Below are positions 1 to 64,000 of a stretch of 64,000 nt of DNA, piece after piece. The number at the start of each line of letters is the position of its first letter. The first letter of the stretch is position 1. Source of the stretch: Gibbula magus (Eukaryota; Mollusca; Gastropoda; Trochida; Trochidae); contig OW388300.1 in assembly GCA_936450465.1 (NCBI GenBank), forward strand, positions 52,839,535-52,903,534, given 5' to 3'. A program made the position numbers and the translations under genes. The notes under the pieces are model-generated. The model saw nothing but the letters and a program-made list of their open reading frames with translations, had not been told where the DNA came from and ran no database searches.

Positions 1-1615
1 CTCTGATTGGACTACTTCCCATCCTCACTCTGATTGGAATACTTCCCATCCTCACTCTGATTGGACTACTTCCCATCCTATCTCTGATTGGACTACTTCC
101 CATCCTCTCTCTGATTGGACTACTTCCCATCCTCTCTCTGATTGGACTACTTCCCATCCTCTCTCTGATTGGAATACTTCCCATCCTCTCTCTGATTGGA
201 ATACTTCCCATCCTCACTCTGATTGGACTACTTCCCATCCTCTCTCTGATTGGACTACTTCCCATCCTCTCTCTGATTGGAATACTTCCCATCCTCTCTC
301 TGATTGGAATACTTCCCATCCTCTCTCTGATTGGAATACTTCCCATCCTCTCTCTGATTGGACTACTTCCCATCCTCTCTCTGATTGGACTACTTCCCAT
401 CCTCTCTCTGATTGGAATACTTCCCATCCTCTCTCTGATTGGAATACTTCCCATCCTCTCTCTGATTGGAATACTTCCCATCCTCTCTCTGATTGGACTA
501 CTTCCCATCCTCTCTCTGATTGGACTACTTCCCATCCTCTCTCTGATTGGACTACTTCCCATCCTCACTCTGATTGGAATACTTCCCATCCTCACTCTGA
601 TTGGAATACTTCACATCCTCTCTCTGATTGGACTACTTCCCATCCCCTCTCTGATTGGAATACTTCCCATCTCTCTCTGATTGGAATACTTCCCATCCTC
701 TCTCTGATTGGAATACTTCCCATCCTCTCTCTGATTGGACTACTTCCCATCCTCTCTATGATTGGAATACTTCCCATCCTCTCTATGATTGGAATACTTC
801 CTATCCTCTCTCTGATTGGAATACTTCCCATCCTCTCTCTGATTGGAATACTTCCCATCCTCTCTCTGATTGGAATACTTCCCATCCTCTCTCTGATTGG
901 ACTACTTCCCATCCTCTCTCTGATTGGAATACTTCCCATCCTCTCTCTGATTGGACTACTTCCCATCCTCTCTCTGATTGGACTACTTCCCATCCTCTCT
1001 CTGATTGGACTACTTCCCATCCTCACTCTGATTGGACTACTTCCCATCCTCTCTCTGATTGGACTACTTCCCATCCTCTCTCTGATTGGAATACTTCCCA
1101 TCCTCTCTCTGATTGGAATACTTCCCATCCTCTCTCTGATTGGACTACTTCCCATCCTCTCTCTGATTGGACTACTTCCCATCCTCTCTCTGATTGGAAT
1201 ACTTCCCATCCTCTCTCTGATTGGAATACTTCCCATCCTCTCTCTGATTGGAATACTTCCCATCCTCACTCTGATTGGAATACTTCCCATCCTCTCTCTG
1301 ATTGGACTACTTCCCATCCTCTCTCTGATTGGAATACTTCCCATCCTCTCTCTGATTGGACTACTTCCCATCCTCTCTCTGATTGGACTACTTCCCATCC
1401 TCACTCTGATTGGAATACTTCCCATCCTCACTCTGATTGGAATACTTCCCATCCTCTCTCTGATTGGAATACTTCCCATCCTCTCTCTGATTGGACTACT
1501 TCCCATCCTCTCTCTGATTGGAATACTTCCCATCCTCTCTCTGATTGGACTACTTCCCATCCTCACTCTGATTGGAATACTTCCCATCCTCTCTCTGATT
1601 GGAATACTTTCCATC
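1..1615. repeat. 27-bp minisatellite, about 60 copies, continues beyond left edge
   Basis: Head-to-tail units of 27 bp (core CTCTCTGATTGGAATACTTC followed by CCATCCT) fill the first 1.6 kb. The main variants are GGAATAC/GGACTAC and CTCTCTG/CTCACTG. Because 27 is a multiple of three, several frames on both strands stay open as 9-residue repeats (for example DWNTSHPLS). No start context, splice structure or family match supports a protein. The array stops abruptly at about 1615 against a decayed LINE end. Confidence 0.95.
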
Positions 1616-1620
1616 ATGGT

Positions 1621-2065
1621 AACCATAAGAATCCGAAAACTCGCATTCTATTCACTCTTACTCAACTCAATGTTCAGCAAAATCTGTTCTTCATTTGTGA
1701 CCGTGTATCCAGTAGCCAAGTCACTCATGGATTTATTCCAGAAGTAAAGAACGTTTGCACTCGCTATGGACTTGCAGAAGTTCTTTCAAGGTTATAGTTC
1801 TTTACCGACAATACAATCATTTGGAAAATACAAGTGAAGAAGAACGTTTGAAACATAGTGAAAGAGCTTGGCATACGACTGGAGTGATTCAACCATGACG
1901 GTATTAACAAACGGTTACCGAGTCTATTCTCCACACCTATTATGGACAGAGGGCAAATTCCATCCACACAAACGTGTTAGACTCAAAACAGTTCTGTCTC
2001 TAATTACTCACCAGTGAGGACTGAAACTGTGAACCATGTGTTCTTGTCTTGTGCATTGTCTCGTG
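1621..2065 (+). pseudogene. Decayed C-terminal end of a non-LTR retrotransposon reverse transcriptase
   Basis: Conceptual translation across several frames gives blocks such as VTHGFIPEVKNVCTRYGLAE, FFTDNTIIWK and ERAWHT. These resemble the tail of LINE polyproteins, where a KYGL-type helix is followed by a WK...AWH block. Stops and frame changes interrupt it, so it is not functional. The assignment rests on motif recall, not alignment. Confidence 0.35.
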
Positions 2066-2157
2066 TATTGTCCGTGCACCATCTCCTAATTTATCTGTGT
2101 TTTGTTATCTGTGAGTCATCTAGCTAGAGATAGCTGTGAGAAACACGAACCCAATAT

Positions 2158-2176
2158 TAATTAATTAATTAATTAA
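2158..2176. repeat. TTAA microsatellite
   Basis: A short run of about five AATT/TTAA units. Nothing else is recognised between about 2070 and 2440. Confidence 0.8.
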
Positions 2177-2439
2177 CTGACATTCTGGACATTTAAGTGT
2201 AGAGAGTTATATATGTTCTGTTGGTCAGTCGTGATCTGAGAGCTCTGACTGGTGTCCTGCTTGGACAACATACAGCTGCAGCATCTTGACCCGTCTCTCC
2301 CTTTAAATTGTGTTTACCTCATTCACCCTTTATCACTAATGAATATGTTAGGTATTAATTAATGTATGTCTCAATTTGTATCTCCCAATCTGAGGGAATT
2401 AAATAAACCTACCTCTAATTATAGTTTTCATAGTTCCAT

Positions 2440-3113
2440 TGTCAACTTCCCAATGCAAGGCATAACTCTTGCCAGTCTACATTACTGGCTGATTTAAATG
2501 GCTTTTCTTATGTTTGGATAAATCAAGATGTTGGTGAAAAACATGTATTTTTGTCAATGTTTAAGCAACGTATAAAAGACATTTTTATCCAGAAGTGGTC
2601 TGAATCAATTTATTCATCCAGCTTCCTCAGCCATTATTCCTATTGTAAATCAGTTTTTAGGCCTGAAAAATACATCAGTGTCCTTAATGATAAATCACTT
2701 TTAAGAAGTTTCTGTAAATATAGAATATCTCTACATGCCTTAAAAATCCAGTGTTTAAGAAAAGATAATAATACTCTGAACGATTTAACATGTTCATACT
2801 GTTCTTCAGGCCAAACTGAAGATGAATATCATATTCTGTTAATCTGTGAAGCCTTTTCCGAATGCAGGAATAAGTTTTTTAAATGCGTTAATATTAACCA
2901 ACAAACGATGTACAATCTTCTAAATGCAAAAAGTGCTGATGTCATTCAAAATGTTGCCATATTTATAAAACGTTTGATGTACCTTATGAAATCTTATGTA
3001 AAATCGTCTTCAAAGTCACGTGACCAAATTGTTCTTATATAATTTCAACTGTACTATGGGCCACTGAGCCTTACATGCTGAATAAACATGTCTGTCTGTC
3101 TGTCTGTCTGTCT
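2440..3113 (+). pseudogene. 5'-truncated LINE: reverse transcriptase C-terminus with 3' simple-repeat tail
   Basis: An open frame (2551-3042, extendable upstream in frame to about 2445) encodes a 160+ residue segment. It ends in the zinc-knuckle-like block CSYCSSGQTEDEYHILLIC followed by an arginine-containing helix. The pattern C-x2-C, EDE-x-H, C is typical of the extreme C-terminus of LINE ORF2 proteins. The stop at 3040-3042 is followed by AATAAA (3081-3086) and a TGTC microsatellite (about 3089-3113), as expected for the 3' end of a non-LTR retroelement. The endonuclease and polymerase domains are missing, so this is a dead 5'-truncated copy. Confidence 0.7.
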
Positions 3114-4232
3114 GATTTAGGCCTTGCAGTACTTCCTTAAGAAATCGGTGCTTAGAAATCCAGGCCCGTTAAGCATCTAGGCACAACAAAGCAAGGGAAA
3201 TACCGTAAGGCTTAAATCAGCCAGTAATGCAGACTCGCAAGGGTTATTCCTTGTGTTTGGAAGTTGTCCCTTGGTAGGCATATTGCTGATTTGCGTTTTT
3301 AAAAACAGGGATTCTTTCTGCATTATCTCATTAGAGAGTCCCTAGTTTAGGCAAAATTAAAAATCCTGAAAAATATAGCTAACACAACGTAGGCCTACGT
3401 TATAGGAAAGATTTTTGTAAGTGGTGAAATAGTGATCACTTTAATTGTTTTACTCAATATTACAAAATCCACATTTATAAACTCTTTTTTTCAACTGAAA
3501 TCAGCACATATCGTATGTTGGCACATATTAAAGTAAAATAAAATTGTATGTAACACAATGGATGCATCTTTAAAAGATTAGTTGTTGAATGTCGTAATGA
3601 TCGGATTTGTCTGCCATATCTTGTCGCTTTTGTCGGTCATTTAAAAATGGCACTTTCGGCGCCGGACGGCGAACGACTTGTTCTAATAAAAGCGGTACGC
3701 CGGTTACACAGAGCAGCGTATACTGAGTGCTGCCTGGGTCTTCCAATCAAGCATGGCCAGCGGCTAAACGTGTCTACCGGAAACTGAATTAGAGTCTACA
3801 GCAAATAAAGTGACGTCTAAAGTAAACGAAAGTACGAAAGGACTCGCTTGATGATGCTGTTTTGACACCCAGGTACCTCAGGTGAAAAGAATTTAATATT
3901 TTAAAATCTCACGAGTTTGGACACATCCGTCGAACGGGGCTTGGTCGTAGGTTTGTTTACTGCCTAGGTAAGGATGATGTAAACAAATCCAACAAACCAG
4001 GCTACGACGGGCCTAGCCTCGAATTCAAGAATCTTAATTAGGTGTGTCAAAATTTTATAGGTTAGACTGATTACCGAAATATACACGAAGGTCAAGAAGT
4101 GACTGCCATCGGTCTGTTTACAAAAATGACGTCACAAACCACCTGTTAGTGGTAGGCAGCAGCTCCAGAGCAAAATTTGCCCATAAAGAACAATCAAATG
4201 ACTCCTTCATATGAAATCCAGTAAATTGTCCA
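3114..4232. other. Non-coding stretch upstream of CHPF; possible promoter region near 3650-3860
   Basis: No convincing coding sequence. A GC-richer patch at about 3650-3790 holds CGG-rich words in otherwise AT-rich DNA. It is followed by donor-like sites (CAG|GTACCT and CAG|GTGAAA near 3870-3882). This could be the CHPF promoter and a 5' untranslated exon, since an acceptor precedes the CHPF start codon. This is inference only. Confidence 0.25.
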
Positions 4233-4816
4233 ATTTGTTCTTACTTTCAACTTTCTATGTTGGTATGGGAATCTGTCAGCTCAAAACAAAAATAAAGTTT
4301 TTAGAATTCTAAATACTTCTTAAAAAATTATCGGATTACCTTTAGAAAGTATTGGCTATTTCTATGAACAGCAAATTATTAAAAAGACAAACAAAATTTT
4401 AAGTGACTCATCTCATGTTTTGTTTTCGGAATTTTCTAGTCTTCTTTCAGGTCGAAGATTATGCATGCCAGCATTGAAAACAAACAGGGCTCGCCATTCT
4501 TTGTACCATCTGGTATATGAGAATTAAATAAGAAAAAAGACTGTGTTAAACTGGGGTGGGGTGTGATGGGGACAGGGTTGGGGGTGTGGGGTGGTGGGTG
4601 AAATTGTGACTTGATTTAACTGTGATCTAATTGTGAATTATGTAACTTGGTTTATACATGTGTGTATTGTATATATATTTATCTCTATGTGATAGATAAT
4701 TTTATGTATTTTTGTTTTGCCTGAAAACAGTGTACAACAAATTTCCAATGGACATTAAAGAATTATCTTATCTTATCTTATCTTATCTTATCTTATCTTA
4801 TCTTATCTTATCTTAT
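4233..4816 (+). pseudogene. LINE 3' remnant with (TTATC)n tail
   Basis: Starting near 4245 the + strand reads FLCWYGNLSAQNKNKVFRIL, then a TAA stop at 4321-4323, then KIIG...ESIGYFYEQQI, SDSSHVLFSEF and SGRRLCMPALKTNRARHS. These blocks are typical of the C-terminal region of a widespread animal LINE family. A one-base deletion after RHS and a TGA further break it. The element ends with a (TTATC)n run at about 4763-4816. It is a fossil copy in the presumed 5' intron of CHPF. Confidence 0.7.
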
Positions 4817-5829
4817 TACTTTTACCGATTTTAGTATCGGCCAGAGATACGCCTACCTTTCATAGATGAGAGACATGTGTTTTCAGTCCCATACTTTAGA
4901 CCTATTCAACTGTCTCTTGCCAACCATGCCACTTCAGGTATCCCGGATGTTGACAACACTATCTGTACAACTTACAATGTCTAACTAGATGATGTGATGC
5001 TCACATGATTATCTCCGTTAAAATCCATTCTCTTACAGTGGAGCGTTGCCCAGCGAGGGTTAGGCAATCACGATCGTCTATGTATAAATCAGCTAACACT
5101 ATACCAATATCTAGCTTCTTCTATTTCTGTAACATAATCTTCGTTAAAGTTCGTTAATAGGTCCCTTAGTTCATGATGTCATTTATCGACGAAAACTTGG
5201 TTTTCGGTGGGACTTTTTTAATTTGAACGGCTCACATTCAAATATTTTTCTCGCTATAATGATGTGATTGGTGTGAAGGAGAGGTCTCTGTTTACCAACA
5301 GAATAAATGCTTTGTTTGAAACTTGGATTGTAAGCTGCTTAATCATATCAGCAGCCTTCAAACAAACCCAATGTGATACCTGTAGCACCATAGATGAGTG
5401 GGGCAAAAAGACATCTATAATATAATTCACTGGCTGTGAAATCCACTGGCCTGTAGTCTTTTACAATTACAGTATTTTATTATAGTATTTGTTAGTCTTC
5501 AGTTCAGGTAGGTTCGTACATTCGAAGTAAGGGATTGAACTTACCCTCAGTTTTATCTTTTTCTGTTTCAATTGAAACAATTTGTACTATGTCCTTTTTA
5601 AGGGTACCATCTCTAAAAAAAATAATTGTGTGAGGTTTCTAACATGATTTTGGGGAAGGAGATATCTGTTTTTATAAGTAAAAACATCCTCTAGTTACTA
5701 ATTGAGTTTGAAGCCAGGCTTGAATGATTCAGATCCCCAAGAGTCAGTTGGTGATGTTATGTTGTGGATGTCCTCGATGTTTGTGATTTTGTTTATTATA
5801 CTAATGTTGTTGTTTGTAGGTAGGCCAGG
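4817..5829. other. Non-coding; presumed 5' intron of CHPF
   Basis: Nothing coding is recognised. The last bases (about 5800-5819) form a T/G-rich tract ending in AG, 10 bases before the CHPF start codon. This suggests that a 5' untranslated exon is spliced to the first coding exon. Confidence 0.4.
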
Positions 5830-8800
5830 ATGAGGACCCCCCGCAAGCTGAGTGTGAGTATCAAGATAGATATGAAGTGTCTCCGGCCCCTCCTGCCTCT
5901 AGTCATCGGCCTGTGTCTCGGCATCACAATGAGTATGATGTATGCTCCCTTCAGTGAGGACAGCTGTGAAACTTACGTTGCTAAACAAGACCCCCAAGAA
6001 CTGGTGAAGAGACGAGAAACTAAATCCCTTGAAGTTCAAGTTGATGATGGGTCCAAGTTTGAACCGAGGCTACGTCTTCAAGAGAAGCCGTCAGGAAACA
6101 CAGGTGGTGGTGGTGGTATTGGAGCTAAGAAGCTGATCAGACCAAGATATGCTTCCACCGAACTGGGTATACTTGATAAACTCTTTGTGGCTGTGGTCAC
6201 TTCCAGAGGCACTATTGACACTCTCGGGGTGGCTTTCAACAAAACTGTCCAACATCATGTGACGAAACTTGTCTTTTTTATGGATGACAAGGGTCCCACT
6301 CTGCCTGCAGGGATGTCTATTGTCAGTTTTGCGGACAAGCATCCACTTCTGATCCCTATCCACATCCTGAAGTATATAGCTGAGCACTACCCGGACAAGT
6401 TTGACTACTACATGTTTGTGTCGGACCGGACCTACATCCGTGGGGACAAGCTGTTTGAGCTAGTGAGCAGCGTCAGTGTGAGCCACCACATGTACATGGG
6501 CTGTCCTAGAGCGGGAGAGGGAGGCACCCAGTACTGTAGTCTCGATGGAGGCATCGTCATTTCTCAGGTTCGTCACAACAATACACACAGCTTATCACAT
6601 CAATAATTGAAATGTCTTTGGAGTTCAATTGTAATATTAACAAATGTTGTTTGTCTTTAAGTGACTTTAAGACCTATGTTATTCAGTCAGACCTGGTTAT
6701 ATGGCTTAAACTGTTTAACTCTTTTATTCGTTGTGATAAAGAATTAGGAACAAGTTCTCCTCTTCATATGTATAAACAATGATAGATTTTCATTCAGACC
6801 TAAACCATGTATTTAAATCTTCAACCTTGGATAATAAATCAAGCAAGTCCTGATGAGCTACAGAGCCCATAGCTCTATTATTCCCACTGCACATGGGATA
6901 TAGCTAACTGTGATTGTATTAGAAGAGGATGGTAAATTCTGCCATTTCCTCCATAAAGATAAATGTTTTCATTTCATTGTTTGGTCAAAGCTAATAAATC
7001 TATTTATGAAAGGTTAATTATTAATTTTAGAGTTTGTATGTATATGTGTGAGTATTTGATATTACAGTCGATCCTCTCGCAAGTGTTGTCGGAGATAGAA
7101 TGGTGCACCACCAACTGCCACGCGTCTGATGCCAGCATCAACTTGGCTACCTGTCTGCACCATGCCACCGGCCGCTCCTGCCAGGGTCACACCAACGTAT
7201 GTATGCTCCTCACAACTCCTGTACAGCTCAAATTGACCGTCCCCCCTTTCTGTGACAGACAATAGATGATTGCATGCTTTGTCAATAATAACTATTATTA
7301 CCCATATGGTTGAAATAACCGATTTAATATTATTGATATAACCCCAAATCACCTCACCTCCGTGAATTGGCCAAAAACCTAGCAAGCTATCTGTTATGAG
7401 TTGTAACAATATATTTTAGAAAACATGTCAGACCCCGTTTATCCACACAATTTGATTTCAGTTGATAATCACCCTGAAAACGAGTCATGCGGTTTAGCGA
7501 ATCATAATTTGCATAGAAATGCATAGAGAAGAATTGAAATACTACTATGTGGATGGCTGGTTTCCGGATATACGGGGTCTGAGTCAACTAGGTCTGACTT
7601 TATTGCTGTAACAAACCTGTTTCAAAAATAACAATTCTGTTTTCAGTTCCTTCCATATGGTTATACAAAAGCTGTTGACTTTGATTTTGATGATGATATT
7701 GAGAAGTTGCGAGTGAAAGAAGACTTCAACAAATCAGTTGCTGTGTTCCCCATGCCAGATGAAGCCAACCACTACAAGTTACACAGGTATAAACTATAAA
7801 GTGTTTAACTTGATCTAGCTTCTTGACAAGATCGTTTGAGACTAGTCCCAAAAGTAATCAGCTTTTATTCTTGGTGTCTTAATGTTGGAAAAGTGTCCAT
7901 ATTTTGATGTTTGATGTATTTAATGTATTACTTGAGAGAAATATTTGTTAGATCTTCAACCTTAGATAATAAATCTTGCAATTCTTGGTGACCAACAGAG
8001 CCAGTGGTAAGTTTATAACGAATCCATGTGTTCTCCATCTTTATCCATGTGTGATGTCATTAAACATGCATATGTGATAAAATTCACTGATAATGTATGT
8101 GATTAATTATATTTAAATTATGGGACACAAAAATCTATTATTTTGCAAATTTCTGTGCTCATTAGTTGGATAGGGGACACTTAGCTACAACTCTCATGAA
8201 ATAGATTCTTCCATGCACATGCAGCCAGTAAGGAATGAAAAGGCGTAGATGCTGAATCTTTGTGTAGACATACCTTCACCAGCTGCTTATTTGGTAAAGA
8301 TTCATTGCATATTAATAAACCTGTTATTTCATATTTAACTCTTCAAAATAAGGTATTAAATCATGCAAAGCCTGTTCAACTACATGGCTCTCATTTTAAA
8401 CAATAAAATCTACTGTTTACACTCTGTTAGTCTGTCTGTCTGTTAATCTCTCAATGGTGTAACATATGAGGGAAATTAATCCAACCTGACTATTGCAGGT
8501 ATTTCTGTCAGCTACAGCTGAACCAGACTAAACACGAGATTGCCAAGACAGCAGAAAATATCATATACCTGAGTCAGTACGCGCCCGGGGGTCGTGACAG
8601 TATCACATGGCCGGTCGGGGTCCCTGAACCGTATCGACCCAAAAACAGGTTTGATGTCATCCGCTGGGACTACTTCACAGAGACACACATCTACTTCAAG
8701 AGCGATTTCACAAACATGGAGGAACTCAAAGGTACTTTCTTATCCATTACATAAACGCTCAACTTGCTATGTTTTATATAGCCCCTTTTAGCCCCAGTGC

Positions 8801-10245
8801 CAGAATGTTCAGGTCTCCTAGCTCACTTCTGGCGTAAGAAATGGAATCCAGTACTGTTTTTTCAAGATATGGTGCACTTGGTGAAGGGAGGGTTTCACAG
8901 TCCTTATAAAAGCGGGTTTCCTTAAATATTATAATTATCTGAGACCTTGGGTATTATTGTTGGTATTGCATCTTGAGCTTGGGAGGGGGATTTTTGCAAA
9001 GTGTCTAGGAGAATTTGTGCTATTTAATTATTTTTATGCCATTTGAGGTATTTAAAAACCTTTTTAAAAATGAATTATACTTGAGGAATGTTTGTATAAA
9101 AACTTGATGTTGAATGCTGTGCTGTGGATGTTGCAGGGGGAGACAAGCAAGATGTCCAGGAGGTGGTGAAACTCTCCGTGGACCAGCTTAACGACAAGTA
9201 CAAGAACCGCTTCCTCTACTCCCACCTCATCAACGGGTACCGCCGCTTTGATCCCCAACGCGGCATGGAGTACGTCATGGACATAGCACTGAGGGAGATT
9301 TCAGACACAAACAACGTTGTTGACAAACGGGTCCACCTGGTGCGGCCTCTAGGACAGGTGGAGATTGTTCCCATGCCTTATGTCACGGAGAACACTCGCA
9401 TCAACCTCATACTGCCGGTAACAGAGGAAGACAAAGATGGTGTTGGAAATTTCCTAGATTCGTATGCACACACATGTTTAGACTCTGGTGACAACACGTA
9501 CTTGTTGATAGTTTTCATATACAAGCAAGGCTTCCAAGATGACACATTTGCTGTTCTGAAATCCATGATCTCCTATTATGAGAAGAAGTATCAGAGTAGT
9601 GAGAAGATTGCCTGGATATCACTCATGAATAATGGCTCCTATATATCGGAATTCTTTGTCATGGACGAAGTTTCCACAAAATTTCCGACAGATGCATTAC
9701 TATTGATGTGTACTGTCGGAATGGAACTTGCAGCAGATTATTTCAATAGAATACGCATGAATACTATACAAGGGTGGCAGGTATTCTTTCCAATCGGATT
9801 TTGGCAATACAAGCCAAATCTCATATTTGATAGAAAACCATACCCAACGACAATTGATATTACTTCCAAATCAGGTCATTATGATGCCGATTCATATGAA
9901 CACAGCAGTTTTTATAACTCTGACTTTATTGCAGCAAGGAAACTTATGTCTGCATATGATGTGATCAACGAAGGAACCTTTGAAATGTTTGTGAAGTACG
10001 AGAATGTACATGTGTTGCGTGCAGTCGAGCCTGATCTGAAGCACAGGTTCAAGCACCTTGAGTGCTCCTCGAGCACGCCACAGAAGGTATACGAGCGGTG
10101 CTTGGCGCGACGAGCAGTAGGTCTGGCCACCAGAGGGCAGCTTGCAAAACTTGTGTTCGAGCACCAGGACCGAGTGCAGCAGGTGAACGTCATGCAGGGC
10201 CCCGGCCAGGATCCAAACATGGAGCCCTTTCACTCACAAAACTAG
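5830..10245 (+). CDS. CHPF: Chondroitin polymerising factor (chondroitin sulfate synthase family), 5 coding exons
   Basis: Coding exons: 5830-6567, 7068-7196, 7647-7786, 8499-8731 and 9137-10245, all with GT-AG introns and matching phases (2349 nt, 782 residues, close to the usual ~775). The protein is a predicted type II Golgi membrane protein: a short basic N-terminus, one hydrophobic anchor at about residues 17-40, a low-complexity glycine-rich stem, then two glycosyltransferase-like domains. Family blocks seen are RPRYASTELGILDKLFVAVV (exon 1), RFDVIRWDYFTETH-like text (exon 4), LINGYRRFDPQRGMEY and VEIVPMPYVTE (exon 5). CHPF works with chondroitin synthases to extend the GlcA-GalNAc chain and is usually considered weakly or not catalytic. 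Consistent with this, the first-domain DxD/DDD site reads VSDRTY and the second domain has TVGMEL where synthases have an acidic motif. CHPF rather than CHPF2 is a choice of name; an invertebrate usually has one member. Confidence 0.9.
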
Positions 10246-11543
10246 CCACAAATAGAGCAAATCAAAATTCACATCATGTCAAGTCAATTAATGAAATATA
10301 AAGATATTTATTTACATATCATGGTGTAGTGGAGGGGATTGTTGTTGCTTGAACTATTAATGATAGGTGGATCTCTTTGCTGAAGAGTCATCGAGTATTG
10401 TGATAACATACTTGAAAAGTGCCAAATATTCATCGCTTTGAATTATAACAATAATCAACAAGTTACAAGGAATTAATATCTGTCCTGGATTAACTGTTGT
10501 GATAAACTCGGAGCTTTAGCGAGGAGTTTGACATAATCATTCACAAGGGACAGACAATTCATAATCCCAAGCACCATGTTTTATTTTAATTCATTAAAAA
10601 ACGAAAAACAAGACGAGAATTCACGATCTTACATTAGACTATAAAATACAAATTGTACTCATACGCCATTCATAACTGTCTCACATCTTCAGTATGCGTG
10701 CATCCAACATAATTTGCTACTTGTGCTCTTTTTCAGTAAGATCCTCATGCAATTGTTGAACTTTATTGCCAAAAAGAATCTCGTTTATGTTGTAAATAAT
10801 GAAAATTGGTAAAACGTGAACTAGCAATCACTCAGCTGCAATGCAAGATAGGCAATATGTCACTGAATGATGTCATGGCTAATGATGTCACAAAGATAGT
10901 CATGGCAGTTCAGCCGTAGACAATTGCATGCTACTTCGCCTTGCAAATTTTATACTGTGAATATGGTCCCAGAAGATTGAACGTGACTATTTTATATGTT
11001 TTTAAATTTTTTTTATATGTGACTTGAAATATGTGTGCTTGAGATCCTTTTACCAATGTGACTTAGCAGAAATAGGACAGCTAAGAGTCATGAATGGGCG
11101 TAAAGAAGTCCTGTCAACCAATCAAAATACAAGTTATATATTTAGAAAAACTAATTCCAGTGACCACTATTAAACTATAATATCGGACATATCTTTGCCC
11201 ATTTGCGTAAGAAATACAACTAATATTTTTCAGGTTTGTTTGACCCAAAATAAGTGGAGAAATCACTAATTAGGAAAATAAACCTATCAGACTATCAAAA
11301 AAAACAAAATAGAAACAAAGGTTTACGAGTACTCGTGGAAATAGAAATTTAGCTTTTGGGGTTTTTATATTTATTAATGTAGCTCCTACAGATATTGAAA
11401 TAACTGTTTTTCCCAACTAGGTGTTTTGCTTGAATCATTATATATCAAGTATATATAGTAACATATTTAAGAAATAGTGGGTTAGGATTCTTTGGGATTA
11501 TGCAAGAAAAAGGTGCTTAGATATTCGAACATTTGGCAGCTTA

Positions 11544-11760
11544 CAAGGATCACCCTAGAGCAGAGTGTCAAAGGGAGAATAATCTCCCCTTTGCCTTACA
11601 CAATGGGATTTTCAGATAAAGTAATGGGATATTTCTAAATAATAATAATGATTTTAAGAATTTTACATTTTTGTAATGGGATTTTCTCCCCTTGTCATTA
11701 TTTATTATGGGTACATCAATGGGGTAAATATCCCCAAATCCCTGCCTAAAGTGATCCCTG
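11544..11760. mobile_element. 217-bp MITE-like insertion with 6-bp target duplication
   Basis: Ends are CAAGGATCAC and GTGATCCCTG, an inverted pair differing at one base. They are flanked by AGCTTA on both sides (11538-11543 and 11761-11766). The interior is A/T-rich with repeated ATGGGATT words and no ORF. It lies in the presumed CHPF 3' UTR. The superfamily is not assigned. Confidence 0.55.
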
Positions 11761-12031
11761 AGCTTATATTTTGGAATTTCTGTGATTGATGTCTTAAATT
11801 ATATTCCAAATTCCTAAATGCCATCTATAACTTACCTTTTAGAATTAGTCGCTGTGCTTTGTATTATCCAAATATCGTACAAGTACACAGAAATTTCTTG
11901 TGATTGGGGGAATTTATTATTTTTTAAAACATTTCTAGCTACTAAGCAAGAGTTCTTGGTTTAACATCACATAGATTCATCACAGCATTATTTGTAAATA
12001 CCTCTTGTATGCATGTATTTTATGTCTTGTA

Positions 12032-12037
12032 AATAAA
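12032..12037 (+). terminator. Candidate CHPF poly(A) signal
   Basis: AATAAA followed within 40 bases by GT-rich sequence (TCAGTGTGTATTATGTTGTG). It sits just before the convergent CNOT9 3' end. Confidence 0.45.
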
Positions 12038-12354
12038 TCATTAGTGAACTTTTATCAGTGTGTATTATGTTGTGTCTTGCAATGTTGAAGGTACAGTGAT
12101 AGCAGCCCATTTTCAAGCCAAAATTCCAGTTTGAGATGGGGTCAAAGGTAAAGGCAAAGATATAAATTTACACAATGATTTTGTTACACTTATTTCCATG
12201 ATGCTGATTGGTCCATATCTCTAAAAATCATACAACCATTTCTGGATGAACGAAGATACAACTGCATTGATACAGGTCTCGCACATGGTAGCAGATGCAT
12301 GGCAGTTTGTACACGCTTATTAAATCAAACACAATGTCTATGTAAAAACGATTA

Positions 12355-12360
12355 TTTATT
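12355..12360 (-). terminator. Candidate CNOT9 poly(A) signal
   Basis: TTTATT on the + strand is AATAAA on the - strand, about 250 bases beyond the CNOT9 stop codon. CHPF and CNOT9 therefore appear to end tail-to-tail about 300 bases apart. Confidence 0.45.
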
Positions 12361-12607
12361 CAACTTTGAATAAACGGCACCACTACATGTATGAACATCT
12401 AATTCCTTGGAAGCTGTTGTGGTGCTCGTGTCAGTCTCCAGGGACCAATCAGAAACCTGCATAGAGCCTCCGCCATTGTCTGCCACTTGGTAATACATGT
12501 CAATATGTCATATTGTCAATACACTTGAGAACTTCCCATCTCGTTCTCGCACACAGAGATCTCCTTAATATTTTTCAACATTGTCCTTTTGCATGTTGGG
12601 TTGCGAG

Positions 12608-15600
12608 TCATTGTTGATGCAGAGGGGTGGTCATGCCCCGAGGATCTGGCACAGAGCCGCTCGGAGCCTCGAGGTTCACCTGCAGCTGGGAGAGCCAGCG
12701 CTTCGTGGAGTTGTCGTCTTTGAGACACGTAGCAAAGGTGCTATCCTTGAGCTGGTCGGGGAGGCACTGACGCAGGGCTTCACATGCTCTGGAAACAAAC
12801 AGTGTAATTTCAGTCCTCACGTCACTAAAGCCTCTTTCAAACTATGCTATGGATCTGAATGAATAATTCTTGTGACATTCTTTTGTTCTCTTGCTCGGTT
12901 ACTTTTCACTTTACTTTCTAAATGAAAAAGATAACCCAGGGAAAACTGTCAGAAGGGTACCGTCAGAAGCCCGGACACCACTCAAAGTTGCCCGAACTTC
13001 GGACACTTTTCACTTTGAGTGGAAACAATGACAACTGCAACAGCTAATCTGTTTGTTTCAAAATATTCTCTTTCAATTTGTTATTTCTTTTGATAAATTC
13101 TTGATAGTTGGAATGTTTTAAAACTAACTTTTGTGTGTGGTTCAAAGAAAGAAATATGCGAAGTATTTGTTTCAATGTAAATGTTATTTCCAGGGAGATA
13201 TGAAAGAGACCGCAAGTACCTTGGGTTGTCTGAGAGTCTCAGGTAGCACCGTACAACATGCTTCAGTAGACGGGCCGACGGCTCCTTCGATAGATGCAGA
13301 ACCATTTTACCCTGCAGACACATAGAAAACAAGCACCTCATTAGAATTAACCTGTTAATACCTGTCAATTAAATATATTCCGAACAAGTCATTCTTTCAC
13401 TGCTCTAAAACCTAAAGCCTGACAAACAACAAAAATTCTTACTTCCTAGTTTTAATTCACTACAGAATGCAGTTTTCACAGATAAAGTAACTGATCAGTT
13501 ACCGGAAACTGTATAAATACCTGGGTTGACATTATAACAGGTATCAGTAATGGATACGACCGCTTGAACAGGAAAATTCAAATAAGGTGAGTACAATACA
13601 TACCAATATCATTGCAACATGTGAAAATCTCTCGTATGTTTGGCAAATGTAGGCAAGACCAGTTTCATCTAAAAGTATTTTTTGTAGAATGAAGGTAGCA
13701 ACCTGAAAGTACAAAAACAAAAAAACATTAGAGGAACAATTGCATACTAGAACTAGTCCAGTCATCCTAACTCACATATAGCCAAACCTGAGAAAATTGC
13801 AAAAATAAAGCCATTGGCTCTGTAGCTTATCAAACTTTAAATAATACATTAATCAATGCTAAAAACATGTGATTTTGGAAAAATTGCAAAAATAAAGCCA
13901 TTGGCTCTGTAGCTTATCAAACTTTAAATAATACATTAATCAATGCTAAAAACATGTGATTTTGGAAAAATTGCAAAAATAAAGCCATTGGCTCTGTAGC
14001 TTATCAAACTTTAAATAATACATTAATCAATGCTAAAAACGATTGGTTTTGGAAAAGAAGTCATTTACATGTTTTCGGGATAATGCCTACGCTGCCCACA
14101 TTTGAGAAGGGACCGGATCAGGTCCAAAGGTGCAAACTTATATCCCCTAGTTGCAAGGTACCTCCCCATAAAATTTCAGCTTTAGGGATGTAGCGTAAAA
14201 TGTTTAATGCAAGTTATTGCACACATACATTACATTATTACCACTAGATAATTCTTGTCCTCCATCCTTTTTATTAGTCCTAGACTTTCTTGCTATTTCA
14301 ATGACTCAATAAAATTGACCTTGGACCAATCACTTGGCAGATACTTGATAAACGACATTACATTAATGCCCAGCTAATGTGTATACTCACTGTTTTAGAC
14401 AATTCACTTCCGGATTCCATTATTCGTAAACAGAGGGGAATGATTTCAGTATTAAGAAGAAAGTTGATGACCTCCTGCTCATCAGTCTGAAAAATGATAC
14501 ATTATTATTACAGAATTATAAGTTCTTCAAATGCATAGACAAACATAAGGAAAGAGGGATAGCTGCCATTTATGCAATTCAAAACTTGAATTTGAGCAAT
14601 ATACATGTACAATATAGGACATGTACATCTCTGAAACGTGTGGAAACATGTTTCAAATATATTTCAATGAATCACCACGATAACAGATGATAATCTTGAT
14701 CACTCTTGATTCATTAAGATAGCAATAATTTGATGCACCAAAACAAATCTTTGCCTATATATTATGTGAACAAAATAGAGCCTTTGGCTCTGTAGCTCAT
14801 AAGGCTTTAGTTGTCGGAGGGTTAACAAATCTATGATTTACAATTCACATTGGCCAACTGAGTTTACAGATTTAAAAACTCGGGACACCACGCCATACCA
14901 TAAACCAATTTGGTCTTTCAGGCCAGATGAGCTAAAAAGGACACATAAGAAAACAACTTACTTTGACTAAGGCACCGATAACACCAAGACTTGTGAGGCG
15001 GAGATACTCAAAGGGTCTGGTTTTGCTTACAGTGTGGAGGAATGGATACAAGAACAATGGAATATGAGCTGAAACAGAGACATCCGACAGTCACTCATCT
15101 AAAGAATGGATACGAGAACAATGGAATATGAGCTGAGATAAAGATATTTCTACTGACATTGTCATGTTTAGCTTGCCATCAACACCATTACATTCAAATT
15201 AATTTTATTATTATTATTTACTACATGATTATATTTGTTCCTCAAACTCTACACCTGTTTTCAATTGTTACAAATCACAAATATAGAAAGGTTACACAAT
15301 CAGTACGGTAGCACTTGGCTTGTTAATAATCATAGCAGATTGAAAGTTTCTGAGAATCGAACAGAACTATTCAAAACAAACTACTTAGCCACACAAAATT
15401 ATTAAATATATATTAATTGTATTAAATATAAGTTATTTATTACTTAAACCAAAGGTTGTTGTTTTTTTAATCACTATTACTGACATAAACATGGCAGTTA
15501 TTAATTCAGAGATAGATATAGATTGAGAGAGAGCATTATCCATAGTTACCCTGCAGAAAAGCTGATCTTGTTTCTGGATGTGAAGCAACACACTGCAGCA

Positions 15601-18600
15601 GGGCGAGAGCATTGCACACTCTGTTGGACTGGTGGGCCTGTACAATGGTTGACAGTCAATAAACAGGATGATAGTATACATGGCTCACATACCCCGCCAT
15701 GGACTATACCCTCCATTTGAGCATTAAAGCTGTTTAGCATTAAGTTTGAATACAGACTCAAGAGTAATAATTTTATCAAAAGTAACTTTTTGGAACTCAT
15801 CTTTTGAACTCTCAAAAGTATCAACTGAAGTAACATATTACATAATTTCATCTATCTTGGTGTAATAGTTTCCGTGAAAGCTGTTAAGCACTAAATTTGA
15901 ATATGTCTCAAAATAATTTTCTTTGAACTCAGCTTTTGAACTCTTTCAAAACTATCAACTGAAATTTAATATTGGGCCCCTCAGGCCACCTGAGCAAATA
16001 ATCCAAAAGGCATATCAACAAATGATGACTGTTCCCCATATCAAGTTTCATTGAGCCTGGCCTTGCAGCTTTAAGTTCTGGTCTGGCAACAAAAGCTGAC
16101 AGACTGACAGAAACTCTAGACTCTCACCAACTTCATTCTGTCTGTTACCGAGTATCATCAGGGATCGACACTCGCACTAGTCCGCTGGCCCGAGGCTAGT
16201 GAAAATTCAGAAGGGCTAGTGAAATTTGTTTGTATCACTACAGATTAACATATGTCACTAGCCCTAAGAGCACTTCGGGCTAGTAAAGTTTTTCAGCGAG
16301 CGTCTCCCCCTGATCATCCTTCAACTTTTATCGCAGATTAATTTCAGGCAACAAATGAAAATGGGAGGATAAAATCTCTACATATGAGATGGTATTGTCA
16401 CAATCATAGATCAAAAACACAATATTGACAAATTCTTATCTGAAATAGACATAGAACCTTAATCAATGAAGAAACTCACTGTGAGGTTTGGTGGATTAAT
16501 GGCTGGATATATGTTAACAATTTCTTGAAGTAGAGCTGCAATGGTACCGAAGGAATGCCACAGCATTGGTGCCAGATCTGGTACTACTTCTCTCTTCTTG
16601 CTGAAATGGTGACAAGACTCATACATTTGTTTGATATATCACGTCCCAGGATTTCTCAGGGCTGTTTGTGTAATTACATCAGTCAACTGTACACAGGAGA
16701 CAAGATGAAGCTGATCAATACAAGAATCAAGAAACATTCACATTCTCTCCCCACAGATTTGTCTTATGTCATTTCTTTCAACATAACCACTGTTACAAGC
16801 TGGGTTCTGTCTTGGTTAGAAATAGAGAAATCTGAAAGGTTGCAATCAAATTTAGTTGTGCAAAAAATTTGTTTGATAAACTGAACATTCGTTCTGTTCC
16901 TGTAACTGTGAGAAGACTGGGTTCCATCATCTGCGCAACTCATACACATTCTTACAACATTGAAATCAATTGGAGATCTAAATCAATTGTTGATTGGATA
17001 GGAAAAGGTATGGTATCCGAGGTTTTGCTTGAAACGAGCAACATGGGCAACTTGTACCAGGGGTAATGGAAGAAATTACTTTAGTAAACTGTGGGTAGAG
17101 AATGGAAGGCTACTTCAACAGACAAGCCTAGAACTCAATCATATTTTTGTTAAAACCCACCGTACTCAGTGGTTAGCCCTTACGCTCCAGTCATCCAGGA
17201 AGGACTTTCATCACTCCTCCCTCCCTCCCTCCCTCCCTCCCCCTCCCTCCTCCACCTAACCCTAACTATACTGGTTAGTTCTTGACTCAAGGAATGAGTA
17301 TATACACATCTATGAGGAAAGCTGCACTGGGGAATACAAAGGGTCACACTGAGGTCAGCTTTCACTAGGCAATTCAAGAATAGATAGGATAGATACCAGG
17401 ACCAAATGAACAAACTTTGATCCCAAAGGTGCAAGGTGCAAGGTGCAAGGTGCAAGGTAGAAAATTTGAGCTTTGGGGGTGAGGAGTCGAAAATGTTAAA
17501 AGTTTACAGATGACGTCCACGGGATGACAAATAAATGCCGGTTGGCTGCTCATGTCATAAGCTTATCTGGCCTAAAGGCCTAATTGAAATAGATGCATTG
17601 GCTCTTTTACTCATTAGGTAATGCATTACTTATTAATTTATTATAGATTAGATTAAAGAATATCATACCAAATATTCAATAAGGCATTTCAATTTTGGAT
17701 GTTTGGTCATGTTTTAATATCCAAAGGGCTCTTAAACTGAAAATCCAATTTACTAAGCAATGAGGGATTGCTTGACATAAGGTTTGATGAATTGTCTTAT
17801 AAACTTGTTAGAATGTTACCTTAATTCAAGGAGAGCGTTTTCACGAGTGTCTGGGCTGGTGAGTTCATTGATCCACTGGTAAATGCGTTCCCGGTCCACC
17901 TGGGGTAGCACTGTCGGTTGTTGTGGGGTCAGGAGGCGTGGCTGCAATCAAATCATTACTATAGTCTCACATGGATCAAGTGAGTAGAATCATTGTTCAA
18001 CATATACATGTACAACTCATAAACAACATATTCCCTCTTCCTGTTTAGGTCGAAGAAACTTTAAGTAAATGTAACATCAATGGGTACCGATGTGGTTCCA
18101 GATATTTGTACAGTTGGATGAAAATGGCACAATGCAAAATGTATATTTTGTAGACATGTCATGATCTGGGTAATATGATATCCTCATAGAGCAGCTGTTT
18201 CTATGGTTATAAAACTATAACCATTGGCTATATAGCCTTTGGTACGATTAATAAATGTACCACTTTAACCCAAGGTAAAACAAAATTACCACTATTAGTT
18301 AGACAAGCAGGCCTTGACAGGTCTAACTGGTAATTTAGATTGTACCAATTGCCAGGAGAGATTCATTCATTTTGATGCAGTTAAAGAGTGTTTAAAGGAA
18401 GGCTCACATATTGTAATTAAGGCACAAGCATACATATCCTTGATTTCAAAACACAAACAAATAACATGTTTGAAATAAAAAAAGTTGTTACAAATTGCAT
18501 CCCGAAGGGTGACCTACATCAAAGCTAATGAGCCACCACATTGTACTCGCACACACAGATCATTATTACCTACAACAGCATTCACATCAGGCTTCACATT

Positions 18601-19618
18601 TTTCATACAATGCCCTAGGGCAAAATATAACTTTGTCATGGTGACATGACATTATAAACAATGCTATGACATCAAGCTTTGTCTATGATGTTCTAAATGT
18701 GGCGACGGCGGTTCGATAGTCCAAGGTTTAAAGTGGATTTATCGTGTTTTCATTAATTTCACGACTTCGGTAACAAACAGATTATCATGTTTGTGTCTAT
18801 GTCATACTATCTTTACGACACTCGTGCCTGAATATCGGGATGTCCCTCGCTCTCGCTCAGGAAATACATATTCAGACACTCGTGTTGTAAACATAGTATG
18901 ATATAGACACAAATATAATGTCCTCTATTGATGTACTATGCAGCTCTGAACATAAGTGGTGTCAAGTGGCCTAGCCTAAAATTTTACCTCTATAATAAAA
19001 ATCATGTCTTTATCTCTTTTCTTTTTACTTATATTAAAAAGAGAAAACCATATTGAGGAGAAATATGCGATCACATTTACCTATATATATTTTATATAAT
19101 TAAAAAAATGATCAACCTTGTCACATCCCTTTACTCTTTTGCGACATTAGGGGTTTGATCGTTGACATCATATGCTTTCTAGTCGCCAGTTTCCAACAAT
19201 ACATGCCCCTGTCTTGCTAAAATTGTTTCAAAGGTTAGTCGTATGATCATAAAGTAAACAAAATATTAAATATTTTTTATTAACATAAATCTTTTTACAT
19301 TCTTACAAATCCACCTACCAAGTCTACGAACGGCTCTAAATTTACTGCGAAATCACTTGTTCCAAATAGGTACTGTACCACCTTCATACATTGGGGTATA
19401 AAAAAAACCTTTATGAAGTACAATTTATATACTAATACATTCATTGAACAAATCCATCAAAGTTTATTGTTCTATGACATTGTGTTTTAAATGTATTCAA
19501 ATGACAGGTAGGCTACACCTTGAAGAGTCTAAGCAAATGTATCAGCAGGCAGGTTCTACGATGAAACGCATAAAATCATAAATGTGATTACCTGAGGCTG
19601 TTGACCAAGGGTATTCAT
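12608..19618 (-). CDS. CNOT9: CCR4-NOT transcription complex subunit 9 (RCD1/CAF40), 9 coding exons
   Basis: Coding exons in transcript order: 19618-19592, 17941-17820, 16600-16480, 15637-15550, 15068-14962, 14486-14391, 13702-13604, 13311-13220 and 12788-12608 (stop included). They total 933 nt, 310 residues, all GT-AG with consistent phases; human CNOT9 has 299 residues. Recognised blocks include [80 protein letters not shown] and [15 protein letters not shown], covering the whole armadillo-like RCD1 domain. CNOT9 docks on CNOT1 and binds tryptophan-containing silencing proteins such as GW182 in mRNA deadenylation and repression. The first exon encodes only nine residues (MNTLGQQPQ). The N-terminus is poorly conserved in the family, so the start is the least certain part. 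The exon 15068-14962 has a duplicated acceptor edge (see findings). Confidence 0.94.
13790..14050. repeat. Three tandem copies of an 87-bp unit in a CNOT9 intron
   Basis: The phrase GCCATTGGCTCTGTAGCTTA recurs at 13810, 13897 and 13984, exactly 87 bp apart, with near-identical sequence between. The last copy diverges at its 3' edge (ACGATTGG instead of ACATGTGA). The word GGCTCTGTAGCT also occurs in either orientation at many other places in the window and belongs to a dispersed repeat. Confidence 0.85.
15040..15136 (-). repeat. Duplicated acceptor edge of a CNOT9 exon
   Basis: A 33-bp block (15040-15072) that spans the 5' edge of exon 15068-14962 and its AG acceptor is repeated at 15104-15136 with one mismatch. 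The upstream copy also carries an AG at the same relative position. Use of that copy would run into a stop within the insert, so the inner acceptor is the likely one. Confidence 0.8.
15727..15965. repeat. Diverged direct duplication in a CNOT9 intron
   Basis: Segments starting AAGCTGTTTAGCATTAA (about 15727) and AAGCTGTTAAGCACTAA (about 15877) align for roughly 100 bases, including TTTTGAACTC and ATCAACTGAA. It looks like an old tandem duplication. Confidence 0.6.
16159..16312. mobile_element. 154-bp MITE, copy 1, in a CNOT9 intron
   Basis: Begins CAGGGATCGACACTCGC and ends GCGAGCGTCTCCCCCTG, giving partly matching inverted ends. It is flanked by ATCAT at 16154-16158 and 16313-16317. A second copy of the same length lies at 26744-26897. 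No coding capacity. Confidence 0.75.
17205..17255. repeat. TCCC microsatellite
   Basis: A run of CTCCCTCCCTCC units in a CNOT9 intron. A short 7-bp repeat (GGTGCAA) follows at about 17430-17457. Confidence 0.85.
17425..17610 (-). repeat. Dispersed repeat family A, reverse orientation
   Basis: In reverse complement this reads GCCTTTAGGCCAGATAAGC...ATGAC...CGTCATC, the same head as copies at about 20.99, 30.48 and 39.64 kb (CTCAT..AGCCTGAAAGGCC..ATGGGCTTATGGCAT). The family is recognised by comparison inside this window. No open frame is seen in any copy. Confidence 0.5.
18788..18919. repeat. Inverted repeat (hairpin) in a CNOT9 intron
   Basis: Arms at about 18788-18836 and 18868-18919 share TTTGTGTCTAT.TCATACTAT and CGAGTG.CTGAATAT, with a 30-base loop rich in CTCGCTC. 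It looks like a fold-back MITE; no clear target duplication was found. Confidence 0.6.
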
Positions 19619-20665
19619 GTTTGAAATTTCAAAAGATATGTAATATACTTTGATACTTCAATATACTTGTGGCAAGTTTTCTTATTTTGGATCGTCTTTC
19701 CCTGTACCGGAAGTTTGCACTAGTCCGCAGAAACGCTCAGCGGTGTTCGAACGAATAGCCTAAGGTCAGAAACATGCTGGAGTGTATCAGTTATTATCAT
19801 ACATGTTCATTTATTTATCATATTGCAACGCAACAATCCGAAATAATGTATCTGTTAAAACTGTTTGACGATTGATGTTTTTTACTCATTGATATCAAAG
19901 CTACTGCCTTTAAACATTCTTGTTCCCGCCTCTAGAAATCACAAAAACCCTTCCGTACGACATCGGTGGCGTTTGATTAACAAACACGATGCTCGAGTCA
20001 ACTCATGCGCTTTGGCGTTTCCAACCAAAGGTATCGAACACGACTTGAATGTCGACTCGGGGCATCAAAATTCTCCTCATTTGTACTTCAATTAATACAT
20101 CTGGCGTTATAAATCGAGATGTTCTCCGAAAATCGGGGAGTAAACCCGACTTTAGAGTCGAGTTGGCCGTTCCCGGCGTTTGATTTGACATTCGAGTCCG
20201 CAAATCAAACGCAGCCGTCTGCGCAGTGCTTGATTGGAAGTCAAGCGTACGGCATCAAATATACAAAGCGCTGACTTGATTGTGGTTGTTCACCTCTGGG
20301 TTACGTCAAAATTATTGATGCAAATAAGTATATACATTAAAGATATGTGTATTGATTTTGATCGTGTATGTAAGGTGAACGAAACAACGCTTTTACACTT
20401 GACTTCATTACACCTGCCGTGAAGTTGGTGGAATAAGTATTTTTTTTAAATGGCGTGTGTTGTTCGTTTTAATAATTGAGCTTATAAGCTATTCTTGTCG
20501 TGCAATTGACATATCAGCTTTAAAATGAGCTAGATATCATGTTGCTCTCTTAATTTATAGCTTGACTAGAGTAAGTATTCCAAAGAAAATGCCTCTCGAA
20601 AATCTAGTCTCAAAATCACAGAAGTTCAAATAGTTTTGTAAATGTCCAAATTGTGTCCCAACTAT

Positions 20666-20800
20666 CAATCTCATTCAAATCATATCTTTGATTCGTTCCT
20701 AAGGCTAGATGTATTTGGGTAGTCACTTGGATGAGTGACAACTTAAATTTTTAAAACTGAACCTTGCGAACGAATCAAATATATGATTTTAATGAGATTG
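20666..20800. mobile_element. 135-bp palindromic MITE with 9-bp target duplication
   Basis: Terminal inverted repeats of about 33 bp (CAATCTCATTCAAATCATAT / ATATGATTTTAATGAGATTG). They are flanked by the perfect 9-bp direct repeat CCCAACTAT at 20657-20665 and 20801-20809. A 9-bp duplication is typical of Mutator-like elements, but the class is not certain. Confidence 0.75.
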
Positions 20801-20989
20801 CCCAACTATCAACTTTTATATCATAATATTCCGAAATAGAAATCTTCAACTGGTTATGCGAACGAGATTGCATTAAATAACTATGACATAACTTTTTTTT
20901 AATAGAGTTATTTACGTGTCTCTTTGAACACGAAGACGAAAAGCTCAGTTTTAGCAAGTAATCAACATTCTTTGAACTCTCATTTTTAG

Positions 20990-21345
20990 CTCATCTAGCC
21001 TGAAAGGCGCGATGGGCTTATGTTATGGCATGGCGTCCGTCCATTCGTCCGTAAACTTTTCATGTTTTCGACTTCTTAAGAACCACTGGCTCTAGAACTT
21101 ATACTTTCAGTTTGGACTCATTGGCGAAGGGAGATTATATACATTGTAGATTTGGTGACCCTGTGACCCCAAATAAGGGTCCCACAGGCCATGGATCTTC
21201 TTCCATAGAACGAAAAGGTTTAGAAAACTTCTTCCCACGGCATAAGCGATATCTGCCTCCGAAATGGTTCTATTTGTATGGCCACTGTCAAGAGAGGATG
21301 TCAAATGTTGTGTACAGACTCCTCGGCGAATGGAGATTATAAGGC
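20990..21345 (+). repeat. Dispersed repeat family A
   Basis: Starts TTTTAGCTCATCTAGCCTGA, continues with GATGGGCTTATG..GGCATGGCGTCCGTCC, then GTAGATTTGGTGACCCTGTG. The same blocks recur at about 30.5, 32.2/34.7, 39.6, 49.05 and 54.2 kb. Non-coding. Confidence 0.7.
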
Positions 21346-21820
21346 CTAAAAAAATAAAAAAAATAATATTTTCTGGTCTTTACAGGCTGACAAAAAGATG
21401 CGATGACGCGTGTTTTTTTAATATTTATTTACGACATTTATTTTTGGAATGAAGAGATTATAACAAACAAAATTTATAGATTTATATAAATAAAGCACAA
21501 ACCATCTTAAATATGTGTTACTATTTCAAATAGTCAATAATGTCATCCCTACAATCCATCTCAACAGAAACGAGTGACATTTTTTATGTCCAATGTTTTC
21601 TAAGTCTAAAAAGTTAGAGTTATCTGCCCCGTACTAGACCTAGAAAAAAGACCCGAGGCGTGGGTTTGAAACCGACGCGGGCGGAAACCAGAAACAAATT
21701 CTTTTTTGGGGGCCTAATTTGTAGATTTGGTGACCCAGTGGCCCTAAATAAAGACCTCATCACCTAGAAACCTGTTATTAACTTCTACAGTAACTAGGTT
21801 GTAGACGCTCGTAGCAGTGG

Positions 21821-21930
21821 ATTATGTTTTATTCAATAACTTAAATTAAAAACACTGTCTGCCTTAATTATAGACTCTTATCATGACTGCATATCCGAAT
21901 TAACTATAGTTAGTATAATTAAAAGTTTCA
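21821..21930 (+). repeat. Direct repeat, left copy (about 110 bp)
   Basis: From GTGGATTATGTTTTATTCAA to AATTAAAAGTTTCA. It is nearly identical to 24066-24178, including CTTAAATTAAAAACACTGTC and CTTATCATGACTGCATATCC. The two copies bracket about 2.1 kb that holds a palindromic MITE and a LINE remnant. Confidence 0.75.
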
Positions 21931-22649
21931 ACCACTACATTCTGATATTGTTCGTCTCTGAGCCCCTAATTAGGAATTTAAATATAGAAGCGTAATAAAA
22001 TAATCAGATAAACAAGTGATGATGCTTTTATATATATTACAACACTTAATTGCTCAACTCAACTTAACATGATGCCAAAAATAAATTTAAAACAAACCAG
22101 TGTTATTTAAAAAATTTAAAAAATAATCTAAATTAGTATCGACCTTTTTTCGAATACATTGTTTAAACGTAAGAATGAAAGAGTTAAGTTACCTTTCCTG
22201 CATGACGATTAGTGTACTTCTTGTACTGTCCATGATGAAGCGATTGTGTGAACTGATTCATTCTTAAACCACCTAGTCTTTATATGTAATGAAATGAATG
22301 AGTGCTCAATATTTCTGCTTAAAACGTGCTCATCATGCATGGTCGTAGTTCAAGCACGACGCATATGCTGCTGCACCACTCGTACGTTGTTTACACCCCG
22401 TGCACCTCGGATAGATTCAGAACATCAGCGCTCACATTGCCGATGATGTCGTCAATTGAAAATGAACAATGTCATTATGTTACATGTTGTGTTCGAGAGA
22501 ATGTTTCCCAAATTGTTGACAGTTCATTAAGAATATAATAATTTTGAGACATTGTTTTCATGGCCCCGGCATTTGACTGCTCTTATGATGATACGGAACA
22601 ATACACTATCGGGAGATAAAATGAACGATTTTGAGATGGTTGGGCGAGG

Positions 22650-22809
22650 CACAGGAAATTAAGGATACCCAATGTCTTACTATAAACAATGTATATAAGA
22701 GTATCCACACCCCTCTATACCAATAGTCTATAGAGGGGTGTGGATACTCTTATAGGCTATACACTGTTTATAGTAAGACATTGGGTAGGCATATCCTCAA
22801 TTTCCTGTG
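22650..22809. mobile_element. 160-bp near-perfect palindromic MITE (hAT-like)
   Basis: Ends CACAGGAAATT and AATTTCCTGTG. The arms stay complementary almost to the centre, where CACACCCCTCTATA faces TATAGAGGGGTGTG. Flanks GGGCGAGG (22642-22649) and GTGCGAGG (22810-22817) match at 7 of 8 positions, as an 8-bp hAT-type target duplication would. Confidence 0.7.
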
Positions 22810-23129
22810 GTGCGAGGCGCTTCTACCAATGATACACTGCTACGCGTCCTCTCGCTAGAACATGGTGACAATGTGAATATCGTTAATGCATGCCCCTCAG
22901 AGATATATTGTAACTTTCTCAACATGAAGTGAATGACAAGAGATTATGTAATTATTTACCACAACCATTCACATATTCATACATGCATACATATCAAAGC
23001 AATATGGAAAAAATATACCAACCATTGACTCAAAGCAAGTATAAAATATACCCATGGTGAGACTCATGCAGTAAAACAATGACATGTTTTTCTTCTTGGA
23101 AATATTTAAAACAAAACCCAAACCCATAA

Positions 23130-23900
23130 GAATCATTTGATTAGTTTCTGACGCCTTGCGTGATAGGATACTAGATTATTCAATTAGTAGGGATGAGATA
23201 TTAGACAGCATGGAATTCTTAAAACCCAATAAATCACCAGATATTTTTTTATATAATACGAGAACTTATTAACAATTCGGCAGATATTATAGCCCCATAT
23301 CTAGAATTATTATCTAGAAAATGTCTTCATATCGTCTACCAAAGAAATGTTACAATATGATGATGTTATATGATAAGAATGGTCACAAAATTGGGTTACT
23401 TCTGTAAGAACTTTCTTATTCACAAAAGGTTTTGGTTTTGTGTGGATAGACCAGTATGTTGATCAAACGATGACTTTATTTGCTAAGTAACGAGGACATA
23501 AAAGATATTTATTTACAAGAATGGACTGAAAACATACCCCTTTCTTGTGTAAGTGTCTGCAGTATAGGATGTTTAGTGAACTCTAGAATCAGAAATTTAT
23601 CTTTCATGTATAAATGTAAAATAGTTTAGGATAGCGTTAAGTAGATGAAGATGTTCATCACATGATTTATATATCGAAAGTGGAAAAATCAAATCAGTCC
23701 AAAGAGAAAATCGAATATGCAGACTTTGTAATAATAATCAAATAGAAGATGAATATCATTTCGTTTTAATTTGCCCTATTTATAATTTACTAAGGAAGTT
23801 GTATATTAAAAACTATTACTATGTCCACCGAACCTTTATATTAAGTAACACACAAAACTGCAGTTATTAAACATGTTTACCATGCTATGGTATTCAGAAC
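23130..23900 (+). pseudogene. LINE reverse transcriptase remnant with internal deletion
   Basis: At about 23161 the + strand encodes DRILDYSISRDEILDSMEFL followed by KPNKSPD, the start of a LINE reverse transcriptase domain. A frameshift follows, then RELINNSADIIAPYLELLS. At about 23704-23830 it encodes ENRICRLCNNNQIEDEYHFV followed by LIC, the C-terminal zinc-knuckle-like block. The polymerase palm is largely missing between them. Confidence 0.65.
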
Positions 23901-24065
23901 AGAATATATTTATATAAATAATATAAGTTTTAATGTTATAACGTAACTTTATGCTAAATACAATGAATTCACGGCTTTAAATTCGATATTGTCACAGCTA
24001 AACACAGAGCGGCGTACGCCGGTCACATGGTCGCTATCTTCGCCGTTTGTAGGAATCAAACATAG

Positions 24066-24178
24066 CAGTGGATTATTTTTATTCAATTACTTAAATTAAA
24101 AACACTGTCTATCTTAATTATGGAGGTCTTATCATGACTGCATATCCGAGTTACCTATAGTATAATTAAAAGTTTCAT
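24066..24178 (+). repeat. Direct repeat, right copy (about 110 bp)
   Basis: Partner of 21821-21930, with a few substitutions and short indels. It begins GCAGTGGATTATTTTTATTC. Confidence 0.75.
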
Positions 24179-25636
24179 TATTATTTTCCAATTACGATGT
24201 CAGTATTTTATCCAATCATATGGAAGGGTGACGTGCAACTCCTTCCCTACGAAAGCGGATGTTGTCATACTTTGTTTTGAGTTAGAAGCAAAATATTAAA
24301 AGTTATCAGTGGATATGACATAAGCCTATATTCTTCTATGGACGAAATAAACAAATAACTGGATTAAGTACTTGTGAAAAGATAAAACCAACTTCATGAC
24401 GAGATCCTTTAAATGGTACGTTCTTCAGTTTCAAAGTTGTTACATTTGATGATTAATTTTTACGCATTTATACAGATGTGAGTTCTTTATCTGTACATAT
24501 GTATATTTGGGCTGGTATACTCGATGTAATATTATATAATACCAATTATTGTTAAGCCTGATGAGTTAATGATGGAGAAATTGTTTAAGTTGTACGACAT
24601 AAATAACGACAACGGTTTATGTATGGTCAACTCCTTATATTATTGCAAAACATGCAGAAATCGATTTTGTGACTTGTGATTTTGATAAAGGCACATTTTC
24701 CACTATCTATATATGATGAGAGTGCACATGCAATTGGACAGCTTGATTGTTTCCATTGAAAGGATGAAGGTTAAGGCACTGTCGTGATAAATTCTAACAA
24801 CATTAGAAATATAGAAGAAATATAAAGTTATATTAATTACTCAAAATTGTAATACAGTTTCAAATGCAATATCAAATGTCTATATTCACAACACAAGTAA
24901 GTAAAATATCAATAAAACCAGTCCTCTGCTTCTAACAGTCGATCTATAAATAGAGTCACATGATCACCACTCTCCATCTCAGTGCGGAGCAGGAAAATGA
25001 CACCTGTCAGACTCTGGACCAAATTAACTTCTAATAGTCTGAAGAGTGCATAAAATCATCAAGATAATTTATTGCACTCATTTTTTTACATAAACTTTTT
25101 CATCATTTTGCAGACTTCTCACATTGTTAGAGATTGAGGATATATATATATCTGTGAACAAAGCATTAATAATGTGTGTCAGGATAATGTATCTGTTTTC
25201 TTAAAAAAACAAATTGAACATTTTAGCAGGGAACATTGATAGATAAGAGTTAGGGGGCTTGTAGGCATTCATACTGTTAAATCAATGTTACACTAATGTT
25301 TTTCTAAGAACAGGATATTGTTGCTTTTGGTTAAATTGGTAAGGGGACACAGGAATTGAGTTTCTAAATCTTGTTTCGGATTCATTAAGATGTTCCCTGC
25401 TGAATTAATGGAATAATGTATGTCAAATAGGTGGAGTGTTACAGCTTGAAGTCAGTCATAATTGTTTGGCCGAAAATAGCATTGAAATTTTATGTCTAAT
25501 TGTGTATTTGATCTTCTTAAATCTTCAGCAAGATAGGACTGTCTATTAATCAAAACATGTACTACGAAAAGATTTTCCTGATACTTGAAGTTGGATACTC
25601 TTCAAAGACCGCTGAAATTCTCTTCTTAATTTCAGA

Positions 25637-25924
25637 GCGCGTTCGGCTTCGGATCAAGAGGTCTGTGGTACAAATCCTGCCAGCGGCACGGCAACTTTGT
25701 CTGCAGTAGAGAACTGTTCTACACGCAGTAATGTTTGAGTGCAATGCTCCACTGAATTTCAGTGCAGTACCACCCATGGTTTGCTAGTTCCAGCCGTTGC
25801 TCGCAGGTTTCACCGCAATGCATAGCCACATGGCTTTGTGGACTTTCTCCCTGCAATAATTCTAGCAGCCGTGATATAATTGAAATACTCTTGAAAGCGG
25901 CGTTAAAAACTCACCTCACCTCAC
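25637..25924 (+). mobile_element. tRNA-derived SINE (family S1), 5'-truncated, inserted at the ATG9 splice acceptor
   Basis: Matches the full copy at 58232-58549 from GCGCGTTCGGCTTCGGATCA onward and ends in a (CTCAC)n tail. The first ~25 bp, including the A box, are missing. Perfect 12-bp flanks CTTAATTTCAGA lie at 25625-25636 and 25925-25936. The right flank is the acceptor of the first ATG9 coding exon, so the insertion duplicated the splice site and its own tail now precedes it. Confidence 0.88.
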
Positions 25925-25946
25925 CTTAATTTCAGACCTCTGCAAT

Positions 25947-28900
25947 ATGGCTGAATACCAGACAGCATATCAAGCCCTGGGATCGTATGATGAAGAGACA
26001 GATGATAATGACCTCACTGTCAATGATCATGATGTTATGATACATGTGGCACCGGAGAGTAGCAAAGGTGGGTTGTAAGCTCATACGCTTCAGTTACCTT
26101 GTGTTCACATGTAATGTCATTTTCCACTTACCACTCACTGGTCCCTGAGGTTGATCAGTTTTGAACCAAGGTTGAACCAAGTAGTAAATCATCACTGTTT
26201 CTTCATTCAATTCAATTTAACACTGCAGTGATGAATATCAAATGTGATTTGATGCTTTTCCATTATGCAATTTGGACAATCTTTAATGATAAATGATTTA
26301 AAATGAAATGGGCCGTCATCTGACATCCGTCCATACATGTTCAGTTTATTATCTGGTTGTAAATGAAATGCCAGATGATATCTGTATTGTAATCTTGCCT
26401 CCTTGTTACAGTATTTCTAGCCTGATTGGTAAAATTTATTTGGATTCTTGTTGTGAATTTGTTATCAGCACGATGGAATCACATAGAGAATCTGGATGAA
26501 TTCTTCAACCGAGTGTACCAGTACCACCAGCGCCATGGCTTCATCTGTATGGTTCTGGAGGAGATGCTGCAACTACTGTGAGTGTTTCCTTCAGCTTCCT
26601 GTGGCTGTGTACATTCTTTGTCTGCTAAATCCAGCAAGCGCAACAAAAACTTAATTTTCAATGAGCTTTCAATGAAAGAGCAAAGGAGAGCTTCCTTATT
26701 GCATTTTTAAGTTCCATTTAAAAAAACATGATGGTTGTAAGATCAGGGATCGACACTCGCACTGGTCCGCTGGCCCGAGGCCAGTGAAAATTCAGAAGGG
26801 CTAGTGAAATCTGTTTGTATCACTACAGATTAACATATGTCACTAGCCCGAAGAGCATTTCGGGCTAGTAAAAATTTCCAGCAAGCGTCTACCCCTGAAG
26901 ATATATTTAACAGCTATATTTTAAGAACAAAACCAAATGTTTTTACGGTACATTGTGCCTGTTTATTGTTTACGTTCTTGATTGTAGACAAATTTCTGAT
27001 TTTGTGTGTGTTGGCTTGTGATATTATATGAATAAAATACACAACTAAGAACCATGTGCATATTGAATGGTACAATGTATGCAGAAGATGATGTTTTTAT
27101 TATATGTAATAATCAATTGTGAACAGATGTTAGACCTTTGAAATATAAACTCTAGATGCTGATGTTTTGTATGTTTCAGGCAATTTCTTTTTGTGGTTGT
27201 CTTCTCAATATTCATGATAGAATGCATAAACTATGACGTATTATTTGGGAACGTGAACCCTAACTCCAAAGGATCAAACCGAACCAAAGTCTCCATCCCT
27301 CAAGCTGTCTACCCTCCTGGACAGTGTCTCCAGAGGTGAGTCTTTATCTCCGCAACATCGTCTTCATATTCATCCTTTAAACATTCTAACTCCAGTGGAT
27401 ACTGGGCATGTCAATCCAACAAATCTAGTAAATCTTTTTGAAACATTCCCTCTCTCTTTTATTCCCTCTCTTTTTTATTCCCTCTCACCTTTCTTTTCTT
27501 TTTCTTCTCGATTTTCTATGTACATTATATAGCAAACTTGATCTGTCTGCTTGTTGTGCTTAACTGTACTATATAAGCCAGATGGACTTATAGCTTAGTC
27601 AGTTGTCCTGCTTTTCGTCTATTTGGTGGCAAATGGCGAAAATCGGACATCAAACTGTAATCCTGAAACAGAAATTTTGTGGAGGGCTATCTTGCAAAGT
27701 GTTTGTACATTTTGTTGCATGAACTGAAGTATTGATATATAATCCGTTGCAAAATATGAAAATATGATCTTAGCAGTGTGAATATCCATAATCCTTGTTA
27801 AATACTGTTCTGATAATACTTCCCATTTCCCTTTTCAGATTTGACTTCTTCATCATTGTTTGTCTGCTGATTGCATCTGTTTTCTGGTTGTTTCGACTGA
27901 TCAAGGTTGTGTACAATGTCTTCAAATACCTTGAAATTCGATCCTTTTATGTGTCGGCATTGAAAATATCTGCGGTAAGTAACCTTCATCATATTTTGCA
28001 TATAATACTTAAAAAAATAAAGCTCAACATTATGTGGTGATCCAAATTATGACCTCCAAAATATTAACAAAATGGTAACAATTATTTGCGTAAACATTCC
28101 TTCTGGTAGTTGTTGAGCTTCTTCGATAACCCCATTAAGTCAATACAAGAGGATGTATATTATTGTTTTCTTTAGAGAATTATGGTTGGCTTTAAATTAA
28201 AATATTCAGGTTTTATTTACCTCAACACCCATTGACTGCCCAGGTTGTGTTCGAGGCTGGGGTTATATTGGATACCGGGTTGTATTCAGGGAGACAACAA
28301 AAAAGTACTCTGATGAAGAAAGTAGAATCACATCGAGTAACATAGAAAACTATTTAACTATGTGATCTCTAATTGAAATTGTCGAATGTGACCTGGCACT
28401 GAGAATGTGAACATGGTTGTATTGTAGGTGGACCTGTCCAACATGACATGGCACGAGGTACAGCGCTGTCTCCTGGAGGTGCAGAAGGAACAGCATCTGT
28501 GTATCCACAAGCAGGAGCTCAATGAACTTGGTAAGAGCTGCCCATGGAGACAAACATACTTTCCAGGACACATAGTTTCGAAGCTATCTTTGCGCTAAGA
28601 TAGTCGTAAGTGCCATACATTAACATTGACTTATGACTATCTTTGCACTAAGACAGCTTCGAAAATATGGGCCCAGGTATTGAATCCTCTCATTGTCAGA
28701 GGACAATTGAAATGCTATGTGGCTTAATCGTATATTTTAGATTTGCATTTTGTCAATTATTAGAAGAGGATAAAGCCGCCATCAACGCATGGGGATATCC
28801 GCAAAAAGACTGGAATAGTGTGTTACATGTTTCAAAGGCATGAGCCTACTTCTTCAGATGAAGGTCTGAATTTTTACAAATTGCAAGATTAAATACATTT

Positions 28901-31900
28901 GCCATGCTACATGTAGTCAGTAGTTACACAGGAGTCTGATTCTTGTGCCCTTGAGGTCACTATCATCACTATCCATTCGCTATTTATATCTTCTGAACTA
29001 TAGTATGTATTCTTATAACATTTATATCATTGTAAAGAGAAATAAATTGTCTTCAATTCCATATATTATATATATAATATAGATTTACAATTTTGTCTAG
29101 CCCCAATAAAGATAATCTTTAGATTGTAATAGAAACCGTTCTGGATGTGTCGGATACATACAGGGTTAATACAGATACTACATTTATTTTTGCCATGTTT
29201 TACCCACGCATCTAAACCAAACATTATTCTCTATGGGGGAAAACATCAATGTTGAGATTTGATTTTATATTTATTTTTGTCTGCCAAAACATTTGTAAAA
29301 ATATCTGGGCTAAATTGTAGATTTGGTGACATTGTGACTGCAAATAAGGTTCAAATATATTGTACAGATCTTAACCCCAGAGGCTACACTGATGAAACCT
29401 ATTTTCTTTCTTAGATCTTAGTTGAAATGTTGTGTACAGACGCTTTGGCAAATATGCATTACATTACAGACAATTACTCCTGAAAAAAAATTGAATTGTC
29501 AACCTCACAGTATCTAATTAAGCCTGATGAGCTACAGAGCCAATCGCTTAATTTTTGTCTGGAATGCCATCAATTTCTCAAAGATTGAAATGTCATGGCA
29601 GGACACTGCAATGTTATAAATATTTTGAAACTTTGCAATAAACGCTTGCCACATAAAATTTTCTTTCAGATATCTATCACCGCATCCTGAGGTTTAAGAA
29701 CTACATGATAGCTATGGTGAACAAGTCAGTCTTGCCACTCAAGTTCAACGTACCATTTGTTGGAGACAGGTAAGAAAATAATAATAATGTAGTATTAGTT
29801 TTGACATATTGACTTGTACAACTTATATGGTCCCATGCTTCCCAATCAAATATTGGAAATGTCCATTTCTGTTAAATTGTGGAAATGAATATGTTTAAAC
29901 CATGTATATATCTTCAAATGCATGAAGAGAGACTCATTCTCTTCCCACAGAGGTTACTCCCTTCAGATTTCCAATCCTATCCTCTGTATCCTGGATATCT
30001 GAAGTAACCTCTGTGGGAAGAGAATGGAGGAGACCAAAAAACATTTTCTAAAAAAGGATATATATTGCAAAAGCAGGGCATATGGTTTATATTGTATTCT
30101 TTTTTATTCATTTTTTTTTCAGCGTGTTCCTCAGCACAGGACTGAAATATAACCTGGACTTCATCCTCTTTTGTGAGTATACTATCCCTACTTGAGTGCC
30201 TTATTTCAGGAGTAACAGTGTAGAATTCCATCGCTTCAGTCATAAATGCAATAAAGAAGCAGATACAGAAACCATTGCCTTTTATTGACACATATGAAGT
30301 TGAACTAGGTATGTAGATAGTATTCTTGTAGTTTTGATATGTCTGTTGCAGGGGGTCCCTGGTCCCCATTTGCTAATGACTGGCACCTGCGTGAGGACTA
30401 CAAACATGCACATAAGAGACAGCAGCTAGCTGACAGGTGACACTCTCCTCTCTCTCTCCTTTAATTCTCCTGACATTATTTTATCTCATTAAGCCTGAAA
30501 GGCCCGATGGGCTTATGGCATGGCGTCCGGCGTCCGCCCATCAGTTCGTCCGTCCGTCAAACTGTCAATCCGTCCATCCGTAAACCTTTTCCGATTTCAT
30601 CTCCAGAACCACTGACCCTAGAGAGTTGAAATGTTATGCGCAGACTCCTTGGCCAATAGGGATTCTAAATTGTAGATTTCGTTATCCCATGACCCCAAAT
30701 AAGGTCACAAGGGTCACACCCTCAAAAACATATTTTCATCTTCTTCTTCACTTCCAAAAGGTCTAGAGAGCTGAAAAGTTGTGAACAGACTCCTTGTCCA
30801 ATGGGGATTCTAAATTGTAGATTTTGTGACCCCATGACCCAGTCTGATTAAAATTGACCTTGTTCCGAGGAATAAAGTTTGCAAAATTATGCATCTACCG
30901 GGATACGAACAGGTTATGTAGGTTCCTCTCCACAAGGTCTGAGAACATCCCGTATAAGCGAATGTTCCGAACCAGTTTAGCACAGTCAAAGCCCAGACAA
31001 ATAGCTGACCAATCACAACATAGTTTTTAAACGGTCACTGTTTTGAAGCATTCGGAACAGACCAAAGGATAGCTGTTTGGAGGTATCTGCCCCTAGCTTC
31101 TCGCACCGAAAGCATTTGTTGGGCGTCTTTTGATTTGCTACCTGAATGGCGCTCGAACACGCGAGTCTACGGGCTGTTTTTAGACGGTTTGGCGTGGAAC
31201 CTACGACTGATATGAGTTCGTATCCCGGTAGATGCACTGTTTTGCTATTTTTATACCACGGAAAACCGTCGATTTTAATCAGACTGCCCCATGACCCCAA
31301 ATAGGGTCACAGGGATCACATCCTTCAAAACCTATTGTCATCTTCCTCTTCAGTTCCAAAAGGTCTAGAGAGCTGAAAAGTTGTGTGCAGATTCCTTGGC
31401 CAATGGGTATTCTAAATTGTAGATTTGGTGACCCCACGACTCAAAATATGGTCATAGGGTTTAAGACCTTAAAAACCTATTTTCATCTTCTTCTCCAGTA
31501 CATACAGCTCTAGAAAGCTGAAATGTTGGGTACAGACTCTTTGGCCAAAAAGGATTCTAAATTGTAGATTTGGTAACCCCAATTGTGAGTCATAATCTAA
31601 AAATAATCTAAAAAACCTATTATTTGCTTGCCAACAATGTATTACTTGAGATAACTTAGATATTCAACCTAAGATAATCAATGAATTCCTGATGAGCTAC
31701 AGAGCAAAGGCTCTATTTTAATCTGATGTGACAATGAGGGAGAATTGTGTATGAAGTCCGTTGATTATTGTGTTGCAGTTTGGCGGTGAAGATTCTCTGG
31801 CTGGGTATAGGTAACTTCTTGCTGTGTCCTGTCGTCTTTCTGTGGCAGATTCTCTATCTGTTCTTCCGATACGCAGAGGTTAGTCGGGGGTCATTGTTTC

Positions 31901-34900
31901 AATTTTGAATTAACAATAAAACTAATATTTGAAACAGCCACTGTGCAAAAATAAGTTCAATGTGTTCACAGACATGTTGCGAATTAGTACATTATATAGT
32001 TCAATCATTCAAGTTGCTGCATAGGATTTAGGATGTCACTGGACTCTGGTGTTTGTTAAAGTAAACACTGTTTGATAATGAGTGCAAGTCTTTAGAGGTA
32101 GTAAATATTCCTGTTTACACACAGATGATTACAAAAACATTATCATGTACTTAAAACACATTTTCACTGACAATTATGATTCAACGATGGAACGTTAGAT
32201 TTAGTTGTTACTGATTTTTAGCTCATCAGGCCTTAACTCATTAACGCCGAGAGACGCGTATAGGCGGGCCGTTAATCTCTCGCTCACAGCGAGAGACGCT
32301 TATAGGGGTCAGCTAACTGCCAGTTCCTCACAGCGAGAGACGTGTATTAGGGGTAGCTGATTAACAGCTTCTCACAGCGAGAGACGCGTTTTAGGGGTGC
32401 TGCCTATTGAATCACAAACACACATAATTTAAAACAATTAAGTATCTATCATGCGAGATGCATGTTTTTTTTAGAGAGTTGATACATATAGAGTTGATGG
32501 CCGGAAGTATTTAAGGTGTTTTGATAGCAGTCAGAAATAGGTATCAAAGGCTTACCTGCAGTAATCGCTTTTTCTATATATCCGTTGAATATTTTGTGTC
32601 TGTTTTACTTTGTGTAAACAAAGGCAATGCCTGAATATGTATTATGCAGTGAGCGTATAGAAAGAATAATTAAAATATTACAATACCTATTGTTTTGCAT
32701 GTTTACATACGATTATGTAACTATTTCAAAGACGCAACGCACATCTAAGCCAATAGAAGAGTGTTGAAGTATTTTCATTTATCTATAACTTCTGTACTAT
32801 AACGCTTTCCTGGGTTAATATTGTTGTCCACAGTAAACATTCATGTCATTGTTGTTATTGATAAGATATACAATGTAGTTTACCTAACTAGTCTGCAAAA
32901 ACCTATCCATTGTACATGGTTACCGATACTTATTGTACTTGTTACATTGTGTGGCATTATTTGCATCTAATTCATTTCAATGATATTTCATGCAAGGGTA
33001 TTGAAATATTCGTATTGATATTCTACACGTACAACAATGATTCGGTAATCCGTTACAGTTATTAGGTACTTTCATGAATATAAAATGCTTTCATTCAAAA
33101 ATTAGCTAAACACGTTGACACAATCTGGTATAATCCAATGCCATTGTCATATATATCAATGGATCCGGTCTCTTGTGATCCGTCGTCAATAAAATTATAG
33201 TAAATACACATATGTTCTTGCAAATAACCATTCAATCAGACTATGGTAACACAATATTTGAGAAACTCAATTGACCATGAAATGTAAATCCCTTGGGGTA
33301 ATTCGGCACTCCTGTTTGATCCGTGACACCTGCTAGAATAAACACCTGCAATAGATAGACAACACGATGCATTGTCACGCCCGTGTAATTGTGTGTATAT
33401 GTCGACATATGTGTATGTTCAAAACAGATTAGAATTTGCGTTACGGCAATTATGCGTGTGAATATTCAATCAATCAAGATCAAGGTAATTTAGCTTGGAA
33501 TAACATACTGGTAATTTCGGCTACATTCTGACGTTTCTCCCGTGACATGTGTTATATGGAGCTTGATTATTGTAGCCACGCCTACGTTAGTTTTATTCAT
33601 GAGAACATACTTGGTAAATCCTTTCAATATTTCTATACACCTTCAGGTTACTAAATACAATCTTACATTATACGTAAGTAACATAATTGTTATAATTCAT
33701 TTCAGGTTGTGAACCTGCAAAATATCAAACGTGCTGTTTAGAGATTTGGGCCACGCCCATCACGAGCCACAGTATCGATTGGTTATTGTTAGATCAATCA
33801 ACTGACCAAGCTGTTCAGCGAAAAATCAAACGTGCTGTTTAGAGATTTTGGCCACACCCATCACGAGCCCTAACATTGACGGATATCTTATACGATTGGT
33901 GAACAAAATTGTTAAATTTCTAGCTATCTTTGCTCATCACAACTGGCTTCTAATCAACTGCTCAATCTCCTCAACAACCTTTGTACATCAACCTATTCAG
34001 CTGTATAAACAACTCATCCTAATTTATTGTAACAACAATGTTTGTATATGTTATCTTCCTCTCCATCACAGTATCACTTGCTTGTCAACGACACGACGTT
34101 AGTATCTATTTCGAAACGTCGCCTCTACAGAATAAAGAAATTTAATATCCAAAAAAGTTTGCTATTGTTTATAAATGTTTCATGCATGGAACTTTTCAGC
34201 CAAACTCAAGTGATAAAAAACTGAGACTTATGAATATGCTACTTGCTAGTTTCGAACTACTAATTGATTTTTATTTTGAATATGACTTATAAAACGTATG
34301 AAAGGATAAATAAGTATTTGATGTCAATAACTTATAATCCCAGCATATTAAGGTTTGATCTGGAAAGGTAAAGCAGAAACAAATATCAGAGATATATGTA
34401 ACGGGATTACATAATTGATAAGACGACAAAGAGTCGTGCACGTGCAGTTATGTAGAATGATGCAATCTATTCACATTTTTGGCTTTCAATGTCATCTTGC
34501 CGTGAATATACAATCAGTTCATTCTACACAATGGACGGAAGCGCTTAAAGATAAATACACGTTTGATAACAAGAAATTCCTCTCGCTGAATCAGAGGTGC
34601 CAGGCTAATTAGCGTGTCGCTGTGGTACGCTAACCCTGAGGCTTGACGGCCAGGCGTTCAGCTGAAGATCGGTGCTCGGCGTTAATGAGTTAAAGGCCAG
34701 ATGGGCTAATGGCATAGGATGACATCCATTTTTTTGTGTGAGATTATAGACTAATTTCTTTATAATTGCATTTATGATTTCTTTTGTTACAGCTTATAAA
34801 GAAACAACCAAGCACTCTAGGAGCTCGTCGGTGGTGAGTATATATTTGTTCACTTGGTCTGATGAGTTCCATCCAAACGAAACCGGTCACCACTCTACAA

Positions 34901-37900
34901 ATACCCGTCTGGTCACGGTGGGGTCCCCCTTTACTCTTCCTATATATGTTCAGCCGTCCGTTGGTGCTTCTGAAATTTGATGTGACTTGAAAATTTTAAT
35001 ATTAACGTTACCTGTGCAGTGCTGCATCTAGCTTGAGTAATTGGTTAATATATTGCACCTGGGCGATGAATCGTACATTGATATTGCCAATTTCTAAAGC
35101 TAATTTTGATACAGTACAGCTAAACAATGTGTGTCAAATTTGCACTAGCGGATCCAGGGGGGGGGGGGGGGGTCCAGGGGGTCCGGACCCCCCCCTTTTC
35201 AAATCCATGTATAAGATTCCCCCCCCACCCCCACTGAGTGGAAATTTTTTTTTTTGGACCCCCCCCTTTCAAAAATCCTGGATCCGCCCTTGAATTTGTG
35301 TGATTGTTATCAAAGCATTTGACCTGACATTGACATAAGACTCAGTGTCGTAGCGAGTGCCAAGAAGTGTAATAATTTCCCCATGGCAATATCATAGCTT
35401 CTGACTGTCCAGGGGTCACTGGACAGTAGCTCAATAGTTCCCGCAAGTTAAGGGTTAAAGTTACATCAGATCATTTTCCTCCATGCTTTGGAACTATAAA
35501 TAATTGTATTGCAGAACTCAGACCAGTGTTCCCGCTGGCTTTTTTAACAGCCAGTCCACGGGACCGGCAGTCATAAAAAATACCGGTCCCCAGCAATATT
35601 AACCAGTCCTAAAATGTTAATGTTTGGAAAAGACTAAGTATATGTTTTTATAAAAACAATAATAAATGTGTGCACTTGTGAACGAACTTCATATTGTTTA
35701 TAAATATCAGTGAAATGCTGGTCACATGACACTAACAGCATGATTGAGTGACGTAAGCAGGTACTAAAAGTTTTGCGACAGTCAAAAGTAAAATCATGCA
35801 TATCAATACAAATACTACAAATCAAATTGTTAGATTGTCAAAGTTCTTGATAAAAAGTAATGTCATATTTAATGTAATTTGATTTTAATTTTATGCTGAT
35901 AATTTCTAAATTGCAATCGTAGTATTCAAGTATCAACACAGTGCTATTTTTAGCCGTCACACGTTTGAAGGATTTGAACATAACATACAATAACTTCTAA
36001 AGCAAAAACTTGTAATGCTTTTCAAATGTTTTACACCTGCAAACATTTCATCAGTGATATTTTTAAACATACCTCAACATATAGTTTTTGGTAACATTGA
36101 GCTGCATGGCTGTCTAAAACTACGACATTGAAAATAGAAAATCTGCATGATCTGCAGACCTCCCGGATAATCCATTTTCAACACAGGGGTGGCAATTGAA
36201 AAAAACTTCAAACAAATTTGATTATTGTTTCTTGGTTTGACAAATCTATCATCTAATTATTTTGTTTATGTTTAGACTAAAATCAATCTTTATTTTCTAT
36301 CAGTAATAATCGTTTAATAAGTTATTGTGCTCTATCCTATTGGAACTATGAAACTCCTGTCACCCCCATACAAAAATAAATCAGTCCCTCTTCTTGGGGA
36401 ATTGCATGGAATTAGGTCAACACCTTGATTGACGTTTCCTGTCTGAAGTTGCCATGCAGCACTGATAAGCATTTGTTTTGATCAATTTATGATTTGTTTT
36501 GGGTGTAATTATAAGATTGACAAATGCTTATTTAGCATACATACCAAATTAAGGACTTATTATTTATATATGCTTTTTTAGGATCATTTCTGCACAAATA
36601 CCCAATTTTGAAATTGCAGGTCCTTGGGACCGACAGTAATGAGAAATACCGGTCCAGCTTCGAAAATTCCGGTAAAATACCGGTATTTACCAGTAAACGG
36701 GAACACTGCTCAGACATTAATTAAAACAAGCTAATTCATAATTGTTCAATTGTTAGATAATTTGTAAAAATGATTTCTTTTTGAAGAACAGGAAAGACAT
36801 TAACCCAAAGTATGATAATCATTAACTGTGATTGTTAATTATTGCTTTTATACTTCTTTAGGTCCAACTATGCACGTCTTTATCTCCGTCACTTCAACGA
36901 GGTAGACCATGAATTCATTGCAAGGTAGGTTTAAAAGGGTTTAAAATTATATATAAAGATATTCTATATAAACATGAAATCTTCATAAGGTTTTCAAGGT
37001 GTGTTTCAATTATTTTATAATATAATAATAATCATTTGTTCAACTCAAATACATGTTCAGTTAAATTTTGAGAAAACAATGAATTTCTTGTACTTAATAT
37101 TGTTCAAACTAACTGCATCAATGGTCTAAACTGATATTATAGTTTGAATTGAAGCATGGTGGTGTAGTGGTCAGTATCCTGGGCTCTCACACTAATGAGT
37201 GCGAATCCTTGAGTCTCTGTGTCACTGGGCAAGGCACTTCATCAACATTGCACTCAGTCCACCTAGCTGTATAGACACATGAAGTAAGGACCTATATGGT
37301 CGCTTTGAGCAATTACTTCAGGGCAATAGTTGTGCACTTTGAGCAATTACTTCAGGGCAATAGTTGTGCACTTTGAGCAATTACCTCAGGGCAATAGTTG
37401 TGCACTTTGAGCAATTACTTCAGGGCAATAGTTGTGCACTTTGAGCAATTACCTCAGGGCAATAGTTGTGCACTTTGAGCAATTACTTCAGGGCAATAGT
37501 TGTGCACTTTGAGCAATTACTTCAGGGCAATAGTTGTGCACTTTGAGCAATTACTTCAGGGCAATAGTTGTGCACTTTGAGCAATTACTTCAGGGCAATA
37601 GTTGTGCACTTTGAGCAATTACTTCAGGGCAATAGTTGTGCACTTTGAGCAATTACTTCAGGGCAATAGTTGTGCACTTTGAGCAATTACTTCAGGGCAA
37701 TAGTTGTGCACTAACAATTACTTCAGGGCAATAGTTGTGCACTTTGAGCAATTACTTCAGGGCAATAGTTGTGCACTTTGAGCAATTACTTCAGGGCAAT
37801 AGTTGTGCACTAACAATTACTTCAGGGCAATAGTTGTGCACTTTGAGCAATTACCTCAGGGCAATAGTTGTGCACTTTGAGCAATTACTTCAGGGCAATA

Positions 37901-40900
37901 GTTGTGCACTTTGAGCAATTACTTCAGGGCAATAGTTGTGCACTTTGAGCAATTACTTCAGGGCAATAGTTGTGCACTTTGAGCAATTACTTCAGGGCAA
38001 TAGTTGTGCACTTTGAGCAATTACTTCAGGGCAATAGTTGTGCACTTTGAGCAATTACTTCAGGGCAATAGTTGTGCACTTTGAGCAATTACTTCAGGGC
38101 AATAGTTGTGCACTTTGAGCAATTACTTCAGGGCAATAGTTGTGCACTTTGAGCAATTACTTCAGGGCAATAGTTGTGCACTTTGAGCAATTACTTCAGG
38201 GCAATAGTTGTGCACTTTGAGCAATTACTTCAGGGCAATAGTTGTGCACTTTGAGCAATTACTTCAGGGCAATAGTTGTGCACTTTGAGCAATTACTTCA
38301 GGGCGATAGTTGTGCACTTTGAGTAATTACTTCAGGGCAATAGTTGTGCACTTTGAGCAATTACCTCAGGGCAATAGTTGTGCACTTTGAGCAATTACTT
38401 CAGGGCAATAGTTGTGCACTTTGAGCAATTATTTCAGGGCAATAGTTGTGCACTTTGAGCAATTACTTCAGGGCGATAGTTGTGCACTTTGAGCAATTAC
38501 TTCAGGGCAATAGTTGTGTACTTTGAGCAATTACCTCAGGGCGATAGTTGTGCACTTTGAGCAATTACTCCAGGGCAATAGTTGTGCACTTTGAGCAATT
38601 ACTTCAGGGCGATAGTTGTGCACTTTGAGTAATTACTTCAGGGCAATAGTTGTGCACTTTGAGCAATTACCTCAGGGCAAAAGTTGTGCACTTTGAGCAA
38701 TTACTTCAGGGCAATAGTTGTGCACTTTGAGCAATTACCTCAGGGCAATAGTTGTGCACTTTGAGCAATTACTTCAGGGCAATAGTTGTGCACTTTGAGC
38801 AATTACTTCAGGGCAATAGTTGTGCACTTTGAGCAATTACTTCAGGGCAATAGTTGTGCACTTTGAGCAATTACTTCAGGGCAATAGTTGTGCACTTTGA
38901 GCAATTACTTCAGGGCGATAGTTGTGCACTTTGAGCAATTACTTCAGGGCGATAGTTGTGCACTTTGAGCAATTACTTCAGGGCAATAGTTGTGCACTTT
39001 GAGCAATTACTTCAGGTCAATAGTTGTGCACTTTGAGCAATTACTTCAGGGCAATAGTTGTGCACTTTGAGCAATTACTTCAGGGCGATAGTTGTGCACT
39101 TTGAGCAATTACTTCAGGGCAATAGTTGTGCACTTTGAGCAATTACTTCAGGGCAATAGTTGTGCACTTTGAGCAATTACTTCAGGGCAATAGTTGTGCA
39201 CTTTGAGCAATTACTTCATGGCAATAGTTGTGCACTTTGAGCAATTACTTCAGGGCAATAGTTGTGCACTTTGAGCAATTACTTCAGGGCAATAGTTGTG
39301 CACTTTGAGCAATTACTTCAGGGCAATAGTTGTGCACTTTGAGTAATTACTTCAGGGCGATTTTTGTGCACTTTGAGCATGCTCATGCATGGATAGTGCT
39401 ATACAAATTGAACAATATCTTTTATTATAAAATTATTTATTGCCCTGTTTATCTGCAGGTTGAACCGAGGATACGGACCTGCCTCCTACTACATGACGAT
39501 ATTCACCACTCCCATTCTTGTCATTCTTGCCAAGTAAGCAAATATCTTTGCTTGTTTGGAGCATATTCTTTAAACATAGAAGTCAAGGCTGATTCCTTGA
39601 TGTGCCTTTTAGGGTTATTCTTACATATGGATTTTTATCTCATGAAGCCTGAAGGGCCAGATGGGCTTATGGCATAAGCTTTGTTCCTTGAACTTTTGAC
39701 AATTTTGACTTCTTCTCCATTCCAATTCTCAATCTAGTGACTTGAGAGCAAATGTATGAGTGTCAGTTGCAACTTTATTAGTCCATTTAGGAACACGCCT
39801 GTTTTAGAAATAAGAAAAACAGACAGTCTTCTGTGGACTTACTTTTATCAATGCAAAATATTATGAATTTGTTGACTGGCAACCTATAATATATGAAACA
39901 TGGATAATACCCTTAAATTTATGTGTTGATCCTCAATCTTGTATTATAAATCTGACTGATGAGCTACTGAGCCAAAAACGCGCTCTCTCTCTCTATACAT
40001 GTGATATAATAATTCATTATGCTGATAATGAGAGAAATATGTTTTCTTGCAGGAATATTGCATTTTTCTCTGGGTCTGTGCTAGCAGTGCTTGCTCTGTT
40101 GACAGTTGTTGATGAGGATGTTCTCAGTGTGGAGCATGTCCTCACTATCATGACCATAGCAGGTACCTCAACGTCTTCATACTTCTCCGATCTCCTTCCT
40201 TTACCTTGTCTATCTTCTCCCTATTTCTCTTTCTTGCTGTGTAGGGGGCAGGATAGCACAGTGGTTAGTGTGTTCGGCTTTGGCTCAAGAGGTCTGTGGT
40301 TCGAATCCCGCCAGGGGCACGGCAACTTTGCCTGCAGTAGAGAACTGTTCTACACAGTATAGTTTGGGTGCAATGCTACACTGATTCTTTTTCAGAAGGG
40401 ATCCTCCTTGGGGTACATATAGCATAAAAATCCTTATTTTTAACTTGATGACAGATTGTAACTTAATTTTTATAAATAACAGTAAAAATAAGTTCAAAAA
40501 ACACAAAATAAGTGTTTTCCGAACGTGTGACCACCCTGTGTAGAGCCCCATCCCGGTGCAAACCAAGGGACGTAACTCTAATCTCACCACTTATCAATCT
40601 GTCATTGACCAGACAAGACGTGTTTTTTGTTTGAGAGACCTTTTGACTTGAGTTCGCTATTTCTGACGAAAATGGACAAGACTAAGAATACTGTATGTGT
40701 GGTAACCCCTTTTTATTCGTAGAGGCGAATGTTTAGGTTACTTATATGGTTTTTGTCGCGTTGTAACTTCGTTTTTCAATTCGCACGTGCTTCGAATTGA
40801 ACGAGTAATGGCGGATGGAAAACGCTCAAAATGGCGGATCTCAAACAAAATGCAATGTGTTAGTACTTTGCTATTCTTGTATTGAGATTTGTTTGTTTTG

Positions 40901-43900
40901 AAGGTTCTTTATCGTGCTTCGCATTGTAGGGCAGCACTTTACTGACGAGGATTTCTCCCTGTTTGAATTTTTCATTCTCTTGGTCATCGTCTCAGTCGGC
41001 AAGATGTACTAGGTATATTCATGTTTTATTTCTTTCAGTTGCTTACTATTTATTACTTGCCTAGTGCTTAGTTATTATAGTATCGCCTCTGCGTTTTGTT
41101 TGTATGATGCACTTTTATGAAACATAAACATTGCACTTACACACATGCATTCCCCTAACATTCTGTGTTTGACTTGCAGTCATTCACTGAATGTACGGGG
41201 TGTAAGGCCCGGTTGCCCCCGGCCGACAAGCACGATCGTTGTTTGGTTTGCCTCGTAGAGGATGAGCATGACGACCAGGCCTGCGATTTGTGTCTCAACT
41301 TCACGCCTAGAGCCAAGAAGGAAAGGGGTATGGATACCCTGTTCTACAGGAACCTCCAGAAGGCGGGCCAGGAACTTAAGGGTTCGATCCCTCCCTCTAA
41401 AGAAAAGAGGAAGGGTGGTAAGGGCAAGGGTAAAGGTAAAAAAAGGGTGAGTTCCTCTCCTATCCCCTCTTCGTCATCAGAGGAGGTGGATATGGAGGTG
41501 GGATCACCTGCTGTGGGGGATACATCACGCCCCCCAGTTCTTTCACCACAAACTCACACACCTGTTCGCACTTCTACTAAAACTAATCCTAATTTGGATG
41601 CAGAGACTATCTCAGCTCTCATCCAGGGGCAAATGACGGGGATAGTGGGGACGATGATGGCGCAGCTCCGTAAGGAGTTGTCTGTCGTCGCCCTGCCTGA
41701 ACCTGATGCTCCAGGGTCGGCCGGCACTAGTGTTGGTAAAGACTCCGGGACCGTTACTGAACCGGGCGCAGGCCCCGGCAAGGTAGCGGTACCCGACGAA
41801 GGCATCCGCGAGACTGCTCCGGCTCTGCCTCGTACTCAGGTAAACAAAGCCCCCTCGTCGGTGCAAGGCACTCCGGTACCGAGCACGTCGAGGGGCACCG
41901 GTAACCCCAAGGGTAAGGGCGCCGGCGCTTCGGCGTCGGTGCAGTCGCTGCCTCGTGGGCCGGCTCCGGTTGGGGAACGAGCACCGGTGGGTGGCACCGG
42001 GTTTCGCATCCCTCTCAAACGGGCTGTCCGTGATTGGTCTCTAGACACCGCGTCGCTATTGAGTGGCTCCGGTGACGGGGATCGGTCAGAGGATGGCTCC
42101 GATTTGTCCGAGGAGGATGAGGAATCCGGTCGTTCAGTATCGCTCGCTGAGCTTCTGAGGGAGACGCGGGATCGCATAGCGATCGCTATCCCTCAGACGC
42201 TTGTTCCCGTCCCGGAGCAGGTCACCGAGGAATTCCGTCTTCCGGGGGAGGCTTTCGCTCTCAGCAAGCCTCCGGCGACAAGGCTCCGCATAATTGATAG
42301 CTTGTTGGTTTAGGCGATCAATCCTCTCCTATCTGGTTCCTGTACGAAGGCTGATCTGCCTGAACTAAATAAGAGGTACCAGTTGGGGGAGGAGGGTCTC
42401 TTCGATCTTCCGGTTATCGACGAATGCGTCCTAACTTCTGTCACCCTGTCTAGCGCTCAGGCGCAGCCTTCTCTAGGCAAGCAGGGCCGGCGACTGCCTC
42501 CATTTCCGGTGCAAGCTGCCATGTTCAAGGCCGAGTTCCGTGCCCATGAGGACACGTTCAGGAACGGAGCCCAACAACTTAAGGTGGCGGTGCACGGGGC
42601 CTACCTTGCTGCTATGCAGGCTAAGGACCAGGCAGAGATGCAGGAACTGGGCACTAAGGTGACCACGTTCCAGAAGCAGCTGGCAGAAGTTTCTAGCTAT
42701 CTGGCCCGGGACTCAATTCGGAGTGCCGCGAGCCAGATAATGGGCGCAGTTATGGGGATGCGCCGGCTGTGGCTGTCGACGTCGAAGTACTCACAGTCCA
42801 CACGCCTCACACTGCAGAACCTGCCTTTCAGGTTGGGGTCCATCCTCTTCCCTGGATCGCAGGCTGTAGTTAAGGAAGCCGCCGAGCAAAAGGTTGCCTT
42901 CGAGGACTCTAAGGTGCTCCTCGAGGACCCTGCTCCGCAAGAAAAGCGAGCGCGGCCTTCCCCCCTTGATGGTGCGAGCCAGGGGGGGGTGCGAGCCAGG
43001 CTTCTTGGAACGCTCCTATGGGTAACAAGAAGAAGTACAAGGGGAAGGGAAAGAAAGGGCACTTCCGTGGGGGCCAAAAGGGCTAGCGGAATTTTCGGAA
43101 CCGAGGCAAGCAAAACAAGCAAACCTAGGTTCTCCGAAGCCCGTGTCACCACCCAAAAGTCCAGCAGCTCGAATGCTGCCGGAGACGGGGGTACACTGTC
43201 TTTCCAGAGATCTTCCAGTGGGGGGCAGACTATCTCACTTCGTCTCAGAATGGGAGAAAGTCACCTCGAATACCTGGGTCCTGTCCACACTCAGGGAGGG
43301 CCACTTACCACTTTGGAAGTACGACCCACCGACTTTCTTCGGGATACGGCACACGAAGGTGCCCGAGTTGCCCGAGAAGGCGGAAGTCCTTCGTGCCGAG
43401 GTGCAGGCTTTGCTAGACAAAGCAGCCATCGAGGTGGTACCACAGGGTCAGGAATTGAGCGGTTACTGTTCAACCTACTTCCTGGTACCCAAGAAGGACG
43501 GAGGGTTCAGACCTATCCTCAATTTGAAGTATCTCAATCGCAGTCTTCAGGTTCCAACGTTCAAGATGGAAACCCTGAGGACGGTGATAGCATCAGTAGA
43601 GAGGGGGGATTGGCTGTCGTCAATAGACCTCAAGGATGCTTATCTGCATGTTCCAATGCACCCCGACTTCAAGGAGTTTCTTCGGTTCTCCTTCGACGGG
43701 ACGTGCTACCAGTTCCGGGTGTTACCCTTCGGCATTTCGACTGCTCCGAGGGTATTCACCAAGCTGATGTTGGTACCGGCACAGGCCGCCAGGTCGCAGG
43801 GCAGGTGTTGTCACCCGTACCTAGACGACTGGCTGATCAGAGCCTTGTCTCAAGAACTAAATCAGGAGGCCACCCAGCAGGTGTTAGACATCTTGCTCAA

Positions 43901-46900
43901 GCTGGGTTGGATCATCAACCTGAAGAAGTCAGACATCGCCCCCAGGCAGGACCTGGTCTTTCTGGGCGCAAGGTTCGATACGGCCTCCGGTTCTGTATCC
44001 CTGGCCCCGGACAGGGTGTCCAGGGTGATCGGGGCAGTCCACTTGTTCCTTCAGTCGCCCACCCACACAGCCAGGACTTGGCTGCAGTTGTTGGGTCATA
44101 TGGCGGCGACAGTGGACGTGGTTTGGAGAGCCCCCTGTAGAATGAGACCTGTTCAGCAAGCGCTGGCACGAATGTGGTCACACTCGGACAGCTTCGAGAA
44201 GGTTCTGACCACACCGGGTTGGGTGCTAGAGCACCTTCGGTGGTGGGTCTCCGAAAGCAACCTTCTCAAGGGTCTATCGTTAGAGCCTCCAAAGCCTTCG
44301 GTCATAGTCCAGACAGACGCTTCCCTATCAGGCTGGGGGGGAGTCCTGGACGACCAGACAGCCTCGGGCCTTTGGTCGCAGGAGGAGTCGAAATTGCGCA
44401 TCAACGTGCTGGAGCTCAGAGCAGTTCGACGTGTGTTCGAGTGCTTCAAGGAGCGGATCAGGGGGCTTGTCGTGCGTCTAGAAATGGACAACCAGACAGC
44501 CCTATCCTACATTCTGAAACAGTGTCTCCATCTCTCCTTCAGGAGTCGTGGCAGTTCCTACTGTGGTGCGACCAGTTCAGCATTCAGGTGGTTCCTGTTT
44601 ATCTCCCGGGAGTGGACAACGTCCGTGCGGACGCCTTGTCTCGGCGCATCCTAACACCTCACGAGTGGATGCTCGACCGGGGGATATTCGGAACTATCTC
44701 CCTGTTGTTCGGGTCGTTCCAGGTGGATCTGTTTGCGTCAGGGATGACGAATCAGATACCTGTGTTCTGCTCAAGAATACCAGATCCAAGGGCTCTAGCC
44801 AGAGACGCCTTCGTGATCGACTGGTCGGACAGAGTACTGTGGGCGTTCCCTCGGGTACCTCTGATCCCCAGGGTTCTTTCTCAGTTGATCAATCAACCAG
44901 CTCGCCTCCTAGTGCTTGTGGCGCCACTTTGGACGGCTCAGAGCTGGTTCCCGTCCGTTCTCAGGTTTCTCGTGCAGCCTCCTGTACTGTTACCCTCGAG
45001 ACGAGACATACTATTTCAGGAAGGGGCACCACACCCGAATCCCAGGATTCAGTGGGTGGCTTGGCCACTGTCCAGAATCGCCTCCAGGAGAGCGGTATTC
45101 CTGCACGAGTTGCAGACACAATACTGGCTTCGAGGAGGGATTCGACAAACCTTCAATATGAAGATCGATGGGCCTGTTATGCGCGCTGGTGTGGCGATAG
45201 AGGGCTTCTCGATCCCTTTTCTACAGATCTAGTCACTGTTTTGGAGTTCCTCCAGTCCAGGTTAGATGCTGGTTTAGCCGCATCGACCGTCAGGGGATAC
45301 TCTACGGCTATTTCTGCTTTCCACATACCGGTGGACGGTGCTCTTTTGGGATCGCATCCACTGGTACAGCGTTTCCTAGCAGGTGTGGACAGAATACGTC
45401 CGGTTGTCCGGCGTATCAGCCCTACCTGGGACCTTTCTATTGTTTTAGATTGGCTCTCAGGTCCGGGGTTCAGAGATTTGAATTCACTGTCACTACAGCT
45501 TTTGACGTGGAAGACCGCCTTTTTGGTGGCTCTGGCGTCGGGCAGGCGGGTAGGCGATATTCATGCGATGTCTGCTGATCCTGAACTGACTGTCTTTCAT
45601 AGAGACAGGGTCAGTATCAGGCTGCCCGACAGCTATCGTCCCAAGGTCGACCACTCGTTCCATGTGACGGCTCCTATCGAACTGCCGACTCTTATGCAGC
45701 CGGCCTCTTCGGGGTCCACTGGGAACCAGGCGCACATTTTGGATGTGTGCAAGGTTCTTAAGATATATATCAAACGTACCAGGGCTATCCGTAAAGATCA
45801 GCAACTTTTCTGTTGTTATGGAGGTAGCAAGCCTTTTTTGCCGGCATCGAAGCAGTCAATATCCAGGTGGATAATGTCTGCAATTGTCATGGGCTACGTT
45901 CACAAGGGCTTAGAAGCCCCAGGTCAGTTGAAAGCTCACTCGGTTAGAGCGGTTGCGACGTCTAAGGCGTTCGCTGCGGCTCTGCCCATCGAGGAGATCT
46001 GCTCCGCCGCTATCTGGAGCCGGCCGAGCACGTTCATTCGACATTACCAACTAGACAGGCACTCTAGGGAGCGCGCTCGGTTTGGTCAGTTGGTTCTCTC
46101 CGGTGGGCAGAGTTGAAACTCTCTAGCTGATTGAGCTTTCGAGTTACTTGTTGTTGTTACAAGTTATGTTCAGTTTGGTTCAGTTCAGTTGCTGTTTGAA
46201 AGCTAACTAACTAACAATTGTTCATTTTTAATAACCAGTTATGTCACTGTTTTGGGCATTTTTTATCCCTTACAGCAGGTGTCCCTAGGTCACTGCCTTG
46301 TTTGGGAAGTACTTCCTCCTATTATTCCCCAATAGTCTTTTTGGAAAAGAAGAAGGGGGGGGGGGGGGGGGGGGGATTTGGCCTGGATAACGGTAAATTA
46401 GGCTGGTTAGCCAATTTGGTTAGTCCCCAAGGGATCACCCATCCTCAGCCCTCGGCGCGGGAGGTCACGTGATCTGGTAAGTGTGACACCTTTCTTGGAT
46501 TGAGTAGAGCACTTTTAAGGGGTATTTAGTGTACAGACAGAATCCACATCCTAAGTCTTCTTTGGGAGTCTGCCTTATGCTATATGTACCCCAAGGAGGA
46601 TCCCTTCTGAAAAAGAATCGAACCAACCTGCAGAGGTTGCAGATTCTTTGAAGGGATCCTCCTTGGGGTACGGCCACCCACCTCCCCTTATTCTGTCTGA
46701 CTGGGTTAGATTGATAAGTGGTGAGATTAGAGTTACGTCCCTTGGTTTGCACCGGGATGGGGCTCTACACAGGGTGGTCACACGTTCGGAAAACACTTAT
46801 TTTGTGTTTTTTGAACTTATTTTTACTGTTATTTATAAAAATTAAGTTACAATCTGTCATCAAGTTAAAAATAAGGATTTTTATGCTATATGTACCCCAA

Positions 46901-49900
46901 GGAGGATCCCTTCAAAGAATCTGCAACCTCTGCAGGTTGGTTCGAATTTCAGCATAGTACCACCCATGGTTCGCTGGTTCCAGCACTTGCTTGCAGGTTT
47001 CACCGCAATACACAGTCACATGGTGTTGCAGCCTTTCTAGCTGCCATGATACAAGTAAAAGTAGCGTTGAACGCCAACTCGCCTTACCTCTTGCTGTGTT
47101 ATCCAGTTTGTCTCCCCTCCTTCACATCTATTGTTATTTTAAGATTTTAAAATTTCATTACCCATCTGCCAAAAATAAGGATGTGGCAGTGTACAATTTA
47201 AAGAGGTGGACCCCTTTAATGGCTATAATCAAATGTATAATGCAAAACTGTTTGTCTTATCCTATCAGCTTTAAAACAAGCCCTAAAGGCCCGGCTGTTT
47301 CCTGCCCATCTTTTCTTCTATTGGTCTCCCCTCCTCCCAGTCATTTCTCGCTCTCCTCTTTGAAATCCTTTTACTCTAGTTGAAATATAATAATTTTGCA
47401 ATATCTGTATTGCAGGTCTTATTGTGACAGTGTGCAGTGGACTTATCCCTGACGAAGTAAGAACAAAACCTTTTTTTTTACGATTGTATATATTATAACA
47501 CAAAATACGCTCCATTGTCAGAAGAGATTTAAAATGTTTTTTCACTTATAATGGGAGTGGTGACCTATTGCTCAACGTTCTGTTCCTGTCTGATTGAGAG
47601 GCGACGTCCCCACCTTTGTAGAAATGAGCTTCATTTGTCCGTCATGCATTGAAGCATGCTTCTCATTGAGCGGGATATTGAAATGGGCTCTGTCCATCTG
47701 GAGCAACACTCATAAACCATAAGACATAACTCGATGAAACTTGGTATAAGGAACAATCATCATGTGTAGTTGTGTCTTTTGGTCATTTCAAATTCTTCAC
47801 ATTTGTATTCTTCGCTGTTTCCAAGGAAACATAAATTGAATATTCGTTTCTGGAGCAGAATGTTGTGCATATCTATGTCTAATATATAACAGGTATCAGG
47901 CATGTGGATGTGCCATGGAAACAAAAACTTTCTTTTCGCTAATCTGGATAATTTCAACATATAAGTTTTCAATCTTAAATGATATGACATCTAATCCATG
48001 AGGAACTTCAGAAAAGTTCTCTCCTGGCAAACATCATTCAAAGAAAGAGATTATATTAGTAGACAGTTAAAGTACAAATGAGATGCTTGTTGCAGCATGC
48101 AGTGTACTCCCCGGAGCGCCTCATGAAGAACGTGCTGGCCCACATCCACTACATGCCCAGTCACTGGAACGGTAATGCACACACCTACAAGGTTCGAGAT
48201 GAATTCGCACTACTTTTCCAGTATAAAGCTGTAAGTAACAATTAGTTTTCATTCATTCATAGGGAAAATATCATAAATGGTAGTGTCTTTATGTATGTTT
48301 CGGAGTCCAATTGGAATGTCTTAAGAACTGAAAGGCCTGATAGGAATATGGCATGGTGTCTGGCATCTGGCATCTGGCATCTGGCCATCTTGCATCCAAA
48401 AAAGGATATTCTGAAATAAATTCATCCCTTCCTTCTATTAGAGTTATGGCCCTTGACTTAGAGCGCTCGGCTTTCCTAAATCTGACTGACAGTACCTGTG
48501 TTGTGAAATCAACTCCTCTCACAGTTTTTTATCAATCTTTCTGAAACTTTTACACATGCTTTGGATATTCATCGGTGATAGGCATGTGGAATGAATCAGA
48601 GTAATATTAGTAATAGACTTAGAGCGCTTGACTTTCCTATTTTAAAGACTGTGAGTTAAACTTTAACCCAGTTTGGTTCCAACTTTTTAACTATGTATTA
48701 CTTGAGGAAATATTTAGACCTTCACCCTTAGGTAGTAAATCATTCACATCCTGGTTTGAGTCCAGGAGTTAATGGTTGTATGTGTTTATAACTGTGTTGC
48801 AGATGTACTTGATAGAAGAGCTGCTCAGCCCTATAGTGACACCCTTCATTCTCTGCTTCTGTCTCCGCAAGAAAACACTTGAGATTGTCGACTTTTTCCG
48901 CAACTTCACCGTTGAAGTTGTTGGGGTTGGTGATGTCTGCTCTTTTGCACAAATGGATATTCGGAAACACGGAAACCCCAAAGTGAGATATTTGTTAATT
49001 CTAAAATCTGTACTTAGTATTGACAATTTGTTACTCTGAGAAACAATTTGTAGCCCATTTGGTCTTTCGTGTTAAGACACGGACATGTCATTCATCTGTC
49101 TGTCTGTCCATCCATCCGTAAGCTGTTCACATTTTTAACTCTTTTTCAAGAAAAAATTTCTCTAGAAAGTTTAAATCATGTTTACAAACTCCTTGTCCAA
49201 TGAAAATTGTAAATTGTAATTATTGTGATTTAGTGGAGGCTGAAACTAAATACCTAGTGGAAACTTTCAACCGTTACCTGTCTAATCTGGCATCAACTTT
49301 TTGTTCTTTTGTTCCGACATTTTACTACAGTAATTTGATTATTCAAAACCTGCAGAATCAAAAGCCCTAGAAAGCTGAAGTCTTATACCGACAGTTTACA
49401 TATTTCAGTGGGTGGCAGAAACAGAGACAGAAGCCGACAAACACCAACAGGCAGAGGGAGGCAAGACAGAGCTGAGTCTTATGCACTTTCATGTAAGTAC
49501 TTTTCAGCACAGACTGTGAAAGACAGAACTGAGTCTTATGCACTTTTCAGCACAGACTGTGAAAGACAGAGCTGAGTCTTATGCACTTTTAAGCACAGAC
49601 TGTGAAAGACAGAGCTGAGTCTTATGCACTTTTCAGCACAGACTGTGAAAGACAGAACTGAGTCTTATGCACTTTTCAGCACAGACTGTGAAAGACAGAG
49701 CTGAGTCTTATGCACTTTCATGTAAGTACTTTTCAGCACAGACTGTGAAAGACAGAACAGAGTCTTATGCACTTCCATGTAAGTACTTTTCAGCACAGAC
49801 TGTTAAAGACAGAGCTGAGTCTTATGCATTTCCAGTACAGTTGTCCAATAAATAAATATACCTAGTACCAAGAAACTTTCTAGTGGATAACTTTTGTAGT

Positions 49901-52900
49901 GTGAATGTAGAACTATAGAATGTGAGTTAACTGATTGTTGACTTTGACATAATCTGAAAAAATCAACAATGATGTTGAACAGCAGAAAATCTATGCTTAT
50001 TTTCACTGTCATTTCGATTTCTCCTCAATTTAACGCGCACCACTGAACTCCGCTGTACTGCACTATGATGTAGCCTGTTTTATTACTCAATCGTGGTGAG
50101 ATCACTCATTAGATAACAATGACTTGCTTACACACATGTGTGATACCATAGCTTGCTGCCGTAACGTCATAATCGGCTCGTGACGTCATAGTCGTTTTTG
50201 GTTGACATCACAATGTTAGCCACGTGACTGAAATAGCTGGTGACCTTTTTGCAAATGAACGTCACTAAAACGATTTTCTTGCAATTCAGTGCTATTTACA
50301 TCATTGAGTAATAAATAAAACACTAAACAATGTCCCGTTTGATAACATGTCTATGAAACTTGTGAATGGAATCGGTATTTAACTCCCTTTCGCTCATTAA
50401 AATACCAAACCATTCACTCGTTTTATAAACATGTTATCAAACGGGACATCGTTTAGTGTTCTAAATGTATTAATGAATACGGCATAATAACAAATTTAAA
50501 TTGGTTCCAATGGCAAACTTTATTTGAAGACATCCATTTCCTGTGAAGAGGCAGGATGGAAACGTTGATATCTTTATTTTCAATTTGCGTCACATTAATT
50601 TGTATTATTTGACACAATTATCATTCTTCTATATTTTCCAGCTAACTAACCCGGAGTGGAAACTTCCAACCAACTGCAGTGTTTTTGTTAATACTATTAA
50701 AGGCCAAGGTAAGAATTCATTCTTTGTTTGCCTTGATGTCAGCTTCTCTACCAGCATCCCTATCCAAACAATTAGAGAAACCCCTCATTACCTTCAAAAC
50801 TGAATTGAAATATCAGAGTCGCAGACCGTATAAAACAAAAATTCAAATGACTTAGCATTGGCATAGAAATTTCAAACTTTCAGTCTAACATCGTTTGTAA
50901 AAGGGAGAGAGTGCAGATTGGTATGTCTATGGGTGTGATGTTTGTTGAGGGTGATGTAGCAGGGTAACAGGATTTGGTTTGATGGAGGGGTGATGTGGAG
51001 TGTGATGTATGTTGTGTATATTTCAGCACAAAAGGACCTGGTGTCCCTGAGTGTGATGTATGTTGTGTATTTTTCAGCACAAAAGGACCTGGTGTCCCTG
51101 AGTGTGATGTATGTTGTGTATATTTCAGCACAAAAGGACCTGGTGTCCCTGAGTGTGATGTATGTTGTGTATGTTTCAGCACAAAAGGACCTGGTGTCCC
51201 GGAGTGTGATGTATGTTGTGTATGTTTCAGCACAAAAGGACCTGGTGTCCCTGAGTGTGATGTATGTTGTGTATATTTCAGCACAAAAGGACCTGGTGTC
51301 CCTGAGTGTGATGTATGTTGTGTATATTTCAGCACAAAAGGACCTGGTGTCCCTGAGTGTGATGTATGTTGTGTATGTTTCAGCACAAAAGGACCTGGTG
51401 TCCCTGAGTGTGATGTATGTTGTGTATATTTCAGCACAAAAGGACCTGGTGTCCCTGAGTGTGATGTATGTTGTGTATATTTCAGCACAAAAGGACCTGG
51501 TGTCCCTGAGTGTGATGTATGTTGTGTATGTTTCAGCACAAAAGGACCTGGTGTCCCGGAGTGTGATGTATGTTGTGTATGTTTCAGCACAAAAGGACCT
51601 GGTGTCCCTGAGTGTGATGTATGTTGTGTATTTTTCAGCACAAAAGGACCTGGTGTCCCTGAGTGTGATGTATGTTGTGTATATTTCAGCACAAAAGGAC
51701 CTGGTGTCCCTGAGTGTGATGTATGTTGTGTATATTTCAGCACAAAAGGACCCGGTGTCCCTGAGTGTGATGTATGTTGTGTATATTTCAGCACAAAAGG
51801 ACCTGGTGTCCCTGAGTGTGATGTATGTTGTGTATATTTCAGCACAAAAGGACCTGGTGTCCCTGAGTGTGATGTATGTTGTGTATGTTTCAGCACAAAA
51901 GGACCTGGTGTCCCTGAGTGTGATGTATGTTGTGTATATTTCAGCACAAAAGGACCTGGTGTCCCTGAGTGTGATGTATGTTGTGTATATTTCAGCACAA
52001 AAGGACCTGGTGTCCCTGAGTGTGATGTATGTTGTGTATGTTTCAGCACAAAAGGACCTGGTGTCCCTGAGTGTGATGTATGTTGTGTATATTTCAGCAC
52101 AAAAGGACCTGGTGTCCCTGAGTGTGATGTATGTTGTGTATATTTCAGCACAAAAGGACCTGGTGTCCCTGAGTGTGATGTATGTTGTGTATATTTCAGC
52201 ACAAAAGGACCTGGTGTCCCTGAGTGTGATGCAGCAGGAGAACCCAGCCTTCACCTCACTCTACAGCTCCATGCCTAGCCTCGGTACGGGTATCGGATAT
52301 GGGGTCAGTACATTGCTTCCATTATCATAGTACATATAATATTCCATAAGGTACAAAGATACAAGCCCCACAAATAATTAACATGAATAAGAAAATATTT
52401 CTTATTTTGAAACTTAGTGTCTAAAAAAGATTGGTTCATTTGCTATTCTTACAACCCATGCATGATTGGGTATGTTGATGTTGCAGTTCAGTAGCATGAC
52501 GGCGAGTGTTGCTACCCAGAGTGTGACCAGTCCACAGCAAGGCGCTGCCTCTCATATCCCTCAGTCAACCCAGGCCAGACTACGGGGTGCAGTCTCCAGC
52601 ATAGATGCTCCATTCTTTTCCTCAAGTCATGGCAGTTTGCAGGGATCAGTAGACATTCTAAGCAGTCTTCAAGTGACAAGCCCATCCAACCGTCTTATTG
52701 ACGAGGGCACCCGAGAATTAATGGCTGCTGATATGAGTTTCAGTGCTTTGTATATGCATGAGATGAGAAATAGACGTAACCGACATGTAGTAGATAGCAG
52801 TGACGACATGCGATCCCGGTTTGGTAGACAGGACAGTAATACTGCACACACCTCACCTCACACTCCCTCTATGCCAGAGATAGAGGAGCAGCCTGTGGAG

Positions 52901-52954
52901 GAGGAGATAGACACAAGTGCTGTTGGTGAGAACAAGCTTCACAAGTCCTGCTGA
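25947..52954 (+). CDS. ATG9: Autophagy-related protein 9 (ATG9), 20 coding exons
   Basis: Coding exons: 25947-26067, 26469-26577, 27180-27335, 27839-27974, 28428-28530, 29670-29769, 30123-30172, 30352-30436, 31779-31878, 34793-34833, 36862-36924, 39459-39533, 40053-40162, 47416-47456, 48096-48230, 48803-48982, 49409-49492, 50642-50708, 52200-52303 and 52487-52954 (2328 nt, 775 residues, phases all consistent). The N-terminus keeps a YxxL sorting motif (YQAL, residues 8-11) like the human YQRL. Hydrophobic segments lie near residues 75-95, 130-150, 295-320 and 375-405, with a re-entrant pair after 475. Signature blocks include ENLDEFFNRVY, ARLYLRHFNEVDHEF, AHIHYMPSHWNGNAH and DFFRNFTVEVVGVGDVCSF. 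ATG9 is a trimeric phospholipid scramblase on Golgi/endosome vesicles that supplies membrane to the growing autophagosome. The acceptor of exon 52200 is one of 24 tandem copies. A GGTGAG donor at 52925 may replace the listed stop. A SINE touches the first acceptor. Confidence 0.93.
26744..26897. mobile_element. 154-bp MITE, copy 2, in an ATG9 intron
   Basis: Same family and length as 16159-16312 (CAGGGATCGACACTCGC start, CCCCTG end). It is flanked by AAGAT at 26739-26743 and 26898-26902. Confidence 0.75.
28577..28668. repeat. Hairpin inverted repeat in an ATG9 intron
   Basis: Arms TTTCGAAGCTATCTTTGCGC...AGTCGTAAGT and ACTTATGACT...GACAGCTTCGAAAA pair over about 35 bp with a short loop. MITE-like; no target duplication identified. 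Confidence 0.6.
29935..30027. repeat. Hairpin inverted repeat in an ATG9 intron
   Basis: CATTCTCTTCCCACAGAGGT at the left pairs with ACCTCTGTGGGAAGAGAATG at the right; an inner TTCAGAT/ATCTGAA pair extends the stem. Non-coding. Confidence 0.7.
30484..31705 (+). repeat. Dispersed repeat family A, long copy split by a MITE
   Basis: Starts CTCATTAAGCCTGAAAGGCC, then GGCGTCC/CGTCCGTC words. It continues with several internal repeats of TTCTAAATTGTAGATTTGGT and GACCCCA..CCCAAATA, and ends with CTGATGAGCTACAGAGC. Positions 30842-31286 are a later insertion. Non-coding, in the intron between ATG9 exons 30436 and 31779. Confidence 0.7.
30842..31286. mobile_element. 445-bp fold-back element with 10-bp target duplication, nested in repeat A
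   Basis: Ends CAGTCTGATTAAAAT and ATTTTAATCAGACTG are perfect inverted repeats; the similarity of the arms extends about 85 bp (both contain GCATCTACCGGGATACGAAC). Direct repeats CCCCATGACC lie at 30832-30841 and 31287-31296. They match the normal repeat-A text CCCCATGACCCC, so the empty site can be reconstructed. A 10-bp duplication suggests a Mutator-like origin. No transposase. Confidence 0.82.
32233..34693. mobile_element. 2.46-kb non-autonomous TTAA-flanked DNA transposon
   Basis: Bounded by TTAA at 32233-32236 and 34690-34693, with perfect 15-bp inverted ends CTCATTAACGCCGAG. The outside flanks (..CTCATCAGGCC and AGGCCAGATGGGC..) rejoin into an intact family-A repeat with a single TTAA, which proves insertion. 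TTAA duplication is typical of piggyBac and Kolobok transposons. The left end carries three to four copies of CAGCGAGAGACG; the interior has a 45-bp direct duplication (33724-33768 and 33826-33868). No transposase ORF is seen, so it would depend on an enzyme supplied elsewhere. Confidence 0.85.
35146..35291. repeat. G/C-homopolymer hairpin element
   Basis: Inverted ends CTAGCGGATCCAGG / CCTGGATCCGCCCTTG enclose G- and C-homopolymer runs (G16, then blocks of C). It resembles a common invertebrate MITE type. The flanks share AATTTG, a possible target duplication. Confidence 0.6.
35524..36708. mobile_element. 1.2-kb non-autonomous hAT-like element
   Basis: Inverted ends CAGTGTTCCCG and CGGGAACACTG. 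Direct repeats CTCAGAC at 35517-35523 and 36709-36715 (7 bp exact; 8 bp with one mismatch). Subterminal palindromes around ATACCGGTCC occur at both ends. The CAGTG terminus and 8-bp-type duplication fit hAT transposons. No transposase ORF. Confidence 0.75.
37154..39405 (+). mobile_element. tRNA-like SINE (family S2) expanded by an internal minisatellite
   Basis: Starts GCATGGTGGTGTAGTGGTCA (A-box-like), then a degenerate B box (GTGCGAATCC) and CTGGGCAAGGCACTTCATCA. The 3' part, CTTTGAGCATGCTCATGCAT followed by GGATAGTGCTATACA, lies at 39371-39405. The element is flanked by AATTGAA at 37147-37153 and 39406-39412. Nearly all the sequence between the two parts is the 34-bp tandem array. Confidence 0.75.
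37302..39379. repeat. 34-bp minisatellite, about 60 copies
   Basis: Unit ACTTTGAGCAATTACTTCAG followed by GGCAATAGTTGTGC. Variants are CTCAGG/TTCAGG, GCGATAG/GCAATAG and two copies shortened to GCACTAACAATTAC. It sits inside SINE S2 and ends 80 bases before an ATG9 exon. Confidence 0.95.
39640..39985 (+). repeat. Dispersed repeat family A, degenerate copy
   Basis: CTCATGAAGCCTGAAGGGCC, AGATGGGCTTATGGCAT and, at the far end, CTGATGAGCTACTGAGCC. Non-coding, in an ATG9 intron. Confidence 0.6.
40243..40384 (+). mobile_element. SINE S1, 5' half (interrupted by DIRS element)
   Basis: AGGGGGCAGGATAGCACAGT...GGTTCGAATCCCGCC (A and B boxes), then ...GCAATGCTACACTGA. The rest of the SINE resumes at 46944. 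The target duplication TCTTGCTGTGT is found at 40232-40242 and, beyond the other half, at 47089-47099. Confidence 0.88.
40385..40600 (+). repeat. DIRS left terminal inverted repeat
   Basis: Begins (GA)TTCTTTTTCAGAAGGGATCC and includes GGGACGTAACTCTAATCTCA near its inner end. It is the reverse complement of 46709-46919 with very few differences. Confidence 0.9.
41165..43086 (+). pseudogene. DIRS Gag-like protein, interrupted by a stop and a frameshift
   Basis: Open from 41165 to a TAG at 42311-42313, then open again in the same frame from 42314. Residues near the N-terminus show a cysteine/histidine block (CTGCKARLPPADKHDRC..C..H) usual in DIRS Gag proteins. It is followed by a basic K/G-rich stretch and a long S/P/T-rich low-complexity region. 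After the TAG, text such as AEFRAHEDTFRNGAQQLK continues the same protein. Near a G8 run at about 42981-42988 the frame seems to shift, because a basic tail (KKKYKGKGKKGHFRGG) ending at TAG 43084-43086 lies in another frame. There is no ATG at the 5' end: the frame opens after a TTGACTTGCAG acceptor-like site (41179), and a short upstream exon may supply the start. Confidence 0.7.
43143..45232 (+). pseudogene. DIRS reverse transcriptase-RNase H (and DIRS-specific C-terminal domain), frameshifted
   Basis: From 43143 to about 44525 one frame encodes the reverse transcriptase: FLVPKKDGGFRPILNLKYLN, DWLSSIDLKDAYLHVPMHP, FGISTAPRVFTK and the catalytic YLDDW (about 43818). The RNase H part has QTDASLSGWGGVL (about 44311), an ELRAV glutamate and EMDNQTALSYILKQ. 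After KQ the frame changes. The continuation SPSLLQESWQFLLWCDQ, YLPGVDNVRADALSRR (last RNase H aspartate) and LLVLVAPLWTAQSWFP lies in the frame that ends at 45232. A small non-multiple-of-three deletion at about 44520-44530 explains this. The long overlapping frames nearby are shadows. Confidence 0.85.
44548..46116 (+). CDS. DIRS tyrosine recombinase
   Basis: The recombinase domain is readable from about 45030 to the stop at 46114-46116. It shows the phage-integrase-type catalytic set: arginine in LASGRRVGDIHAMS (about 45535), HSVR (about 45937), a tryptophan in AAIWSRPSTF and the nucleophile tyrosine in IRHYQLD (about 46044). The enzyme integrates the circular cDNA without target duplication. 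The first ~160 codons overlap the RNase H region in another frame, so the true start is uncertain and probably lies in the downstream half of this overlap. The catalytic region has no visible lesion. Confidence 0.85.
   Translation: MAVPTVVRPVQHSGGSCLSPGSGQRPCGRLVSAHPNTSRVDARPGDIRNYLPVVRVVPGGSVCVRDDESDTCVLLKNTRSKGSSQRRLRDRLVGQSTVGVPSGTSDPQGSFSVDQSTSSPPSACGATLDGSELVPVRSQVSRAASCTVTLETRHTISGRGTTPESQDSVGGLATVQNRLQESGIPARVADTILASRRDSTNLQYEDRWACYARWCGDRGLLDPFSTDLVTVLEFLQSRLDAGLAASTVRGYSTAISAFHIPVDGALLGSHPLVQRFLAGVDRIRPVVRRISPTWDLSIVLDWLSGPGFRDLNSLSLQLLTWKTAFLVALASGRRVGDIHAMSADPELTVFHRDRVSIRLPDSYRPKVDHSFHVTAPIELPTLMQPASSGSTGNQAHILDVCKVLKIYIKRTRAIRKDQQLFCCYGGSKPFLPASKQSISRWIMSAIVMGYVHKGLEAPGQLKAHSVRAVATSKAFAAALPIEEICSAAIWSRPSTFIRHYQLDRHSRERARFGQLVLSGGQS
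46351..46373. repeat. G homopolymer run in DIRS 3' region
   Basis: About 22 consecutive G between the recombinase stop and the internal complementary region; a likely sequencing and assembly weak point. Confidence 0.85.
46575..46671 (+). repeat. DIRS internal complementary region
   Basis: Contains the reverse complements of both element ends back to back: ACCCCAAGGAGGATCCCTTC and GAAAAAGAATC from the left end, then GAACCAACCTGCAGAGGTTG and GATTCTTTGAAGGGATCC from the right end. It is thought to template completion of the circular DNA intermediate. Confidence 0.88.
46709..46943 (-). repeat. DIRS right terminal inverted repeat
   Basis: Reverse complement of 40385-40600 plus about 25 bases of extension ending GCAGGTTGGTTC. 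Confidence 0.9.
46944..47088 (+). mobile_element. SINE S1, 3' half
   Basis: Resumes at GAATTTCAGCATAGTACCAC, exactly where the 5' half stops (..CTACACTGA), and ends GCGTTGAACGCCAACTC. The target duplication TCTTGCTGTGT follows. Confidence 0.88.
49046..49400 (+). repeat. Dispersed repeat family A, degenerate copy
   Basis: Has the CATTTGGTCTTTCGTGTTAA-type head, GTCTGTCTGTCCATCCATCC and ATTGTAAATTGTAATTATTG. Non-coding, in the intron before ATG9 exon 49409. Confidence 0.45.
49463..49845 (+). repeat. Eight-copy array made from an ATG9 exon end and its splice donor
   Basis: The last ~28 bases of ATG9 exon 49409-49492 (AAGACAGAGCTGAGTCTTAT GCACTTTCAT), the donor GTAAGT and the following intron bases are repeated in 43- or 57-bp units. 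Three of the eight copies keep a full CAT|GTAAGT or CAT|GTAAGTAC donor (after 49492, 49721 and 49778). The other copies have lost 14 bases around the donor and read GCACTTTTCAGCAC or a degenerate form. Confidence 0.9.
50322..50462. repeat. Hairpin inverted repeat in an ATG9 intron
   Basis: ACACTAAACAATGTCCCGTT TGATAACATG pairs with CATGTTATCAAACGGGACAT CGTTTAGTGT, with a further GAATGG/CCATTC inner pair. A looser inverted pair (TTTTATTACTCAAT near 50080 and ATTGAGTAATAAATAAAA near 50303) flanks it on the left. Confidence 0.75.
51001..52230 (+). repeat. 24-copy, 51-bp array of an ATG9 splice acceptor and exon start
   Basis: Each unit holds TGTATGTTGTGTATATTTCAG|CACAAAAGG... and runs to GAGTGTGATG. 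The AG|CA acceptor recurs from 51026/51027 to 52199/52200, a distance of 1173 = 23 x 51, so no unit has gained or lost a base. Substitutions are few: ATATTTCAG/ATGTTTCAG/ATTTTTCAG, CCTGAG/CCGGAG, one ACCCGG. Copies group as a trimeric pattern (A, A, G at the variable tract base). The frame is open through all copies in the ATG9 phase, encoding AQKDLVSLSVMYVVYIS (17 residues) per unit. Confidence 0.97.
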
Positions 52955-52999
52955 CCCCCAGCTTCGTATTTTCCCCCTTTCCCCAGCTACACTTCTTCA

Positions 53000-53762
53000 T
53001 ATGCCTCCCCATCATCCACTTGACCTCTTTCTATGCTTTCCCATCACCCAGCTGACTGCTATGTTCCCCCATGCCCCACTTGACCTCTTCCTATGTTCCT
53101 CCATCACTAACATGACCTCTTCCTATGTTCCCCCACCCCCCACATGACCTCTTCCTATGTTCCCCCATGCCCCACTTGACCTCTTCCTATGTTCTTCCAC
53201 CACTAACATGACCTCCTCCTATGTTCCCCCAACCCCCACATGACCTCTTCCTATGTTCCCCCATGCCCCACTTGACCTCTTCCTATGTTCCTCCATCACT
53301 AACATGACCTCTTCCTATTTTCCCCCACCCCCCACATGACCTCTTCCTATGTTCCCCCACCCCCCACTTGACCACTTCCTATGTTTCCCCACCCCCCACA
53401 TGACCTCTTCCTATGTTACCCCACCCCCCACATGACCTCTTCCTATGTTCCCCCACCCCCACATGACCTTTTCCTATGTTCCCCCATGCCCCACTTGACC
53501 TCTTCCTATGTTCCTCCATCACTAACATGACCTCTTCCTATGTTCCCCCCACCCCCCACATGACCTCTTCCTATGTTACCCCACCCCCCACATGACCTCT
53601 TCCTATGTTCCCCCAGACCCCCACATGACCTCTTCCTATGTTCCCCCATCATCCACATGACCTCTTCCTATGTTCCCCCACCCCCCACATGACCTCTTCC
53701 TATGTTCCCCTATCAATCATAAGACCTCTTCCTATGTTCCCCCACCCCCCACATGACCTTGT
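53000..53762. repeat. About 33-bp minisatellite, roughly 22 copies
   Basis: Unit ACATGACCTCTTCCTATGTT followed by CCCCCACCCCCC, with CATCACTAAC and CATGCCCCACTT variants alternating. It begins about 45 bases after the ATG9 stop. Confidence 0.93.
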
Positions 53763-54164
53763 GTACGCTGTTCGAGACTTTTCACTATTTAATGCCAGGT
53801 GCTAGCAAGTTTCTCACTGCATTCAGCAATAGGCCCTGGATTAGCATGTGTATTTGAAGTCATAATAGAAACTATTTTTGTGTTACCTCATAATAGCCCA
53901 AAGGAGCATTGTTGCTTTATCGGATCCATGTTTGTTTTTTGTCCATCACTTTTTACTGTTGGCTTGATTATTATGAATTTTAAAAGATCCTTTTATGCTG
54001 ATTGGTGATAAACAACAGCGAAATACTTTTATTATTTTGTTTTAGATAGGCTTAAAATACAGGTCATATTAATGTATAGACTTGAGCAAATATTGTTCAT
54101 GGAGTCTGTTTTTTGTCCCCACTGCAACTTGAAACAAGGGACTATGCATTCAGCGTGATTCGAT

Positions 54165-54310
54165 TGTCCGTCCGTACATATTTAGCTCTATAAGGAGGGA
54201 TTTTAAATTGTGTTTGGTGACTGGGCGATGGCTTATTATTTGATTTGTTAGTTTTTAGCTTATACCTGATGAGCTACATAGCCAATGGCCCTATTTTTAT
54301 GAATTAGTGC
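54165..54310 (+). repeat. Dispersed repeat family A, fragment
   Basis: TGTCCGTCCGTACATATTTA, GGGATTTTAAATTGTG and CTGATGAGCTACATAGCCAA in the same order as in the longer copies. Confidence 0.5.
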
Positions 54311-55822
54311 ATGAATCATTGCACCCAATGAATACAAATTTTGTGACTTTGACCACTTATGAACTTTACTTTTGTGTATATCTCATGAAGCATTGCTATC
54401 AATGTCTTCACAACTAAGTTCTTAAAGCGATTTATCATCCAAAAACTCCTTAAGAACTCTTGGCAATGGTTGAAAATGTTTTTTTGTCGTCATCGTCAAA
54501 ATAATCTTAGGCCTCAATCAAGATAAACAATCCAAAAGGTGAGCATGGCTGACTAATACCCCCAACCCTTCATGTGCAATCTCTTTCATTCTACCTATGA
54601 GAATATGGAGAAAAAGTCATATCGATCTGTAAAAAGTATATTAACATGATTTGATGAAGCTTCATCAGATTAATACATTTGTAAAATGTATTTTGTAAAT
54701 ATCAGTGTCCACTTTAAAACATATTTGAGTCTCCGTCATATAGAGAGGGAGGATTTTAAAAATTAGGAGCTAAGATTATGAAATGAATTGAGAAAATAAA
54801 TTCTCAAAACCGCTTGTTATTTGCTTTCCTAGGTAGAAGTAGGTAGGTAGAAGGTTTGTGTAAAGTATGAAAATAGTTGGATGAATAGTTTTTCTACAAT
54901 TTTTCCGTCAGACAAATTTAGATTTCTGAAAACAACTGTACAAAATCCTGAAATTCATAAAAAAAAAATTAAAAACATCACAAAATCTATTGTAATTTGT
55001 AACTGCATCTTTCCTAGTGTAGATGATTCGTGAAAATGAATCAGAAGTATAGTTTTTCTTTAATCAGTCAGACAAATTTAGATTAAGAAAAAAAAACGTA
55101 AGTACAAAATATAGAAATTTATGAAAGGATTTTAAAAATCACTAGTAATTTAGCAGTGCACCTATCCTAGTAATGTAGAAAATGTGTGCAAAATTTGAAA
55201 AGAATCGGATGAATGAGTTTTTCTGTAATTGGTCAGACAAAAAATGTCCTCAGATTGACGCATGAAATCCTTGGTATTACTGCTGTAGTAACACAAGTAC
55301 AAAGATCATCCAAAAATGTTATTTATTGAGCAGTCTATTTTAACATATTTTGTTCAAAATCTAAAAAGTGAAGTGGTCAGAATATAAAGCTGGCATCCTG
55401 TGACTAATTTTAGGATTAGTGATTAAAGTATGATTGATTGTTCAAATATTATATACTTTGAAATGACCCTCTCATTGTTGGTATTATGGACAGCAGGGTG
55501 GCTAGTGCGGAGTGAACCATGGGACATTTCTTAATATTTAATTTGTGTATATAATATTGGTATTCTGTAAATATGTTTAGGCTATTTATTTTAGGCACCT
55601 TAAACACCTCTTTTGTAGTTTTGTTGTATGCTTTTATGAGTTTATTTGCATACATGACAGGACAGTTTCTGATTTCTGTTGTTTTGATTTGTTAGAATAT
55701 CACAGGTAGCCCTTTTCTCACAACCTTTCTGCCAGTAAAACCTTCTAGTCATGAGTGCCTTCTGAAGAAGTTTCCAGTTAGGTAGCCACATTTTGAATAG
55801 ACATTTCTACAAGACAACAGCC

Positions 55823-55945
55823 ATGGTTCACTAGTTCCAGCCGATGCTCGCAGATTTCCCTGCAATGCATAGCCACCATGCAATAACTCTGGTAGCCGTG
55901 ATATAAGTAAAATACTCATGAAAACGGCCTTATATCTCACCCCAC
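55823..55945 (+). mobile_element. SINE S1, 3' fragment
   Basis: AGCCATGGTTCACTAGTTCC...GCTCGCAGATTTCCCTGCAA...AAAACGGCCTTATATCTCA matches the 3' half of the 58232-58549 copy. The tRNA-like head is absent. Confidence 0.75.
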
Positions 55946-57184
55946 AGTACTGAGACTGCTTTGTCAAAACCTTGAACACATCTCAGCACGTTGACGACCA
56001 TGTGTAGAGCTACAAGCCCTGACATTCACTATGGCAACCGAGGACAGTAACTCTTATCCCAATGTGGGTAGACACCTAGGTTCAAAGCTTGTACATTTGG
56101 TCCTGAATTTGGGTTACAAAACTGTAAAGAGTGTATGTTACGGTTTGCATTGCTGTGCTGGACATTACTGCTTGATGAGTTGCATCATATACAAATAGTT
56201 AGCAAGTAATTCTTTATTGTGAACATAAACGTTTCCGAGTATATGCTTACTCCTTCATCAGGGGGATCAAACTAATGAAAGTTAGTATATATACTCAGAA
56301 ACTTTTGGTATGTTTACAATTATGTATTCCACTTCCTAATTACCTTCAAAGATTCAATTATGAAGAATTGATGCATGTAAATCAATTCCTTGACATGTAT
56401 TCACTTTCCCTTACTGGTCTCTGTATTGAATATCAAGCTTTTGCTATTTATGTAAATATTTGTGTATATTGTATACTATGTAAATACAGTTGTGAATAAG
56501 TTTGTAATTCTTATTTAAATAAATAATATTCATTTAACATTCATGTTGCTTTATTTGTATTGTCATGTTATACCTGATGAGCTACAGAGCCAATGACTCT
56601 AATTCTAATTCGACTTAAGGAAAGGCAGTTCGTTATCATTGGTGTGGTAAAGAGCAAGTGGATTACACAGCCAGTGAATAAAATATTTTAAGTGTCTTTT
56701 ACCCAATTATTTATTGTGCTCCATGCATGGAATTGGGCTTGTTTGAAGCTGATATAATTAAGACCATTAGTATATATTTTGGACATTTACATTGACATAA
56801 TTGCATCATAGTCATAAAAGGGACCCTACTTTTAATTGCACGCCTGCCATGCTCTTATTTTTTTTTACCTTGACAGAACAACAAAGAGTGAGGTGAAACA
56901 GACAATTTTATTACATGTATGGGCTTTGGAGGTTCTCTGGTGTGTATGAGGGCGTGGCCCGGATTGAAAAAGTTTAAATGTAAAATGATTTGACATATGA
57001 TCAGATAACAATGGTGGTATACATACAAGACATACTGGTAAAAGGAGGAAATAATAAACCAAGGAAAATGTAATAGATATAATATACATGTATGATAAAA
57101 TAGTGTGAATGAAATTTAATTCTCTGACAAGTCCAACCAGGGATGCAGAAATCTGTCTATTTGCCAGACAGGTCCGATTGTGTA

Positions 57185-57360
57185 CAGTCAAGCCACGATA
57201 ATCCGGCCACCGATAATCCGAATCTCGCAGTTTCCGAACGTAGGAAGATGTAACCAAACTTATCTCTTTAGTAGTCCTCAGTACTCAGTAATCCGAACAT
57301 TTCACAATAAAAACGTTTTTGATGAAAAACGGAAGCGTTCGGATTATCGAGGCCTGACTG
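57185..57360. mobile_element. 176-bp pogo/Tigger-like MITE
   Basis: Inverted ends CAGTCAAGCCACGATAATCC and GGATTATCGAGGCCTGACTG, flanked by TA on both sides (57183-57184 and 57361-57362). A TA duplication and CAGTCAA..GATAATCCG ends are typical of pogo/Tigger-derived MITEs. Non-coding. Confidence 0.85.
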
Positions 57361-57939
57361 TATTCAGTTTGTCCGAATTGAAAATTGATCTGTCGGTGTC
57401 TGTCCAACTACATTAAACAATTTTTAATTAGAAGGAGTAGGGTTTTGAAATTAAGTCTCAATCAATCAAAAATCATATTCCCAAAGTTTTAGCTTTCTAG
57501 CATTAATAATAATAACAAGGATACTTAAACCAGGCTGAACTCCATGCCACAAAAGGTGGCTCAAAGCACACACACATTATTACACAAGTAAGGACCAACA
57601 TCGCTCCTTTTTCTCACTGTATGCAACCTCGCTACCAATTGAGGCGCTTTCAGGTTATCTCCCACATTGCAAGTACCAAAATGCACTGCTGGGTGAATAG
57701 AAACGCAATTTGATAAAGTCACTTGCCCAAGGTAATGCATGTTTCACAACTCATGTCTCTGTGGGACTGGGAATCAACCCTTCAAATCGTGAGTTTATCC
57801 AGCAATGGAGCGGGTAACCCTAGTATTTGGCGAGCCGTGCCGTGCCGATTCTTGCTGAACTTCACTGATGCCATGCAAAGTACAACGTGTCACTCAGGTG
57901 CCATTACCTGTTCTTGGGGAGAATTGGTTTAAAGATTTT

Positions 57940-58580
57940 GGGGGATGGTCCCCCTGCCACACCCATTTTGAGGGGGGATCAAGACCAAATGAAAAACTTT
58001 AGTCTACATATGATGAAGATGTTGATTTCAGGGAAAAAGGTTTTTCACTAAGAATGTCTGCCCATGTTTTAGGATGAAGACCAAATGAACAAACTTTGAT
58101 CCCCAAGGAGCAAGGTACTGCCCTACAAAAATTTCAGAATAGGAGTGTAGCAGTTCTGGGGAAGAAGTCGAAAATGTGACAAGTTTACGCATGAAGGATG
58201 ACGGCCAATGCCAAAAGCCCATCTTGCCTTTAGGGGGCGGGATAGCGCAGTGGTTAGCGCGTTCGGCTTCGGATCAAGAGGTCCGGGGTTCGAATCCCGC
58301 CAGGGGCACGGCAACTTTGTCTGCAGTAGAGAACTGTTCTACACGCAGTAAGGTTTGGGTGCAATGCTACACTGAATTTCAGTGCAGTACCACCCATGGT
58401 TCGCTAGTTCCAGCCGATGCTCGCAGGTTTCACCGCAATGCATAGCCACATGGCGTTGCGGGCTTTCTCCCTGCCGTAATACTAGCAGCCGCGATATAAG
58501 TGAAATACTCTTGAAAGCGGCGTTAAACCCCAACTCACTCACTCACTCACCATCTTGCCTTTCAGACCTGCTGAGCTTAA
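57940..58580 (-). repeat. Dispersed repeat family A, reverse orientation, split by a SINE
   Basis: Reverse complement shows CAGCAGGTCTGAAAGGC...AAGATGGGCTTTTGGCATTG and AAACTTGTCACATTTTCGAC, as in the forward copies. SINE 58232-58549 interrupts it. Confidence 0.55.
58232..58549 (+). mobile_element. Full-length tRNA-derived SINE (family S1)
   Basis: Best reference copy in the window, about 318 bp. The head AGGGGGCGGGATAGCGCAGT GGTTAGCGCG contains an A box (TAGCGCAGTGG) and GGTTCGAATCC is a perfect B box for RNA polymerase III. A conserved body and GCGGCGTTAAACCCCAACTC with a (CTCA)n tail follow. The target duplication CCATCTTGCCTTT lies at 58219-58231 and 58550-58562. It is not a functional tRNA gene because no cloverleaf or acceptor stem closes. 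Confidence 0.9.
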
Positions 58581-58736
58581 AGATTTGCAGAATAATGACA
58601 TTGCTTTTGAAGAAGTAAAGAATTTAAAAAGACGAACAGATTATTTAATAAACACATTCAACCATTAGAGTTATATACATGACATGACACTGTTTGGCTT
58701 CGAAGGCTCAGGATGTATGGAGACTCTTAATGCTGT

Positions 58737-61700
58737 TCATCCTGTCTTTGCTTTGGACATCTTTTCTAAAAATTCAACATATATTTTCTTCTGTGCACTC
58801 GATGCTGGTATGAAGTGGCCACCAGGATGTTGTAGAACAACAGGGTCCTCATAGAGGCTGAGAATCTCCTCGCTCATTTCTGAAAAACATGACAAAGTCA
58901 CCAGAAGAAAAAATCATCCTCCCCCAAAGTCGATAAGTTTTAGATATTAATTCAATGTCTGTCCATATCTCAAAACATCAACACAAAAGACACAATGGAA
59001 ACTTGTATGGTACATTTTTAAAAGTATACAGTAGACTCACATGCTAAATATTGTAGATTAATCACTGCCTTCGTGTGAACAGTTTTATTAAACAAGAATG
59101 TGAGATACACATGTGTATGAGTTTATGATGCAGCTGACATCTTTACTTGGGGAGCTATGCTTCACACAAATTGACTCCCTCATAGTCACTGTTCATGTCA
59201 TGGAGACACCCAAAATGAATTCATATATATACCGCTAACCCTCTAACGGATACATTTTAATAATTTTGTCTATCAAACTTGTGGTATAACCCTGTCTGTC
59301 TAGTTGTAGAGGTGATATAACCCTGTCTGTCTAGTTGTAGAGGTGATATAACTTTGTGGTATAATCCTGTCTGTCTAGTTGTAGGGGTGATATAACCTTA
59401 TGGTATAATCCTGTCTGTCTAGTGGTAGGTGTGAGATAACCTTGTGGTATAATCCTGTCTGTCTAGTTGTAGGGGTGATATAACCTTGTGGTATAATCCT
59501 GTCTGTCTAGTTGTAGGTGTGATATAACCTTGTGGTATAACCCTGTCTGTCTAGTTGTAGGTGTTATATAACCTTGTGGTATAATCCTGTCTGTCTAGTT
59601 GTAGGGGTGATATAACCTTGTGGTATAACCCTGTCTGTCTAGTTGTAGGAGTTATATAACCTTGTGGTATAATCCTGTCTGTCTAGTTGTAGGGGTTATA
59701 TAACCTTATGGTATAATCCTGTCTGTCTAGTTGTAGGGGTGAGATAACCTTGTGGTATAACCCTGTCTGTCTAGTTGTAGGTGTGAGATAACCTTGTGGT
59801 ATAACCCTGTCTGTCTAGTTGTAGGGACGAGATATCCTTATGGTATTATCCTGTCTGTCTAGTTGTAGGGGTGAGATACCCTTGTGGTATAACCCTGTCT
59901 GTCTAGTTGTAGGGGTGAGATAACCTTGTGGTATAATCCTGTCTGTCTAGTTGTATGGGTGATAAAACCTTGTGGTATAACCCTGTCTGTCTAGTTGTAG
60001 GGGTTATATAACCTTATGGTATAATCCTGTCTGTCTAGTTGTAGGGGTTATATAACCTTGTGGTATAATCCTGTCTGTCTAGTTGTAGGGGTGAGATAAC
60101 CTTGTGGTATAACCCTGTCTGTCTAGTTGTAGGGGTTATATAACCTTATGGTATAATCCTGTCTGTCTAGTTGTAGGGGTGAGATAACCTTGTGGTATAA
60201 CCCTGTCTGTCTAGTTGTAGGTTTGAGATAACCTTGTGGTATAACCCTGTCTGTCTAGTTGTAGGGACGAGATATCCTTATGGTATTATCCTCTCTGTCT
60301 AGTTGTAGGGGTGAGATACCCTTGTGGTATAACCCTGTCTGTCTAGTTGTAGGGGTGAGATAACCTTGTGGTATAATCCTGTCTGTCTAGTTGTATGGGT
60401 GATAAAACCTTGTGGTATAACCCTGTCTGTCTAGTTTTAAGGGTGAGATAACCTTGTGGTATAACCCTGTCTGTCTAGTTGTAGGGGTTATATAACCTTG
60501 TGGTATAATCCTGTCTGTCTAGTTGTAGGGGTTATATAACCTTGTGGTATAATCCTGTCTGTCTAGTTGTAGGGGTTATATAACCTTGTGGTATAATCCT
60601 GTCTGTCTAGTTGTAGGGGTGAGACAACCTTGTGGTATAACCCTGTCTGTCTAGTTGTAGGGGTTATATAACCTTGTGGTATAATCCTGTCTGTCTAGTT
60701 GTAGGGGTTATATAACCTTGTGGTATAATCCTGTCTGTCTAGTTGTAGGTGTGAGATAACCTTGTGGTATAACCCTGTCTGTCTAGTTGTAGGGACGAGA
60801 TATCCTTGTGGTATAATCCTGTCTGTCTAGTTGTAGGGGTGAGACAACCTTGTGGTATAACCCTGTCTGTCTAGTTGTAGGGGTGATATAACCATTTGGT
60901 ATAATCCTGTCTGTCTAGTGGTAGGGGTGAGATAACCTTGTGGTATAATCCTGTCTGTCTAGTGGTAGGCGTGAGATAACCTTTTGGTATAATCCTGTCT
61001 GTCTAGTTGTAGGGGTGATATAACCTTGTGGTATAACCCTGTCTGTCTAGTGGTAGGGGTGATATAACCTTGTGGTATAACCCTGTCTGTCTAGTGGTAG
61101 GGGTGATATCACCTTATGGTATAACCCTGTCTGTCTAGTTGTAGGGGTGAGACAACCTTGTGGTATAATCCTGTCTGTCTAGTTGTAGAGGTGATATAAC
61201 CCTGTCTGTCTAGTTGTAGAGGTGATATAACCTTGTGGTATAACCCTGTCTGTCTAGTGGTAGGGGTGATATAACCTTGTGGTATAACCCTGTCTGTCTA
61301 GTGGTAGGTGTGAGATAACCTTGTGGTATAACCCTGTCTGTCTAGTGGTAGGTGTGAGATAACCTTGTGGTATAACCCTGTCTGTCTAGTGGTAGGGGTG
61401 AGATTACCTTGTGGTATAACCCTGTCTGTCTAGTGGTAGGTGTAAGATTACCTTGTTGGATAACCTTGTCTGTCTAGTGGTAGGTGTGAGATTACCTTGT
61501 GGTATAACCCTGTCTGTCTAGTGGTAGGTGTGAGATAACCTTGTGGTATAACCCTGTCTGTCTAGTGGTAGGTGTGAGATAACCTTGTGGTATAACCCTG
61601 TCTGTCTAGTGGTAGGGGTGATATAACCTTGTGGTATAACCCTGTCTGTCTAGTGGTAGGTGTGAGATAACCTTGTGGTATAACCCTGTCTGTCTAGTGG

Positions 61701-63754
61701 TAGGTGTGAGATAACCTTGTGGTATAACCCTGTCTGTCTAGTGGTAGGGGTGAGATTACCTTGTGGTATAACCCTGTCTGTCTAGTGGTAGGTGTGAGAT
61801 TACCTTGTTGGATAACCTTGTCTGTCTAGTGGTAGGGGTGAGATTACCTTGTTGGATAACCTTGTCTGTCTAGTGGTAGGTGTGAGATTACCTTGTTGGA
61901 TAACCTTGTCTGTCTGGCCAAACACATGTAGCGAGGGAACAGTTACACGTGTCTCATAAAGAGACTGATGAGGTCCTGATCGACTCTTGAACCCAGCAAC
62001 AAAAATAGCAAAGTTGAAGGGAAACATATCTGTAAAAGAATAAGAAATACAAAGCGGGATTTATCATTTTCAATGCGTCTGTGTTTAGTTCTATATCTCA
62101 GTGAAACCTTTAAAGAGCCATCACGGATGTTGATGAAAATATCAAAATATTCCAAAACTCCATCACCGTGAAATAAATACACTTAATTTTTCCCTAATTT
62201 TTCTAACTTAAAATAAGCCGAGAAATTGCATTAATTAGCAAAGGTGTTTTCCAGTCTAAATATAGATCCAGTCTATTATTTTCAAGCGCAAAGCATTATG
62301 GTCTAGCTCACACACAGTAAACAAAGACAAGAAAGAATAACAAAAAATATGAGCAATGAAAGATATCAAAATATATTTTTTTGGCGGTGATTTATTTACA
62401 ATTTCTTTTAATTATGTATTTGCTACAGATATTGGAATAATTGTTTTACCCAACTAGGTATTTTTCTTGAATTTTGTAATTAATGAGAGTAAAAATTTGT
62501 CATAATTTGCTGGTCTTATCTCAATAAAAAGAACATTAAACAGGAAATAATTTGTATATTCTCAGGACATTTAGAAACATTGTTTGCAAAGCAAATGCAC
62601 ATTCAGTAATGTTTGACAAGGGTAACTTGCAAGAGAGACACGTGAAGCACGTGCAGCATATGGGTTGTTATGGCGACTTGCCCTAGAGACGAGCCTTCAC
62701 GCTTCGGAAGCGCTTGCTGTTTGTGTAGTACGTATTACGCAAAAAAGGGGATTCTGTTTATATACGTCAGATACCCTTAGCGCGCGCTAGTCCAAGTGGT
62801 TCTTCTCTTTGAAACCAAATTGCACTACATTGTCGTGATATGAAAATTATTTAACATATACCATGTTATAGATAAAAGATTTCTCTGGCGAATGACGTTA
62901 TAAGTATATTTTCCAAAAAATTGAAATACTAACATCCGTGATGGCTCTTTAAACCACTTTGTGTTTTTATATACTATCTTTGTTACATGGAGGCTACAGT
63001 TTGTTCATTTGGACCCCCCCCCCCCCCCCCCCCCCCCCCCTCAAATATTGGAGTCGCAGGGGGGTTGCCACAGTTGTTGCTCCATGAAGCCATATTTGTA
63101 ACTGAAGTTGGTCTTTTGAGATATAGGAGGTTAAGAGGTTTTCCATGCTGGTGCTAACAGATATGAGATACAGTCTTCATGCTGGACCACTGACAAATCT
63201 TGTCACAGTCCGAACAGAGTAAAATGTGATTCAAATTGGTTTGCTGTCGACTCAGCAAATGTAACTCCTTTTAGAATTTAAGAAATATCTTATTTTTTTA
63301 CTCTGTTCGTCTCTCCAACTGTCGGGTTAAGGGCAATACAATCCAGAGGGAAAATAAATGCAAAATTTGTATGTATCACTTGCTTGATAACGGTGTAAGG
63401 ATCTACTCCATTCATTATCCAATGACTTTCAATAGAATATAAAATATCTACAACTAGAAAAGATATATAAATATATATATTAAAGAAGTTATATGTCAGT
63501 TGTATGGAGGATGGTAGCTGATACTGCTTGTTACACGCGGCAACGTGCAACTTGCTACAGGCCAAACTGAATATACACAATATCATACATGAGGTTTTAG
63601 TGTTATATGAGAGATGTTATTAAAAGTTTTGTCTTATACATGAAATATCTGATGACAGCATTGACCAGTTACCTGGATTGTCTTGATGCAGTGCACACAC
63701 CAATGTCAACATGGCTGCCCCTTGACTGAAGGCCAGAATACCATCAAATGGCCC
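58737..63754 (-). CDS. OVCA2: OVCA2-like FSH-family serine hydrolase, 3' part (5' exons outside window)
   Basis: Visible coding exons in transcript order: 63754-63673, 62029-61892 and 58879-58737 (stop TGA 58739-58737). They give 120 residues with consistent phases. Exon 1 seen here encodes GPFDGILAFSQGAAMLTLVC, where the serine of FSQG is the expected nucleophile. The second encodes FPFNFAIFVAGFKSR and PSLHVFGQTDKVIQQ, supplying the catalytic aspartate. The third encodes VVLQHPGGHFIPAS with the catalytic histidine. This serine-aspartate-histidine order and spacing fit the OVCA2/FSH1 alpha/beta hydrolases, which act on esters. The N-terminal strand and start codon lie to the right of base 64000. 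ATTAAA on the - strand at 58649-58644 may be its poly(A) signal. The intron between the last two exons is largely the 44-bp minisatellite. Confidence 0.87.
59284..61918 (-). repeat. 44-bp minisatellite (about 60 copies) seeded at an OVCA2 exon end
   Basis: Plus-strand unit GATAACCTTGTGGTATAACC CTGTCTGTCTAGTGGTAGGTGTGA. On the - strand the exon end ..CAGACAGACAAGGTTATCCAACAAG|GTAATC is the first, nearly intact unit. The next few units keep GATTACCTTGTTGGATAACC (a donor-containing copy). Further copies drift to CTTGTGGTATAA. The array therefore starts inside the coding exon and expands into the intron. Confidence 0.93.
62030..63672 (-). other. OVCA2 intron, unique sequence
   Basis: Apart from a C homopolymer at about 63013-63040 and a CG-richer patch near 62640-62800, nothing was recognised. 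The phrase ACTAACATCCGTGATGGCTC TTTAAA (62930-62955) is repeated in inverse orientation at about 62108-62132 (TTTAAAGAGCCATCACGGAT), so 62108-62955 may be an inverted-repeat-bounded element. Confidence 0.45.
63013..63040. repeat. C homopolymer run
   Basis: About 27 consecutive C in an OVCA2 intron. Confidence 0.9.
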
Positions 63755-63870
63755 CTGTAACACAACATATTTGTTAAAAACAGCAAAACCTCAAAAAAAA
63801 ATCAAAATACACAATATGACACTTAAATACGTTACCATTGTGATTGCTAAATACTGATGCTCATGGATAT

Positions 63871-64000
63871 GGGGGGCGGGATAGCGCAGTGGTTAGCACG
63901 TTCGACTTCGGATCAAGAGGCCCTCGGTTCGAATCCCGCCAGGGGCATGGCAACTTTGTCTGCAGTAGAGAACTGTTATACACGCAGTAAGGTTTGGGTG
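63871..64000 (+). mobile_element. SINE S1, cut by the right edge of the window
   Basis: GGGGGCGGGATAGCGCAGTG GTTAGCACG, GGTTCGAATCCCGCC and GCAGTAGAGAACTGTTATAC match the head of 58232-58549. It continues past base 64000. Confidence 0.9.

Follow-up and report, generated by a model that had tools for sequence, protein, structure and literature searches.

A 24-copy minisatellite spanning the junction of intron 18 and exon 19 in ATG9 of the trochid snail Gibbula magus

Array at the intron 18 / exon 19 border

The border between intron 18 and exon 19 of the Gibbula magus ATG9 gene lies within a minisatellite and, because the border falls inside the repeated unit, every copy carries a full splice acceptor. 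Very probably the array is silent, its upstream copies being removed within the intron while the last acceptor serves the main mRNA. The array occurs in a stretch of 64,000 nucleotides (assembly GCA_936450465.1, contig OW388300.1, positions 52,839,535 to 52,903,534 of the forward strand), called the window here; positions refer to the window unless otherwise indicated, and a slash marks a splice border.

50998..52231, + strand: minisatellite of 24 x 51 + 10 bp, defined by Tandem Repeats Finder, motif scan and unit comparison
50998..51007, + strand: GAGTGTGATG in the intron, one of the two copies of a 10-bp direct repeat found at the array's ends
52222..52231, + strand: exonic copy of GAGTGTGATG, coding within L-S-V-M

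A motif scan of the window located 24 sites of the form TTTCAG/CACAAAAGG, with AG ends running from 51026 to 52199, and neighbouring sites are separated by exactly 51 bp in 23 cases out of 23. When an 18-base motif was sought with up to three mismatches, 24 matches were again obtained, whereas 100 shuffles averaged 0.05. Tandem Repeats Finder reports the interval 50998-52231 with a period of 51, 24.2 copies and 98% matches. The 24 copies without an indel noted in an initial, sequence-only reading are thus borne out, as is the 51-bp period, with the copy number read from the assembly alone; the array starts, however, at 50998 and not at 51001, and ends at 52231. That reading also correctly placed the splice junction inside the unit but divided the latter into 33 exonic and 18 intronic bases, where we find 32 and 19: the unit opens with 19 bases of intron origin, which end in the acceptor, and continues with the initial 32 of exon 19. 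The acceptor itself, TTTCAG/CAC, is present in all 24 units.

The units are highly homogeneous. Across the 23 full units, 12 of 1173 letters differ from the consensus, giving a mean pairwise identity of 98.4%, and the variants are confined to positions 13, 22 and 45 of the 51-bp unit. Those in the exon-derived part both affect a leucine, which is replaced by Arg in units 4 and 11 and by Pro in unit 15; these two changes, only two in number, would give no sign of constraint on the upstream copies. Identical units recur most at lags of 7 (8 of 16 comparisons), 10 (6 of 13) and 3 (9 of 20), with 6 of 22 at lag 1 (all raw counts), a pattern that fits the duplication of blocks. The same 10-bp direct repeat is found at both ends of the array, once in the intron and once in the exon, and the composition of 24 x 51 + 10 bp with this bounding repeat suggests slippage or unequal exchange.

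A plausible history would begin with a single-copy ancestor in which two chance copies of GAGTGTGATG, one intronic and the other exonic, lay 51 bp apart. Slippage or unequal exchange between them would have produced the first 51-bp duplication, and later rounds would have copied both single units and blocks of units. In the present gene, exon 18 would be joined to the last acceptor, with the exon starting at 52200, and the 23 upstream copies would leave with the intron. That 51 bp is in frame and free of stops would then be incidental, at most ensuring that no harm comes of an upstream acceptor being used now and then.

Gene model and comparison with relatives

The array was placed in the context of the following gene model.

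25947..52951, + strand: ATG9 coding region, 20-exon model of 775 aa with AG/GT borders and consistent phases
49409..49492, + strand: exon 17, with donor CAT/gtaagt at 49492, colinear with relatives
50642..50708, + strand: exon 18 of the gene model, with donor AAG/gtaaga
52200..52303, + strand: exon 19 from the last acceptor, the proposed authentic exon, with donor GGG/gtcagt
52487..52951, + strand: exon 20, the last coding exon, followed by the stop codon at 52952-52954

The identity of the gene, already recognised from the sequence, is upheld by a match of the exon frame 48773-49033 to Pfam family PF04109 (ATG9) at 1.3e-20 and by a score of 803.9 bits between the joined model and residues 1-717 of human ATG9A (6wr4). 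Haliotis asinina ATG9, the best of 1065 proteins (120 listed), shares 81% identity over 100% of the length, and amphioxus ATG9 (P0034) 52%. Internal exons of the model measure 41-180 nt, and the junction after exon 17 reads ...ELSLMHFH/LTNPEW..., colinear with relatives. All 17 matches reported by a protein search of the genome (1.47 Gb in 140 contigs) lie inside this gene, while the unique flank of the array occurs at one place in the assembly; neither a retrocopy nor a second haplotype of ATG9 was found in the assembly by these protein and flank searches. COX1 of the mitochondrial contig accords with a trochid origin: among the 7999 candidates with the most shared words, it is 99% identical to a gastropod cluster and 98% to Monodonta labio, Trochus sacellum and a Trochidae cluster. 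On these ATG9 and COX1 matches amphioxus, where mirages (see below) are described, was rejected as the source.

At the position of the array the protein from Haliotis asinina (P0001) reads IKEQAQKDVASLSVMQQEN, and is colinear without gaps with the product of the last acceptor. An insert of 17 or more residues at this position is absent in 20 of the 21 relatives aligned; the remaining sequence, from Lottia (P0020), leaves the alignment here and is uninformative. Shorter inserts are seen slightly downstream of the array position in some relatives. A search for an ATG9 protein containing extra units, made with a 274-residue query bearing two added ones, gave a single match (P0121, 37%) which has no insert. 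No listed ATG9 is closer than 81%, so that the species seems to be missing from the protein database and the outcome of this search is neutral.

Reading frame and acceptor strength

From each of the 24 acceptors the frame is open to the end of exon 19. As envisaged in the sequence-only reading, upstream acceptors would thus add n x 17 residues, to a maximum of 391. However, four of the six frames across the array are free of stops, so that openness says little and the ATG9 frame is nothing special. Among six long arrays tested in the window, a stop-free frame occurs only in the ATG9 array and in a 27-bp array at 1-1615, the other four having stops in all six frames. Matches of PF04689 and PF10106 to the open frame of the array fell below the curated cut-offs and were taken as chance.

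Acceptor strength was assessed with a small matrix derived from the gene's 18 remaining acceptors. The 24 acceptors of the array score 10.6 to 11.7, the last of them 10.6; intron 18 also has an AG outside the array, at 50963, which scores 10.1. Since these values are so alike, local sequence shows no preference for the last acceptor, and the matrix itself discriminates poorly. The donor of exon 19, at 6.8, is the second weakest of the 19 in the gene. One candidate branch point deserves mention.

50979..50983, + strand: TTGAT, branch-point-like by consensus match, its A lying 45 nt before the exon start of acceptor 1

Within the 70 nt preceding acceptor 1 no other full YTNAY match is present. 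Acceptor 24, in contrast, has no full YTNAY within 70 nt, CTGAG at 28 nt taking its place. With the best branch-point match preceding acceptor 1, the use of upstream acceptors is possible, and acceptor 1 itself would be preferred if the choice simply fell on the first AG scanned, yielding an exon of 1277 nt. We have weighed these arguments below those from exon length, conservation and the HECT-domain gene described next.

Other junction-spanning arrays

Further arrays overlapping known or presumed splice junctions are present in the same gene and elsewhere in the genome.

49463..49834, + strand: second junction-spanning array, at the tail of ATG9 exon 17, defined by repeat finding and unit comparison
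G000:C2:40714200-40716200, reverse strand: array in a HECT-domain gene (L099), a 93-bp unit over the last presumed acceptor
G000:C10, around 29739939-29740289, reverse strand: array at an ABC-transporter exon (L052), donor side
G000:C10, around 42105387-42105707, reverse strand: array (L051) that begins right at the presumed donor of an ABC transporter

The exon 17 array comprises eight copies of the exon's tail, the authentic one included, at steps of 43 or 57 bp. The donor CAT/gtaagt is kept in three of them, at 49492, 49721 and 49778, and splicing from either of the two later ones would produce an exon, of 313 or 370 nt, that is out of frame and contains stops. In the HECT-domain gene the presumed last acceptor, CTATCTCCAG/ATGGTGATCCAG, lies inside the 93-bp unit, of which 20.7 copies fill a 2001-bp stretch, a minimum copy number since the array runs up to the edge of the stretch. 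The acceptor motif has 18 exact copies, the last of them preceding the HECT match, and translation from each of the 17 upstream ones meets a stop 14 or 22 codons later. The presumed donor GTGCAG/GTAG of L052 is found six times (five further copies) at 105-106 bp, the exon-derived part of the repeat being degenerate, and the unit of L051 repeats CAGGTATGC, with about three exon bases only. If the HECT and ABC-transporter genes work, splicing in this animal bypasses many good copies of junctions.

The frequency of such arrays was surveyed at 60 loci, corresponding to 30 of 122 myosin-head and 30 of 83 ABC-membrane matches; 54 SNF2 matches from the genome search lay outside the survey. Arrays cover 7266 of the 200145 bp in these loci, and one lies within 15 bp of a match edge in two of the 60 matches, where coverage alone suggests, as a rough product, about 4 of 120 edges. 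Extension to 20 stretches containing 29 of 67 HECT matches added L083, with an array over the edge (table read by eye). The resulting total of 3 in 89 includes two clear cases, L052 on the donor side and L083 on the acceptor side, and the marginal L051; the loci are not independent, many of the myosin matches belonging to one cluster, and the edge of a match gives no more than the approximate place of a splice site. As this total is no more than array coverage predicts, no enrichment at exon borders was found among the 89 matches of three domain families, and minisatellites seem to hit junctions about as often as other places.

Comparison with known systems

The sequence-only reading regarded so large an in-frame array as without known precedent. 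In fact, the available text of two papers (PMC3087553, PMC3902484) describes the same kind of structure in amphioxus under the name of mirages, in which an intron-exon boundary, on its 3' or 5' side, is duplicated in tandem in minisatellite fashion, with examples in Adh3, the globins BflGb6 and BflGb9, troponin C and PGBD5. According to the available text of the first, evidence from Adh3 and RT-PCR of the globins suggests that regular splicing goes on undisturbed by mirages, although splice signals in many of the repeats could give alternative transcripts; Adh3 units measure 10-72 bp and those of BflGb6 150-160 bp, the two BflGb6 haplotypes having six and three units (PMC3087553). Repeats of the PGBD5 mirage are described, in the portion available, as imperfect (PMC3902484).

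The ATG9 array likewise has a unit that contains the exon-intron boundary, with the acceptor in 24 of 24 copies, and it combines a unit of minisatellite scale (51 bp) with high identity (98.4%). By its structure, as known here from genomic sequence, it would be classed as a mirage. It differs from the amphioxus examples in its host, a trochid snail, and in the number of its copies, 24, in each of which the acceptor is intact and the phase exact. We found no junction-spanning minisatellite with as many copies, nor one in a mollusc, in a literature search that was light on subscription journals and partly aimed at molluscs. The ATG9 array extends mirages, found by us in the literature only from amphioxus, to a mollusc, and suggests that genomes rich in minisatellites generate them as a by-product.

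At NAGNAG tandem acceptors, an in-frame choice is made between neighbouring acceptors at a spacing of 3. Such a choice is conceivable between neighbouring ATG9 acceptors too, but their spacing is 51 bp, the start of the exon is repeated with them, there are 24 sites and their origin lies in a minisatellite; pairs of AGs 3 nt apart, the hallmark of NAGNAG sites, are not what the array contains.

In human, internal tandem repeats at exon-intron boundaries within segmental duplications can, according to the part of the report available, yield alternative splicing and new introns; they average four 30-bp units and occur in primate-specific paralogs (PMC2812944). The ATG9 array resembles them in overlapping a splice border, unlike them belonging to a gene found at one locus only. 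Among vetigastropod genes, a TSSK1-like gene of Haliotis discus hannai bears a length-variable 27-bp minisatellite, although this lies inside intron 3 and, in the text at hand, no splice junction is described in its unit (PMC6905558).

Choice among the acceptors

Preference for the last acceptor would follow from exon definition, since it is nearest to the donor and only the last few acceptors give an exon of normal length. This account overlaps with a leakier one, in which the last acceptor dominates and the last few of those upstream of it see low-level use, producing isoforms with 17, 34 or 51 additional residues and no or mild effect, the in-frame unit being tolerated and not selected. We consider such leakage possible, though we would not expect it. 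It agrees with the intactness and like scores of all 24 acceptors and with the open frame; acceptors 23 and 22 would give exons of 155 and 206 nt, near the internal range of 41-180 nt; and human tandem repeats at exon-intron boundaries can yield alternative splicing, according to the available text of PMC2812944. The failure of the 274-residue query to reveal an isoform has little weight against it, given that the species seems to be missing from the database. Appreciable use of upstream acceptors, which would create a family of ATG9 proteins carrying anywhere from 0 to 23 additional units of 17 residues, with a range of lengths that differs among individuals according to the copy number of the minisatellite, is improbable.

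More demanding readings fare less well. Were the first acceptor (51027) used by way of the upstream branch point, exon 19 would measure 1277 nt and encode 391 extra residues; TTGAT 45 nt before this acceptor, with nothing as good before acceptor 24, speaks for it. Yet an internal exon of that size contrasts with 41-180 nt elsewhere in the gene, the 20 informative relatives of the 21 aligned have no insert of such size, and the replacements in the exon-derived part appear unconstrained, so this reading is quite unlikely. That one or two real units were blown up by mis-assembly is very unlikely: the count of 24 comes from the assembly alone, but variants are ordered between units, the array sits in a 76-Mb contig with its unique flank at one place only, and long arrays are common in the window. 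Finally, the sequence-only reading saw a possible length-tunable splice array, with regulated choice among the 24 acceptors providing ATG9 with n x 17 extra residues. The gene and its tandem, in-frame 3' splice sites were correctly recognised, and perfect phase without an indel, a stop-free ATG9 frame in one of only two such arrays among six, and the best branch-point match upstream of acceptor 1 all accord with the idea. Tuning itself gained no positive support: the ATG9 frame is one of four open frames, the absence of indels is expected at 12 mismatches in 1173 letters, and the exon-derived part includes the L to R and L to P variants. It is further opposed by the match of the last-acceptor product to relatives and by non-productive arrays in the same gene (exon 17) and elsewhere in the genome (the stop-bearing HECT array), and we regard it as very unlikely.

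If, as we favour, splicing uses no acceptor but the last, the cell correctly picks one of 24 near-identical 3' splice sites, and in the HECT-domain counterpart, on the same supposition, one of about 21. The arrays would then be natural experiments on how exon definition, branch point and transcription order govern acceptor choice. ATG9, where the array is in frame, and the HECT-domain gene, where it bears stops, would moreover form a useful pair, since leakage could appear in the former as a longer protein and in the latter as mRNA that is truncated or decayed.

Other features of the window

Repeats and mobile sequences are found at several further places in the window. Intron 11 of ATG9 contains a 34-bp minisatellite of 61 copies (37303-39379) which ends 79 bp before exon 12. 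Intron 13 harbours a retroelement (41159-46113), which we take to be possibly DIRS-like, with a reverse transcriptase (PF00078) in the frame 43026-44648 and, downstream, a long frame (44518-46110) without a Pfam match. About 50 bp past the ATG9 stop codon lies a 32-bp minisatellite of 23.6 copies at 83% (53007-53759) and, further downstream, a 44-bp array with a 132-bp higher-order period (59312-61915). The 27-bp minisatellite at the window edge (1-1744) has 60 copies and a stop-free frame of 581 codons on the + strand. A neighbouring gene on the same strand as ATG9, at 9100-10239, encodes a chondroitin N-acetylgalactosaminyltransferase, matching PF05679 at 1.3e-100.
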